In this document: piece by piece, positions 1 to 64,000 of the stretch
Position numbering within the stretch: position 1 is the first letter of the stretch
How the letters are laid out: every line of letters begins with the position of its first letter
Assembly (NCBI RefSeq): GCF_026151205.1
Contig: NC_087080.1
Location: 9,533,837-9,597,836 of the forward strand
Source: Bolinopsis microptera
Lineage: Eukaryota > Ctenophora > Tentaculata > Lobata > Bolinopsidae
Direction: 5' to 3'
Length of the DNA: 64,000 bases
Notes under the pieces: generated by a model
The model's input: the letters and a program-made list of their open reading frames with translations, nothing else
Databases searched by the model: none
Told to the model about the DNA's origin: nothing
Position numbers and translations under genes: made by a program

Positions 1-129
1 GACATTAATACATCATGTCAGTGTATGGTATGGAGCCAATCATGGAGCCAATCATATGCATAAGTAGGGTAACTGTACACTTTGTCACTAAAGATTTTCT
101 CCGTAAGATGGTGGTGATCAGATTTTGGT

Positions 130-320
130 GGTTTTATTCCTCAAGGTGGCAAGTTCAGGGTATTAATCCCAGAACAGTTGATTTTCAAGGGTGACCTAGA
201 TGCTCTGATAAACTGGGTGTTTCAAGACCTTGAAGCTCAGTACACAGATCACAGCTCAGCTGGATTGTAAGTAGAAGCCTGATCTATCATATTTTACCTT
301 TAAGTTTTTATATTCATAGA
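130..320 (+). pseudogene. PIF1/Helitron-type helicase fragment (tentative)
   Basis: The frame through 130-270 reads GGFIPQGGKFRVLIPEQ, then a stretch with LINWVFQDLEAQY, ending in a stop; a +1 shift continues with WIVSRSL. In PIF1-like helicases of Helitrons a 'VPE.L ... LI.FVYPDL ... W...RAIL.P' block precedes the C-terminal motifs, and the order and spacing seen here match it. No Walker motifs are in the window, so at most this is a short decayed piece. A real exon ending at the GTAAG near 268 is the alternative. The call rests on remembered family patterns. Confidence 0.35.
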
Positions 321-747
321 CATGTCTGAGTGGTTATGTTTTGTTGTTTCACACACATTCATTCCCTTAGCATGTAAATACAACAAAGATGTAAATACCA
401 CTTTAGTATAGAGGATTCAGGTGAACGGAACGAGAGCTAACCCTGAAGGGAAGGTAGTGTATTGTTTAGCTTATTTTGGTCATTGTTCTTTTTCAGTTTC
501 TTTAGTCCTAGGTTTGTAGTTTTGGGTTACTACTTTCTAACATACTTTTATATTTACAGGGTTGTTTTTAGTTCTAGTGAGTAGTCGGCTGGTGTAAGAG
601 TGAAGAGCCAGACAGTTGCCCAACGAACAAAACGAACAAAACTGTACTTGATTAACAACAAAGTCCTCCTTTTTAGGGTAAATTTTCATCTACAAACAGC
701 AACGAACGAATTGTTACTATCTTAACTTTCACAGATTTCCCAATTCC

Positions 748-1303
748 ATGCAATTCAATAAGAACACCTTCCCGCAGATGGAGGACGACAGAGTGGGCAA
801 AATCACTGACACACGGAATGAAGAAGCTCTACGAGCGATAAAGTACAGGTGCCACGACACAGTAGCTTGTATCAAGGAAGCGGTAAACTCCTCCCTGGAA
901 GGCTGGACCAGCACTGTTTTGCCAGAGAGAAGCCCTGAACTAATTATTGCTGTTCACCTAGATAAGGACGTTCCTGATCTTTATGTCAATGATAGGTTAG
1001 TTTAATCCTGCCTTTTTGATGCAATAATCTTTGTCCAAATTCCAGTGACAAGCTAATCAGACAACTAACAAAAATTTTTGCAGGACGAACCTGCGACTGT
1101 TCCTGAAATCAGTCTTTCGGGACTTACTGGATGTTGAAGATCTGCAGTTAACTCAGCCCCCCATCCTCAAGGTTTCCCGGGGAAAAAAGCAGTCCATTAT
1201 CAAAATAAAGACAACCCTTGAGATCATTGCGATGCTGAGAGAACTGAAGAGAGAAAGTCACACCTTCCACTCTGATGGCGATATAACCACTGCAACAAAA
1301 TAA
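748..1303 (+). CDS. small two-exon gene, unknown function (155 aa)
   Basis: Exon 1 (748-995) and exon 2 (1084-1303) join in frame through a GT-AG intron: donor AG|GTTAGT and acceptor TTTTTGCAG, with the split codon giving Arg. The product is about 155 residues, charged and mostly helical, with LRLFLKSVFRDLLDVEDLQL early in exon 2 and a Lys-rich segment after it. No signal peptide or membrane segment is visible and the family is not recognised. A splice-acceptor-like TTTCACAG lies just before 735, so 748 may be an internal Met of a longer protein. The T-rich 3' flank (1311-1545) recurs at 2279-2505, so this may be a repeated or mobile-element gene. Confidence 0.45.
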
Positions 1304-1582
1304 CCACTGCAACAATCATGTTAAATTTATTTATGTTATTTCTTTATAGACACGGTGCAGTCCCTATCTTCTCTTTTTGGCTTCTCCTTTTTACTGTTTT
1401 TATTTTTTTCATTCTTTCTTCAATTATTACTTTTTTAGATTTTCTTGTGACTTTCTTTTCTTCTTCATAATTTTTTCTTTCTGTCGTTCTGAGTGAAAAA
1501 CCTCAGATATTATTATTAAATATTATATCGGTCTTAGATTGATTATTACTTTACACATTAATTATTATTACAATATTAATTA

Positions 1583-1905
1583 TTGCTTTATCACATAATA
1601 AGATCCAATAGCTGGAGGCATTGTGAAAGCCAGTGCTCCAGCTGTAGTGCACCGAAATCCGGGGGGACCTCGGTGCAGGGGTATCCTGGGGAGTGGCGCT
1701 GCAGATGCTGCAGATTCAGCAATTTTGAATTCAGGGTGGAATGTCGGAGCTGCTATAAAATAAAGGGAACATTGCCTGAGACGAAAGAGGAAAAGCAGGA
1801 GAGAGAGAGGAGGCCTGGGAGAAGATGAAGAAAGATGCTGAGGAGGCTTCAGTAAGGCATAGAGAGGATAAAGCACAGGATGCCATAGAAGAGGAAAAGG
1901 TTACA
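1583..1905 (+). pseudogene. RanBP2-type zinc finger plus coiled-coil fragment
   Basis: The frame from 1583 contains GEWRCRCCRFSNFEFRVECR followed by SCYK, which fits the RanBP2 zinc ribbon W-x-C-x2-C-x(n)-N-x(n)-C-x2-C. A Glu/Lys/Arg-rich stretch follows and stops at about 1828. A neighbouring frame stays open with EEAWEKMKKDAEEASV and EDKAQDAIEEEKV, a probable coiled coil, so a frameshift or missed splice separates the two parts. The start codon shown is not certain. The sequence lies among transposon fragments and may come from an ORF1-type protein; the RanBP2 finger assignment is the firmer part. Confidence 0.5.
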
Positions 1906-2123
1906 ATCCTCATTGTAAAAATAACCGCATTTATTCAAATCACAATCCATGACAGATCATGACAATATCCGTGTATGAACAGAAATTATTAATTATAATA
2001 GCGGCACTGCTCGTGATGCTCGCCGCTCGGGTTGGTGCCGAAATAAATTTATTTATTACAACCTTTAACACCTATATCCCAGAGAGCTTCATTTGGTACT
2101 TTTATAACTATCCTCCCCATTTA

Positions 2124-2282
2124 GCGTAACTAACAAGAGAAGCCCCAAAGAGGAAGGTGGCTATACCAAGCGGTAATGTGTTTAATGAAGTCATAGCAAT
2201 GGATCTCAAGAAGCTTAGTTGTGGAGTGTGGATTGTACACATTATTGACACAGTTACGAGGTTTAGATGCTATTAACACTGT
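2124..2282 (+). pseudogene. retroelement integrase core fragment
   Basis: The frame encodes KVAIPSGNVFNEVIAMDLK, then a short loop, then WIVHIIDTVTRF and a stop. This is the start of an rve-type integrase catalytic core: the first catalytic Asp is in AMDLK and the HIIDTVTRF beta strand follows. The later catalytic Asp and Glu are absent, so the copy is truncated. It most likely derives from a gypsy-like LTR element or a related DDE element. No LTRs were identified around it. Confidence 0.55.
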
Positions 2283-2865
2283 CATGTTAAATTTGTTTAA
2301 ATTGATGTATTTCTTTATACACTCATCCTTTCTCTTTTCTCTTCTCGACTTCTTTTTTACTGTCTTTCTTTTTTTTTCATTTTTGCTTTTTAGTTTTTCT
2401 TACTTTCTTTTGTTTCATTATTTTTCTTTTATTTCTGTCGTTGTGATTGAGAACCTTCGTCCTTCAGATACTGATGATAATATAAAAATAATATCGTCCT
2501 TAACTTGGACACTTCCAGCTGCAAGCGATTTACAATGGCAGTGAAGCGGATGAGCCAAGTTGAAAGTTAATTGGATAATTAATTGACACTGAAGGAGAAT
2601 GTATTCTTCAGTCAGAGAGAATAGAAAGTTCGGTAAGTTGCAGGTTAAACTTGCCATTGAACATAACAGGTTGTAAGACTTTACAACTAATGAGTTGATA
2701 AATGATAGAATCAAATTGCAGCACGATAGAAAAGTGGAGGTCAATACACATTGCACTATCACATAAATGACCTCATTTCTATCGCCAGAATTTCCACATT
2801 TCTAATTCTATCGCCAGAAACTTTATATTAGTTGCAGATTGCTGACATAACCTTTTCACAGGAAT

Positions 2866-3021
2866 ATGAGTGACAGTGCCCCCGTCTATCACAATCCTGG
2901 AGGTCAAGGTGTGAAGAGAAATCGTGCTGGCTCCCCAGGTTCTGTTCCAAAAAAGATAAGACAAACCCACTGCCCAGACGTAAATAGTGGGTGTGAAATT
3001 GTCAGCCAAGTTGAGTGTTAA
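2866..3021 (+). CDS. 51-residue basic ORF, possible exon
   Basis: A short reading frame (MSDSAPVYHNPGG start) follows directly after an acceptor-like TTTTCACAG and contains a basic nuclear-localisation-like segment (VPKKIRQ). It ends at a TAA within a block (3003-3035) that also occurs, slightly changed, at 2554-2580. It is too short to classify. It could be an exon or a decayed element gene and is reported with low confidence. Confidence 0.25.
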   Translation: MSDSAPVYHNPGGQGVKRNRAGSPGSVPKKIRQTHCPDVNSGCEIVSQVEC

Positions 3022-3457
3022 TTGGATAATTAGATTCTTAGACCATAACATTTTGACTTCTAATTTCTAATGACTACTCTTGTAGGCTAAGCAAGGTTCA
3101 TCGAGCTCTCGTGCTAGCTGGCACTGTTCGTTCTGTGACAGACCTTACCACGAGACAAGAAAAAATACACGAACAGTCGAAAAAGCATATAATAAATAAT
3201 AATAAAATTTGGTAGCTTATACACAAACTCTAAGCCCAGTGGATAAACCACAAAACTTATGCTCTATTGTGTGAAACAAAGATACTAGATCAAGATAACT
3301 ATCAAGGAGTGTATGCATAGGACATAAAAAGTTTTGGAACGAAAATGACATGCTTATGAAGCGAGCTAACAGTCTAATTGCTAATAAGTTCAAAAAGATC
3401 ATGACATTAGGTTGCATCCTAAACAGTTTAAGCAAATAACATAAAGTTATATTGTCA

Positions 3458-3657
3458 ATTAATCGCTCATGCCATAACTTTTCTTAAACAGGTGAGTTTT
3501 TAATAATGTTTTGAACAGATCAACATCAGAACAAGTCTTAATTTCAATTGGTAGTTGGTTCCAGATTTTCGGAGCAACAGTCTGAAACGCTCTTGGGTGC
3601 GATCTTGTAGATCCGACAGGTAGGCGTAAGGAGGAAGTTCGAAATAGCAGGAAGCAA
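3458..3657 (-). pseudogene. LINE reverse transcriptase C-terminal fragment
   Basis: The minus frame reads HPRAFQTVAPKIWNQLPIEI followed by KTCSDVDLFKTLLKTHLFKK and a stop at 3458-3460. The pattern 'F..AP..WN.LP..I....S...FK..LKTHLF' is the usual C-terminus of CR1/L2/Rex-type LINE ORF2 proteins. The catalytic RT is missing. Sequence to the left (3160-3455) would be its 3' UTR. Confidence 0.7.
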
Positions 3658-3784
3658 AAGTAAGTGCAAACAATTACAAGTTCATTTTATGTCCGCTATC
3701 ACAGCTAAATTATTTATAATTGTTCAATTTACATAATAAATGCACAATGCATCATTTAAAAGGCTGATTGTAACTCTGTTTAAC

Positions 3785-3998
3785 AGTCAACCTTCAGGAA
3801 CATTGGAAAGAATCCTTGGTCCAAGGTATTAGACAAGGCATTGTACAACGAGGTTCGGCTGAGGAAAACAATGTTTTTGGGAATAGAAATCTGATGAGTA
3901 AACTCACTGAACTTTACAACATTCAATCTCCGAACCTGCAACAGCCTCATCACCTGCAGCCATCTCATCACCTGCAGCCACCTCAAGCCGTCAGCTGA
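3785..3998 (+). other. possible coding exon with QPHHLQPS repeats
   Basis: After an acceptor-like TGTTTAACAG the frame is open from about 3785 to 3998 and ends in a run of QPHHLQPS-type repeats produced by a short tandem DNA repeat (CATCACCTGCAGC). No known domain is visible. The fragment sits directly upstream of the DNA polymerase remnant and could belong to the same element. Confidence 0.25.
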
Positions 3999-4144
3999 AT
4001 TTCACCGTCATCAATCAACCACCGAAATTAACAATTCAAATTGGTCAGAACATAAATGATGAGGAACCATCAACAGCGGGCCGTCAATAGCGATGTTACC
4101 AACACCATCGTGAGAAGTAATATGATAATTTTAATACGATAATT

Positions 4145-4374
4145 TTTCAGATTATTCTGGATCCTTCTAAAGAACGTATTTATCGTTTCCATTACAACGT
4201 GCTGCGAGCTCTCTTTCCAAGCCGTATTGAAGTGTTATTCAGTGATACAGATAGACTATGCTATTTTATCAAAGAAGCAGACATAACCGAGAAACTATCA
4301 AGCATCGCTCAACTTTTGTATTTTTCAAACTGTTATAAAGTTATAACCTTAGGCACCCTCTCTTCTCATTAAGG
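4145..4374 (+). pseudogene. family-B DNA polymerase fragment (Polinton-like)
   Basis: One open frame from 4145 to the TAA at 4372-4374 contains FHYNVLRALFP and then IEVLFSDTDRLCYFIKEADI. The DTD triad in a hydrophobic strand is motif C of B-family polymerases, which supplies catalytic Asp residues. The surrounding 'FHY.V.. .... LLFTDTDSL.YEI...D' context is typical of protein-primed polymerases in Polinton/Maverick elements and related virus-like DNA. Motif A, the exonuclease domain and the remainder are absent, and the usual Ser after DTD is Arg here, so the copy is inactive. Assignment to Polintons rather than another protein-primed polymerase is inference. Confidence 0.55.
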
Positions 4375-4669
4375 AACAAATTTGTATCCGGGAAGACTAA
4401 CTAAATTTTGCATAGTATCTTTTTATTATTTTTATTTATTTATATATTTTCTCCAGCTTTAAGTAATGAAGCTTTAAGTAAACAAGGCCGGGATATAGGA
4501 CCAAAGGCGGTCTTTGGATCAACCCCGATTTGTGTAGGGCTGACTGCAAAGCACATTTTTCAAGCCCGAGCAGAAGCAGAGAAGAGAGAGAGCAGGAAAA
4601 GCTTGCAGAACAAAAGATAAAGGAGAAGAAGGAAGAGAAAAAATAAAGTGGAATAAATCTGTTGTACAC

Positions 4670-4940
4670 AAATGCTAGTGGTTTCTATAATAAAATAGAC
4701 GAATTGAAATGTTCCAGAACGCTGAGATTAAGGCAAAGATCAAATATGAGAATAAAGTGACTAAATTGTTTAAGTTAAATTGTAAACCTCTTTTTAATTA
4801 CCTTAAATCTAAAAGTGTTTTAAGAAAATCTGTAGAAAGACTCAAAACAGATGATGGTTCTAATTCTGAGACCAAGTCTCCCTCTGAAACTGCAGAAGTG
4901 TTAGCTGATTTTTTTCCAGCCAGTTTTTAAACCTGAACCT
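4670..4940 (+). pseudogene. CR1-like LINE fragments: endonuclease start and EN-RT linker
   Basis: At 4660-4710 the frame reads LLYTNASGFYNKIDELKC, the typical first beta strand of a LINE AP endonuclease. It is followed after a break by AEIKAKIKYENKVTKLFKLN and FNYLKSKSVLRKSVERLKTD through EVLADFF. That second part matches the linker between endonuclease and RT of CR1/L2 LINEs ('..FW.Y.RSK...I..L...DG..T....EKA..L.DFF..VF'). Most of the endonuclease and all of the RT are deleted. A family relationship with the LINE at 13.4-15.6 kb is possible. Confidence 0.6.
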
Positions 4941-4990
4941 TTTGGCCCTCTGCCTCAAGATTGTTATACAGAATGTAATAATGATTACTT

Positions 4991-5480
4991 CTAATAATTC
5001 TGGTTTCTATAATAAAATGAATTAAAATGTTTTCTTTCCATATACAATAATATTGATATTTCTTGACTATTGACTCACAATAGATTAACGACGTCCTCTC
5101 CATGATTATAGACCAACTAGTAGGAATGGGTGACTATAATATAGCACCATAAAAGAGGTCAGATTATGTAACAAAAATCTAAAAGACATAACATGTTATG
5201 TTATAACAGATCTAAACACATTTATTTACTATAACCCTAAGCAGGGTTATAGTGAATAAATTCCAAAGAAAGTGAAACAAATCTGTTGTATACCAATGCT
5301 AGTGGTTTCTATAATAAAATGGACAAATTAAAGTGTTCTCTTTCCAAATACAATAATATTGATATTACTTGACTATTGACTCACGATAGATTAACCGTTA
5401 CGAACGACATCCTCTCCATGATTATAGACCAACTAGTAGGAATGGGTGACTATAGCACCATAAAAGTGGTCATATTATCT
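4991..5480 (+). repeat. two tandem-like copies of a LINE endonuclease 5' fragment
   Basis: Segments 4991-5175 and 5280-5477 are near copies. Both carry 'TGGTTTCTATAATAAAATG', then 'ATACAATAATATTGATATT', then 'CATGATTATAGACCAACTAG'. The second copy retains LLYTNASGFYNKMDKLKCSL, the AP-endonuclease start also seen at 4670. Both are interrupted by stops. The pair probably arose by local duplication of a dead LINE. Confidence 0.6.
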
Positions 5481-5669
5481 AACAAACATTACAAGTAATG
5501 ATGAGGGGCCGATCGCTTTAAGGTGGATAAAATATTTTACCAGGCTTTTAGTCATAGCCCAACTATATAGGAATCCAGTTTCGTCATTCGAAGTACAAAA
5601 CATGATCCGTTAACTAATAAGCATGTAAAAAGTTAATTTTAGCTTTTCTTAACAGATGGTTTATAAATT

Positions 5670-5710
5670 AGAATAAGAATTAGAATTAGAATTAGAATTA
5701 GAATTAAAAT
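5670..5710 (+). repeat. (AATTAG)n microsatellite
   Basis: Seven or so copies of a GAATTA hexamer. The same hexamer occurs at 16374-16396 and, inverted, at 18078-18100, each time at the edge of LINE-like sequence. It therefore looks like a non-LTR retrotransposon 3' tail rather than an ordinary microsatellite. Confidence 0.6.
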
Positions 5711-5719
5711 TAGAAGAAA

Positions 5720-8200
5720 GAGGATCCAGGATGTACTGTTTCCTATACTACTGTTCTCTATAACTGGATTTTAATCATTGCATTATTCCGCCACCTATGT
5801 ATGAACATTTTACAAACGACGTGACGTGACGTCGTGACATGACCCTAAGTAAGTTACACTCCCCTTGACAAAAGATCCCACACAGTTCGTCACCACTGAA
5901 TCGCACAAAGTACTCAAGAAACTCCACACCGAAAAGAAGATCACAACACTACAACATACCTCTTCCATAAGATGCGTAATCTCAATGTCCAGCCTAAACA
6001 GCCTCAACTCTACGGACAACCCAGGATTCATTAACCTAGCGCCCCTGTCTGTCCCATGTTCAGCTGAATAACTTCTACAACTTCATGCTACTGAAAAGCT
6101 GCCAAAACCAATCCACAATTAAATGTCAGATCAAACTAGAAAACTCACAAGATCATCCTTTTGCTACCCAGTATCCCTAGGAAATGACTCCCAAGCAGAC
6201 TACTGATTACTGAACAATAGCCACCTTTTTTAAAACATGGAACAATTTCTTAACACTCTTCGATTAATAATCTTCATACTTTATTACGAACACTTCACTC
6301 AAGTGTCTTACAATTTATTATGAACACTTAACTGTAGAGCAATCAAGAACCCCTCGACAGTAGGGTGAGAATCCTTGTCAGGTTTTGCTGGTTCTTCCAG
6401 GGCTTATGTCTGTCCGCATTGCACTTCGCGAGGCAGCATAAGTGTCAAAAAAAGAATCTTACTTCTAACTCCTTATGCGATATATGAACAGCTCCTCTGG
6501 AGAACATATACCTGCAACATGCCGCCGTGGGCCTTTCACGACTTTCAATATTTCTATCCTAGGATAGAGGCCAGCTAATCGGCTTAATAGATAGCACTAA
6601 ACCGGACAACCGGACCGCGAATTAACAAGAACAAAGCGACATCTCAAACGACGAAGATAAGGCATCAATCGGCGTAGGGCGCCAAGACAATCTTGTAGCA
6701 CGCGCAAAATCTTATCAAACCTACTCACGATCACGTGACAGGCAACTAATGCATCCACACGCAACTCTCTCAGACGACACGTATACTATCAACACGATAC
6801 CCTCATTCTCTTTGTTACCGATTTGTGTGGTTTCTATTTTGAACTGTCTCATAAGTTTCTACGAACTCACAATACAGTACAAAATTTATACTCACATCAA
6901 AAGTAACTAAAAATGCCGACTCGTCATATCTTCATATAACCACATAATGTTCAGGATGGAGCCCCCAAAAAGAAGGAGCAGACCGAGTGAGCCAACCTCA
7001 TCGGGAGGAAGAGGAAAAGAACAGACCAAAGTCTGACACCGATCGAAAAAGATGCTCGTGCACAAAAAAAGGAGGAACACGTCCAACCAAGAGAGTACGC
7101 TATTTGTGCTTGTATTCCACGAAAAACTACTACCGATAGAGAAAAAAGACTTCGAAAGACTACGGGCTCAAATCGCTGAAGAGATAGTAAGGCACTATTT
7201 ATATTTATCAATAACCTACCCTTAATCCTAATGAAATTATGTTAATCCTTAAATGAATTTATGTTAATACTAAACCTAAACGAGATCTCCCTCCCAGGTG
7301 GAGGGTTAGACAGCTGGACGTATATATCTGACGTGAGGAACGAGATAAACTTCAGATGTATAATAAATAAAACAAAAGTTAATAAAACAAAAGTTAAATT
7401 TATTACCAATTATTCAATCAATACATATCATAAATTCTAATATTGGAAACACAATGCAGATTGGATGTCTTAAACTATAATTTTGTTGTCACTAATAATC
7501 TATTTACTTTCAAAGTTGAAATTTAGTTAAGTATGAAATGCCACTACATCATAGTTAGGGTAAAATATAATTCTTAAAAATTTTAAAATTGAGAAGATTG
7601 CTCTATGACTTAAAATTTAAAATTTAGCAAAAGATATCTAATTTTTAAATAGTTGGTTACAGTTTATGACAGTACTGGCATGATCAATTATAGATATCAA
7701 TATAAGATATAGAGCGCACGACAACTCAACAGTGGAGGGCCTGAAAGGTGCTGTCTCGACCATCCCTGGATGGACATGTGCAATTCAACGGTCAACCAGT
7801 ACCAAACCCGAATTTGTTAATTCGGCTCCACATCGGACCGAACACCCCCAAGCTTTATCTGACGGATAGGTGAGCCAATCAGTTAAAATCCCTAAAGTTA
7901 TATTAATTGAATCGTGAATACAGAATAAAGTAGTGACAGTTTTCTTCACCCTTCATATAATAACGCCTACACACAGAACCTTACCACCTCTTCTCCCCAG
8001 GGACAGTCTCAAACTGACGTTAAACGGGGTCGTCGACCACGAGGACTTACGAATAACGCAACCACCGCACTGGAACAGCACGTAGAAACAAACAATCGTC
8101 TTCCTGAAAACCGCAAAAGAAGTGGTCGAGAAGCTAACTGAACTGAAGAAGAGGAATTTTAGCTTCCACACAGTGGCGGGAAAATGCTGGTTGAACGTCC
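5720..8200. other. no supported gene; decayed repeat-rich sequence
   Basis: Several 60-90 codon frames occur here (near 5865-6071, 6375-6578 and 6951-7211) but none shows a recognisable domain, a convincing splice site set or a match to a neighbour. A GRKRKRTDQS-type basic stretch near 7000 and Arg-rich frames at 8000-8110 may be remnants of LINE ORF1 or the ORF2 N-terminus, since an RT begins at about 8210. Nothing firmer is visible. Confidence 0.5.
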
Positions 8201-8209
8201 CCCACCAAA

Positions 8210-9358
8210 AATCAATTTGGATTCAGGAAGAGAAAGAGCACTGAAGCAGCTATCCACAGACTGACAAGGAAGATTGAAGATGCGATCCAAAATGGACAAT
8301 ACGGGCTGGGTGTCTTCCTTGATGTGGAAGGAGCTTTTGACAACATCAGGTACAGCTCCATCTACACAGCAATGCTGGAAGCTAAAATTCCAAGCATAAT
8401 TGCCAGCTGGATCAGAGACATGCTTCTAGAAAGGTCAATAGTACTAACCCTCCACGGCATCTCCATTACCAAGATAATCTCTAAAGGGTGTCCACAGGGC
8501 GGAATCCTATCACCCCTTCTCTGGAACCTCACATTAAACACACTATTAACAAATGAGAAACTGGATGACGACTTTCTCCAAGCATTCGCCGACGACCTAG
8601 TGGTACAAGGATTCGACCTGAAAATTACCATGAGGGACATAGTTAACAGATACCTCAAAATAATCAATAAGTGGTGTACTAGCAACGGAGTGAATCTCAG
8701 CAGGATCAAGACCAAGGTTATCGTCTTCTCAACAATAAACAAAAAGTACTCTATGAAACCCATATCATTGGAGGGAGCCTCCCTGGAATGGTCAAATGAG
8801 GTCAAATACCTCGGAGTCACCTACGACAAACATCTAAGATGGAACACTCACATTAAGAATAAATGCGAACAAGCTAGAAAACTCCTGTTTATGAGTCGCA
8901 ACTACATCTCCAAAACCTGGGGCTTATCCCCAGGGAAGGTAAGGTGGCTTTACAAACAAGTCATCCTACCCACCATTAGCTATGCCTGCTTTACTTGGAT
9001 ACACAGAGTAGACCAAAACACCAGTCTCAAGGGCATGCTTGGCAAAATTCAAAAAATAGCAACTCTACACATCACGGGGGGTCTCAAAAAATCGCCTAAT
9101 ATCACTCTAGATCTAATATCAGGCCTCATGCCGATAGATGTCCATTTAAAATTCGCTGCCTCAAAAACTGCAATTAGGCTAAAACTAGAAAACAACTGGA
9201 TTGGTCAGTACTCCCTCACGAGCAAAATCATCTCACACGCTAAATACATGGACGAGGAACTTGGTAAACTCGGCATCTCTAAATACCTTTCACTCATAGA
9301 TAAAACATTAAACAATATCCACCAATCTGTACTCCAGCAACTATACAGTAACACTTGA
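8210..9358 (+). pseudogene. LINE ORF2 reverse transcriptase (RNase H-bearing clade), 5' truncated
   Basis: The frame begins with FGFRKRKSTEAAIHRL and continues through FLDVEGAFDNI (motif A), GCPQGGILSPLLWNL (motif B), LQAFADDLVVQGF (motif C with catalytic FADD) and KYLGVTYD (motif D/E region). A thumb-like C-terminal part follows. The conserved blocks are in the correct order and the catalytic Asp residues are present. The N-terminal endonuclease and first RT blocks are missing and the frame stops at 9358 where an RNase H domain continues in another frame. The order RT then RNase H suggests the I/R1/LOA-like superfamily of non-LTR elements. It is inactive because of truncation, frameshifts and an internal foreign segment. 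Confidence 0.85.
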
Positions 9359-9912
9359 ACTCCCCCAGGAACTACCAGCAGAAACAAGCCTAAAAATCTT
9401 CACTGACGGCTCGCTCAAGAAGTCTATTCAACAGACAGGAGCAGGCTTCACCATGTACAGAAACGGACGTACTATAGTAGAACAATCAATCAACCTGGGG
9501 AAATTAGCAACAATCAATCAATGTAAAATGTACGCAATCAAAGTAGCGGCCGAGCTCCACTAAAAACCAGGTAATAAACTTCTACTCAGACTCGTTAAGC
9601 TCACTACTACAACTTAGCAAAGCACAATCCACCTCCGCACTTACTATTAATACAGCAACAGTTCTGAATAAATTAGGAGAACTTAACCAAGTCTCTCTCT
9701 TCAAGGTTCCTGCACACATAGGGATACCAGGCAACGAGAGAGCCGATGAACTTGCCAAAAAAGGAGCAAACTCCATACCTATTGGACCTGAACCTTTTAT
9801 CAGCATCCGCTGGAGTAACGTCATCACAGAACTGGTAAACAAGGCAAGTAACGACGCCCTGGAAAAAATAGCAGCACTTAAAATTAAAAAAAGCTTACAA
9901 AACACCTCTTGA
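9356..9912 (+). pseudogene. LINE RNase H domain, frameshifted
   Basis: In the frame overlapping the RT stop the sequence reads SLKIFTDGSLK (first catalytic Asp), then TINQCKMYAIKVAAEL. At the second catalytic position, where the family has Glu (Q.E..AI..A), this copy has Lys. After a stop and shift the frame continues with NFYSDSLSSL (third acidic residue) and PAHIGIPGNERADELAKKGA (the H...GNE.AD motif with the last catalytic Asp), ending at 9910-9912. The active site is thus broken by E-to-K and by at least two frameshifts. Confidence 0.8.
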
Positions 9913-9913
9913 C

Positions 9914-10020
9914 AGCTACATTGAGAGATTTGGCCTTAACAAACTGGCCTGTAGGAAGAAAGAGCCTCTAAGATTACTAACTCATATGCTCACCAACCAG
10001 AACTGGCTGAACAACAACCT
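9914..10020 (+). pseudogene. LINE ORF2 post-RNase H segment, left part
   Basis: The frame SYIERFGLNKLACRKKEPLR then LLTHMLTNQNWLNN fits the region after RNase H in this clade ('..R..T.H..LN..L...'). It breaks off at about 10020, where a different reading frame of an exonuclease-like protein takes over. The matching C-terminal end of the LINE reappears at 11010-11169. Confidence 0.55.
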
Positions 10021-10722
10021 CAGCTTGAATCGGACAGTGATACCAAGACGAAACTGATGTATGATTGTAGGAATGATTCTGATGCGCTCATGCATCTTTA
10101 CGATGTGAAGTTAGCTGGAGTTTTGGACTTGCAGTTGCTCGAGATTGTTCACCGTCGTAATAAAGGACAAAAGTTTGAGTTTTTACGAGGACTCAAAAAA
10201 AGTCTTGACACATACGTGAGGGATAAAAAGATTGAAATGATCAAACAGAAGGGGGTTGATGAAATAGAAGATGGTAAGAAAAAGGGTGTCAACATTTTCG
10301 CTGCTCGGCCTCTAAGTGGCGACTTGAAAGAGTACTGTGCAATCGATACTGCTGCGCTATTTCCGCTTCTTAAACTCCTGAAAAAGCGGAAAACGGATCA
10401 GGAAATTAAAATTGTTCTGGAAGGCTCTGGCAGATATGCAAATTATTTTCGATCCTACGAATCACTACCCTTGAAAGACTTCATCTACAATCCTTTCTTG
10501 CCCCTCAAAATTCTACTTTTCTCCGCTGCTACTTTATCTTCCACTGCCAGTGTTGCGTCTGAGAAATGCAAGGGGTGTAGGAAGAACTTTAACAAGTCCG
10601 AGCTGAAGATGTCCTCGCTTGCGCGTGTTGACCACGCAATCTTGTGTAGGGTTTGTAAGAAGATTGAACTTAGAGCGAGGGATACGACTGCTGTTATTGA
10701 GAGTTTGAACAAATTGGAATAG
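10021..10722 (+). CDS. DEDDy 3'-5' exonuclease-like protein fragment with C-terminal zinc motif
   Basis: The frame is open from before 10021 (Met at 10057) to the stop at 10722, about 221 residues from that Met. MYDCRNDSDALMHLYDV resembles Exo II of the DnaQ/RNase D-like family (DEDD Asp). EYCAID gives the Exo III YxxxD motif. The Exo I D-x-E motif is missing, so the N-terminal third is absent or on an upstream exon. A C-terminal CKGC...CRVC pair may bind zinc. The segment is intronless and unbroken, unlike the LINE pieces on both sides. A CCTCAG just before 10018 could be a splice acceptor. It could be a host-gene exon or retrocopy, or cargo within the LINE. Confidence 0.6.
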   Translation, partial: QLESDSDTKTKLMYDCRNDSDALMHLYDVKLAGVLDLQLLEIVHRRNKGQKFEFLRGLKKSLDTYVRDKKIEMIKQKGVDEIEDGKKKGVNIFAARPLSGDLKEYCAIDTAALFPLLKLLKKRKTDQEIKIVLEGSGRYANYFRSYESLPLKDFIYNPFLPLKILLFSAATLSSTASVASEKCKGCRKNFNKSELKMSSLARVDHAILCRVCKKIELRARDTTAVIESLNKLE

Positions 10723-10951
10723 AGACTAGAGTGAAAGTTTTTATTATTATATACACTGCACAGGATGGATGAACACAACTAGGCTTGAGACCTGTTTGAT
10801 TTTTATTAGATTACGTTTCATTAAATCCAAGGAGTTTTTAATTATTTTTTAAAAAATACTTTTTGGCTTAAAGTGTACCCCTAAATTTGAATTTGAGATT
10901 TTTTGAAAAGCACCCAATTTTGTCTTCATTAGCGTTTGGAACCCTGTTAAT

Positions 10952-11021
10952 TATTTAAGTTACAAAAACAAAATTACACTGCTCCTGAAGTCACATAGAA
11001 AGGTTTTGTAACTTAAATTAG
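10952..11021. repeat. short inverted repeat (TTAAGTTACAAAA / TTTTGTAACTTAA)
   Basis: A 13-14 bp sequence at about 10956-10970 is repeated inverted at about 11005-11019, with roughly 35 bp between. It lies exactly where the sequence switches from the exonuclease 3' flank back to LINE coding sequence, so it may mark an insertion boundary. Confidence 0.5.
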
Positions 11022-11169
11022 CCACGGAGTTACTAATATTACCACAATTAGCAACGGAGTTACTAAGACTAGCGGAAACCCTTCTAACTATCTCAGAATT
11101 CGGACCAGAGAAATTAACAGAATTTATCAAAAAATCCGGTCGAACAGACTCAAATTATTATCCTACATA
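11020..11169 (+). pseudogene. LINE ORF2 C-terminal end, right part
   Basis: An open frame reads ATELLRLAETLLTISEFGPE then KLTEFIKKSGRTDSNYYPT and a stop at about 11167-11169. 'LGP..L..F....G' endings are usual for RNase H-bearing LINEs. It is co-oriented with the RT at 8.2-9.4 kb and probably the same copy, split by the exonuclease segment. Confidence 0.5.
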
Positions 11170-13448
11170 GTGGCACCCGGCCACCCTATACTCAAATGAG
11201 CCATTTAGGATACCAAATCTCTGATATACTAACCATAGTACTAATCGGCAGACGCCTGTTGTTTCAACTCTATAGAACACACCATCGACGCGCACGACCC
11301 CACATGCGCGTGCACACATGGCCCTGATCCAATCAAGTCCTCTTTCTCGTACATTCCTGTACTCAGACACCTGTTCACCAAAGCGACTAACATAGCATCA
11401 TAACAATACACAACCTCCTTGACCTCGCACCATATTTTGTGCACCTTTTCCTAACCTCCTCACCATACCAGCGATCTGCCCAGCACCACCTTTGACAAAC
11501 TAAGGAGCATGCCAATGGGGCGAGATCGGTCTCATTTCATAGTCACACGGGATCCATGGTAGTCAATCTTCGGAGGGGCGCCCCCACTCAACTGCCATTG
11601 CTCTGCAATGGTACCAGATGCATCTCTGTATTTCCGGGATAGTGGCGCAAACATCTGGGCCTCAGTAGGACTCTTTGGTATTATTCAGTCGCTTGCTCTT
11701 TCGAGTCAAGTCAGTAGGTGCTGCACCAACAAAAAAAAGAACCCCTCGAGCAATAGCACTTAAATTGTCATATTATAATGTTGGAAATTTCAGTGCAGCA
11801 AGTGGAAATTAGTCCCAACAGAATGTATCATGGTTGCAACAAATGTATATACCTCACTTGATGCAACAATGTGTTACTAACAATACTATTATAAGGGTTT
11901 AGCCCTGTGGCAAAGTGTCTAATGACATATCATCCTATAATAACATTGTTCCCTTTTCTTTCTAACCTGGACTATAATTCTTAATGTATGTTAAATTATT
12001 ATGCAACTTATTAACTAATGTATATTTATTCCTTAGTCTCCTATGACCATAGTTTGAGATCCTATGACAATAGTACATGGTTACCTATACTTCAAATACA
12101 AAAATGGCGACAAGCTACAAACGAACGTATAATGGTGGGCCAGATTTTAACGAGTTTGCAGAACATTATAATAATAATAATAATATAACAATTTGAACTA
12201 TGGGTCAGTCTTCAAGAGGGTTACATCAAGGTGGTACCTGTCAGGGAAAACTTTGACAGGGAACGCACAGCACTCGTTTTTCTCAAGGGGGAATATTGTT
12301 ACATTTGATAATACATTTATATTATATTTGATATTGTTATATGTTAACTAACCCTTTCATATCCTTTATATAACCTTTTATATGGATTGAAATAATCAGA
12401 GTATAACTTCTACCGCAAGAAACTAGACGTGCTTTAAAGGAATTAGTTAACCGCAGAAATTCTTTAAATATTTTTTGTTTACGTTGAGTGGTAGTGATAA
12501 TAAAAGGGGAGCTGGAGGTGTTAAATATGTTAACTTATTATGCAACTTATTAACTAATGTATATTTATTCCTTGGTCTCCTATGACCATAGTTTGAGATC
12601 CTTTGACAATAAGTGTGGTTTTACTTCAAATGTGGCAAAAGTAATTTAAGCTCGCATGTTGACACAAACTTTAGACCATTATGGGCAGTAAAACAAAACA
12701 ATCAACTGTTCTTGGACTAAGCATCGACACCAAGCTTATCTTCAAGAGTTGTGGCAATTACACACTTAAACAATGCTAGTTAGCCTGGTGTAGAATAAAA
12801 TCATGTTAAGAAGTTCTAAGTTGATGGTCTATGAAAGCTCGAGTAGTATTGATTGAAATAAATTTTCGTGCACATACAGAATGAATGGTTAATAATTTAA
12901 TATATATGTAGACCAAGGTCTGTGCACGGGATGCTTCCTGGAAGAATCCAGTTCTTTTAGCGGGGCACCCTACCTAAAGCCAAATTGAGATATAATAATC
13001 ATATTCCTAAGAAATAATCAGAAATCGAATACCAATCAAATAATATGATATATAGGAGTAGTAACCATATTTACTATGCAAAATGCCCCAACCACATAGT
13101 GTAAATTTATATAGAATTCAAATTCCATATCATCATTAAACCTCAATAGTCAATATAATAGCCCAAGCAAAATTAAATAACTTCTATTATTATTATTATT
13201 TATCCTAATGTACAACTCAAGTTGCTGGGAAAAGATTGAAGTGTTTGATAATGATAGTTAGTTCTTACCTCATTATTGGCAGGCGGAGTCTTCAAATAAT
13301 AATACATCGAAAGATTTCCCTGCCTCCTTGAACTTTCTCTCCTGACTTCATGTTCATTCTAGTGAATAAGTTAACTCTTAGAATAAAATATGTAGTTAGA
13401 TTCGATTACTTTTACAAACGATTCAAAGTTGTAAGTATATTATTCCCC
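11170..13448. other. no gene; probable LINE 3' UTR and LTR-like repeats
   Basis: The first 570 bp are less AT-rich and end at an A-run (11731-11740), which suits a LINE 3' UTR with a poly(A) tail. Beyond that the sequence is AT-rich. A purine tract and TGTTAC (CAAGGGGGAATATTGTTAC at about 12282-12300) look like a polypurine tract and the start of a gypsy-type LTR, preceded by a frame ending VFLKGEYCYI. The LTR end was not located. No intact gene is seen. Confidence 0.45.
11983..12612 (+). repeat. 90-bp direct repeat pair
   Basis: About 90 bp at 11983-12073 ('TTATGCAACTTATTAACTAA' through 'ATAGTTTGAGATCCT') recur almost unchanged at 12524-12612. They lie 541 bp apart and bracket the putative LTR start at 12296. 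They may be parts of overlapping LTRs or a local duplication. Confidence 0.65.
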
Positions 13449-15572
13449 AAATCATCGATCCAGTAGCTCATATTATAAACCTTAGTATGAAAAGTGGAAC
13501 AATGCCGTTGGCATGTAAAATTGCATCAGTCACTCCAATTCTTAAAACTGGTGACCCTAATGATCCAAATAACTACCGGCCAATATCCATACTCCCCCTA
13601 CTTGGAAAATGCATAGAGTATTTGGTTAACCAACAGCTTACAGAGTATGTTGAAACAAATAAACTGCTCACCAACCATCAGTATGGATTTAGAAAAGATC
13701 ATTCCACCACTTTTCTAATGCTTAATCTATTTGATAAAATATTTACGTCTAAGGAATCACAGAAGAAACCTGCAATTGTATTCTTAGATATTAAGGGGGC
13801 CGGGGGGGGGGGGGGGGGCGGGGTCTTCATCAAAATTCTCTCGAAATTGACTTTACAGTTGTTTCTGATAGAGGGGAGTGATATCTATCAGCTGTTTTTA
13901 GTCCCGTGGAAAAATATTGTTCCTAGCCGAAATTATTGCCGGTCAAAGGTCAGCGCTTATGTGTAATTGTATTGCGCCAGCGATTTTCAATCGCGCGCCC
14001 TGAAAATCGATTCTAAAAATCTATCTTCTCCTACATTTTTTGAGCAATCACCCTGAAACTTTCAGGATATGTTCTAAGGACCATTTAGAAGAGATTGTCG
14101 GGCCAGAATTTTGAGATAGGCCTTAGAAATATTTTTATTCGATTTTGAAAATCTTGGACCTCGTTTTTTGACGATCTTTTCAGGTCCAAGATTTTCAAAA
14201 TCGAATAAAAAAATGTCTAAGGCCTATCTCAAAATTCTGGCCAGATAATCTCTTCTAAATGGTCCTTAGAACATATCCTGAAGGTTTCAGGGTGATTACT
14301 CAAAAAATGTAGAAGATAGATTTTTAGACTCGATTTTCAGGGCACGCGATTGAAAATTGCTCGCGCAATACAATTACACATAAGCGCTGACCTTTGACCG
14401 GCAATAATTTCGGCTAGGAACAATATTTTTCCATGGGACTAAAAACAGCTGCGATAGATATCACTCCCCTCTATCAGAAACAACTGTAAAGTCAATTTCG
14501 AGATAATTTTGATGAAGACCCCCCCCCCCCCCCCCCCGGCCCCCTTAAAAAGGCCTTTGACACAGTAAGCCATAATATTTTATTAAAAATACTTAAGTAT
14601 TATGGAGTTGATGGCTTTGTCATAAAGTGGTTCAAAAGCTACCTTGGGGACAGAAAGCAGCACACCAAAATACGTGGTAATGTAAGCACATCACTCCCTG
14701 TTAAAACAGGTGTGCCACAGGGTAGCATATTAGGACCAATTCTATTTAGTTTATTCATAAATGATCTCAGTAGAAATTGCACACAATCTACTGTTTACTT
14801 ATTTGCAGATGACAGTGCACTATATTTTGATAACATTTCCCGAGGCATATATGAGAATGTAATTAAGGATATGAAAATTGTGTATGAATGGCTTAGAATC
14901 AACAAGCTGAGACTAAATGCTGCAAAATCTTCATTCATTGTATTTGATAGATCACCTAATCGGGACACGTTGTCAATCCCTCTGGATTTGGAAAAAGAAT
15001 GCCTATTTATAGAAGAAACTAAATCTCAAAAATATTTAGGTCTCATGATAGACAATTTATTGAACTTTCAAGACCATATTATTGATTATGTGAAATCAAA
15101 AATTGCTAAAAGAATAGGGGCATTATACAGGTCGAAAAATCTTCTTCCACTGAAATATAGAAAAATGTTTGTAAATGCTCTTATGCTCCCCCAATTTGAC
15201 TACCTGGATATAATATGGTGTAGAGCTGCCAAAACCAAACTTAATTCTCTTGATATATTATACAAGAAAGTAGCAAAAATTGCTCTGGATGTTCATTGGC
15301 AGGAACCATCAGTAAATGTATATCGAAATATGAAGTGGTTACCCTTACACTTAAGAAGACAACTCCATCTATCAACGTATATGTATAAAATTCTTAATGA
15401 GGCTGCACCATCATCATTCACAGATAAATTTTCTTATGTATCCGGAGGATCACGTGATGCTGAGAGGTGCAACCTTTATATTCACAAATCCATAACACAC
15501 AAAAACCTTCACATATTTAGGTGCAAAATGTTGGAATACAATTCCAGAGAACATAAGGACTATAGAATGTAG
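13449..15572 (+). pseudogene. CR1/Jockey-like LINE reverse transcriptase interrupted by a TTAA element
   Basis: Left half (13449-13794): IASVTPILKTGDPNDPNNYR, then PISILPLLGKCIE, NHQYGFRKDHSTT and AIVFLDIK. Right half (14549-15572): KAFDTVSHNILL (motif A), TGVPQGSILGPILFSLFIND (motif B), YLFADDSALY (motif C) and QKYLGLMID. All RT blocks are present in order and the catalytic FADD is intact. The 5' end is truncated, with no endonuclease. The halves are separated by a foldback element that has a TTAA at each end; without it and one TTAA the frame is continuous. The RT therefore was intact here when the element landed. Confidence 0.88.
13795..14544. mobile_element. 750-bp foldback (TTAA-flanked) non-autonomous transposon
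   Basis: TTAA occurs at 13791-13794 and 14545-14548. Between them are two inverted arms of about 365 bp that are nearly identical, with a loop of about 20 bp (14161-14182). The termini are GGGGGCC followed by a run of G on the left, and the complement on the right. There is no coding capacity. Insertion at TTAA with apparently clean restoration of the interrupted frame is the behaviour of piggyBac-type elements, but the G-rich tips are not the classical piggyBac terminus, so the superfamily is left open. Confidence 0.85.
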
Positions 15573-17013
15573 TGTAAAATTCTCACAATGTATGAAATCT
15601 AAATGTATGTCAGATGTAATTCAAGGAGTCTCATCCTATGAAATAAACAATAGTTTGGACTATTTCTACACTCTAGCTATGTGACAACTGAAACAAATTT
15701 TATGGTGCTGGAGTTTTTGTCGGGTGGAAAGGCCCCCTGTGTTATATATGACCTAGGTATTTCCAGAAGTATAGAACTTTAAACATCTCCTTTATTCGTT
15801 CCCATTTGTTATCATTGCCAATCTATTATTTATATTGTTCTATACTTCTCTGTATATAACTGTAAATAACATTACTAACGTAATCCCAAAGTGGGCACCT
15901 ATGTAATCTTAATTGTTACCTTCATGCCCACAGTTCACTGTTAAATCATATCTTATTTTATCACTCATTAATTTATTACTCATTATGTTTTACATACTAT
16001 ATCCTTATGTCCCTAGAAGGGTGTTCTGCTAACAGTTTTCGACTGACTTGAATGTCCTGCACAGCAGATTGAAGCTTCTTAAATTATTTTTTATTCTTAT
16101 TGTATGGAAGAATAAAAATTATTCAAACAATATACACATAATATAGCAATTACCCTATATAAAAATTCAATATAAATTCAATAGAAAACTAAATAAAATT
16201 TATAAACACCCTTTAAGTAGTATAAGTAAGCCAGTTTAAAGAACTGGCTCCAAATTTATATCTAATTCTGCTATTTTTACTGCACTACTACTTTTCAACC
16301 CTCTCTCTCCTCTAAGAGCTATGACTGTTGTTCTCAATAGGTCAAATCTTACTCTCTTCCTAATAAATGTCATTAGAATTAGAATTAGAATTAGAATCAA
16401 ATTTACACAGCAATACAATAAGAATAAAAAATAATTTAAGAAGCTTCAATCTGCTGTGCAGGACATTCAAGTCAGTCGAACACTGTTAGCAGAACACCCT
16501 TCTAGGGACATAAGGATATAGTATGTAAAACATAATGAGTAATAAATTAATGAGTGATAAAATAAGATATGATTTAACAGTGAACTGTGGGCATGAAGGT
16601 AACAATTAAGATTACATAGATGCCCACTTTGGGATTACGTTAGTAATGTTATTTACAGTTATATACAGAGAAGTATAGAACAATAATAGATTGGCAATGA
16701 TAACAAATGGGAACGAGTAAAGGAGATGTTTAAAGTTCTATACTTCTGGAAATAGGTCATATATAACGCAGGGGGCCTTTCCACCCGACAAAAACTCCAG
16801 CACCATAAAATTTGTTTCAGTTGTCACATAGCTAGAGTGTAGAAATAGTCGAAACTATTGTTTATTTCATAGGATGAGACTCCTTGAATTACATCTGACA
16901 TAAATTTAGATTTCATATATTGTGAGAATTTTACACTACATTCTATAGCCCTTATGTTCTCTGGAATTGTATTCCAACATTTTGCACCTAAATATGTAAA
17001 GGTTTTGTGTGTT
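15494..17013. repeat. large inverted repeat of the LINE 3' end
   Basis: The last coding bases and 3' UTR of the LINE (15494-16105) recur inverted at 16413-17013, with only scattered mismatches, around a 307-bp spacer. The spacer carries the dispersed 'ATTCAAACAATATACACATA' repeat and the GAATTA hexamer tail. This is a palindromic rather than a tandem arrangement. It may reflect two LINE insertions in opposite orientation at the same site or an inverted duplication. Confidence 0.85.
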
Positions 17014-17061
17014 CATTGCCTCACTATATCGTTGGCCTGATTTCCTAGATAGTTTATCCGC

Positions 17062-17219
17062 TAATTTCTTGAAGAACTGATTAGCTTCCCTTCCCATTCC
17101 CCCAGTGGTTGATAGGACTATCGGTGTAAACGTCCCATGTTAATTTCTTGAAGAACTGATTAGCTTCCCTTCCCATTCCCCCAGTGGTTGATAGGACTAT
17201 CGGTGTAAACGTCCCATGT
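17062..17219. repeat. 79-bp tandem duplication
   Basis: A 79-bp unit starting TAATTTCTTGAAGAACTGAT is present twice, back to back (17062-17140 and 17141-17219), without visible differences. As 79 is not a multiple of 3 it shifts the frame of the endonuclease fragment on the minus strand. Confidence 0.9.
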
Positions 17220-17812
17220 TCCACTTTTACAATCCTTTTATTGTATAAATTATTTTTCTGTCTCTCGTGGCTATTGTACATAGTGGTTGGAGATCCAAGA
17301 GCCTTATTGGAAGGAGCTTGAGCATGAAATACTCTTACATCTAAAAATTCCCTTTCCAATGGGTTCCATACACTCCTAGCACTAACATCTAATCTAGCTC
17401 CATCTGCTTTGTTGGCCCCTGCAGGAAGTTCTCTCCCGTTGACAGGAATGAGGAGAGGTTCAGTGGTAACATCTTTACAGCCAGCAGTTTCTAATAGCTC
17501 TGCTATCACATCCCTCAATGAGTTGTGGCGAAGAGATACATATCCACCCCTTTTGCATATTAATGAGTGGTTTATTGAGTTGTCACTTCCACATACACAT
17601 TTTCTTGCAGCATCTTTTATCCCAAAGTTGTACCTTAGGGCTAGGGCATCATTGAATTCTTGCTTGTTGAGACAGAATCCGAATGATTTGAGCGGAAGTG
17701 ATGAAAGCCAGGAACTTGCCCCTTTCTCTGATGTAAGATCTAATTGCAATTTTTGGGTTTCATTCAGGTCCTTTGTAACCTCTTCTTTTCTCTCCTTGAA
17801 AAAATCTACCCT
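17081..17812 (-). pseudogene. REL-type endonuclease C-terminal domain of a non-LTR element
   Basis: The minus frame runs from about 17812. It includes SEKGASSWLSSLPLKSFGF, a zinc knuckle CVC-x7-H-x3-C (CVCGSDNSINHSLIC), RHNSLRD, then ARLDVSA...FLDVRVF, and HGTFTPIVLSTTGGMGRE near the end. A zinc knuckle followed by a D...D/E-x-K-like fold is the arrangement of restriction-like endonucleases in R2/NeSL/CRE-type retrotransposons. The 'SEKGASSWL' and 'GTF.P.V..T.GG' blocks are familiar from cnidarian elements (memory-based). No RT for this element is present, and a 79-bp duplication shifts its end. Confidence 0.65.
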
Positions 17813-17939
17813 TGATTATCGGATTTCACTCTTGATCTCAACTAGTTTTTCCTGATCATCAAAAAAATCTTGGTGCTGGTTGTGTATTGCTTCTGTAAGA
17901 TCTTATGTTACTTTACTATTCTTATTGTATTGCTGTGTA

Positions 17940-18060
17940 AATTTTAAAGGGTAATTTTTGAGTGTTTAGGGAATTTTTTATATTCTTAAAGGTTTGATTT
18001 TATATAAGGTCATTGCTATATTATGTGTATATTGTTTGAATAATTTATTACTTAGGTTAT
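17940..18060. repeat. dispersed repeat (ATTCAAACAATATACACATAATATAGCAAT)
   Basis: This block is inverted here. Related copies lie at 16112-16165, 23097-23215 and 23605-23815. Shared parts are an AATTATTCAAACAATATACA start, a TATAAAATCAACCCTTTAAG middle and a CCCTTGGCCTTGTG end. It has no coding capacity and is probably a SINE-like or LINE-tail family. Confidence 0.75.
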
Positions 18061-18480
18061 TTATATTGCTGTGTAAATTTGATTCTAATTCTAATTCTAA
18101 TAATGAGTTTAGATTGAAATTGGCTAATCTCCTCTGAATTGAATACAAACATTATCTCATGTCACACCCTGAAATAAAAGAAATTCCTATCGAACCATTT
18201 AAATTTGAAGTCCTCAAAGTATGTAAGGATTATACAATCACTATATATCAAGCAGTTACTTCCTAAAATAAACACTCAGCTCTCACCTGAAGCAGACTCG
18301 TGGCAAAAGACCACATGGGCTATCATGTAAATGTCATCAACATTTATGTACGTGGCATCCTTTCAGTTTCCCCGAAAATGTTAGGGAGTAGGAAGCTATT
18401 TTTGTTGCTGGTTTGTGTACGTTGGTCTAGCTCTCAAATATTGGACAGTTCTAGATTCTTTGGCCTAACATCTATCTTTT

Positions 18481-19758
18481 GTATTCTGGGTAAAATTATC
18501 TTTATCCCGGTTGTTGCGACAAGTAAAAATGCTCTTATTAGGGAAAGGAGATTACTCGACGTTTCAATGTAACTACATCGTATTCATGATCTAAAAACAA
18601 GTGTTAAAAATTCAAAACGTAAAAAACATATATCTGAGGCAAAATTTGTGTACGTTAATTTATTTTTAATCAATCAACTTTATCCAAAAATTCGATACAA
18701 AAAGTCATAACAAAATTCATAACAAAACTAATTTATACGACGACAAACTTTTATAGTAAATACTGTACATTCCTAAAACTACTACTAAATATACTACACA
18801 TGATACAGAAGCATGGAGTGCTACAACGGTGAACAGGTGCATGATGTGAAGTGTGTAGGTATGTATCTAGTGTGGAGTGAAAATGGCGGGAATCGTACTG
18901 ACCAATGAGAAGTGTGAAACGTGGGAGCCTAATATGGTTTGATTGATGTTGTAAGGGTAGTGTGTTGAATAGGAGGCGGAAGTGTGCGTGTGTGAGATGT
19001 GGTCCCTGTACTCAGAAAGTAAACAAAACCTATAAATATCACTAAAAATCACTACATATGTGTAGACAATCCCCTGTCTGTAAAGTATACAATATGTTAC
19101 ACCCTGTTTATTATGTACTTGTTACTAAAAAACGTTTGATTGTTTCTAACTCATCTCTCTTGTTAATGTTAGGTTTGAACTTCAAAATAAGCATTGCTTC
19201 TGCAATCTTTCTTCTAGCTGTGTTGCTTTCTGTTTTTAAAATCTCAAATTCTAAATTGGGTTCTGACCCCCTATGTAAACTGTTATAATGAATAGCAAAA
19301 GCTTGACTAGTGTTAGAAGGAGTTAAAGGAAATTTAGCATATCTTAGGTGCTCTCCGAGCCTATCATGTGCCCTCCTGCACGTCTCACCAATATAAATAT
19401 TATTACAGATTTTACAGGTAATCTTATACACAACGTTCTTCGCCTCACAATCTTTATTTTCAGTTATTAATAAAGGACAAATTTTACAGGAGTTAATAAT
19501 ACAGGTTCTCTTATCATACGGTCTGTTATTACACACAATATTTCTTAGTTTTCTAGCTGGGGAAAATATAACTTTAATAGGTAAATTGTTCTGTTTAATA
19601 TGATTCCTAATTCTGTTACTGATACTGTCTGAGATAAAATCTAACTTAAGCACTGTTCTGTTATCCTCCCTATTTCTATTACTAATACTACTACGACGTC
19701 TGTTGGAATAATTTCTGGGTGTTTGATACCCGTTTCTAGTCATAAGACGGTCTAAAAT
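18481..19758 (-). mobile_element. inverted 5'-truncated Penelope copy (GIY-YIG half)
   Basis: These 1,278 bp are the reverse complement of 21166-22443. They encode, on the minus strand at 19111-19743, the same 210 residues as the C-terminus of the full ORF, with no differences seen. The sequence covers the GIY-YIG endonuclease part and the 3' end but not the RT. Partial inverted copies joined to a full copy are a known hallmark of Penelope-like elements. Confidence 0.9.
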
Positions 19759-21813
19759 GAAATCAAGAGGATTTGTCCCTTCCCCACACCCTTCACCCGA
19801 ACCCCTGACCCCGCTTGCCCTGAACTTGAGGATAAACTCGCATGTTTCAACCGTTTTGTCCTGAACTTAGTGAATAACCATCAGTCAAAAGACAACCTTA
19901 CTCGCTCACAGAAACAAGGCTTATATTCACTAAGAACGGATAGAACTATACATGTCTCAGTTTCAGACAAGTGTGGAGAGTTCGTAGTTACCACCAAGGA
20001 TATTCATAGAACGCTGACGGAGAAACACCTAGAGGAAACTGCAGTTTACCTGCAGATACTCCCAACTAGGAAGGTACGAGGTCAGACAGTGACAGTTACG
20101 GAACCCACCTCCATCCAGAATTCACAACTCATAAAAAGATTGACCACTCAACTGGTAGATAGCTCCAATCAATTGTGGAAGAAAGTATGGACACAGCGAG
20201 GGCTCGATGATGATTATTTCAGACAAATCAGAGTTCCGGATCATGTTTCTCTTCCAGTCTTATATGTACTTATCAAGACTCACAAGAATTCTCCAGAATG
20301 TTTCAGAAACACCATCCCTCTGGAACAGGTGAAAGTACGACCCATTATCAGCTGTGTTGACTCACCCACAGAGAGATTGAGCTGGCTGGTGACAACCATC
20401 CTCAAACCATTACTGAAGGAAATACCCAGTCACCTTGGTAATCTCTTTGAACATCTGGAAACTCTTCGTGCAATTCCGAAAGAACAGCTAGCTGGCAGGA
20501 GAATCTTCTCGGCGGACATTTCAGCACTTTATACCAACATAAATGTCCAAGGTTGTATTGATGACGTTATAGAACTGGCCACTGAGCACCGGGAAAAACT
20601 TGATCTCATGGGACTGAACCTGACTGATGTTCACGAGATCCTATTGCACATCCTGACTAGTTCATACTTTGTGTATAATGGGACTCTGTGGATACAGCAG
20701 GATGGCCTTTTCATGGGATTGAGACCGGGACCATTTTGCGCAGTGATCAGAGTGTACAAGTTTGAGAGAAGCTCGGTTTACACTGACTTACATTACTTGT
20801 CGGTCTACTTATCTGACTTCTACAAGCGGTACATTGACGACGCCACCAGCACAGCTGTAACAAGAGAAGAAGCTCTAGCACTTGTTCAGAGTATCGCAGA
20901 CCAGGACCCTGACAAGAAACTCAAGTGGGAGGTAGAGTTTCCGGAGAACGACCAAGAGTTCATCCCATTCCTTAACACAGAGCTTAGAGTGGAACCTGAT
21001 GGAACTGTGACGAGCCGCTTGTACCGTAAGCCACAGCAGAAAGACATCACACTTCACAAGAATTCATGTCACCCAGAATCTGTGAAGACGAACACCGTGA
21101 TCAACCTGTATAAAGAAGCGGACAAGATCTCGTCAGGACCTCAGGAGAGAGAACATTCATACAGCATTTTAGACCGTCTTATGACTAGAAACGGGTATCA
21201 AACACCCAGAAATTATTCCAACAGACGTCGTAGTAGTATTAGTAATAGAAATAGGGAGGATAACAGAACAGTGCTTAAGTTAGATTTTATCTCAGACAGT
21301 ATCAGTAACAGAATTAGGAATCATATTAAACAGAACAATTTACCTATTAAAGTTATATTTTCCCCAGCTAGAAAACTAAGAAATATTGTGTGTAATAACA
21401 GACCGTATGATAAGAGAACCTGTATTATTAACTCCTGTAAAATTTGTCCTTTATTAATAACTGAAAATAAAGATTGTGAGGCGAAGAACGTTGTGTATAA
21501 GATTACCTGTAAAATCTGTAATAATATTTATATTGGTGAGACGTGCAGGAGGGCACATGATAGGCTCGGAGAGCACCTAAGATATGCTAAATTTCCTTTA
21601 ACTCCTTCTAACACTAGTCAAGCTTTTGCTATTCATTATAACAGTTTACATAGGGGGTCAGAACCCAATTTAGAATTTGAGATTTTAAAAACAGAAAGCA
21701 ACACAGCTAGAAGAAAGATTGCAGAAGCAATGCTTATTTTGAAGTTCAAACCTAACATTAACAAGAGAGATGAGTTAGAAACAATCAAACGTTTTTTAGT
21801 AACAAGTACATAA
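19757..21813 (+). CDS. Penelope-like element polyprotein: RT plus GIY-YIG endonuclease
   Basis: The frame is open from 19757 to 21813, and a protein of 647 residues can start near 19870. The RT region includes VRPIISCVDSPTERLSWLVT, then RIFSADISALYTNINV (motif A Asp), QQDGLFMGLRPGPF (motif B, altered from the usual DGLAMGSP.GP) and FYKRYIDDATST (motif C). The C-terminal part has two Cys motifs (SCKICPLL and CKICNN), then NNIYIGETCRRAHDRLGEHL, the GIY-YIG core with its Arg. The order RT then GIY-YIG defines canonical Penelope elements. A start upstream of 19870 would lie at the junction with the inverted copy, so the N-terminus may be truncated. The uninterrupted frame suggests a young copy, although motif B is degraded. 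Confidence 0.92.
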
Positions 21814-22605
21814 TAAACAGGGTGTAACATATTGTATACTTTACAGACAGGGGATTGTCTACACATATGTAGTGATTTTTAGTGATATTTATAGGTTTTG
21901 TTTACTTTCTGAGTACAGGGACCACATCTCACACACGCACACTTCCGCCTCCTATTCAACACACTACCCTTACAACATCAATCAAACCATATTAGGCTCC
22001 CACGTTTCACACTTCTCATTGGTCAGTACGATTCCCGCCATTTTCACTCCACACTAGATACATACCTACACACTTCACATCATGCACCTGTTCACCGTTG
22101 TAGCACTCCATGCTTCTGTATCATGTGTAGTATATTTAGTAGTAGTTTTAGGAATGTACAGTATTTACTATAAAAGTTTGTCGTCGTATAAATTAGTTTT
22201 GTTATGAATTTTGTTATGACTTTTTGTATCGAATTTTTGGATAAAGTTGATTGATTAAAAATAAATTAACGTACACAAATTTTGCCTCAGATATATGTTT
22301 TTTACGTTTTGAATTTTTAACACTTGTTTTTAGATCATGAATACGATGTAGTTACATTGAAACGTCGAGTAATCTCCTTTCCCTAATAAGAGCATTTTTA
22401 CTTGTCGCAACAACCGGGATAAAGATAATTTTACCCAGAATACATTACAACAATGCGACTCATAAATAATACTCCAATCCGGATTTTACATCTATCTTTT
22501 GCTTTGTAATTTTCTACCGCTTAGAATCTTCCCATTTTATTTTTAATGTTTCTCAGAGTTTTATGTATTAATTTGGATATTTACCATGTAACAAAGTTTT
22601 TGTTC

Positions 22606-22640
22606 CGCCTTGAAGAAGCCATGGAGGCGAAACGTCGGCA
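22606..22640 (+). ncRNA. candidate stem-III-less hammerhead ribozyme of the Penelope element
   Basis: The + strand reads GCC-TTGAAGA-A-GCC-ATGGA-GGC-GAAAC-GTC-GGC. The order matches a hammerhead: stem I (GCC/GGC), core 1 (consensus CUGANGA, here UUGAAGA), stem II (GCC/GGC), core 2 GAAAC and cleavage triplet GUC. Stem III is absent. Penelope-like elements are known to carry small hammerheads lacking stem III that work as dimers. The C-to-U change at the first core position would be expected to impair cleavage. No folding was run. Confidence 0.45.
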
Positions 22641-23701
22641 CTAACGTGTGTTATTTGTATTCAATTCAGAGGAGATTAGCCAATTTCAATCTAAACTCAT
22701 AATGATAGACCCTCTGACAAGGGCAAAGCGTCATATATACGCTACAAACTCAAACTAATTCTAATAAGTTGTTACAGGACAGATTACTGTGTAATCTAAT
22801 TAAGTGAGGAAGACAGGCTATTCGACTCAATTTAATTGACGATGTCAATTCATGGCAGCTCGGCGCGGCACAGTAGCGCATCTCGCCGATCAGTAACGCA
22901 TCGCGCTACAAGACTCAATGTACAGGGGGGCCAAAAGTCAGTACCCATACGTTGGCCTTTATAGCTCATTCAATGAGTGCCCAATTAAATTGAAATAATT
23001 CTTTCTGGTACGACTTAGTACCACAACTGGTTCGAGGAATTTGTCAAATTGAATAATATTCGTGTTCATTTTTTCAAATGAAGGTTCATTCATAATAAAA
23101 TATTCAAACAATATACACATAATATAGCAATGACCCTATATAAAATCAACCCTTTAAGAATTCAAAAAATTCCCTTAACAATCAAAAAATTTTTTACCCT
23201 TGGCCTTGTGGCTCCAAGTTAAGATCTAGACTGTTTATATCAACAATGTTTTTTCTCGCACCTCTGTCTCTACGGAGAGAAATCACTGAATGTAGGTTCA
23301 TTCTCTCATTTATTTGATAGTCGGATCGAGCCAAATTTTATTGAATGGTGTTTGGCTATTTAAATTACATTTGTCCTGAATAAATGAGAGTTCTAGCTTC
23401 TCAGATGACCGAGATATGAATGATGAAGCATTTGTTTGTTCATTACGTGTGATCAGGTGATTGGATTGAGGGCGGATCCGCATTGTGTAATCGCGCAGAG
23501 AGCCCAATGACGGTGTTGTAATTGGGTTATCATAACATAACATTATGTTGGATCATGAATGTGCTTTCGCGGAAGATGTACCGCCTAATTATATAATTTT
23601 TTTATAAAATTATTCAAACAATATACACATAATATAGCAATGACCCAATATAAAATCAATTTGTATCACGTGGTGACCCCCACTTCGACGATACAGGGGG
23701 A

Positions 23702-23722
23702 GCCGCGCACTTCGTGCGCGGC
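23702..23722. repeat. perfect GC-rich hairpin
   Basis: GCCGCGCAC, loop TTC, GTGCGCGGC: a 9-bp perfect stem in otherwise AT-rich DNA, sitting inside an insertion that interrupts one copy of the dispersed repeat (between 23660 and 23747). It may be the terminus or core of a small element. Confidence 0.7.
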
Positions 23723-24227
23723 GGGTCATACAACGTATGACAAAAATCAACCCTTTAAGAATTCAAAAAATTCCCTTAATAATCAAAAATTACCCTTGGC
23801 CTTGTGATTGGCTTTGTAATTACCGCCTAATTATATCAAATACATTTAGAATAGCCATTTTTATAACATTTATGGAAAAGTTTGTTTATGAAAAAGCAAC
23901 AAAAACAAAATACTAAAATTCATTAAGTGGGCGCGAAATTTAAAAAAAGGCAAATGATATTGGCAAATACTTTGAATTTCGACCAGCAAAATTTTATGCT
24001 CAATTTAATTTAATATTATTTTGGGCAAGTTTTAAGCAAATTTGTTAATAAAATGTCTGCATTAAAACTTATTTAAATAAACATTTTATAAACGTGATTT
24101 GGCCTATTTAAAGCAAAATATTGTTAATTGACAATGTCAACCCAAGAATGCTAGTTTGCGCGGCGCGTCGACGCAGCGAAGTCCTCCAAAAATGTTAATG
24201 CGTTGAGTGCTGCCAAAAGCCGGGGAC

Positions 24228-24363
24228 CTAAACCTTTGTAGTATATTTATATTTTAATTAAATATAAATATACAACGTGTAGCAAGCACTTAGCACCTGT
24301 ATAAACCTTTGTAGTATATTTATATTTTAATTAAATATAAATATACAACGTGTAGCAAGCATG
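24228..24363. repeat. 71-bp tandem duplication around an AT palindrome
   Basis: The block AACCTTTGTAGTATATTTAT...ACAACGTGTAGCAAGCA is present twice, starting at about 24232 and 24303. Each copy holds a near-perfect palindrome (GTATATTTATATTT / AAATATAAATATAC) about AATTAA. It is probably a tiny mobile palindrome or a slippage duplication. Confidence 0.8.
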
Positions 24364-24645
24364 CAAAATTAGGGGTTTTTTTTTCAATTTTACCAAATTT
24401 ATTTATTTTGTGATTACTGGTATGCCAATTTTTTTAGCATGAGGTGCGCTATTGGATCGCGCTGCGCACTCAAATATACTTTTTGCAACAACTTCGTGAA
24501 ATTAGATCGCGCGATCGGCGAAATGCGCTACTGGGCCTCGCCGAGCTGCAAAATTGACACTTTCAATTAACGCCATTTCTTTTGTCAAAAAATAGAGTAG
24601 CAAGCTAGGCTAATTAATCACCACGGAAATTTTCTCATTTATAAG

Positions 24646-24816
24646 TTTATAACAGCACCAAATTTATGGAATAGGTTTCTTGAGCAGTCAAATGCACGTG
24701 GTAAAATAGGTTCACTAGGTTCAATTAAATCCCGATTGAAGCTTTCTATCATGAAGGCTCAACACCAACCTGACAATATTAACTGGCAGGACTTAAACTT
24801 CAACACTTTCCTATGA
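24646..24816 (+). pseudogene. LINE ORF2 C-terminal fragment
   Basis: The frame reads FITAPNLWNRFLEQSNARGK, then GSIKSRLKLSIM and NINWQDLNFNTFL with a stop at 24814-24816. The 'AP.LWN.......S..SFK..LK' pattern is the LINE ORF2 C-terminal signature also seen at 3458-3657. The rest of the element is missing upstream. A 3' UTR-like stretch follows. Confidence 0.65.
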
Positions 24817-24819
24817 AAA

Positions 24820-26440
24820 GACCCCCATTTATATTTATATATTTTAGATTTTACACCTGTCACTCACATCATATATGCACCACAAAAGAAAAAAGATTCA
24901 TTCAATCATTACATTATACACTCACTCACCACACATGCACACAAAACATTAAAGCAGGTTACACGCGGGTGTAACGTTCACTTTATCCGAAGGGAAAAAT
25001 AATACTTTACGTAACGCGCGATTTACGTCTTGGTAGCTAAATCATTTAAGTGCTATTTGTCAGAGCGACACAAATGCGCGAGCGCTTGCGCGGCTCACCT
25101 ATCCAACACTCTTGTTTACATCGTATCAGGCAATGGTTCAGTTTAATTATGGTAAGGGCACAGCCTGTCAAAAACCCTTTTCGCATGATCCGTCGACACC
25201 GCCTGAAGGTGAATGCATAATAACGGATCATGAACGTACGGAATCAAACGTTAAATAAGCTTGCAGCTTCCGATGAAAATGTATTCAACTTTGTGTCATG
25301 CTTGAATTGGTTTTGGACCTCTTCAATGCTTTTAATTTATTTATTATTGTTATTTGGTATTATGAGCTGATATGTATATATACATACGATATCTAAAATT
25401 AAGCGTATAGCGAGCATATTTAACAATTTTTAAGCAATAATGTATTGCGAGCAGCTGTAACTTAAATATCGCATAAAAATCATATAATTGATAATTATAA
25501 CACAAAACTAAAATTTTATTGGAATCTAGGTTAAACTAAGATAAAATTAATATCAGCCCCTTCGCCACTCTCAGCAGTCAACCAGGGCTCATAAAAGCTT
25601 AACAGCGCCTGGGTCCGTTCACCAACTGTGCTAATGTGAGTGGCGGTGTGGTAAAACCCATTTTAACAGCGTGAATATTTATCGAATATAAGCGCGCTAG
25701 CTGCTAGCATACTTGTATCATTTAATTTTTAATCAAATTTATTCGGATATATATTTATATTATTGATTATGTATTGAATTGGTGATAAATAATAAAATTG
25801 TCTTTTCTCAAAAAATTGTCTTTTCTCATGAGCTGGCACAGAGTTTTTGTTTCTGATTAAATGATAAATTTGATACCAAAAGTTGCCATTATTGCCTTAT
25901 AGCCTTAAACATTAAAATAATTTGTATATGATCGTAATATAAGCTTAGTCAAAATTTGACACAAGGGAGGACCTTTGTGTTTAGGTTTAAAAATTTGAAA
26001 ATAATGTTCCTTTAAATCTTAAATATTAGTACTGAGTACTATAAGCTTCGTCTCGATGAGCTAGTTACGATGCATAATGACTGAAAGTGTGAAAGTGATA
26101 GACCAAGACTAAAAATTTGCGTGAAAAAAGCATTCGCCGCGAACAAGCGAGGTGCAGCATTTTTAGCAAAAATTGCTACACGGTGAAATTATTTTATTCA
26201 CATTTTTAGACAACTTTGGTACCAAATTTATCGAAATCGGAGGAAAAAAAAATACCCTGCCAACTCATGTTGCTTATTACATAAAGAACTAGTCTGGAAT
26301 CATCGCATCAACTAATGATTGATGATTAAAATCAAAAATGATACTCATATATTATGTTTTCTAGAAAGTTAATGTATACAATTAAAAACAGAGAGAATTG
26401 ATGAAAACATGACTACCTGTTAATTCACAATTTACTGCTA
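24820..26440. other. no gene seen; AT-rich intergenic DNA
   Basis: Reading frames are short and without domain resemblance. Scattered (TATA)n-like words and GCGC clusters near 25020-25100 are present. A weak inverted pair of CGCCACTC words near 25563 and 25650 hints at a small decayed element but was too short to call. Confidence 0.5.
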
Positions 26441-26441
26441 G

Positions 26442-29400
26442 AGAAGTTGGACTGGCTAGCTTTGGTAAGTTTTATAATTGATGTTATCAGTTTTACTGCC
26501 TAGTTTGATACACTCCTTACTTATTTTGCCTGGTTATACAGGGGGGGGGGGGGGGGGGCACAGTGGCGTAACATTGCCTGTTGGCGCCCCCTGCCGAAAA
26601 AAGCGCCCCCCTGTTGGCGCCCCCTCCCCTTTTGGTGCCCCTCCCTAAAATTGAACAAATTAGGTGTTTTTAAAGAATACTCCGGTAAAATCTCTAAAAA
26701 AGTGTGTATCTAGAGCAAAACGCGCAGTTTTGCTAGTACTTTAGTTAAGTTTTCGAAATTGTCCCACATTCAAACGACGATTTGGCGCCCCCCTAAGACG
26801 GCGCCCCCCTGCACAGCGGGGTCAGCAGGGCCTTTCGTTACGCCACTGGGGGGGCAAAACCAGTAGTAGTAGTAAGTCATATTTCGATTGGGCACTCAGT
26901 GACTGAGCTATTAAGGCCAACGTTTGCACACTGACTTTTGCCTCCCCCCTGTATGTTACTCGATTTCTTTCAAAAACCCTTGTTGGAATATCTAAACAAA
27001 AGGTGAACGAAAAAGTGTATTTCAACTAATATAATCAAATTAGAAAGCACACCCACACTAACAGATTATTTCACCATTTATCTTCTCAGCGAATGTTTAT
27101 AAGGATGTGAATGCCCTGGTCATGAAAATCGTGAAAATGTGAGTTGCGTGAATGTGAGTGTGTGTGTGATTAGAATTAAGCGCTCTATTAGAAATTCACT
27201 GCTTGTTTAACACTCCACAGATCTTTCAACAAATGAACCAGTCTGCTTTATCACGGGAAACTTTTATTTAATGTCTGCTGCTGTTGACTATGCATCCCCA
27301 TATTCAAATTTATTATTTTTCCTCTAACATGAGCATGTTTTCCTCACTTGACAGTCTATAACTGTAATGTTCTCTACCTTTTCAGTTGTAATCGTGCATT
27401 TCCGCTTCAGATTAAAGACTCGTATAAAAAGAAGGGAGCAGGATGCATCACTTGATGCGACTCAGTCCAACACGGATACGATCAAACACACCCCCTCCCC
27501 CTCCACCAGCAGAGCTGTCTCTCCTGCTCCTGCTAGGTAAATAGATACACTATTAATATCCTGGAAATTTGAGGCGTTGATTGCTATTGTACAATGCACA
27601 GTTATCAATATACTGATACGTTTCCAAATATACCTAGGTTAAAACTGTTATTATACAATATACATGTATTATAATATCTTCCCAGGACGAGCCCAAGTAA
27701 AAACAGGTACACTAAGAAAAATAAAGCAGGACATCTGAAACAGAGTAAAAGTTTTCATGTGAGCTTTCTTGATATCCATTTCTTTTTGTTAGTTTTATAT
27801 CATTATGATTTACATTTGCCACTAGATTTTAGAATGAATATTATTGGATTTGATTCAACAACAATCTAAAGCAGAAGTGTGTCAGGAGTGTCTCAACATG
27901 TCTGCTTTTGAAGTTCTCCATATTTTATATTCACGCTGAACCAGTGTTGCAAAGTAAAATGTGTATTTTTTGTACATTTTTAGTGTAAATTGATTTATTA
28001 ATTTATCACTTACAACAACAACAACAACAACAACAACAACATGTCACAAATTATATTATTATAATAAAACCACTTCTGTGTAATGGTTATTTTGACTTTA
28101 AATATTTGAACTAAACATGAATTGATTGTGGGTATATAATAAAATGTTGTTTTATTTATAGCTGGTAATATTGCAGGTGGCACCTGGCCCGAGTCCAAGT
28201 ATATCGTTTACTGCCTCGTTTGATGACTCAGATGGAACGAGCATCAAAACCAGCAACATCAGAAGAGGTGTGATTTTATACTTAACTTCAATACTGTCAG
28301 ATATTCCTGGAGGGGAATTATTTAAAGGGGGGGTGTCACGTCCGTCTATGTCCGCTTGTCTCATAGAATCCAAAAAGGACAGGACATAGGCGGACATAGG
28401 CGGACATAGACGGACATAGGCGGACATAGACGGACATAGGCGGACATAGGCGGACGTTAATGGACACCTAAATTGCTAAATAAAATGTTCAATTTTTGCT
28501 GTTATAGGGGGATCATGTTTTTTGTCCGTTCGGTACCCTATATTTTCAAAACGGACAAAAAATAGAGCGGACAAAAACGGACAAAAATGGAAATAACATT
28601 TAGATGCTTCCTCCTCCTACTCTTCCTCCTCCTCCCCTGGGTCTTCCTGATCTTCCTCAGTCCTCTTCCTCCTCCCCTCCTCAGTCCTCCTCCTACTCCT
28701 CCTCCTCGTCCTCAGTCCTCCTCATCAGTCCTCAACAGTCCTCCTCCTCCCCAGTCCTCCTCCTCCTCCTGAGTCCTCCTCCTGGGTCCTCCTCCTGGGT
28801 CCTTCTCCTCCTCTTCATCCTCCTCCTCTTCCTCCTCAGTCCTCAATCCTCCTCAGTCCTCCTCCTCATCCTTCTCCCCAGTCCTCCATCCTCCTCCTCA
28901 GTCCTCCCCCAGTCCCCCTCCTCCTCCTCCTATTCAGTCCTCCTCCTCATTTCTCCTAAGTCCTCCTCCTGAGTCCTCCTCCTCTTCCTTCTGAGTCCTC
29001 CTCCTGAGTCCTCCTCCTCCTCCCTCTCAGTCATCCTCCTCAGTCATCCTCCTCAGCCATCCTCCCCAGCCATCCTCCTCAGCCATTCTCCTCAGTACTC
29101 CTCAGTCCTCCTCCTTCTCAGTCATCGTCAGTCCTCCTCCTCAGTCCTCCTCAGTCCTCCTCCTCCTCCTGGGTCCTCCTCCTCCTCCTCCTCCTGGGTC
29201 CTCCTGGGTCTTCCTGATCCTCCCCAGTCCTCTTCCTCCTCCCCTCCTCAGTCCTACTCTTCCTCCTCGTCCTCAGTCCTCCTCATCAGTCCTCAACAGT
29301 TCTCCTCCTCTCCAGTCCCCCTCCTCCTCCTCCTATTCAGTCCTCCTCCTCCTCCTCCTCCTTCTCAGTCCTCCTCAGTCCTCCTCCTCCTCCTCCTCCT

Positions 29401-31196
29401 CTTCCCTCTCAGTCATCCTCCTCAGCCATCCTCCTCAGTCCTCCTCAGTCCTCCTCAGTCCTCCTCCTGGGTCCTCCTCCTCCTGGGTCCTCCTCCTCCT
29501 CTTCATCCTCCTCCTCTTCCTCCTCGGTCCTCAGTCCTCCTCCTCCTGGGTCCTCCTCCTCATCCTTCTCATCAGTCCTCCTCCTCCCCAGTCCTCTCCC
29601 AGTCCCCCTCCTTCTCCTCCTCCTATTCAGTCCTCCTCCTCCTCCTCCTCCTCCTCAGTTCTCCTCAGTCCTCCTTCTCATTTCTCCTAAGTCCTCCTCC
29701 TGAGTCCTCCTCCTGAGTCCTCCTCCTCTTCCTTCTGAGTCCTCCTCCTGAGTCCTCCTCCTCCTCCCTCTCAGTCATCCTCCTCAGTCATCCTCCTCAG
29801 CCATCCTCCCCAGCCATCCTCCTCAGCCATTCTCCTCAGTACTCCTCAGTCCTCCTCCTTCTCAGTCATCGTCAGTCCTCCTCCTCAGTCCTCCTCAGTC
29901 CTCCTCCTCCTCCTGGGTCCTCCTCCTCCTCCTCCTCCTGGGTCCTCCTGGGTCTTCCTGATCCTCCCCAGTCCTCTTCCTCCTCCCCTCCTCAGTCCTC
30001 CTCCTACTATTCCTCCTCGTCCTCAGTCCTCCTCATCAGTCCTCAACAGTTCTCCTCCTCCCCAGTCCTCCTCCTCCTCCTGGGGCCTTTTCCTGGGTCC
30101 TCCTCCTGGGTCCTCCTCCTCATGGGTCCTCCTCCTCCTGGGTCCTCCTTCTCCTCCTCAGTCCTTCTCCTCCTCCTCCTCAGTCCTCTTCCTCCTCTTC
30201 CTCCTCCTCGTCCCTCTCAGTCATCCTCCTCAGCCATCCTCCTCAGCCATCCTCCTCAGTCCTCCTCCTTCTCAGTCCTCCTCAGTCCTCCTCCTGAGTC
30301 CTCCTCCTCCTCAGTCATCCTCCTCAGTTCTCCTCCTCCTCCTAGGTCCTCCTTCTGGGTCCTCCTCCTCCTCCTCCTCCTGGGTCTTCCTGATCCTTCT
30401 CCTCCCTCTCAGTCATCCTCCTCAGTCATCCTCCTCAGTCATCTTCATCAGCCATCCTCCTCAGCCATCCTTCTCAGCCATCCTCCTCAGTACTCTTCAG
30501 TACTCTTCAGTACTCTTCAGTCCTCAAAATGTTTGTCCGCTAATGTCCACCAATGTCCGCTAATGTCCACCGATGTCCATCCAAGTCCGCCAATGTCCGT
30601 CCGGGTCCGCCAATGTCCGTCCGAGTCCGCCAATGTCCGTCCGAGTCCGCCAATGTCCGTCCGAGTCCGCCAATGTCCGTCCGTGTCCGCCAATGTCCCA
30701 AAAAACACGTCCGTTGTCTCATAGAATCCAAAAAGGACAGGACATAGGCGGACATAGACGGACATGACACCCCCCCCCCCCCCCCCCCCCCCCTTTAAAC
30801 CACTTTGGGGCCCAAACAACAATTTAGTTGAGTGGGCGGTGTGCTTTTCGTTTTGGTGGGGAGGTTGCGGAGAGTGGTGGCTGAGGAGTGGGTGACTTTG
30901 ATGTCGTGTTGTCGAAGTATCTTGGAGATGGGTTTGGAGAGGGAGGGATGGATATGTCAGATATCATTTTATTTTGTGATCGATTATCCAGCCCGAAATT
31001 GTTTACTTTTCCTCTACCCGAGTTGCTAAAAAGTAGATTATTGGCTTTTTTAGTAAACCATATTATATTTCCAGCCCAGTCGTTTCACGACAAGAAGAGA
31101 TTGGAAAGAGGGTTCCTGGGGCAGTCCTTTGGTTCGGAGAGTGACACTGAGTCTGTTAAAACCAACAAATCAGACCTTTCTGACCTCAACAGATTT
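26442..31196 (+). CDS. unidentified multi-exon gene (at least six exons, partial)
   Basis: Proposed exons are 26442-26464, 27090-27138, 27411-27536, 27686-27758, 28162-28267 (or from 28177) and about 30889-31196. Every junction is GT-AG and the phases agree across all five joins. The product includes [20 protein letters not shown], a basic segment ([18 protein letters not shown]), a Ser/Pro-rich linker, a Lys-rich stretch, [20 protein letters not shown], and a last exon with [19 protein letters not shown] and a Ser-rich acidic end ([14 protein letters not shown]). It looks like an internal part of a large intracellular protein with phosphorylatable linkers. The family is not recognised. 5' and 3' ends are not in evidence; no convincing next exon was found before 33.7 kb. 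The last acceptor (CTGAG/GAG) is weak. Confidence 0.6.
26561..26848. mobile_element. 288-bp hAT-type non-autonomous element (MITE)
   Basis: The termini are CAGTGGCGTAAC and its inverse GTTACGCCACTG, a common hAT terminus. An 8-bp target duplication, GGGGGGCA, occurs immediately outside both ends (26553-26560 and 26849-26856). The interior is rich in GCGCCCCC words and has no coding capacity. It lies inside the intron between the first two proposed exons of the unidentified gene. The target was a G-run. Confidence 0.9.
28379..28456. repeat. 10-bp minisatellite (GGACATAGGC)
   Basis: Eight or so copies of CGGACATAGG/CGGACATAGA in tandem, just inside the left end of the TTAA element. Related GGACATAG words recur at the right end. 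Confidence 0.9.
28600..30530. repeat. ~1.93-kb polypyrimidine tract with higher-order duplication
   Basis: The + strand is almost entirely C and T (CCTCCTCCT, CAGTCCTCCT, GGGTCCTCCT words) for about 1.9 kb. A block at about 28964-29310 is repeated at an offset of 744 bp (about 29708-30054), so there is higher-order structure. Mirror-symmetric polypyrimidine DNA of this kind can adopt triplex (H-DNA). Open frames through it (Ser/Pro/Leu-only) are compositional artefacts. Confidence 0.9.
30531..30710. repeat. 20-bp minisatellite (GTCCGCCAATGTCCGTCCGA)
   Basis: About eight variant copies of a 20-bp unit at the right side of the TTAA element, grading into shorter GTCCACCAATGTCCGCTAAT forms on the left. 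Frames across it are periodic and not genes. Confidence 0.85.
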
Positions 31197-33756
31197 GTAA
31201 GTAGGATACATCTTATATTATCAATATCATTACACTATGTTGACAATATCTATATCTCCAATGGACCTTGCTCTAGATGAACCTGGAATCTGGGTGAAAA
31301 CTGTTGTACTAAGAAACACGTGGTGCTTCTTACTCCCAGATAACCTATCATCATAGATAATAGATTACAGACGGGATTCCTTTTCATATAAGTACCACGA
31401 TTAGGAGTTAAGGAATTGTATAATTGTCTTAAGAATTTACCATAGAATTGACTGAAGAACTTACTGTACGACTACTGACCCGATTGCCGTGAACTTCAAA
31501 TCCCACTTCTGGAAACCCTTTTAGTAATAGTATCCCTTAGGGGGGTGTTACTAAATCACAACACGATAGAGCGTTGAAGGTTCATTTTATTAAACCCAGA
31601 TGTTTGCGTTGATATTCAGTACACACGCATTACGTAAGTTACTTGACTGACAACTAACAAGCTAAATGACACCACAAGTGATGAAGGGTATCCTGGAATA
31701 ATGACTATTGTACTCTAACTCTATCTCGCATAATATCTGGTACCTGACAGGTACCACATACTTGTACCTGATATTTTGCAATTTCCCACTTCTCTCCCAC
31801 ATGTGTGGCAGGATTGAATCACACGTGTTTCAGTAGCACTAACATTCTACACCTCTTTCTGAACTGTTAAGTATTAAGGGCGGGGAAATTAACGTGACAT
31901 AGTGCAGATAGACACACTTCCAAGTACATATTATTACGTACTGTTTCTTGTAGTATTCGTCAACTAATTACAACAATTACTGGCTCATTAACCACATATG
32001 CGCGTCTCCTTTTTAAAAGCCTGCTCCAGTCCACCAATGCAGAAGAGTTAACATGTTGTTTGTGAAGTAAGTGCTGGAGAAGGGAGCGTATGTAATTGTA
32101 TTACACCTCACAGTGATCTAACCTGTTTCTTTAACGCTACATCTCCCTGTTTTACCTCACAGCTTTCCCGCCTTTATTACTGTGTTGTTGCACTCGTTTT
32201 ATCTGTTTATTTCATTTTGCATTGCTCAGTTGGTTTTCGATGAAATTTGATCGCTCAAAATTTGTTTAATGATTAAGTTTCTATACTTTGTGACGTTTTT
32301 GGAGTGTTGCCTTTATTTTGGGGAACAGTTAAAATGGACGATGAACAGAGAAACAATATTACATCTGCTAAGTTATTTGTTGAAGGATACCTCTCAGTAA
32401 TAATATTATTACGAACATTGTTTAACTCAATACCTAGAAACTTACCGAGGCCGTTGTAATATCTCGCGTCAAATACCTCACCTAGTATAACATGATATAC
32501 TCTCAAAGCCTCATATCAGGAACATTATGCTCATAAGTCTGTGTATTCTTTGTCTTTCGTATGGGTATATCTCCTTATTTGGGCATATTCTTTGTCTGGA
32601 AGAGCAAATATTGATAAACACGTACATACCGTTACCATGGTTACGTGTTTATCTACATTCCCGTTCCACCTCCCACACCAGCTCGCATTACACCAGTATT
32701 CACATTGTTATGCACGATGTGGTGTGTAGTAGTGTGTACAACTTGTCTGCAGTAATTATCAGTACTTACACTGCTTTGCGTATCGTTTCTAGTTTGTCTG
32801 CAATGTTGTCAGACTGCATTATCAATCTTGCAACCCTGCCAAACTTGCTGAGATTTCAATGATTAACTCGTTTAGCTATACATATATATTATATATATTA
32901 TATACAGCTATATCTATATATATACTAGTGTCTAATTACATCTCTAATTACGCTTCATAGTATCCAGTTCTCTCTGGTTGGCAAGCTGCGTTTCATGATC
33001 TCATCTCCTGATATTTACCATTGTATATTATCCCAATGTGCACGCTACAATGTTCTAATATCACTGGTGGAACCTCACTACAAGGTTACCTAGCACATTA
33101 CCTAGCTAGCATTACATCATGCTTGTTAGATGAACTCTACCTCTTTGAAGTCTGGTAGCTCTGGTTAATCTGCATTTATCATTTGTTATGTCTCCCTCTG
33201 TGTAGTAGTAGTTGTAGTATGTCTCCCTCTTTATGTTCAGTTTGTCTCCCCTCTTACTATTCTATATGTTATCATCCTCTCCCCGTCTCGTTATACCACT
33301 ATACCCCTATGGTTTATATCCTGGGTAGTGTTGCCAGCAGTGCTTGTGATAGGTAGTGTATCTGCTTCATACCCTGATGGTTTCCAAATCACTATGCCAC
33401 CTTATCTCTTTATCTAGCAGTTCCTACTACAGTAATACCCCGATTTACCGCAAACCCCGATTTACCGCGGATGTTTCAAACTCGGGGTTTTACTTTACCA
33501 GTGAACTTCCCGCAACACATTTGCTTCTCGCTCACCTTGTTAACAATACAAAATCCTCCTAAGTATCATATTATGATCGTACTAATTCTATCCGTCAAGA
33601 GTAGTCGCTACTCGGTCATTTCTCCCTTTAAAATCCAAACATTGGTCCCGATTAGGGAAGCATAAATGAATATTCTAAAACTTAAAAATCTTTACGGACT
33701 TTTAAACATTTTGTGTCGTCACAAGTTTCCTCTCCTTCCCGGGATACTGTCCAGAA
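31197..33756. other. no gene seen; intron or intergenic
   Basis: A strong splice donor (TTT|GTAAGTAGG) at 31197 starts this stretch, but no downstream exon with matching phase was recognised. Short frames at 32273-32862 and 33356-33665 lack domain features. A CAGTAATACCCCGATTTACC word at 33431 resembles the tip of a pogo/Tigger-like element, but the other end was not found. TA-rich tandem repeats lie at 32880-32925. Confidence 0.5.
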
Positions 33757-36700
33757 TCTGGACACTAGATATTAATAATAACTATCAAGAGGTCACTCTA
33801 TCTGGACACTAGATATTAATAATAACTATCAAGAGGTCACTCTATCTGGACACTAGATATTAATAATAACTATCAAGAGGTCACTCTATCTGGACACTAG
33901 ATATTAATAATAACTATCAAGAGGTCACTCTATCTGGACACTAGATATTAATAATAACTATCAAGAGGTCACTCTATCTGGACACTAGATATTAATAATA
34001 ACTATCAAGAGGTCACTCTATCTGGACACTAGATATTAATAATAACTATCAAGAGGTCACTCTATCTGGACACTAGATATTAATAATAACTATCAAGAGG
34101 TCACTCTATCTGGACACTAGATATTAATAATAACTATCAAGAGGTCACTCTATCTGGACACTAGATATTAATAATAACTATCAAGAGGTCACTCTATCTG
34201 GACACTAGATATTAATAATAACTATCAAGAGGTCACTCTATCTGGACACTAGATATTAATAATAACTATCAAGAGGTCACTCTATCTGGACACTAGATAT
34301 TAATAATAACTATCAAGAGGTCACTCTATCTGGACACTAGATATTAATAATAACTATCAAGAGGTCACTCTATCTGGACACTAGATATTAATAATAACTA
34401 TCAAGAGGTCACTCTATCTGGACACTAGATATTAATAATAACTATCAAGAGGTCACTCTATCTGGACACTAGATATTAATAATAACTATCAAGAGGTCAC
34501 TCTATCTGGACACTAGATATTAATAATAACTATCAAGAGGTCACTCTATCTGGACACTAGATATTAATAATAACTATCAAGAGGTCACTCTATCTGGACA
34601 CTAGATATTAATAATAACTATCAAGAGGTCACTCTATCTGGACACTAGATATTAATAATAACTATCAAGAGGTCACTCTATCTGGACACTAGATATTAAT
34701 AATAACTATCAAGAGGTCACTCTATCTGGACACTAGATATTAATAATAACTATCAAGAGGTCACTCTATCTGGACACTAGATATTAATAATAACTATCAA
34801 GAGGTCACTCTATCTGGACACTAGATATTAATAATAACTATCAAGAGGTCACTCTATCTGGACACTAGATATTAATAATAACTATCAAGAGGTCACTCTA
34901 TCTGGACACTAGATATTAATAATAACTATCAAGAGGTCACTCTATCTGGACACTAGATATTAATAATAACTATCAAGAGGTCACTCTATCTGGACACTAG
35001 ATATTAATAATAACTATCAAGAGGTCACTCTATCTGGACACTAGATATTAATAATAACTATCAAGAGGTCACTCTATCTGGACACTAGATATTAATAATA
35101 ACTATCAAGAGGTCACTCTATCTGGACACTAGATATTAATAATAACTATCAAGAGGTCACTCTATCTGGACACTAGATATTAATAATAACTATCAAGAGG
35201 TCACTCTATCTGGACACTAGATATTAATAATAACTATCAAGAGGTCACTCTATCTGGACACTAGATATTAATAATAACTATCAAGAGGTCACTCTATCTG
35301 GACACTAGATATTAATAATAACTATCAAGAGGTCACTCTATCTGGACACTAGATATTAATAATAACTATCAAGAGGTCACTCTATCTGGACACTAGATAT
35401 TAATAATAACTATCAAGAGGTCACTCTATCTGGACACTAGATATTAATAATAACTATCAAGAGGTCACTCTATCTGGACACTAGATATTAATAATAACTA
35501 TCAAGAGGTCACTCTATCTGGACACTAGATATTAATAATAACTATCAAGAGGTCACTCTATCTGGACACTAGATATTAATAATAACTATCAAGAGGTCAC
35601 TCTATCTGGACACTAGATATTAATAATAACTATCAAGAGGTCACTCTATCTGGACACTAGATATTAATAATAACTATCAAGAGGTCACTCTATCTGGACA
35701 CTAGATATTAATAATAACTATCAAGAGGTCACTCTATCTGGACACTAGATATTAATAATAACTATCAAGAGGTCACTCTATCTGGACACTAGATATTAAT
35801 AATAACTATCAAGAGGTCACTCTATCTGGACACTAGATATTAATAATAACTATCAAGAGGTCACTCTATCTGGACACTAGATATTAATAATAACTATCAA
35901 GAGGTCACTCTATCTGGACACTAGATATTAATAATAACTATCAAGAGGTCACTCTATCTGGACACTAGATATTAATAATAACTATCAAGAGGTCACTCTA
36001 TCTGGACACTAGATATTAATAATAACTATCAAGAGGTCACTCTATCTGGACACTAGATATTAATAATAACTATCAAGAGGTCACTCTATCTGGACACTAG
36101 ATATTAATAATAACTATCAAGAGGTCACTCTATCTGGACACTAGATATTAATAATAACTATCAAGAGGTCACTCTATCTGGACACTAGATATTAATAATA
36201 ACTATCAAGAGGTCACTCTATCTGGACACTAGATATTAATAATAACTATCAAGAGGTCACTCTATCTGGACACTAGATATTAATAATAACTATCAAGAGG
36301 TCACTCTATCTGGACACTAGATATTAATAATAACTATCAAGAGGTCACTCTATCTGGACACTAGATATTAATAATAACTATCAAGAGGTCACTCTATCTG
36401 GACACTAGATATTAATAATAACTATCAAGAGGTCACTCTATCTGGACACTAGATATTAATAATAACTATCAAGAGGTCACTCTATCTGGACACTAGATAT
36501 TAATAATAACTATCAAGAGGTCACTCTATCTGGACACTAGATATTAATAATAACTATCAAGAGGTCACTCTATCTGGACACTAGATATTAATAATAACTA
36601 TCAAGAGGTCACTCTATCTGGACACTAGATATTAATAATAACTATCAAGAGGTCACTCTATCTGGACACTAGATATTAATAATAACTATCAAGAGGTCAC

Positions 36701-38200
36701 TCTATCTGGACACTAGATATTAATAATAACTATCAAGAGGTCACTCTATCTGGACACTAGATATTAATAATAACTATCAAGAGGTCACTCTATCTGGACA
36801 CTAGATATTAATAATAACTATCAAGAGGTCACTCTATCTGGACACTAGATATTAATAATAACTATCAAGAGGTCACTCTATCTGGACACTAGATATTAAT
36901 AATAACTATCAAGAGGTCACTCTATCTGGACACTAGATATTAATAATAACTATCAAGAGGTCACTCTATCTGGACACTAGATATTAATAATAACTATCAA
37001 GAGGTCACTCTATCTGGACACTAGATATTAATAATAACTATCAAGAGGTCACTCTATCTGGACACTAGATATTAATAATAACTATCAAGAGGTCACTCTA
37101 TCTGGACACTAGATATTAATAATAACTATCAAGAGGTCACTCTATCTGGACACTAGATATTAATAATAACTATCAAGAGGTCACTCTATCTGGACACTAG
37201 ATATTAATAATAACTATCAAGAGGTCACTCTATCTGGACACTAGATATTAATAATAACTATCAAGAGGTCACTCTATCTGGACACTAGATATTAATAATA
37301 ACTATCAAGAGGTCACTCTATCTGGACACTAGATATTAATAATAACTATCAAGAGGTCACTCTATCTGGACACTAGATATTAATAATAACTATCAAGAGG
37401 TCACTCTATCTGGACACTAGATATTAATAATAACTATCAAGAGGTCACTCTATCTGGACACTAGATATTAATAATAACTATCAAGAGGTCACTCTATCTG
37501 GACACTAGATATTAATAATAACTATCAAGAGGTCACTCTATCTGGACACTAGATATTAATAATAACTATCAAGAGGTCACTCTATCTGGACACTAGATAT
37601 TAATAATAACTATCAAGAGGTCACTCTATCTGGACACTAGATATTAATAATAACTATCAAGAGGTCACTCTATCTGGACACTAGATATTAATAATAACTA
37701 TCAAGAGGTCACTCTATCTGGACACTAGATATTAATAATAACTATCAAGAGGTCACTCTATCTGGACACTAGATATTAATAATAACTATCAAGAGGTCAC
37801 TCTATCTGGACACTAGATATTAATAATAACTATCAAGAGGTCACTCTATCTGGACACTAGATATTAATAATAACTATCAAGAGGTCACTCTATCTGGACA
37901 CTAGATATTAATAATAACTATCAAGAGGTCACTCTATCTGGACACTAGATATTAATAATAACTATCAAGAGGTCACTCTATCTGGACACTAGATATTAAT
38001 AATAACTATCAAGAGGTCACTCTATCTGGACACTAGATATTAATAATAACTATCAAGAGGTCACTCTATCTGGACACTAGATATTAATAATAACTATCAA
38101 GAGGTCACTCTATCTGGACACTAGATATTAATAATAACTATCAAGAGGTCACTCTATCTGGACACTAGATATTAATAATAACTATCAAGAGGTCACTCTA
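33757..38200. repeat. satellite: 101 copies of a 44-bp unit
   Basis: The unit TCTGGACACTAGATATTAAT + AATAACTATCAAGAGGTCAC + TCTA (44 bp) runs head to tail from 33757 to 38200. The length is 4,444 bp, exactly 101 units. The printed phase repeats every 660 bp (15 units) throughout, and no variant unit was found by eye. Single-copy sequence resumes sharply on both sides. Such uniformity implies very recent amplification or strong homogenisation, or an assembler-filled array whose true length is unknown. Confidence 0.97.
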
Positions 38201-39391
38201 ACGGCCAAGGACCGGGCAAGCACACAGACCATTACATACCATTAGAGCGTTAGAATCGAACGTACGTTTTCTAGAAAAATCCACCAGGGAAGCCGTGTAT
38301 TCTGCTCGCGCTCTGACCTGACTTCTGCTCTGACCTGAGTTCTGCTGTTATAGTTATGACTTTATCAGTGTCGAACGTGTCCTACTCTTCAGTTGTAGCA
38401 CTAGATACTCCAGATTTAAAGCTCTCTCTCTCATACATTGACCACTTTATGTTTTTACCTTCGTTTACACTGCAATACGTTCTGTGGAGAGTTGACAAGT
38501 GGTTACCGTTATGTTATTCCCGCACATTACCGCACATTCCCGCCATCTCCAAATGACACCAGTCCACAATGTAGGCGGCAGTGGGCGCCCTGCCAACTTT
38601 CCAACCCATTGACAGCTATGTGGGAAGCCTCAGAACGGCTCAACATAATGTTTGCGATGCTTTTTATTTAATTACCTCGTGTATAGTGTTTCAGCAGCAA
38701 ACTGGGGTTCCCTCTAGTTTTACTTTGCCAACTTGTACAAGTGAGGAATGTATGTGTAGTGTTAGTCCGGTATTTGGTTCGTGGCGGCGACTCTTTCCGT
38801 GCGCCGTTTCCCGCATTCTTTGACGAGTATTAATTAGTGGCGAGCGTTAGAAGATCAGTGTGTAGGGTACGTCACTAGTCATTACAAGCTTGTTACAAGC
38901 AGTAAACCTGCTCGTGTAATTAGGTAATTGGTAATTAAGTAATCACTTAAGAGTGGTATGATGTAATCAGTCAGATTGTATAGTACACTCCACATTATAC
39001 CTCTACACTCCCCGGGCCGTGCTGGTTCAATCTTGACACGTTTTCTCTTTTTCGTCAGCTCTCTGTCGTAGATTGGTAGTGCTAGTTCTTGTCGCTCGTT
39101 TCTCGTTTCTCTCGCAACTTTTACGACATCCACTTTTTATTGTTTTGTTTAAGATTCTAGCTACACTATTGTTTGAGCTCGTTATAATTATACATATATA
39201 TCTACAAATATCTAGGTAATAGGTTATGGTGCCGCAATTATTGTTGGATTCTTTTACCGATCCTTTAAAATCCATTAACAATGCGGCTATACACATACAA
39301 CCATATACGGTGGTAACATCAAAAACACGTGACTTAGTGTCCACAAGACGTGTAATAAATAACTCGTAATGCCTAGTAAACTATGTGAAGA
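38201..39391. other. non-coding upstream region of the MAP3K1-like gene
   Basis: Frames here (e.g. 38356-38823 on +, 38882-39344 on -) overlap each other, have no recognisable domains and no paired splice sites. The stretch lies between the satellite and the first recognised MAP3K1-like exon, so it probably holds promoter or 5' UTR sequence, but no core promoter element was identified with confidence. Confidence 0.45.
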
Positions 39392-42300
39392 ATGCTGGAC
39401 GACCTAGTGATGGACTACAGGAAACTGTACAAATGCTTCTCTGAGAGTCAGATTGACAGCATGTATCATAAGATACAGAAACTCTCGGAGAATAGCAAAA
39501 AGGTGCTCTACTCTTATTTATATTAATAAAATAACGTTAATTATAGTTAATAGTCGACTGTTTAATTTGAAAACTGAAAATTGTGATTAATTTTTTCGTA
39601 ATCTACCTTAACAGAATTGTTTGCGAGTCTCGAGATTCGTAGAACTTCCTTTTTTTATACACACAAATATTCAGTAGAAACACATTTTAACATTTTTCTT
39701 GGTTTTAAATTTTCCTCGTGTAACGGTAGAATTTTGTAGAATATAAGTATATTGCAGAAACTTGTATTTGTGTATTATATAAGTATATTGCAGAAACTTG
39801 TATTTGTGTAGAATATAAGAATATTGCAGAAACTTGTATTTGTGTATTATATAAGAATGTTGCAGAAACTTGTATTTGTGTATTATATAAGAATGTTGCA
39901 GAAACTTGTATTTGTGTAGAATATAAGAATGTTGCAGAAACTTGTATTTGTGTATTATATAAGAATGTTGCAGAAACTTGTATTTGTGTAGAATATAAGA
40001 ATGTCGCAGAAACTTGTATTTGTGTATTATATAAGAATGTTGCAGAAACTTGTATTTGTGTATTATATAATAATGTTGCAGAAACTTGTATTTGTGTATT
40101 ATATAAGAATGTTGCAGAAACTTGTATTTGTGTAGAATATAAGAATGTTGTTGTATTTGTGTATTATATAAGAATGTTGCAGAAACTTGTATTTGTGTAG
40201 AATATAAGAATATTGCAGAAACTTGTATTTGTGTATTATTGAGAATGTTGCAGAAACTTGTATTTGTGTATTATTAAGAATATTGCAGAAACTTGTATTT
40301 GTGTATTATATAAGAATATTGCAGAAACTTGTATTTGTGTATTATATAAGAATATTGCAGAAACTTGTGTTTGTGTATTATTAAGAATATTGCAGAAACT
40401 TGTATTTATGTATTATTATTGAGAACTTTTTCAGAACTCTTGTGAGGAGTTATCACGTGACAAAGTAGCTCTCCCCACTACTATAGACGCAGTGCGCGCA
40501 CGCCGCATTGAGCGCGCTCTCAAGAGTAAGATGAAACTGCTACACCAGAGCGGACCTAACTGCTTTATTGTACAGGTTAGATTTGTTTAAATTGTTAAGT
40601 AGAAGTTATTGATATAATCATTATCAAGCAATGTCAGATAAATAATTGAGTGCAAATACCACTTAGTCTGAGTCTGAGAATAAAGTTGTAACGAATTGAT
40701 CTTGTTATGGCAACCTGCCAATATTACAGTAGCCACTAGCCGAAGGATCAGTTAATTTTATGCCATGTTTTCTATTTTTATTCCATGTTTCTTCGTAATT
40801 ATAGCTCGATATAATTAGTAATTGGAAATTGGAGGCACCTTGCAGTTTGTAGGGTCGTATAATTTTACAAACTGCTGTATAAACTGGGTGCTACAGGTGG
40901 GGTTCCAATTATTTGTGCTATTAAAAGATACGCTAACTAATATTAATTAAGGGCCCTTATTAAGAGGCCTATGTGGGTGGAGAATGAAGATAATGATAAG
41001 ACCGATTATCCAAATCATTGTGCTGGTATGTAGTTGTTGGTATGTAGTTGCTCTTCTTATCGGCCCTGACTGGATTCCCTGTATTGAAAATGAAGATAGT
41101 TATAAATTATAATTAACAATAAATCATAAAATCCAACACTGTGTAGATAAAACGGTTCATGCATGCATAATAACGCGGCGTCTAATAAAGTTGCACAGGT
41201 AACCTTGACAAACCCTGGACTGCAGAGGAGGCCCATTATTAGGGGAGGCACAATAGTTACCAATAGTTACCAATAGTTACCAATAGTTACCAATAGTTAC
41301 CAATAGTTACCAATAGTTACTAATAGTTACCAATAGTTATCAATAGTTACCAATAGTTACCAATAGTTACCAATAGTTACCAATAGTTACCATTAGTTAC
41401 CATTAGTTACCAATAGTTATGGTTCACTCACTCTACCTAATACAGCGTAATAGTTAAACATCTGGTTAATCGTGAAGTGTGGAAATAGTGAAGGGAGGTG
41501 TCATTATACGCGTCAATGATAATTCGTAGTTTCGCTTTGTTTCCAGTATGTTTGATGCTAGATTTATTACGGCTGGTAGGGCGTTTGCTAATGAAAACAA
41601 CATGAAAAACTACTAGTGTACTACTCATAATCAGACTTGAAAATCTGAGACTATATGTTCGGTATCGATAACAAGTTCCCTGTTCAACCAACTACCATGC
41701 TCCAAGTAGTTCCTGAATCCTGGGACAAGGGCAGTGCCAGACGCCACTTCTGTAAATCCTGTCATGTACGTACATTGTGCAATGTGCGTGGAGTTCAGAT
41801 AGGGTAGTTAAGTTTCACCAAGTTGTAGTCGGTAGATGAAGAGCCAATACCGTGTAGTTATGCGGTAAGATTTTGGCGAAGCGTTTGTTTTTGTTTGTGC
41901 TTCAGGCTATAAAATCTAAAACTATCAGAATTTCGATTAACTAACTTGATTAACTTGATACGCCTCAAATATTTTGAGTAATTTGTCAAAATTTTGAGGA
42001 CTTAGTCAATATTTTTGTGTTCAATAACGGTGAATGAGCAGATCCGATACCCATGCTGCATTTCCAGTTGTATATTATATTACCAGCTGTATTACCAGTT
42101 ACTCAACAAATACAAATACCCTTCTTGGACATGTTGTGGTGACCTGATAAAGAACATTCTCCACCAATACCACCGATACGATTGACCGCTCCAGTTCACT
42201 TACTCATCCTAATTATTTAGGTAACATAACCCTTTCGCCCTACTGCACCCAACCACTACCAGCCTCGTAAACCAAATTATGAAATCCGAAATTCGGGCTT

Positions 42301-45300
42301 TTGAGTTTCCATCCTGCCGTTCCGGTGTATTTAAGTCTTGTTTTGTGATGGTTAAGTGAATTAGTCTTCTACTGTTTGTGAGCAGTAGAAGTAGTAGTCT
42401 CACGATGAACTGATACGTGTCTGTAAGAAGGGTTACTTGGTAACCAGTACTGAGTACTCTGTATATTTCCTGACATTATAGCTTAACTCTCTTATGTTAA
42501 TAGAACGTTCAGGACGGTCTTCAATCAATTATATAGGCTTCGCTATTTTTTTAAATGTGATTTTAAATCCTGAAGATTTGTACCTATAATATCCAATTTG
42601 ACCATTTCCCCCCTTTCCTGTCAATAAACAAAGCTCATTTAAGGTTGCTGACCTAAATGTCAAAATATTTCGCTCGTTTGATGGTCATAGCGCTTATTAT
42701 TTAGCCCTATTTAGCGAAACATCTTGGTCAACCTTGCAATGTGCTCTTGTTAAATTGAGACAGCTCTTTCACAGAAATTTAAATTTGCTCTCATTCTTGT
42801 GCTGCCAAACCTAATATTGTTTATTCGACGCTTTTTTAATGACGCTTATCTACGGATCAACTTTCCGAATTTGTTGACGTCATCATCTCGGTTTGTTGAC
42901 GTCATCGATCCCGGTTTGTTGACGTCATCATCTCGGTTTGTTCACTAAAACTTTACCACCTGGTTTATGAAATATGAAACGCAGAGTAAGTATATTAATA
43001 AACTTCAGCCGCTTTAAATCAACATTCCCCGGTCCTACTTGTTTTATTTTGCGTAAAGTTTCGTCCGATTATACTGCTATGCTAAAAAATACGAATATCA
43101 GCCTGGCTGATTAGTTATTTGGTGACTCAAATATTCCTGGAATATTTTATCTTTTAGCAGGTTAATATATACATATTGTAACCAAACTAATATCTAGCTT
43201 ATCGAGTGAAACATCGTTATCATGACCTTCGACTTCAAAACGGGGTCAACCCACGAAAAGGCTATAAACTACACCATGGGGGTCTTCACTATCGTGTGTG
43301 TCATCATCTCCACCCTCCTCAACCCCCTCATCTTCTATGTCTACACTAAAAAGTCAAAGTCAATCATGAACTTTCTGTTCAAGGTGATAGCAGTCTCGGA
43401 CTTTCTAACGAACCTCTTCCCTGCCACCTTCATCAGCTATGTGTACCTTAGCCCCACTAAGTTCGACCAAAAGTCGTTTCTCAACCAAATTCCTGAGTTC
43501 TTCTGCTGCACCTTCGGCTGCATCTCTCAGGTGACGGTCACCTTGATGGCCGTCGCTCGAATGATAAAGATCATCCGTCCCTTCATCAGTATCAAAGTCA
43601 GGTGGGTCATGGGATATCTCACATTCTACGCTGTCTACATGGCGCTAGGAAATGCTGGGGCTCTGGTTATCGCCGGAGTAAATGGAGAGAAACCGTACCA
43701 TGCCAAACTGAAGGTGGTGAATAAGTATGCCTGCTTCACCATGAACATGATCCACTGCTTCATCGGACTCGTCTGCAGCCTCATCACTGTTGCCTATCTC
43801 TGGATAAAGATGAAGAAGACTGACAAAGAATCTCTGAGGTTGAAGCTGCGGAGCTCCAACACCATCCTGCTGATGAACATCCCTTACGTGATCTCCATCG
43901 TGGCCCACTTCCTCGCTCTGCACCCCAACCTGGGGATCAGCCTGTCCCTGGTGAAGCACTACACCATCCCCGTCCTGACCAGCGCCTTTAACCCCTGTGT
44001 AATTGTAGCACGAACCAACACCCTCAGGTCTGTCCGGGCTACATTCGGTGGTTCTAGTGAGATGCAGTCAACAACCCAGAACAGGACCCAGAAAAGCACT
44101 ACTCATGAAGCTACCTCTGTTGCTGCTCACGAAATGACCTCTGTCGCACCTCAGGGATCGCACATTTAGCGCCAACAATCAGCATCTAGGATTCTCGAAG
44201 CCTTGATAACATTCCAAACTTTGATCAACAGTAAAGACTGAATAAAAAAGAAACATGCTGCTGCTGTTGAAAGTAGATTCAAGGAATTAGTTAATGACAG
44301 TAAAAACAAGCTTTCCAGCTAGCATTCCAGGTTAGTGAGAAAGACGGGAACTGAATGTTGTTCTACGATCAAGACTCATAATGGACTGAGGCAACTTTGT
44401 AGTTTCAAAATCTTACTTTTGATTATTAAACCGTGATGAACCCCTAAATTAGCAATGATAATTAACGTTTTCAGTTTTTGGTTCTTCAAATAAACTCAAT
44501 AAAACCACTCTCTATCGACCGTATCAGATAATCAGATAGGAACAGAAGCGGTAATTGAGACAGAAAACATTGTATGTATAATGTACAATGTATACATATG
44601 TAATGTATATTAGGATACTGATCATACAGAGATTGTATTTGATTGAGATACATATTACATAACATTTGTTGGAGTACTTCAATGTTTTTAATTAAACGCA
44701 CATTATAATCATTTTTGTATTTTTGTTTAGGTGTCATCTCCATGTCGCGAAACACTTGCTATGCTTTTTATTTTAATTTTTTGTGTGTATTTGTGATGAA
44801 TTATTGATATTGTTTTCTAAAACGTGTGAAATAAAGCATTTTAAATTTTACAAACCTACCAGTACCACTTCTGAAACACTGACGAATAATCTGATTATAA
44901 AACCAGGGTAGTATCCAAGTAGCCCGACACGTGTTCGCGAACAGGTGTTTTCGAACAGGGTTAGGGTTAGGGTTAGGGGTAGGGTAAAGGGTTAGGGTTA
45001 ACCTTAACCATAACCATAACACAGCTGTTCACGAACACGTGTCAGGCTACTTGGATACTGCCAAAACCAGCTCTCCAAGTATATTCTATCTTGCTCTCAA
45101 TTTGCAATGTCAAGTTACACTATACAAAATGAAACAACAGTTTTAAGAACCAAGTAGTATAGATGACATCACGAACAAGAGAGTTATATAACATTAAATT
45201 ACTTTGAAACACTCACATTTGTAGCACTAAATTATGTAAAAATGGCGAACAACCCTACCCTCTTAATCTCTCAGACTGTTATCTCTCTATCGCTAACTTC

Positions 45301-48300
45301 TTCACGCAACCTGTTCCTCCCTGTTATACGTTGCAAAGTGAGTTAGCTCATGTCTCATGCATATTATGCAGGTAGATTGTTAAAATAAGCACCATTCTTC
45401 GCTCAATAACATACTTGACCTACCCTAAGATGAGAAGTACGTACCGTACCCGGCTTAAAGTACGTACGGTACGAGGTTTTTTATTAGTACGTACCGTACA
45501 ACCACTAAGTTTAAAGGGGAACCGAACACGAGGGCGTACGACACAAGGGCGGTACTTTCTTAAAAGGGCGGACACAAGGGCGAATCACATGAATCACTTT
45601 AACATGGATAAACGGGTTTTTTGATGTTCTCAACAGTCTGGTTGAGATAAAGCTTAACTCGAAGAATTGGACCTACTCACGTTTAAATTTGATACAAAAC
45701 ATAGTGAATTAGTGATGTCACAAATAATCACCCAGATTTAAACGAGCCAAACATTGAAAGATTTTCCTTAAATATCTCAGCCAACTCAGCAGCAGATTTT
45801 GGGGTTTGGTAACATGCTTAGACCAACCAAACACTGCCTAGGTATTCATACGACAAACTTGGCATTCAAAATATTGCAGTCGCTGACACTACGGTTACCC
45901 GGGTTTAGATCAGGGGTAGTACGTACCAAAACGGGTATTTACTTTGGGACGAATTTCACTGAGATGTGTTCACTCAATTTCAAACCATCAATCCTCTCAG
46001 TTAAACTGTTAAAACTACCATCATTTAGGACGTTTTTTCTTCCGCCTTCGTGTTCATACTAAAATGAATCATGTGATTCACCCTTGTATCTACGCTTTTA
46101 GGAAAGTAACGCCCTTGTTTCCTACGCTCTCGTGTCCTCCGCTCTTGCGACTTGCAGCTACCGCCCTTGTTTTCTACGCTCTAGTGTCCTATACGACATT
46201 TTTCTAAAAAAATGGTGCCCGTTTTTTACCTTATTTTTCTATTATTGTAAAATTGGCAGGTATGAATGCAATTTTCAGACCACGATTTTGGTGTCAGTGA
46301 ATGCTAAAGTCGAATTAAACAATTTTTAAGGCAATAAATTAATTCGAATAACTGCAATTATACTCAATAGGAGTACGTACAGTCATACTATTCTAATGAT
46401 GGAAATAAGAATGCGGCGACATAAGTCTAGGTTCCCGTAGCGCCATTTCAAATATTCCTGTTATTATTTTGTCACGAAAGTCGGACTTCAATCGAAAACC
46501 CATTTATAAATCGTACTTTATAACCAATTTTATTAATGTATTCTGGGTAAAATTATCTTTATCCCGGTTGTTGCGACAAGTAAAAATGCTCTTATTAGGG
46601 AAAGGAGATTACTCGACGTTTCAATGTAACTACATCGTATTCATGATCTCAAATTATTTGTTATATAGTAGTGTTGAAAGTATTAAAAAATTTTTAATAC
46701 TTTCAACACTACTATATAACAAATAATTTGAGATCATGAATACGATGTAGTTACATTGAAACGTCGAGTAATCTCCTTTCCCTAATAAGAGCATTTTTAC
46801 TTGTCGCAACAACCGGGATAAAGATAATTTTACCCAGAATACATTACAACAATGCGACTCATAAATAATACTCCAATCCGGATTTTACACAATTTTATTA
46901 GTACGTACGATACAGCCATTTTAAAAATTACGTACCGCACGAACTTCTCATCATAGAGCATAACCATAACCATAATCATAATCATAACCATTAACCATAA
47001 CACACCTGTTCACGAACACCTGTTCGCGAACACGTGTCGGGCTACTTGGATACTGATAAAACTAGCTCTCCAAATATACTCTATCTTGCTCTCAATTTGC
47101 AATGTCAAGTTACACTATACAAAATGAAACAACAGTTTTAAGAACCAAATAGTATAGAGTGACATCACGAACAAGAGAGTTAATAACATTAAATTACTTT
47201 GAAACATTTGTAGCATTAAATTATGTAAAAATGGCGAACAACCCCTACCCTCTGAATCTCTCAGACTGTTATCTCTCTATCGCTAACGTCTTCACTGAAC
47301 CTGCTCCCCCCTGTTATACGTTGCAAAGTGAGTTAGCTCATGTCTTATGCATATCATGCAGGTAGATTGTTAAAATAAGCACCATTCTTCGCTCAATAAC
47401 ATACTTGACCTCCCCCCACTCTCTCCTTCAGTCCTCCGGCTTCAGCAATTATATTTACTGAAACTCCCCGCAGAAGCCAGCATCTTCCTAATGTGGGCCT
47501 TTAGAGCAGCTGTTTTATTATTTGTGGACCTTTTTCTCAATCTTTGAGATTGTTTGACCTGTGACTTTGGCGTCAGTCATCAGGGGTAATTGCCATTATG
47601 TTTAGAGCTTTACTGAAAACTTCAGATTAAAACAACTCGCGGGCATAGAAATGACCTAAACCACGTTCCCAGACACGCCCCATCTTAGCCCTAACATGTT
47701 ATATTTTGATACCCGTGATACCGTCTAGTGCGGGACAGAGACCTTGAGAGCTCCAGTACAAGTCCTCCTCGCACACTAGGTTCCTTAATCATTACTGCCT
47801 CACTACATTCCTGGGCACACTAGGTTCCTTGATCATTACTGCCTCACGACATTCCTGGGCACATTAGGTTCCTTAATCATTACTGCCTCACCACATTCCT
47901 GGGCACACTAGGTTCCTTAATCCTTACTGCCTCGCCACATTCCTGGTGTTTGACGAAGAAATTCTAATTTTTCATCAGAATTCTAAAATTGATTTAAGTA
48001 AATATCCGAGTACAATATTTATTGACCGGTTTCAGATTGGAGTCACTTGGCTGAGGAAGCTGTTGGCAATGCCCTTAATCATAAATTACAATTAACTGAT
48101 TAATTAATTATAAATCAACCGCTAATTACGTCAACAAGTCATTCAGTAGAGGGAATCTGGAAACTTCTAAATAATTGAAACACATAATTAATACAATTAA
48201 TTTCGTTTTGATAAAGGATCGTGAATGTATCTGATACCAGGAATGTGAGCAAGAGAAAGTAATCAGGCAGCACGTGACTCATGATCGCAAGAAAAGGTAC

Positions 48301-51300
48301 AAACCTTATCGAGTATGGAATATCGTGTGTGATTATTATGGAATATCTTGTGTGACTATTGCGACTGTTTTGTTTTGTACCTTTACATTTGTTGAATTTC
48401 GCCTTTATGTGGTTAAACTACATTCATTAACTTTGACGTATGCAGTTGATATATGATGCCCTTATGTGGCTATTTGATATTTACTATCTCCCTGGTAGAA
48501 ACAGGTTGCCACTAGCTTTAGTTTTTACCTTACCTTTGATACCTTTAATCTGCTTCGTCGAAACTCGACAGGCCATCAGAGTTGCTGACCACCCCAGAGA
48601 GCAGATGCCTCTCGATCATTACGCCAGTCCAGATTAGAATTGGAGTTCGGTGATGTGAAGCCCCGGATTGGCGGTTTATCCGGCAGGATTTTCCACATGT
48701 GCATGACAATGTAACGTTCTCTGCGCCTCTGAAGTGACATGAGGGACAGGGTTTTCAGGCGATCCCAGTAATGGAGATGCTGTAAACCATGGATCTTTGA
48801 AGTGAAAGTTCTTTTTACACTTTCCAGCTCCTGAATGTCATACACTTTCGCCAGATTCCACAGTGGAGAACAATACTCTAAAATGTTTATTCTATGGCTT
48901 CTAGTCTACCATATTCACTTTATAAGAATCAACTCGGCAGCAAAAGATACTGCTGAAATATAACAGGATTATAAAAAGTACGTTTTTCTAGTTTCATTAT
49001 TTCCTTAGTATGTGGCCGCACATTTTGCACCTCTGGTTCAACCAGATCCGATTTTGACATCCGCCTTTTGTTTAGAGTGGCTATTGTTAAAAGTTCCTAG
49101 GGCGACTTTATGGCCACCTGACGGTGAAGGTGTAGTAAAGGTGTTGTAAAGGTGTTGTGAAGGTGTTGTAAAGGTGTTGTGAAGGTGTTGTCTTCTACTG
49201 TAATCATGTCAACTGGTAAATAGTGTCTAGAGTTGTAACTGTGAACTAAACAGTTCCTTTACCTGACTACAAATCTACTGTTAGAATCATAAAACATGGC
49301 CTTCACTCAGTTTCACATAGTTCACTGCTTCACTGGGTTGCTGCTTTTTGTTTCTGAACAAATGTTTTCCGTCTTCTTGCTGCACATCTTTTCAAATTGC
49401 ATTCCTAATTGTCAATGACATCTTATATAACCTACCAAAAGTTCCAGAATAATCTAGAATAATCTGATGATGCGTCCTAATTTAATTGAACGGCATTTGC
49501 TCGTTAGACATGTCCTGATTGAGCTAAGTGAGCTAAGTGAGCGATCATTAGGTTATTAATTAAATAATTAGGTTATTAATTAAGTTATAAGGCGTGTTAA
49601 TCGGTTTCAATCTAGTAGTATCGTTCGTTGGATTGCTTGATGAGTTTGAACTCAGAAATTTTAATTTGTTCTCAATTTTACATTGTTAATTACACAAAGT
49701 TTTGAGTGATCCAGTCAGTTCCAGTTCATCAGACTTATCTTGTCAAGGCCAGTCCAGATGAACATTTGGTAACTCAGTAATCTGCCGATGCACAACTGGG
49801 GCACACCTCGGGCACACCTCGGGCACAAACTCGGGCACACCTCGGGCACACCTCGGGCACAAAGCACACCTCGGGCAGAACCACCTGGGGCACATCTCGG
49901 GCAAAATTCGGGCATGGTAATTGGGAAACCTTGGGAAAAGAACCTGGGCACACCCGGGGCACATCTCGGGCACATCTCGGGCACAGATGTGCATCGGCAA
50001 ATTACCGAGTTACCGAACATTTTGATTTGTATATATATTGGTTGTTCTCTATTTCATACATTCTCCGTACAAATTAAAAGGCCTCATGTAGCCGGTGGGC
50101 CCGACATGATACGACATATCTCGACACGTCGGGGTTTGTCGGGGTCTGTCGGGATATGTTGGGGTTTGTCGGGGTGTGTCGGGGTGTGTCGGGGTGTGTC
50201 GGGGTTTGTCGGGGTTTGTCGGGGTTTGTCGAGCCTGGAGGCTACATGAGGCCTATTAAACAATCGGTCGCAAATCACTAGTTCCATGAGAATAATAATA
50301 CCGACGAGCATAATATCCCCACAGAAATGACCGTTAAGATATAAATAGTTTCATGTTAATTATAGTTCCCACTTGCCGAGTGTTTCATTTGTGTTATAGT
50401 TCATGATTTACGTGTACTTTCTATGAGCAAACAGGGAATAAAACTAGTTACAAATGCTTTGACAACCTCATTAAGGAATGAAACATTTTGTTGATTGGAT
50501 GCTCTCCTAGATCACATGATGGAGATTTACGAAGTTGAACCCAACACAACGTATGAACCCTACTTGAACTACCCACTGGGTATATTTGCAGCTGGGTGTG
50601 CTCTTATCTCAACCATCATCAACCCTCTTATATTCTACGTTTACAATAAAAAACAGAGATCAGTGAAGAACTTTCTATTTAATGTGACGGCGGTATCCGA
50701 CTTCTTAACGAACCTTCTTCCAGCAACTTTTGTTTGTTATGTCTGTTTCAGCTCAACGAGGTTTAACCAATACACACTTTTAAACCAAATTCCTGAGTTT
50801 CTCAGTTGCACTTTGGGATGCGTTTCTCAAGTTACAGTCACCTTGATGGCTGTTGCTCGCATGATAAAAGTCATCCGGCCTTTCTTTAGGCTAAAATTCA
50901 AATGGGTCAAAGCATACCTTGTGTGTTACACGATCTATATGGTGCTAGGAAACGGTGGCTTTCTCCTATTGGCGGGAATGACTGGTAAGAAAGCTGTTAC
51001 AAATACCAACCTGTTCATTATTGAAACGTGGAACAAGTACGTTTGTTTTGCCATGAACATGACCCACTGCTTCCTCGGCCTCACTTGTAGCTTTATCACT
51101 GTGGGCTATCTCCGGTTAAAGGTAGGAGGAATAGGTGAAGATGCCAACAAGATGAGGGGTTCTAACACCATCCTTATAATGAACATCCCTTACGTCATCT
51201 CCCTTGTCACTAACCTCCTCGCTCTCCAACACCATGGGATTAACTTTGACCTGGTCAATCACTACATGATCCCCATTTTCACCAGCGCTTTCAACCCATG

Positions 51301-54300
51301 TGTCATTGTGATAAGGTCCAAAGCAATCAGGACTCCAGCTCGCTCTGTTTTTAAGAATATGATCTCTGTTTCGTCCAAGTCTGCTGTTTCTGTTCCTGTT
51401 TCTGTTCCTGCTGCTGTTCCTGCTGCTGTTGAGTATTGAATTCAATCCATCGACTTCTTAGTTCTTACGATGAAACCGATTTGGCATAATATTTGAACAA
51501 CGAATCAGTTGGAGTGACACGAGCACAGAAACGTGACCACAGTAAAACATCAACTACACGACTCACGTGTCTATGCTACAGAAGTCACGTGACCAATTAG
51601 CGCGCACCGATGAACAGTTTTCCCATGACCACGGAAATCGGAATGCAATTCAACTTGTTTTGATAATAATAAAGTGATGCCAGAAGTGGTTTAAGTTTCA
51701 ATGTATAGTTTTAGAACACACATTTGGCATACCAAATGGTGGATTTTGCCAGCGGGTCTGTCTAATTAAGGGAAATCGACAGAGGATCTATCAGTTTATT
51801 TGCTAACCCGGGTCATCCCGCTAATTCTCACCCAAAACTCGGAGCAATCTATTGTACAATCAACTATGAGTTTATTTTTATTACATTGATAGAATTTAGA
51901 TGATAATAATGTGACATGATCTGTTTCATTTGATTCATAAGAGAGACTACGATAATGTTTTGTTTATCATTTTTTAATCACTGTAAAATTCAAAATGTAC
52001 TAATAACGGCATGGTAATTGGTATCATGTCAGGTTAAGTTTATAAGTTAAAGGTGACTTGCTTAAATCTCAAATTAAATGAAATAACAGCTTTGTAAAGT
52101 CGATGTGATTAAAAAAGATAACACATGCACTCTGAAGACGCAAACGTCCCTTCTTCTTCCTCTTTCAATCCAAAAACATCTCTTACTTCTCTTCCTTCTT
52201 CTCAAGCTACAGTTTTGACAGCTAAAAACCTCTGATGGAATGTTTCCTCCTACTTTCTCAACCGTGGGAAGTGTGCCTCGCGTGACTCTCTCTGTGCCTT
52301 GTGCACGCAGCACCACTAAAAAATGTTAATAAATGCTACAGAAATCTTTCCTTACAACAATAATTGTTCTTTGTACATAGATTGTTTTGACTAATCCAAA
52401 TGGCCATGGCCAAATTGTAATGTCGAAAAAAAGAGTTAAAAATGCCGGTAATTGCAGTCCATTCTCTCTGTTTTGTTATGAAATGAATTCAAGTATCGAA
52501 TGTTGATATTTGTTGATACCTCCAAGTGTTGTCGCGACTTGAAAATTCGAAGTGCTCTGAAAATGACCGTGGACTTTCTGACGGACTCACGATATGAACC
52601 CTACTTGAAGTACACGTTTGGAATCACAGCAGTTGTGTGTGCCCTTATCTCAACTGCTCTCAACCCAGTATTAATTTACTTTCGCAACAGGGGAAAACGA
52701 ACGGTCAAGAAATTTCTTTTCAATGTTATCTCGATAGCGGACTTTTTGACAAATTTTCTATCTGCTGGTTTCATCGGCTATGTCATTCTCAGCCCGACAA
52801 AGTATGATCGAAACATGTTCTTTCAAATAACAGAGTTTCTGTGCTGCACACTAGGCTGTATTTCTCAGGTCACAGCTACCTTGATAGCCATTGTACGCAT
52901 GATACAGATCATCATGCCCTTCTTCAGCGTCAAGTACAGAATGGTACTGATCTACCTCTTCTGTTACTCCCTCTACATGACCCTAGGAAACGTGGGAATT
53001 GTTTTATTTGCTGAAAAGAGTGGAATACTAAAGAATTTCGGCATAGTTGCCTCGTTAAAGTTGATTAATATGTACGTTTGCTCCACCATGTATATGCTCC
53101 ACTGTTTGGTAGGAATCATCTGCAGCATAATCACAGTCTTCTACCTCTGGGTAAACATAATATATCATAGAAATGATAAAGAAACCATGAGAAACGATAA
53201 AGCAGCCTCCAGGTTGAAGGTAAGGAGCTCCAATACGATCCTGCTGATGAACATCCCTTATGTGATCTCCATAGTCATTACTTTTCTAGCTCTGAACCGA
53301 AACATTGGCATGGACTTTTCTCTGGTTAAACATTACATGATCCCCATGGTGACAAGTGCTTTTAACCCTTGTGTCATACTAGCGCGAACTAGCGTGCGCC
53401 GATCTTCTCTGCCTGGTCGAAAGAGAACAAGACGATATCGTCGAATTTTGCAGCCAAAGTTCCAGCAGGTAAAGATTCGACAAATTGATGCTGAGGCTAC
53501 TGGAGAAAATCATTTGAGACGAAGAAGGTCATCTACTTTCTAATATTCTAAAGTCGATCTGGTGTCAAAAATATTATTTTAAGTGTGGACAAAAATTAAA
53601 AAAGGGTCGTGTACTATTTTTCGATGACTTGAATTTTTACTCGATTTTAATTTTCTGGTTCTTGGTGCGAAGAATTTTTTACACTCACATACTCTTTCAA
53701 ATGATGATTCTCGTGCGACATAGTGATTCTGTTAATTGCGACAAGGAAACATGCCTTTTTCAGGGAAAAGGAAATGATGATCTCAATAAATACAAATGTA
53801 TTTAATTGTAGTTGTGAAAATGTTTTAAAAAAACTAGAAAATTAGCTTTAGAACTATTTAAAACTGGTTTTCCTTTCTTCGCTGTTCTATTTTAAGTTAC
53901 ATATATTATGATATCTCTACATGTATTGATACATATTATGATATCTCTTTAAGACTCTGTTTTATTGTTTGATTTATAGCATTGCAAACCAAACTTTATG
54001 GCAGCTAACCCTCATCATCTCCCGTTACTTCTCGGAAATCCCTAAGAATGAGTCCAATTGTAGCGCAATGCTCTTGGGCTACAATGTATGCAAGTATTTG
54101 CAAGTTTGTTGGATCTCATTTCTATTGAAGTTAGTACTATAGCTTACGGTAGATGTATTGTGTTTACTGATACCTTGTCTATTGTCAGCACTGTCAATTA
54201 TGTATGACAAAGCAAATTCCAGATGGAAGTGTGAATAAAAGCACTAATGCTAAGTGGATATTCTTATGACAATGGTAATGGAAATATCTTACAAATATTT

Positions 54301-57300
54301 GGGCGTCCTTGCCACAATGTATCTGTAAGAAACCCGTATTGAAGATACCGAATTACCAAGAATTCTGCATATTACAGCGTCCTTGTGTATTCTGAACCCT
54401 TTAATTTTGTACCGTCACAATAAAAATCGAAGAACTGTTTTGTTGTTGTGATAGCCATATCAGATTTGCTGACCAACCTTTTTCGCTCGGTCAGGCCTCA
54501 AAAGTACAGGAAATATCCTTTCTTTCAATGTCCGCCCTGCTCCTTTTCATGATAAACGTCCAAGCATATAACATTGGTTTGTACTTTGTAGGGACGAAGT
54601 GCAGTAATGTACCGAACTTTCCTTCTTATCCCATATTAGATGAAGTTAAAACAGACTGTGTACCAAGTGTTGGGGAGTCAGCTGATATTCTTCACTGTAC
54701 AAGAAACATCACTTTAAAAACACTTAAAAATATATTTAACTTTTCTGAATTGTTTGTTTCTCTTAAGTCTTAACTATTGTGTGGTAGTCTTTGACGTAAT
54801 AGGCGATCCGAATTATGTCTAAAGATTTAAGGACATGACAATGCCTGAATTAAAATATTCTGTTGGATGGATCCGCAACTGCATACATCAAGAGCTATGG
54901 TGACAGACAGTACATAGAAAGATTGGCATAGCGGCAGTGGGCATAATGTGGACGATTATTAGGTATTTCAAGTATGTCAATATAGATATGGGTGGTGGTG
55001 AATAAGTAAATAACAATGGTATGCCTAAAAGCGAGACCTATTCAGGTATTTTATTTGTCCAATAGTAGAGCAAGAAGAACTGCTTACTAATCAATTAATG
55101 AAGGATGGCGTCGAAACTTTCACATGCAGTCCAACATGCAGCTGAGACACAGTAGCCAAGTAATTTCTATTTTTTCATTGTTTGCCACTCGATTCAAGTT
55201 ACAGTGTTAACTGTATGACCTTCGACTTTGAGACCGATTCACGGTATGAACCATACCTGAACTATTCGCTTGGTGCCTTCACCATCCTCTGTGTACTTGT
55301 TTCCTCTGCTCTGAATCCACTTATTTTGTACTTTCGCAATAAAAAGGAACGGACAATCAAGAACTTCCTGTTCAATGTCATAGCAGTATCTGACTTTTTG
55401 ACGAACCTTTTGCCAGCAACCTTCATCGGATATGTGTTTCTCAGCTCGACGAAGTTTGACCAATACACACTTTTAAACCAAATTCCTGAGTTTTTCTGCT
55501 GCACTTTGGGATGCGTTTCTCAAGTCACAGTCACCTTGATGGCTGTCACTCGGATGATCAAGATTATCAAGCCCTACTTGACGATATATTTTAAATGGGT
55601 GCTATCTTATCTAGTTCTCTATACTATCTACATGGTTCTTGGGAACGCTGGATTTCTCCTGTACGCAGGATTAAATGGTTCAGATGAGAAGGCGGGGAAG
55701 AAGATGGAACTGGCTATCTTGGACTCGTGGAACACGTATGTTTGTGCTGCTATGAACATGTTCCACTGTTTCTTAGGGATCACCAGCAGTTTTATCACTG
55801 TCGCCTACCTCAGGATTAACATGAGGGGAATTGGAGATCAGGTGTCAAAAGTTAGGGGCTCCAACACCATACTCATCATGAACATTCCTTACTTGATCTC
55901 CATTGTCATCAACTTCTTGGTGCTGTCTCAGACTATCAAGATAAACGTTGGTCTGGTTAATCATTACATGATCCCAATATTAACAAGTGCCCTCAACCCC
56001 ACTGTTGTTTTGATGCGAACCAACACGCTCAGGTCCGACATTGCCGCCTCTACCTATCAGTCAGGATCACAATATGGACGGTTGTCGAGTAAACACAGTG
56101 GCACTGGTCGCCGGTTGAGGAAGGACTCCAATCCTTTTATTTTACAATTTTCAAGATTGCAGCCAAGTTCCAGTCTCAAATGTGACCACTCGCCAAATTG
56201 ATACATGGATATAAGATCCGAGCTTGTTCGTATTTAATTTGCTCCTGTTACTACTGCTGCTTGTAATACTGTTACTACTGCTGATTGTAATACTTTTGTC
56301 AGAACTTTGACTTGATACTTCTAGTATTTACAGAGAGAAACTCAAGATGAAATGACCCTGTAATGAGTTAAAAGCGGCTTTTATGCTTTTCTAAATTTCT
56401 TTGCTGTGGTGTTATGTTTTATTTTTGAAAATGTTTTATAACAAATTGTTATTACTGCATGAACCAAGTACAACTAAGATTATGTGGCAGGATTACAGAA
56501 ACGGGACGCAGCCTTGTAAGGATTCATGTTCCAAGAAATTAGCTCTATTCGTGAGGAGGAACGAATAGGAAAATTAAAGTTAAACAATAACCAAGCAGGG
56601 TAAAGCTTACCATGGTCCAGTTTCAGATAATTCGAATTCTTGCTATTCAATTAAGACAGACTTACGTTATACGTAAGTTGCTTTAATTGAGGCTACATTT
56701 TCAAAATCAGCCGACAGCCAAACCACGGTTGGTCAGATTTTATTATTTTTTTTAATTTGTAGCTCAGCCGGAACAACTATTCCAATGACTCTCGTTCCAG
56801 CAACTTTTGATACTGCTAAACTGCACAACGCCCTCGTGACACTGATCACACGTGTTTGCCCTCGTGTCCGCCCTCGTGACACTGATCACACGTGTTCACT
56901 CTTCCTATCTTATTATTGCTAATCTATAACTTTTTCTGCTTCGTGGTGATCATCATATGAACTGAAATATCTGCTAATATTCAGAATCACAATCTTCTTT
57001 TGCGGTACCTTGTTACAATAGATATGTTAATTGTACAACTGTACCGCTGGTTCAATAATTTGATCAAAATTCTTCAACTTGTGAAGAATCCATCGGAATC
57101 TAGTTGGTCATCACAAACCATTCTCAGTTACAGACCGACCGTCAGTCTCCTTCTAGGTATGCAAATATGTGATTAGTCGCATAAAAGAATCACAATAGGA
57201 AGACATAGTTCCCTTTCAGATGTCCAATTAGTCTAACGACTAATGCGATAAGAACCGTTGTCTGAACACATACCTCGGGAATGAAATTAGGACCTGCCAG

Positions 57301-60300
57301 ATCATGTGGTAGCAATAATAAAAGCTATATCTTTGCAACTTTACTTGTTTACCTTGCCTGCCATTTTATCTCAACATGACATTTGATTTTGAGACCAATT
57401 CACGATGGGAACCCTTTCTAAACTACTCATTTGGGTTCTTCACGATTGTGACTGTCCTTCTCTCCACCATCCTCAACCCTCTTATCTTGCACCTCCGACA
57501 AAAGGAAAAAAGATCAACAAGAAACTTCTTGTTAAACGTTGTTGCAGTGTCGGACTTTTTGAGAAACCTACTTCCGGCAACTTTCATCAGCTATGTGTTC
57601 CTCAGCTCGATTGTGTTTGATCAATACACGTTCTTCAACCAGGTTCCTGAGTTCTTCTGCTGCACATTTGGTTGCATTTCTCAGTGCACGGTCACCTTGA
57701 TGGCGCTCGACCGTATGATCAAAATCATAAAGCCCTTACTTAGCATCAAGTTCAAGTGGGTCCTGACCTACCTTGTGTGCTACACAATCTACATGGTCCT
57801 AGGAAACGCTGGATTCCTCCTGTATTACGGAATACAGAGCACCCAGGAGACGGAGGTCGGCAGTGAGAAGTTTACTGCTGTGATGACGTTCCTAGAGTTG
57901 TGGAACAAGTACTTCTGTTCTGTAATGAACTTGTTCCACTGCTTGCTAGGAATACTGTGCAGCTTCATTACTGTAGCTTACCACCGCATGAACAGCAAGG
58001 CAGTAAGCCAGTACCACAACATGAACGAGAAGAAGAACGGGGAACAGGCCTTGAAGTTGAAGGAATCCAACACAATCCTCATCATGAACCTGGTCTACGT
58101 GGTTTCCATCGTGTTCAGCGTACAGCTGCTTCTGGGAAGTCTGGATTTGAACCAGGGTCTGTTCAGCCATTACATGATCCCTATATTCACTTGCGGCTTC
58201 AATCTCCTTGTGGTGGTCACCAGAACGGATATTCTCAAGAAGAAGATCTACCGTTCAGTCTCCCAAGTTGGTCGGCTTAGCAAAAAGGCTGGCAGGATTA
58301 GCGCGGTGGCTATTTCCAATACCATGAAATCGTCCATGAAATCTTACGTGTGAACACTGAACATCTGCCTCCAAAACTATATTCTGCTCCAAGGGTTTTG
58401 ATTCTTAGATACAATTTGGCGCCAGAGAAGAGGTTGTCAACATTTGGGTGTTTGGGATGAACGCCAGCATTTAAACTGCAGTTTGAGAATGAAAAGATAT
58501 TCCTTTTTGGATCTACTTAAATAGGAACTTTAGTTTGATAGTTACTATTTGTAACTTTATGGTGCAGAACGAAATAAGGGGTTGTTCATATATTATGACA
58601 TAATCTAGCTTAGGGAAAAGGGGTTTGGAAATGTATACTACTACTACCACAACTATATGCCAGTGTTATTTCTACCCAGAAGCTATGAGTACAGTGACGG
58701 TAATTAGGAGTGAGGATAAAAACAATTTAATTAACCAAAAAAATGTAATATGTGAGCATTCCGTGATAAGACCCTCACAAAGGATGTCAAAAAGCTTGTT
58801 GATTTTGTTTTGTTGCGCTATTCTTTTGTTTTGCGCTTGACTTATGTTATCTTCAAACTTCTTTATTAGATTATTTTATTTCTTTGTTATTTGGGATTAG
58901 TATTTTAACTTAATTCTCGTGGTCTAAATAAAAGTACATGATCTTAATGAAAGATAATTCGATGGATTTATTATTAATGAAATTTGGAATATTTGAGGGA
59001 TAGATTAAAAAACTGTTGTTTGGACTGAGGAGTAATTGTTTGGGTTAAATATTTTTGAGAATTGTACTTGTAGTGCGTTTCATTATCATCTTCCTAATAT
59101 TGACATTCATTAATTGTTTAAACACGAGTACAAAGAAACTCGATATTGATTAAGAATACGAGTGAGGGAAAATTACCATAAAAACTTTCGTATTAATGGA
59201 TTAATTGACTAATCTCAAAGTTGGCCGGTTAGTATAAAATCAATAAATCAACTAAACTCATATTACGCCAACTAATTGATAGCGCAATTAACTAATTAAC
59301 CAATTAACCAATTAACTAATGAGTAACTTTACCCAGACGGAATCAGGACGAAAGTACCGAGTGATGATTGGACTCCAGTCTTGCAACTGTAACAGAGGTT
59401 ACTTCTGTTCTCATCTCCTGTTTGTCATGCTGCGAGTCCTCAACGTCTCCTCCAGGGATAACATGCTCTGGAGCCGGAATCTCAAAAACTTCGAGGTTAG
59501 CTTTTGCGATTATAATTAGATATTAATTGCTTGTTTCCTTGAGATTTTTGATCACCGATGATTAATGATTAAAAAGTTAAGATTCCTAATTCATACCCAA
59601 TTGCTCTATCATCAGAAGTTTTAAAACAGATTCTCAGGTGGAACAACTGATTAAATCGTACGAGGAGAAGTCATCCGATCCCAGAAAACAGCTCAGAGGA
59701 CCTCATGGGCACAGGTATCTTGATAACTAATCTTCTTTATATTATTCAACTGTATGAAAAATATTAGCTGAAATCACAGGTGGTTTATTCTGTTTCACCT
59801 TTACAGAGTTTTCTAACTTAGACTGAAACTCTAAGTCTCGCTAGCTCACCATTACCTCACCATTACCTCAACATACCTTCCTTCCTCACCCTTACCGTCC
59901 GCAGTGAACAGAAGGCAGGGCTGGAGAGTCAGGAGAGAGCGGAAGGAGGAGCCGGGACGAGCGAGGGGTCGGCTGATGAGGACGCGTGTCCTATCTGTCT
60001 ACAAAACATGGAGTCAGGGGAGAAACTGGTTATTTGTAGGGGAGGGTGCAGCAATAAGTTGCATCATGAGTGTATGAAAACATGTGAGTACTTCTTCTAT
60101 ATGCTCGCAGTAATGACACCAGCCAAATTAAATTTGGGATTGATATAATTTCAACTGAACAAGTTTTTTACCCCATCATCCCATCATTTGATAACGTGAT
60201 GGCTTTATCAGGGGCACAGGAGCAAGAGAAGAGAAAGGAGAGGCTAATGTGTCCACTGTGCCGCTTCCTCTGGCACGACATAGACTCTTTCGAGTTCACT

Positions 60301-63300
60301 GGACACGGGGCCCCACTTGTAAATGTGAACAATGAGGTGGTTCAGGGTCCGTATCAGGACCCCTGGTTGCAACCGTTAGTGAGTCTACCCAACCCAGAGT
60401 TGGTGAAAGAGAAAAGACCCATCCCTCCCCAACACAGATCCCTCACACGCTCCTGGGTTCAGGTTCGTTTTATTTTAACTGACCTTTTACTTAATTTCCT
60501 CTTTTTCTTGAACGCTGACATTATGTTGCACGTTTTGTTTCACTTTCACTTTCACTTTCACTGATTGCCTAAATCCTGATTGCTCCTTGTCATACTCCTC
60601 GGTCAATTATTAATGTCGTACTGGTAAACTATTTGAACATTTTACTTACCAAACCTATACCGCGGTCGCTGTTGCTTTTTCTCCCTACAATGTTTAACTT
60701 CACACGTCTTATACCCACGTACACAACACACACCTATTCTTTCTTTTCGTACATCAGTCTTCAAAATGTGGCCCAATTAGCTGAAAACACACAATACACG
60801 CTATGTTACAGCTAGTGATAATTAGGTTGAGGTTACCGGGCCAATTGAAACTTAGCATGTTATTATCATGTTGTTAATTAGTGTGATTATTATGAGCCGG
60901 TAACTGAAGTTTATGAATTATATTACAAAATATTAATTAGTTAAGTAAGAATATTTATTAGTTTAAATTTGTAGGTTTAAATTATCATAAAACACTTAAC
61001 AGAAATATGGACGTGACTTTTGATGATAAGTCTAGAGCTTATTTATTTTTACAGTGATTATACATGAACTTATGAGCATTGAGCATCCAGATAGAACCAA
61101 TCAAAATCAAATGTTAAAAGTTAAGTATGTGCAGCTTCCTTGAAGACAACCTCGTCAATTGGCAGTTGGCACGAAGTAATTTTTGAAGCTTCCGCATAGA
61201 ATTGGGATTGCATGTAAATTATATCAAAAAACGTGAGCAGTTCTAAAAATAGTTGCTAACTAACAATAACCTGGCAGATGTTCGGGAGTGACGTAGTTAA
61301 AGGACTGTTCTCCAAAGAGTGGACGATAAGAGAAACCTCCCTGCGCTGGCTGGGCCAGCTGGTAATCTCCCTGTTCCAGGAGCGCCGCTCAGCAGTGGAC
61401 CTCAACGGCCAGAGTGTCAAGATCACCACTCTGCAGGAGTGTATGGCCTCCCTGCTTTGTTACATGATCATGGATCCTGTCCATAAGGTAACGGTTCCAA
61501 ATGGTATTGATGACTGGGTCGATCATCTCCCTGGTCATTAGCACATAAGCATGAAACCAGTCTGGTATGTCATCAACGTTCGAATCTATCAAATGGTACC
61601 TTGAAAAACATTAAATATCTAACCTTCACTGTCTTCTTCAGGTTTACATGATAGCCCTGGCTGTTACCCAAGCCGTAACGATATTCTCAGCTCCTGAAAT
61701 CAAGAGTTACCTCTCTTTTATATTCCAGCCTGTATTTGAGGCTATATTTATCAGATGTACCGACCCCACCAGGTGAGCATCCTAACACTAGGTACTCATC
61801 CTATAAAACATTGTCCTGGTAATTGACTAGATAGACTGAGATAGACAACAACTTAATTACTTCCATCTCAGACGAACGTACCTGAACTCGTCTGATTTCC
61901 TGGTGTACCTGTGCCGGTACGATGAGAACGGGTCCAGATTCGGAGGAGTAGACTACCTCTTCTCCTTCTCCCTCAACACTCACAATAGTCCCGAGGAGTG
62001 GAGGTGGTGGCTCGGCAGACTCAGGGTGGGTAACCAGGGTGGGTAACCAGGGTGGGTAACCAGGGTGGGTAACCAGGGTGGGTAACCAGGGTGGGTAACC
62101 AGGGTGGGTAACCAGGGTGGGTAACCAGGGTGGGTAACCAGGGTGGGTAACCAGGGTGGGTAACCAGGGTGGGTAACCAGGATGGGTAACCAGGGTGGGT
62201 AACCAGGGTGGGTAACCAGGGTGGGTAACCAGGGTGGGTAACCAGGGTGGGTAACCAGGGTGGGTAACCAGGGTGGGTAACCAGGGTGGGTAACCAGGGT
62301 GGGTAACCAGGGTGGGTAACCATGGTAGGTTACCAGGGTGGGTAACCAGGGTGAGTAAGTGTAACCAGGGTGGGTAACCAGGGTGGGTAACCAGGGTGGG
62401 AACTAGGGTGGGTAACCAGGGCCGGGTGGGAACTAGGGTGGGTAACCATGGTGGGTAACCAGGGTGGGTTCCTGTCTAATATAATAACCATCATACTTTT
62501 ATTTTTCATTCGCTTTCTAAATCTTTCTTGTCACAATGCATTGAACACACTCTCTCTGTCGCAAAGGCCAATCCCCTAATATTGAGTGATCTAACCTCTA
62601 ATGGTATGACAGGTGCTACTCCGGCTCCTGACAGAGCGACCCCTCTACTTCACTCTACCTGAGAAAAGAGACCCCCAAGTTAAGGATAAGGCTCCAAGAC
62701 TCTCCAACTACGGTGATATTCATCTCGACAGGTATGCAAGATTGTTATCTCGTTTGATGGTATGGCACTGCTTATTTGGCAGCAGCCCAAGTTTTACTAT
62801 TTTCTATAGGTAGATCTCTTCGGCGTATATATTGTTCAACTCTGTATTTTATATCGAGCTTATCGATACAGATTCCAGAAAATATATGTTCACTGTTTCA
62901 GTACAAGTATGCACAAGCGATTGTTCAAGATTATTGACTTTGCGATACAAGGAATGGCTATCTCTCACTTTAGCGTGAGGAAAACGGGTTCAAGAGTCCT
63001 CAGGGAATCAATAAGGTTTGGAAAACTTTTAATCGTCCAAATGTTTTGTTATACTCAATACTCTTACACAAATTTCCTAATATCCAATGCAATTACTTCA
63101 TTTGTTCACAAAATATTAAAGGGATAAAACAAAAATACAAATTTGTCCCTCTCTCTAGGAGAGCCAGTAAAGATCCTGACGCCCTGATGGAGATTAAGAC
63201 CCTGTTAACCTCCCTCGGCAGAAACAGTAACCCAATGTTAACGATATACGCATCAGTACTCAGAGAGGAGGCTCTCAAGAAACATAAATCTTCCCCCGAG

Positions 63301-63747
63301 GTTAAATTGACTACCATTTTATAATTATGACCTTCCCTTTATCCGTTCATCCCTTGTCTGTTTTATTTTGAAACAGTCAACTAACAATTTAAATATTTTG
63401 ATCAATGAAATAACTGTTCGCATCATGCTGTACCAACTGAAAAATTGCTCTAGATTTTACAGATACAATCGCAGGAACAGCAACAGTTTACACAGATGAT
63501 GATCCCTCGACCGCAACAAGCAGTCGAAACGGACGGAAGATCTCGCGACACCAGTTACTTTGACAATACATCACGTGATAGCGGTTACCATGACATCACG
63601 TCACGTGACAACCCGATCAGTTACCGTAACGACAACGTCAACATGCCAGCACAACGCCGAAAGTACTTTGACAGCAAGCCTCCCAGTATCGAGATCAGTT
63701 CTGATAATGAAACTCCCTTCGAACATTCTGACAGCTTTAGTTCACAG
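39392..63747 (+). CDS. MAP3K1: MAP3K1/MEKK1-like kinase gene, N-terminal 13 exons (partial)
   Basis: Exons: 39392-39502, 40435-40575, 59337-59495, 59638-59714, 59905-60083, 60212-60462, 61278-61487, 61642-61772, 61872-62025, 62613-62731, 62902-63015, 63159-63300, 63463-63747. All introns are GT-AG, phases agree and the sum is 691 codons. Domains in order: [20 protein letters not shown] (pre-SWIM helix); SWIM finger with [11 protein letters not shown] (exon 3); RING-like finger with CPICLQNM...[13 protein letters not shown]...CPLC (exons 5-6); an armadillo/TOG-like region ([18 protein letters not shown] onward). In vertebrate MAP3K1 the same order precedes a linker and a C-terminal Ser/Thr kinase that activates JNK/ERK MAP2Ks; the RING-like finger acts as E3 ligase and the TOG domain binds tubulin. 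The kinase lies beyond the right edge. The first Met is proposed; a 5' non-coding or coding exon may exist. Confidence 0.88.
39726..40418. repeat. 36-bp minisatellite in MAP3K1-like intron 1
   Basis: About 19 variant copies of a 36-bp unit (AGAATGTTGCAGAAACTTGT plus ATTTGTGTATTATATA). Two alternating spacer types (TATTATATA and TAGAATATA) interleave, and a few copies are shortened. It fills most of the 932-bp first intron and ends 16 bp before the acceptor of exon 2. Each unit carries a TTGCAG that resembles a splice acceptor. Confidence 0.92.
41250..41420. repeat. 10-bp minisatellite (CAATAGTTAC)
   Basis: About 17 tandem copies of CAATAGTTAC with a few point variants (TAATAGTTAC, CAATAGTTAT, CATTAGTTAC). 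It lies in intron 2 of the MAP3K1-like gene and has no coding sense. Confidence 0.93.
41430..42865. other. no gene seen (within intron 2)
   Basis: Only short frames without domain features occur, including an antisense one at 41437-41691. A Cys/His-containing frame at 41697-41810 ([12 protein letters not shown]) is too short to call. This is the stretch between the intron's minisatellite and the CRE cluster. Confidence 0.5.
42870..42935. promoter_or_regulatory. three CRE palindromes (TGACGTCA) upstream of GPCR 1
   Basis: Perfect TGACGTCA occurs at 42875-42882, 42897-42904 and 42920-42927, spaced 22 and 23 bp, each within a repeated GGTTTGTTGACGTCATC block. TGACGTCA is the cAMP response element bound by CREB/ATF bZIP factors. 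The nearest gene is GPCR 1, whose ATG lies about 300 bp downstream. The spacing is about two helical turns, so the sites would face the same side of the DNA. Function is inferred. Confidence 0.6.
43222..44169 (+). CDS. class A-like GPCR, paralog 1 (315 aa)
   Basis: Intronless. Seven hydrophobic segments lie at about residues 18-41, 50-75, 92-117, 126-152, 170-196, 211-233 and 242-263. Signatures: Asn in STLLNPLI (1.50), Asp in AVSDFLTN (2.50), Cys before TM3 (EFFCC) that can pair with the Cys in NKYACF, and Arg in VARMIKI (3.50) in place of DRY, where Asp is Ala. TM7 has FNPCVIV instead of NPxxY. The tail is Ser/Thr-rich ([18 protein letters not shown]). The start at 43222 fits the paralogs (MTFDF...). 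AATAAA lies at 44241. It probably signals through G proteins at the plasma membrane; the ligand is unknown. Three CREs lie about 300 bp upstream. Confidence 0.9.
   Translation: MTFDFKTGSTHEKAINYTMGVFTIVCVIISTLLNPLIFYVYTKKSKSIMNFLFKVIAVSDFLTNLFPATFISYVYLSPTKFDQKSFLNQIPEFFCCTFGCISQVTVTLMAVARMIKIIRPFISIKVRWVMGYLTFYAVYMALGNAGALVIAGVNGEKPYHAKLKVVNKYACFTMNMIHCFIGLVCSLITVAYLWIKMKKTDKESLRLKLRSSNTILLMNIPYVISIVAHFLALHPNLGISLSLVKHYTIPVLTSAFNPCVIVARTNTLRSVRATFGGSSEMQSTTQNRTQKSTTHEATSVAAHEMTSVAPQGSHI
44900..45060. mobile_element. palindromic element enclosing telomere-like repeats
   Basis: Arms of about 35 bp (GTATCCAAGTAGCCCGACAC + GTGTTCGCGAACAG at the left; inverse at 45023-45058) flank a core of GGGTTA repeats (44956-45000) followed by AACCTTAACCATAACC. 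A second, partial copy with the same outer arm lies at 46950-47060. No coding capacity. It is an inverted-repeat element that contains an interstitial (TTAGGG)n tract. Confidence 0.75.
45430..46957. mobile_element. GTACGTAC-rich terminal-inverted-repeat element, about 1.5 kb
   Basis: It starts GATGAGAAGTACGTACCGTA and ends with the imperfect inverse TACGTACCGCACGAACTTCTCATC. Further internal inversions include ACAAGGGCGAATCACATGAA near 45580 against TTCACCCTTGT near 46078. GTACGTAC words are scattered throughout. A palindromic Penelope end is nested at 46539-46842. No transposase frame is present, so this is a non-autonomous or foldback-type element. Confidence 0.65.
46539..46842. mobile_element. 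palindromic pair of Penelope 3' ends
   Basis: About 150 bp matching the outer end of the Penelope inverted arms (18481-18600 and 22320-22443) occur twice, head to head, as a 304-bp near-perfect palindrome. Its centre (GTATTAAAAAATTTTTAATAC) is near 46690. The flank ATTACAACAATGCGACTCAT is shared with 22444-22463. Each arm contains ATTGAAACGTC. No RT or endonuclease is left. Confidence 0.85.
47772..47947. repeat. 44-bp tandem repeat, four copies
   Basis: CACACTAGGTTCCTTAATCA + TTACTGCCTCACTACATTCC + TGGG is repeated four times with a few substitutions. The period equals that of the big satellite at 33.8-38.2 kb but the sequence is unrelated. Confidence 0.88.
48590..48910 (-). pseudogene. LINE RT C-terminal fragment
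   Basis: The minus frame reads [20 protein letters not shown], then [20 protein letters not shown], then [20 protein letters not shown] and MHMWKIL. This is the 'LEY.SP.W.P....I..LE.VQR.FT..I.GL....Y..RL..L.L.SL..RR.R.D....YK' block downstream of the RT catalytic core in CR1/Jockey-type LINEs. The catalytic part is missing. It lies antisense in intron 2. Confidence 0.75.
49761..50021. mobile_element. inverted-repeat element with GGGCACACCTC minisatellite core
   Basis: Arms of about 35 bp (AACATTTGGTAACTCAGTAA + TCTGCCGATGCACA; inverse at 49986-50021) enclose about 18 copies of CTCGGGCACA(C/A) words of 10-12 bp. Frames across it on both strands (Cys/Pro/Arg-rich) are compositional. Confidence 0.85.
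50079..50258. mobile_element. inverted-repeat element with GTCGGGGT minisatellite core
   Basis: AAGGCCTCATGTAGCC at the left and GGCTACATGAGGCCT at the right enclose a GTCGGGGTTT/GTCGGGGTGT 10-bp repeat of about 12 copies. It is unrelated in sequence to the element 60 bp before it but built the same way. The G-rich strand has quadruplex potential. Confidence 0.85.
50495..51439 (+). CDS. class A-like GPCR, paralog 2 (314 aa)
   Basis: Intronless. It aligns throughout with paralog 1: [58 protein letters not shown]2-region Cys in [32 protein letters not shown]. An N-glycosylation sequon (NTT) lies in the N-terminus. The start is ambiguous: Met at 50495, or Met near 50516-50519, which gives an N-terminus closer to the paralogs. 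The tail has a [13 protein letters not shown] repeat. The DRY Asp is Ala and NPxxY lacks Tyr. AATAAA lies at 51668. A receptor role is inferred and the ligand is unknown. Confidence 0.9.
   Translation: MDALLDHMMEIYEVEPNTTYEPYLNYPLGIFAAGCALISTIINPLIFYVYNKKQRSVKNFLFNVTAVSDFLTNLLPATFVCYVCFSSTRFNQYTLLNQIPEFLSCTLGCVSQVTVTLMAVARMIKVIRPFFRLKFKWVKAYLVCYTIYMVLGNGGFLLLAGMTGKKAVTNTNLFIIETWNKYVCFAMNMTHCFLGLTCSFITVGYLRLKVGGIGEDANKMRGSNTILIMNIPYVISLVTNLLALQHHGINFDLVNHYMIPIFTSAFNPCVIVIRSKAIRTPARSVFKNMISVSSKSAVSVPVSVPAAVPAAVEY
51450..52562. other. spacer between GPCR 2 and 3; no gene seen
   Basis: It contains the 3' UTR of GPCR 2 with AATAAA (51668) and AT-rich sequence. A minus-strand frame at 52074-52316 has no domain resemblance. 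The 63 bases upstream of the proposed GPCR 3 start continue its frame (to 52500). Confidence 0.5.
52563..53543 (+). CDS. class A-like GPCR, paralog 3 (326 aa)
   Basis: Intronless. The start at 52563 ([20 protein letters not shown]) is chosen because this N-terminus matches paralogs 4 and 5; an upstream in-frame Met at 52500 would add 21 residues. Signatures are [52 protein letters not shown] (Val instead of DRY Asp), [26 protein letters not shown] and FNPCVILA. The third intracellular loop is extended and charged ([20 protein letters not shown]). The C-tail is very basic ([16 protein letters not shown]). It diverges most from the other cluster members in TM2-3. AATAAA lies at 53785. Confidence 0.9.
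   Translation: MTVDFLTDSRYEPYLKYTFGITAVVCALISTALNPVLIYFRNRGKRTVKKFLFNVISIADFLTNFLSAGFIGYVILSPTKYDRNMFFQITEFLCCTLGCISQVTATLIAIVRMIQIIMPFFSVKYRMVLIYLFCYSLYMTLGNVGIVLFAEKSGILKNFGIVASLKLINMYVCSTMYMLHCLVGIICSIITVFYLWVNIIYHRNDKETMRNDKAASRLKVRSSNTILLMNIPYVISIVITFLALNRNIGMDFSLVKHYMIPMVTSAFNPCVILARTSVRRSSLPGRKRTRRYRRILQPKFQQVKIRQIDAEATGENHLRRRRSSTF
54360..55005 (+). pseudogene. decayed GPCR paralog
   Basis: One frame at 54375-54440 reads [18 protein letters not shown], clearly TM1-loop 1 of this GPCR family. After a shift [12 protein letters not shown] (TM2) follows at about 54450-54485. The remainder is scrambled; an 81-residue frame (54528-54773) in the expected loop/TM region no longer resembles the paralogs. 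It is a broken sixth gene between paralogs 3 and 4. Confidence 0.75.
55215..56201 (+). CDS. class A-like GPCR, paralog 4 (328 aa)
   Basis: Intronless. The start at 55215 ([20 protein letters not shown]) matches paralogs 1 and 5; an upstream in-frame Met at 55182 would add 11 residues. Motifs are [52 protein letters not shown] (Thr instead of DRY Asp), [27 protein letters not shown] and LNPTVVLM. The C-tail is Ser-rich ([18 protein letters not shown]), a possible phosphorylation/arrestin region. It is nearest to paralog 2 in TM2-3 (shared [17 protein letters not shown]-type loop), which suggests recent local duplication or conversion. Confidence 0.9.
   Translation: MTFDFETDSRYEPYLNYSLGAFTILCVLVSSALNPLILYFRNKKERTIKNFLFNVIAVSDFLTNLLPATFIGYVFLSSTKFDQYTLLNQIPEFFCCTLGCVSQVTVTLMAVTRMIKIIKPYLTIYFKWVLSYLVLYTIYMVLGNAGFLLYAGLNGSDEKAGKKMELAILDSWNTYVCAAMNMFHCFLGITSSFITVAYLRINMRGIGDQVSKVRGSNTILIMNIPYLISIVINFLVLSQTIKINVGLVNHYMIPILTSALNPTVVLMRTNTLRSDIAASTYQSGSQYGRLSSKHSGTGRRLRKDSNPFILQFSRLQPSSSLKCDHSPN
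56202..57375. other. spacer between GPCR 4 and 5, with a 53-bp tandem repeat
   Basis: No gene is seen. At about 56829-56905 the block CGCCCTCGTGACACTGATCA + CACGTGTT is repeated twice around GCCCTCGTGTC. ACGT-type words are enriched. The remaining sequence is AT-rich spacer. Confidence 0.55.
57376..58353 (+). CDS. class A-like GPCR, paralog 5 (325 aa), DRM-type
   Basis: Intronless, starting [20 protein letters not shown]. Motifs are [53 protein letters not shown] (the only cluster member retaining Asp of the DRY motif, as DRM), [27 protein letters not shown] (the TM6 'IPY' Pro is lost) and FNLLVVVT (the TM7 NP is replaced by NL). Intracellular loop 3 is long and charged ([20 protein letters not shown]). 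AATAAA lies at 58927. The loss of TM6 and TM7 prolines with retention of DR suggests altered coupling. Confidence 0.9.
   Translation: MTFDFETNSRWEPFLNYSFGFFTIVTVLLSTILNPLILHLRQKEKRSTRNFLLNVVAVSDFLRNLLPATFISYVFLSSIVFDQYTFFNQVPEFFCCTFGCISQCTVTLMALDRMIKIIKPLLSIKFKWVLTYLVCYTIYMVLGNAGFLLYYGIQSTQETEVGSEKFTAVMTFLELWNKYFCSVMNLFHCLLGILCSFITVAYHRMNSKAVSQYHNMNEKKNGEQALKLKESNTILIMNLVYVVSIVFSVQLLLGSLDLNQGLFSHYMIPIFTCGFNLLVVVTRTDILKKKIYRSVSQVGRLSKKAGRISAVAISNTMKSSMKSYV
58360..59336. other. end of intron 2; no gene seen
   Basis: It contains the 3' UTR of GPCR 5 and AT-rich sequence with AATTAACC/AATTAACT tandem words just before the acceptor of MAP3K1-like exon 3 (59280-59320). Frames are short and unremarkable. 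Confidence 0.5.
62024..62470. repeat. 13-bp minisatellite beginning at a splice donor (AGG|GTGGGTAACC)
   Basis: About 32 copies of GTGGGTAACCAGG (13 bp) with interruptions near 62330-62460 start exactly at the donor of MAP3K1-like exon 9 (AGG|GTGGGT at 62025/62026). Each unit therefore recreates the donor sequence AGGGTGGGTAA. The minus-strand frame of tandem Pro/Trp/Thr residues is compositional and not a gene. Confidence 0.92.
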
Positions 63748-64000
63748 GTGAGCTTATGTTCATTTTAAATGCGTTCATTTCTCTCTGTAAATCATGGAAT
63801 TCTCTCTCCTATCATGAAATTATTTTCGTTAAAACATTTCTTACCGTTGGAACTTGGATTCAGGCCATCTGTTGGAACTTGGATTCAGGAATTCTTGCAG
63901 ATAATGACATTAGTATTACTGTTATCTACTATACAAACGTGTTCAATACCAAACGTGTTGAATACGTAGTGATCATACGTATGTATTATATACTGTTATC
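63748..64000 (+). other. start of MAP3K1-like intron 13
   Basis: After the donor CAG|GTGAGC at 63748 the sequence is AT-rich with no further exon of matching phase before the edge. A 26-bp block containing GTTGGAACTTGGATTCAGG is repeated at 63847-63893. The kinase-domain exons should lie to the right of this window. Confidence 0.6.

Follow-up and report, generated by a model that had tools for sequence, protein, structure and literature searches.

Five intact receptor genes nested within one intron of the MAP3K1 gene of the ctenophore Bolinopsis microptera

A single intron of the MAP3K1 orthologue of Bolinopsis microptera (positions 40576 to 59336) contains five intact, uninterrupted open reading frames for class A-like GPCR receptors of 307 to 347 aa, all on the + strand like their host, as the original prediction had it. 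Positions refer to the window, that is, the whole analysed stretch of 64,000 nucleotides (contig NC_087080.1, 9,533,837 to 9,597,836). The arrangement is likely an old tandem array, which would have grown from a founder by local duplication, with receptors that would be transcribed independently while the host splices the array out. The shared orientation of the five receptors does not amount to five independent facts, since tandem duplication copies orientation.

The host gene was modelled as eight consecutive exons (39392 to 62025, + strand), chained by hand with GT-AG at all borders; the unbroken phase of this model is partly a matter of construction, since exon borders were picked to preserve the frame, and the support for the host therefore rests on homology. 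Exon 1 (39392 to 39502) is the first modelled coding exon, with an ATG start, a GT donor and a phase 0 splice into exon 2; it found no homology support in the comparisons made, and an additional exon may lie upstream. Exon 2 (40435 to 40575) encodes the N-terminal part of the MEKK1 SWIM region and is followed by gttag, while exon 3 (59337 to 59495), preceded by cccag, encodes the SWIM zinc finger, as assigned by Pfam and by alignment to PDB entry 9p40, to which exon 2 was also aligned. The intron between them (intron 2, + strand, GT...AG) spans 18,761 bp with phase 0 at both borders, the other modelled introns measuring 932, 326, 128, 815, 154 and 99 bp. The RING domain begins in exon 4 (59822 to 60083), where the 5′ border is less certain than any other in the model, and ends in exon 5 (60212 to 60462), and the TOG region extends over exons 6 (61278 to 61487) and 7 (61642 to 61772) to its end in exon 8 (61872 to 62025). 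The kinase exons, identified separately from the eight-exon model, lie further downstream on the same strand, outside the window, and end about 6.6 kb beyond its end; the stretch between exon 8 and the kinase falls outside the model.

The spliced host protein matches the SWIM zinc finger (PF04434, 22.4 bits, cut-off 19.6), followed by RING (PF13639, 36.4 bits, cut-off 27.3) and TOG (PF21040, 51.5 bits, cut-off 24.3), and the downstream exons encode a kinase domain (PF00069, E 2.4e-64), giving the order SWIM, RING, TOG, kinase, all on the + strand. Among solved structures, the MEKK1 SWIM-RING entry 9p40 matched the host protein at E 3.4e-41 and the MAP3K1 entry 6whb matched its TOG region at E 1.5e-16. 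In a database search that scored the 7990 candidates with most words in common, the best six of 93 matches were named MAP3K1, all from carnivores. The original prediction held that the peptides ending exon 2 and starting exon 3 are contiguous in vertebrate MAP3K1 and that both junctions of the host are in phase 0, and this was borne out: 9p40 aligns straight through the junction with one gap residue, as do cat and suricate MAP3K1, two of four database proteins examined at the level of single residues. The third protein (P0037) crosses it with two gap residues, and the fourth (P0038) gave no match. A genome search with exons 2 to 5 returned five matches, four of them the host locus itself; the only candidate for a second MAP3K1 locus was a 28% relative on contig C3 and was rejected, and by sequence match the host MAP3K1 is single-copy at the sensitivity of this search. 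Because both flanks match as one gene, the 18,761 bp between them constitute an intron, and the exon coordinates, the Pfam domains and the 9p40 alignment together confirm the proposed nesting of the receptors within it.

The receptors lie in the following order on the + strand. R1 (43222 to 44169, 315 aa) is an uninterrupted class A-like GPCR frame scoring 474 bits against the family HMM, and R2 (50516 to 51439, 307 aa) scores 466 bits and matches no Pfam family. R3 (52500 to 53543) measures 347 aa when counted from its first ATG, the start aligned with its paralogues being at 52563. R4 (55215 to 56201, 328 aa) is predicted by an AlphaFold model to adopt the seven-helix GPCR fold, and R5 (57376 to 58353, 325 aa) exceeds the Pfam 7tm_1 cut-off of 30.5 bits with a score of 38.0. 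In the case of R1 and R4, the 7tm_1 scores fall below this cut-off (13.8 and 9.7 bits, respectively), and R2 and R3 gave no 7tm_1 match. Within a family alignment of 31 sequences, comprising R1 to R5 and 26 of 30 database relatives (four near-copies were excluded), 7tm_1 matches two members at E ≤ 0.001. The family profile, for its part, picks up chains of EP3 and of invertebrate rhodopsin with E values between 3e-6 and 5e-4, the matches being limited to the first 126 of its 313 positions. Residues N34, D60 and R113 are invariant in the alignment and the pair N261-P262 is nearly so; we take these to be the class A hallmarks of TM1, TM2, TM3 and TM7, respectively. A sixth, broken receptor had also been predicted: a remnant does exist at approximately 54383 to 54489 (+), but it is only a frameshifted fragment of about 105 nt in two pieces, covering profile positions 31 to 68 with marginal E values of 0.005 and 0.013.

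All five receptors are intact, diverged long ago and are under constraint. Pairwise dS among R1 to R5 ranges from 1.5 to 2.5, values near saturation that make the selection ratios rough, and recent retroposition of the five receptors from one another is unsupported at such distances. Among the 30 database relatives, which were found with R4, R1 to R5 each have a close match of their own, 97, 89, 80, 99 and 93% identical, respectively. The five lineages would predate ctenophore splits if the matches stem from other species of ctenophore, and some of the relatives may belong to the source species itself. In the family tree R1 to R5 are scattered among the database relatives and form no single clade, five changes being needed. 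Simple growth from a single founder within one species is therefore not indicated by the tree; either the array is older than some ctenophore splits, or its members have moved between loci.

The subfamily is concentrated in this intron. A profile scan of frames of at least 30 aa over 314 kb (the window with 110 kb before it and 140 kb after it) found no other family member at E ≤ 1e-3, which rules out, within that span and at that threshold, an array extending past the intron. Across the genome (264.65 Mb in 232 contigs), where 122 of 181 candidates were scored, the family has at least 58 matches. Of those listed, nine reach at least 52% identity: five in the intron, two on contig C6, and one each on C1 and C3. 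The remaining 49 listed are at most 44% identical. With five of the nine closest listed matches inside it, the intron is the main known seat of the subfamily. Duplication in the intron has also occurred more recently, as indicated by a non-coding stretch (44907 to 47415) that contains parts of two copies, separated by about 1,990 bp and 93 to 98% alike. These are the sole near full-length copies found in the genome, where the 16 other matches are 39- to 47-bp pieces of the end of the stretch. The intron further contains a palindrome (46527 to 46853) with arms of 163 nt, 98% complementary, around a 1-nt spacer. Scans of the window against Rfam at gathering thresholds and for tRNAs returned no matches.

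These observations are best explained by a history in which an intronless founder receptor settled in the MAP3K1 intron in the orientation of the host, and local duplication multiplied it in place, swelling the intron to about 19 kb. Purifying selection would have retained the array, whose spread may be limited by the host exons on both sides, since their loss would break MAP3K1. Each receptor probably has its own promoter, which we assume, and its own poly(A) signal, independent of MAP3K1, whereas host transcripts would remove the whole array as an intron. Depletion of poly(A) signals from the host strand of the intron was considered and rejected, as AATAAA is if anything in excess on both strands (21 occurrences against 13.4 ± 3.8 expected on the host strand, and 23 against 14.9 ± 3.8 on the other). 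The signals have thus not been purged, and host transcription, if it runs through the array, must get past them. The original prediction raised possible interference or coordination between transcription of the receptors and of MAP3K1; neither the poly(A) signals nor the acceptor-like sites ahead of the receptors show a special adaptation to it.

In an alternative that we consider unlikely, the receptors are carried on the MAP3K1 pre-mRNA as an intronic operon and freed by spliced-leader (SL) trans-splicing and internal polyadenylation, their expression being coupled to that of the host. Same-strand nesting permits such an arrangement, AATAAA lies within 600 nt downstream of four of the five receptors (R4 has only ATTAAA), and ctenophores are reported to use SL trans-splicing, 56% of the Iso-Seq reads of Hormiphora carrying a leader (PMC8527503). 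A leader-like motif, allowing up to two mismatches, occurs at 55 genome sites, eight of which form a + strand cluster in a 98-kb stretch of contig C13, with GT behind seven of the eight; at up to three mismatches, however, the genome count (238+214) is scarcely above the control (195+214). The operon gains no support from acceptor-like sites within 120 nt upstream of each receptor start, which are no better than background on a crude score untrained on ctenophore sites: the share of background windows with a score as high was 0.23 for R1, 0.38 for R2, 0.92 for R3 (or 0.53 with its second start), 0.60 for R4 and 0.92 for R5. An elaborated form, in which trans-splicing and internal poly(A) sites would make the intron a regulated operon and decide, nucleus by nucleus, between kinase and receptor mRNAs, so that one of the five receptors and the kinase would be chosen from one transcription unit, appears very unlikely. 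The possibility of an SL gene within the window was rejected, the pattern AATTTGAGGTA giving 1 match against 2.8 expected, which is not above chance. Separately, a second leader-like pattern had 28 sites, compared with 1 in the control, ending in GGTG at 12 sites, in GGCA at 13 and otherwise at 3; it may be a leader or a repeat.

An assembly artefact, with a receptor cluster misjoined into the MAP3K1 locus, is highly improbable. Repeats that might foster such an error are present: long tandem arrays lie before exon 2 and after exon 8, and a short array (59285 to 59320) stops 16 bp upstream of exon 3, in addition to the local duplications and the long palindrome of the intron. The published B. 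microptera assembly, if it is the one analysed here, involved program-based gap closing (PMC10232365). Against this, neither the window nor the surrounding 314 kb contains any N, hence no marked gap, and both halves of the host are the sole close genome matches, in correct order and on the correct strand; two misjoins would be needed, and neither edge of the intron itself carries a long repeat array. Least credible of all is the reading that exons 1 and 2 are part of another gene and that MAP3K1 begins at exon 3, which the original prediction had named beforehand as evidence against itself: exon 1 (37 residues) and the opening 21 residues of exon 2 align with nothing in 9p40, cat or suricate MAP3K1, but the remainder of exon 2 (residues 59/60 to 84) aligns with all three and continues into exon 3, and the frames of the two exons fit.

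The preferred reading, an old array of independently transcribed receptors within a spliced host intron, can be set beside several described systems. Mammalian OMP lies in an intron of CAPN5, the two genes being expressed in separate cell types (PMC6549253); as here, the intronic gene and its host are unrelated, and OMP is a sensory-neuron gene, but it is a single gene and not a receptor. Tandemly arranged nested genes in human that are likewise single-exon, same-strand and protein-coding can interfere with host transcripts, the host showing exonization or intron retention upstream (PMC3192792); they differ in being documented by transcripts and in numbering one to three per host, the present array being known from sequence. 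Lineage-specific expansions, in which ctenophore GPCR clades have radiated independently with varying copy number (PMC13231562), offer a further parallel; genomic nesting is not discussed in the available text of that report, where the word "nested" occurs 0 times. Because host and receptors share a strand, the locus offers a natural test of how host splicing is separated from nested polyadenylation, in an animal group with SL trans-splicing and many nested genes. The RNA-seq and Iso-Seq reads that served the annotation of the published B. microptera genome (PMC10232365) could already hold the answer.

The closest parallel comes from Hormiphora californensis, where 1654 host genes were reported to contain 2357 nested intronic genes, many of which run parallel to their host; one example shown in a figure has four genes inside a single host (PMC8527503). 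The original prediction knew of no described GPCR array inside MAP3K1, and a search of open-licence literature found no described case of a five-paralogue GPCR array in one MAP3K1 intron, but nested parallel genes as such are known in bulk from Hormiphora. Genes inside single introns are common to both ctenophores, while the B. microptera intron differs in holding five tandem paralogous receptors of one subfamily, an array of a kind that the available text of the Hormiphora report does not mention. The locus suggests that a signalling gene can harbour in one of its introns an unrelated receptor subfamily that expands there and endures over long periods, bounded by the host exons. Since nested genes were already described in Hormiphora, the array is best regarded as an unusually large case of a known arrangement and not as a new one.

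Several tandem arrays lie near the exons of the host, the MAP3K1 orthologue on the forward strand. At window 33760-38200, a 44-bp unit is repeated almost perfectly about 100 times, as read in the sequence and, from 38000 onward, by TRF. Approximately 19 repeats of a 36-bp unit occupy window 39741-40416, ending about 20 bp upstream of host exon 2, while about 34 repeats of a 13-bp unit extend over window 62022-62469. This last array begins where host exon 8 ends, so that the donor of that exon lies inside the repeat. The nested intron, which holds the receptor genes, additionally contains a near-perfect palindrome (46527-46853) with arms of 163 nt and a spacer of 1 nt.

Upstream, a possible exon was read in the sequence at window 31080-31196, preceded by AG and followed by GTAAGT; it may represent an additional upstream host exon or a piece of another gene. 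A GIY-YIG reading frame is present as two inverted copies, at window 19111-19743 (reverse strand) and 20608-21813 (forward strand), the shorter corresponding to the C-terminal part of the longer; we take both to be Penelope-like. Beyond the window's end, an uninterrupted and presumably actin-like reading frame (L011:775-1974) follows the host kinase exons at a distance of about 14 kb.

Elsewhere in the genome assembly (G000), the search for a spliced-leader-like motif identified 12 tandem copies of a variant spaced by about 513 bp on contig C8 (7889749-7895419). On contig C13, eight copies of the motif with at most two mismatches, all on a single strand and seven of them followed by GT, lie within 98 kb (12796641-12894453), and this group constitutes a candidate spliced-leader gene cluster.
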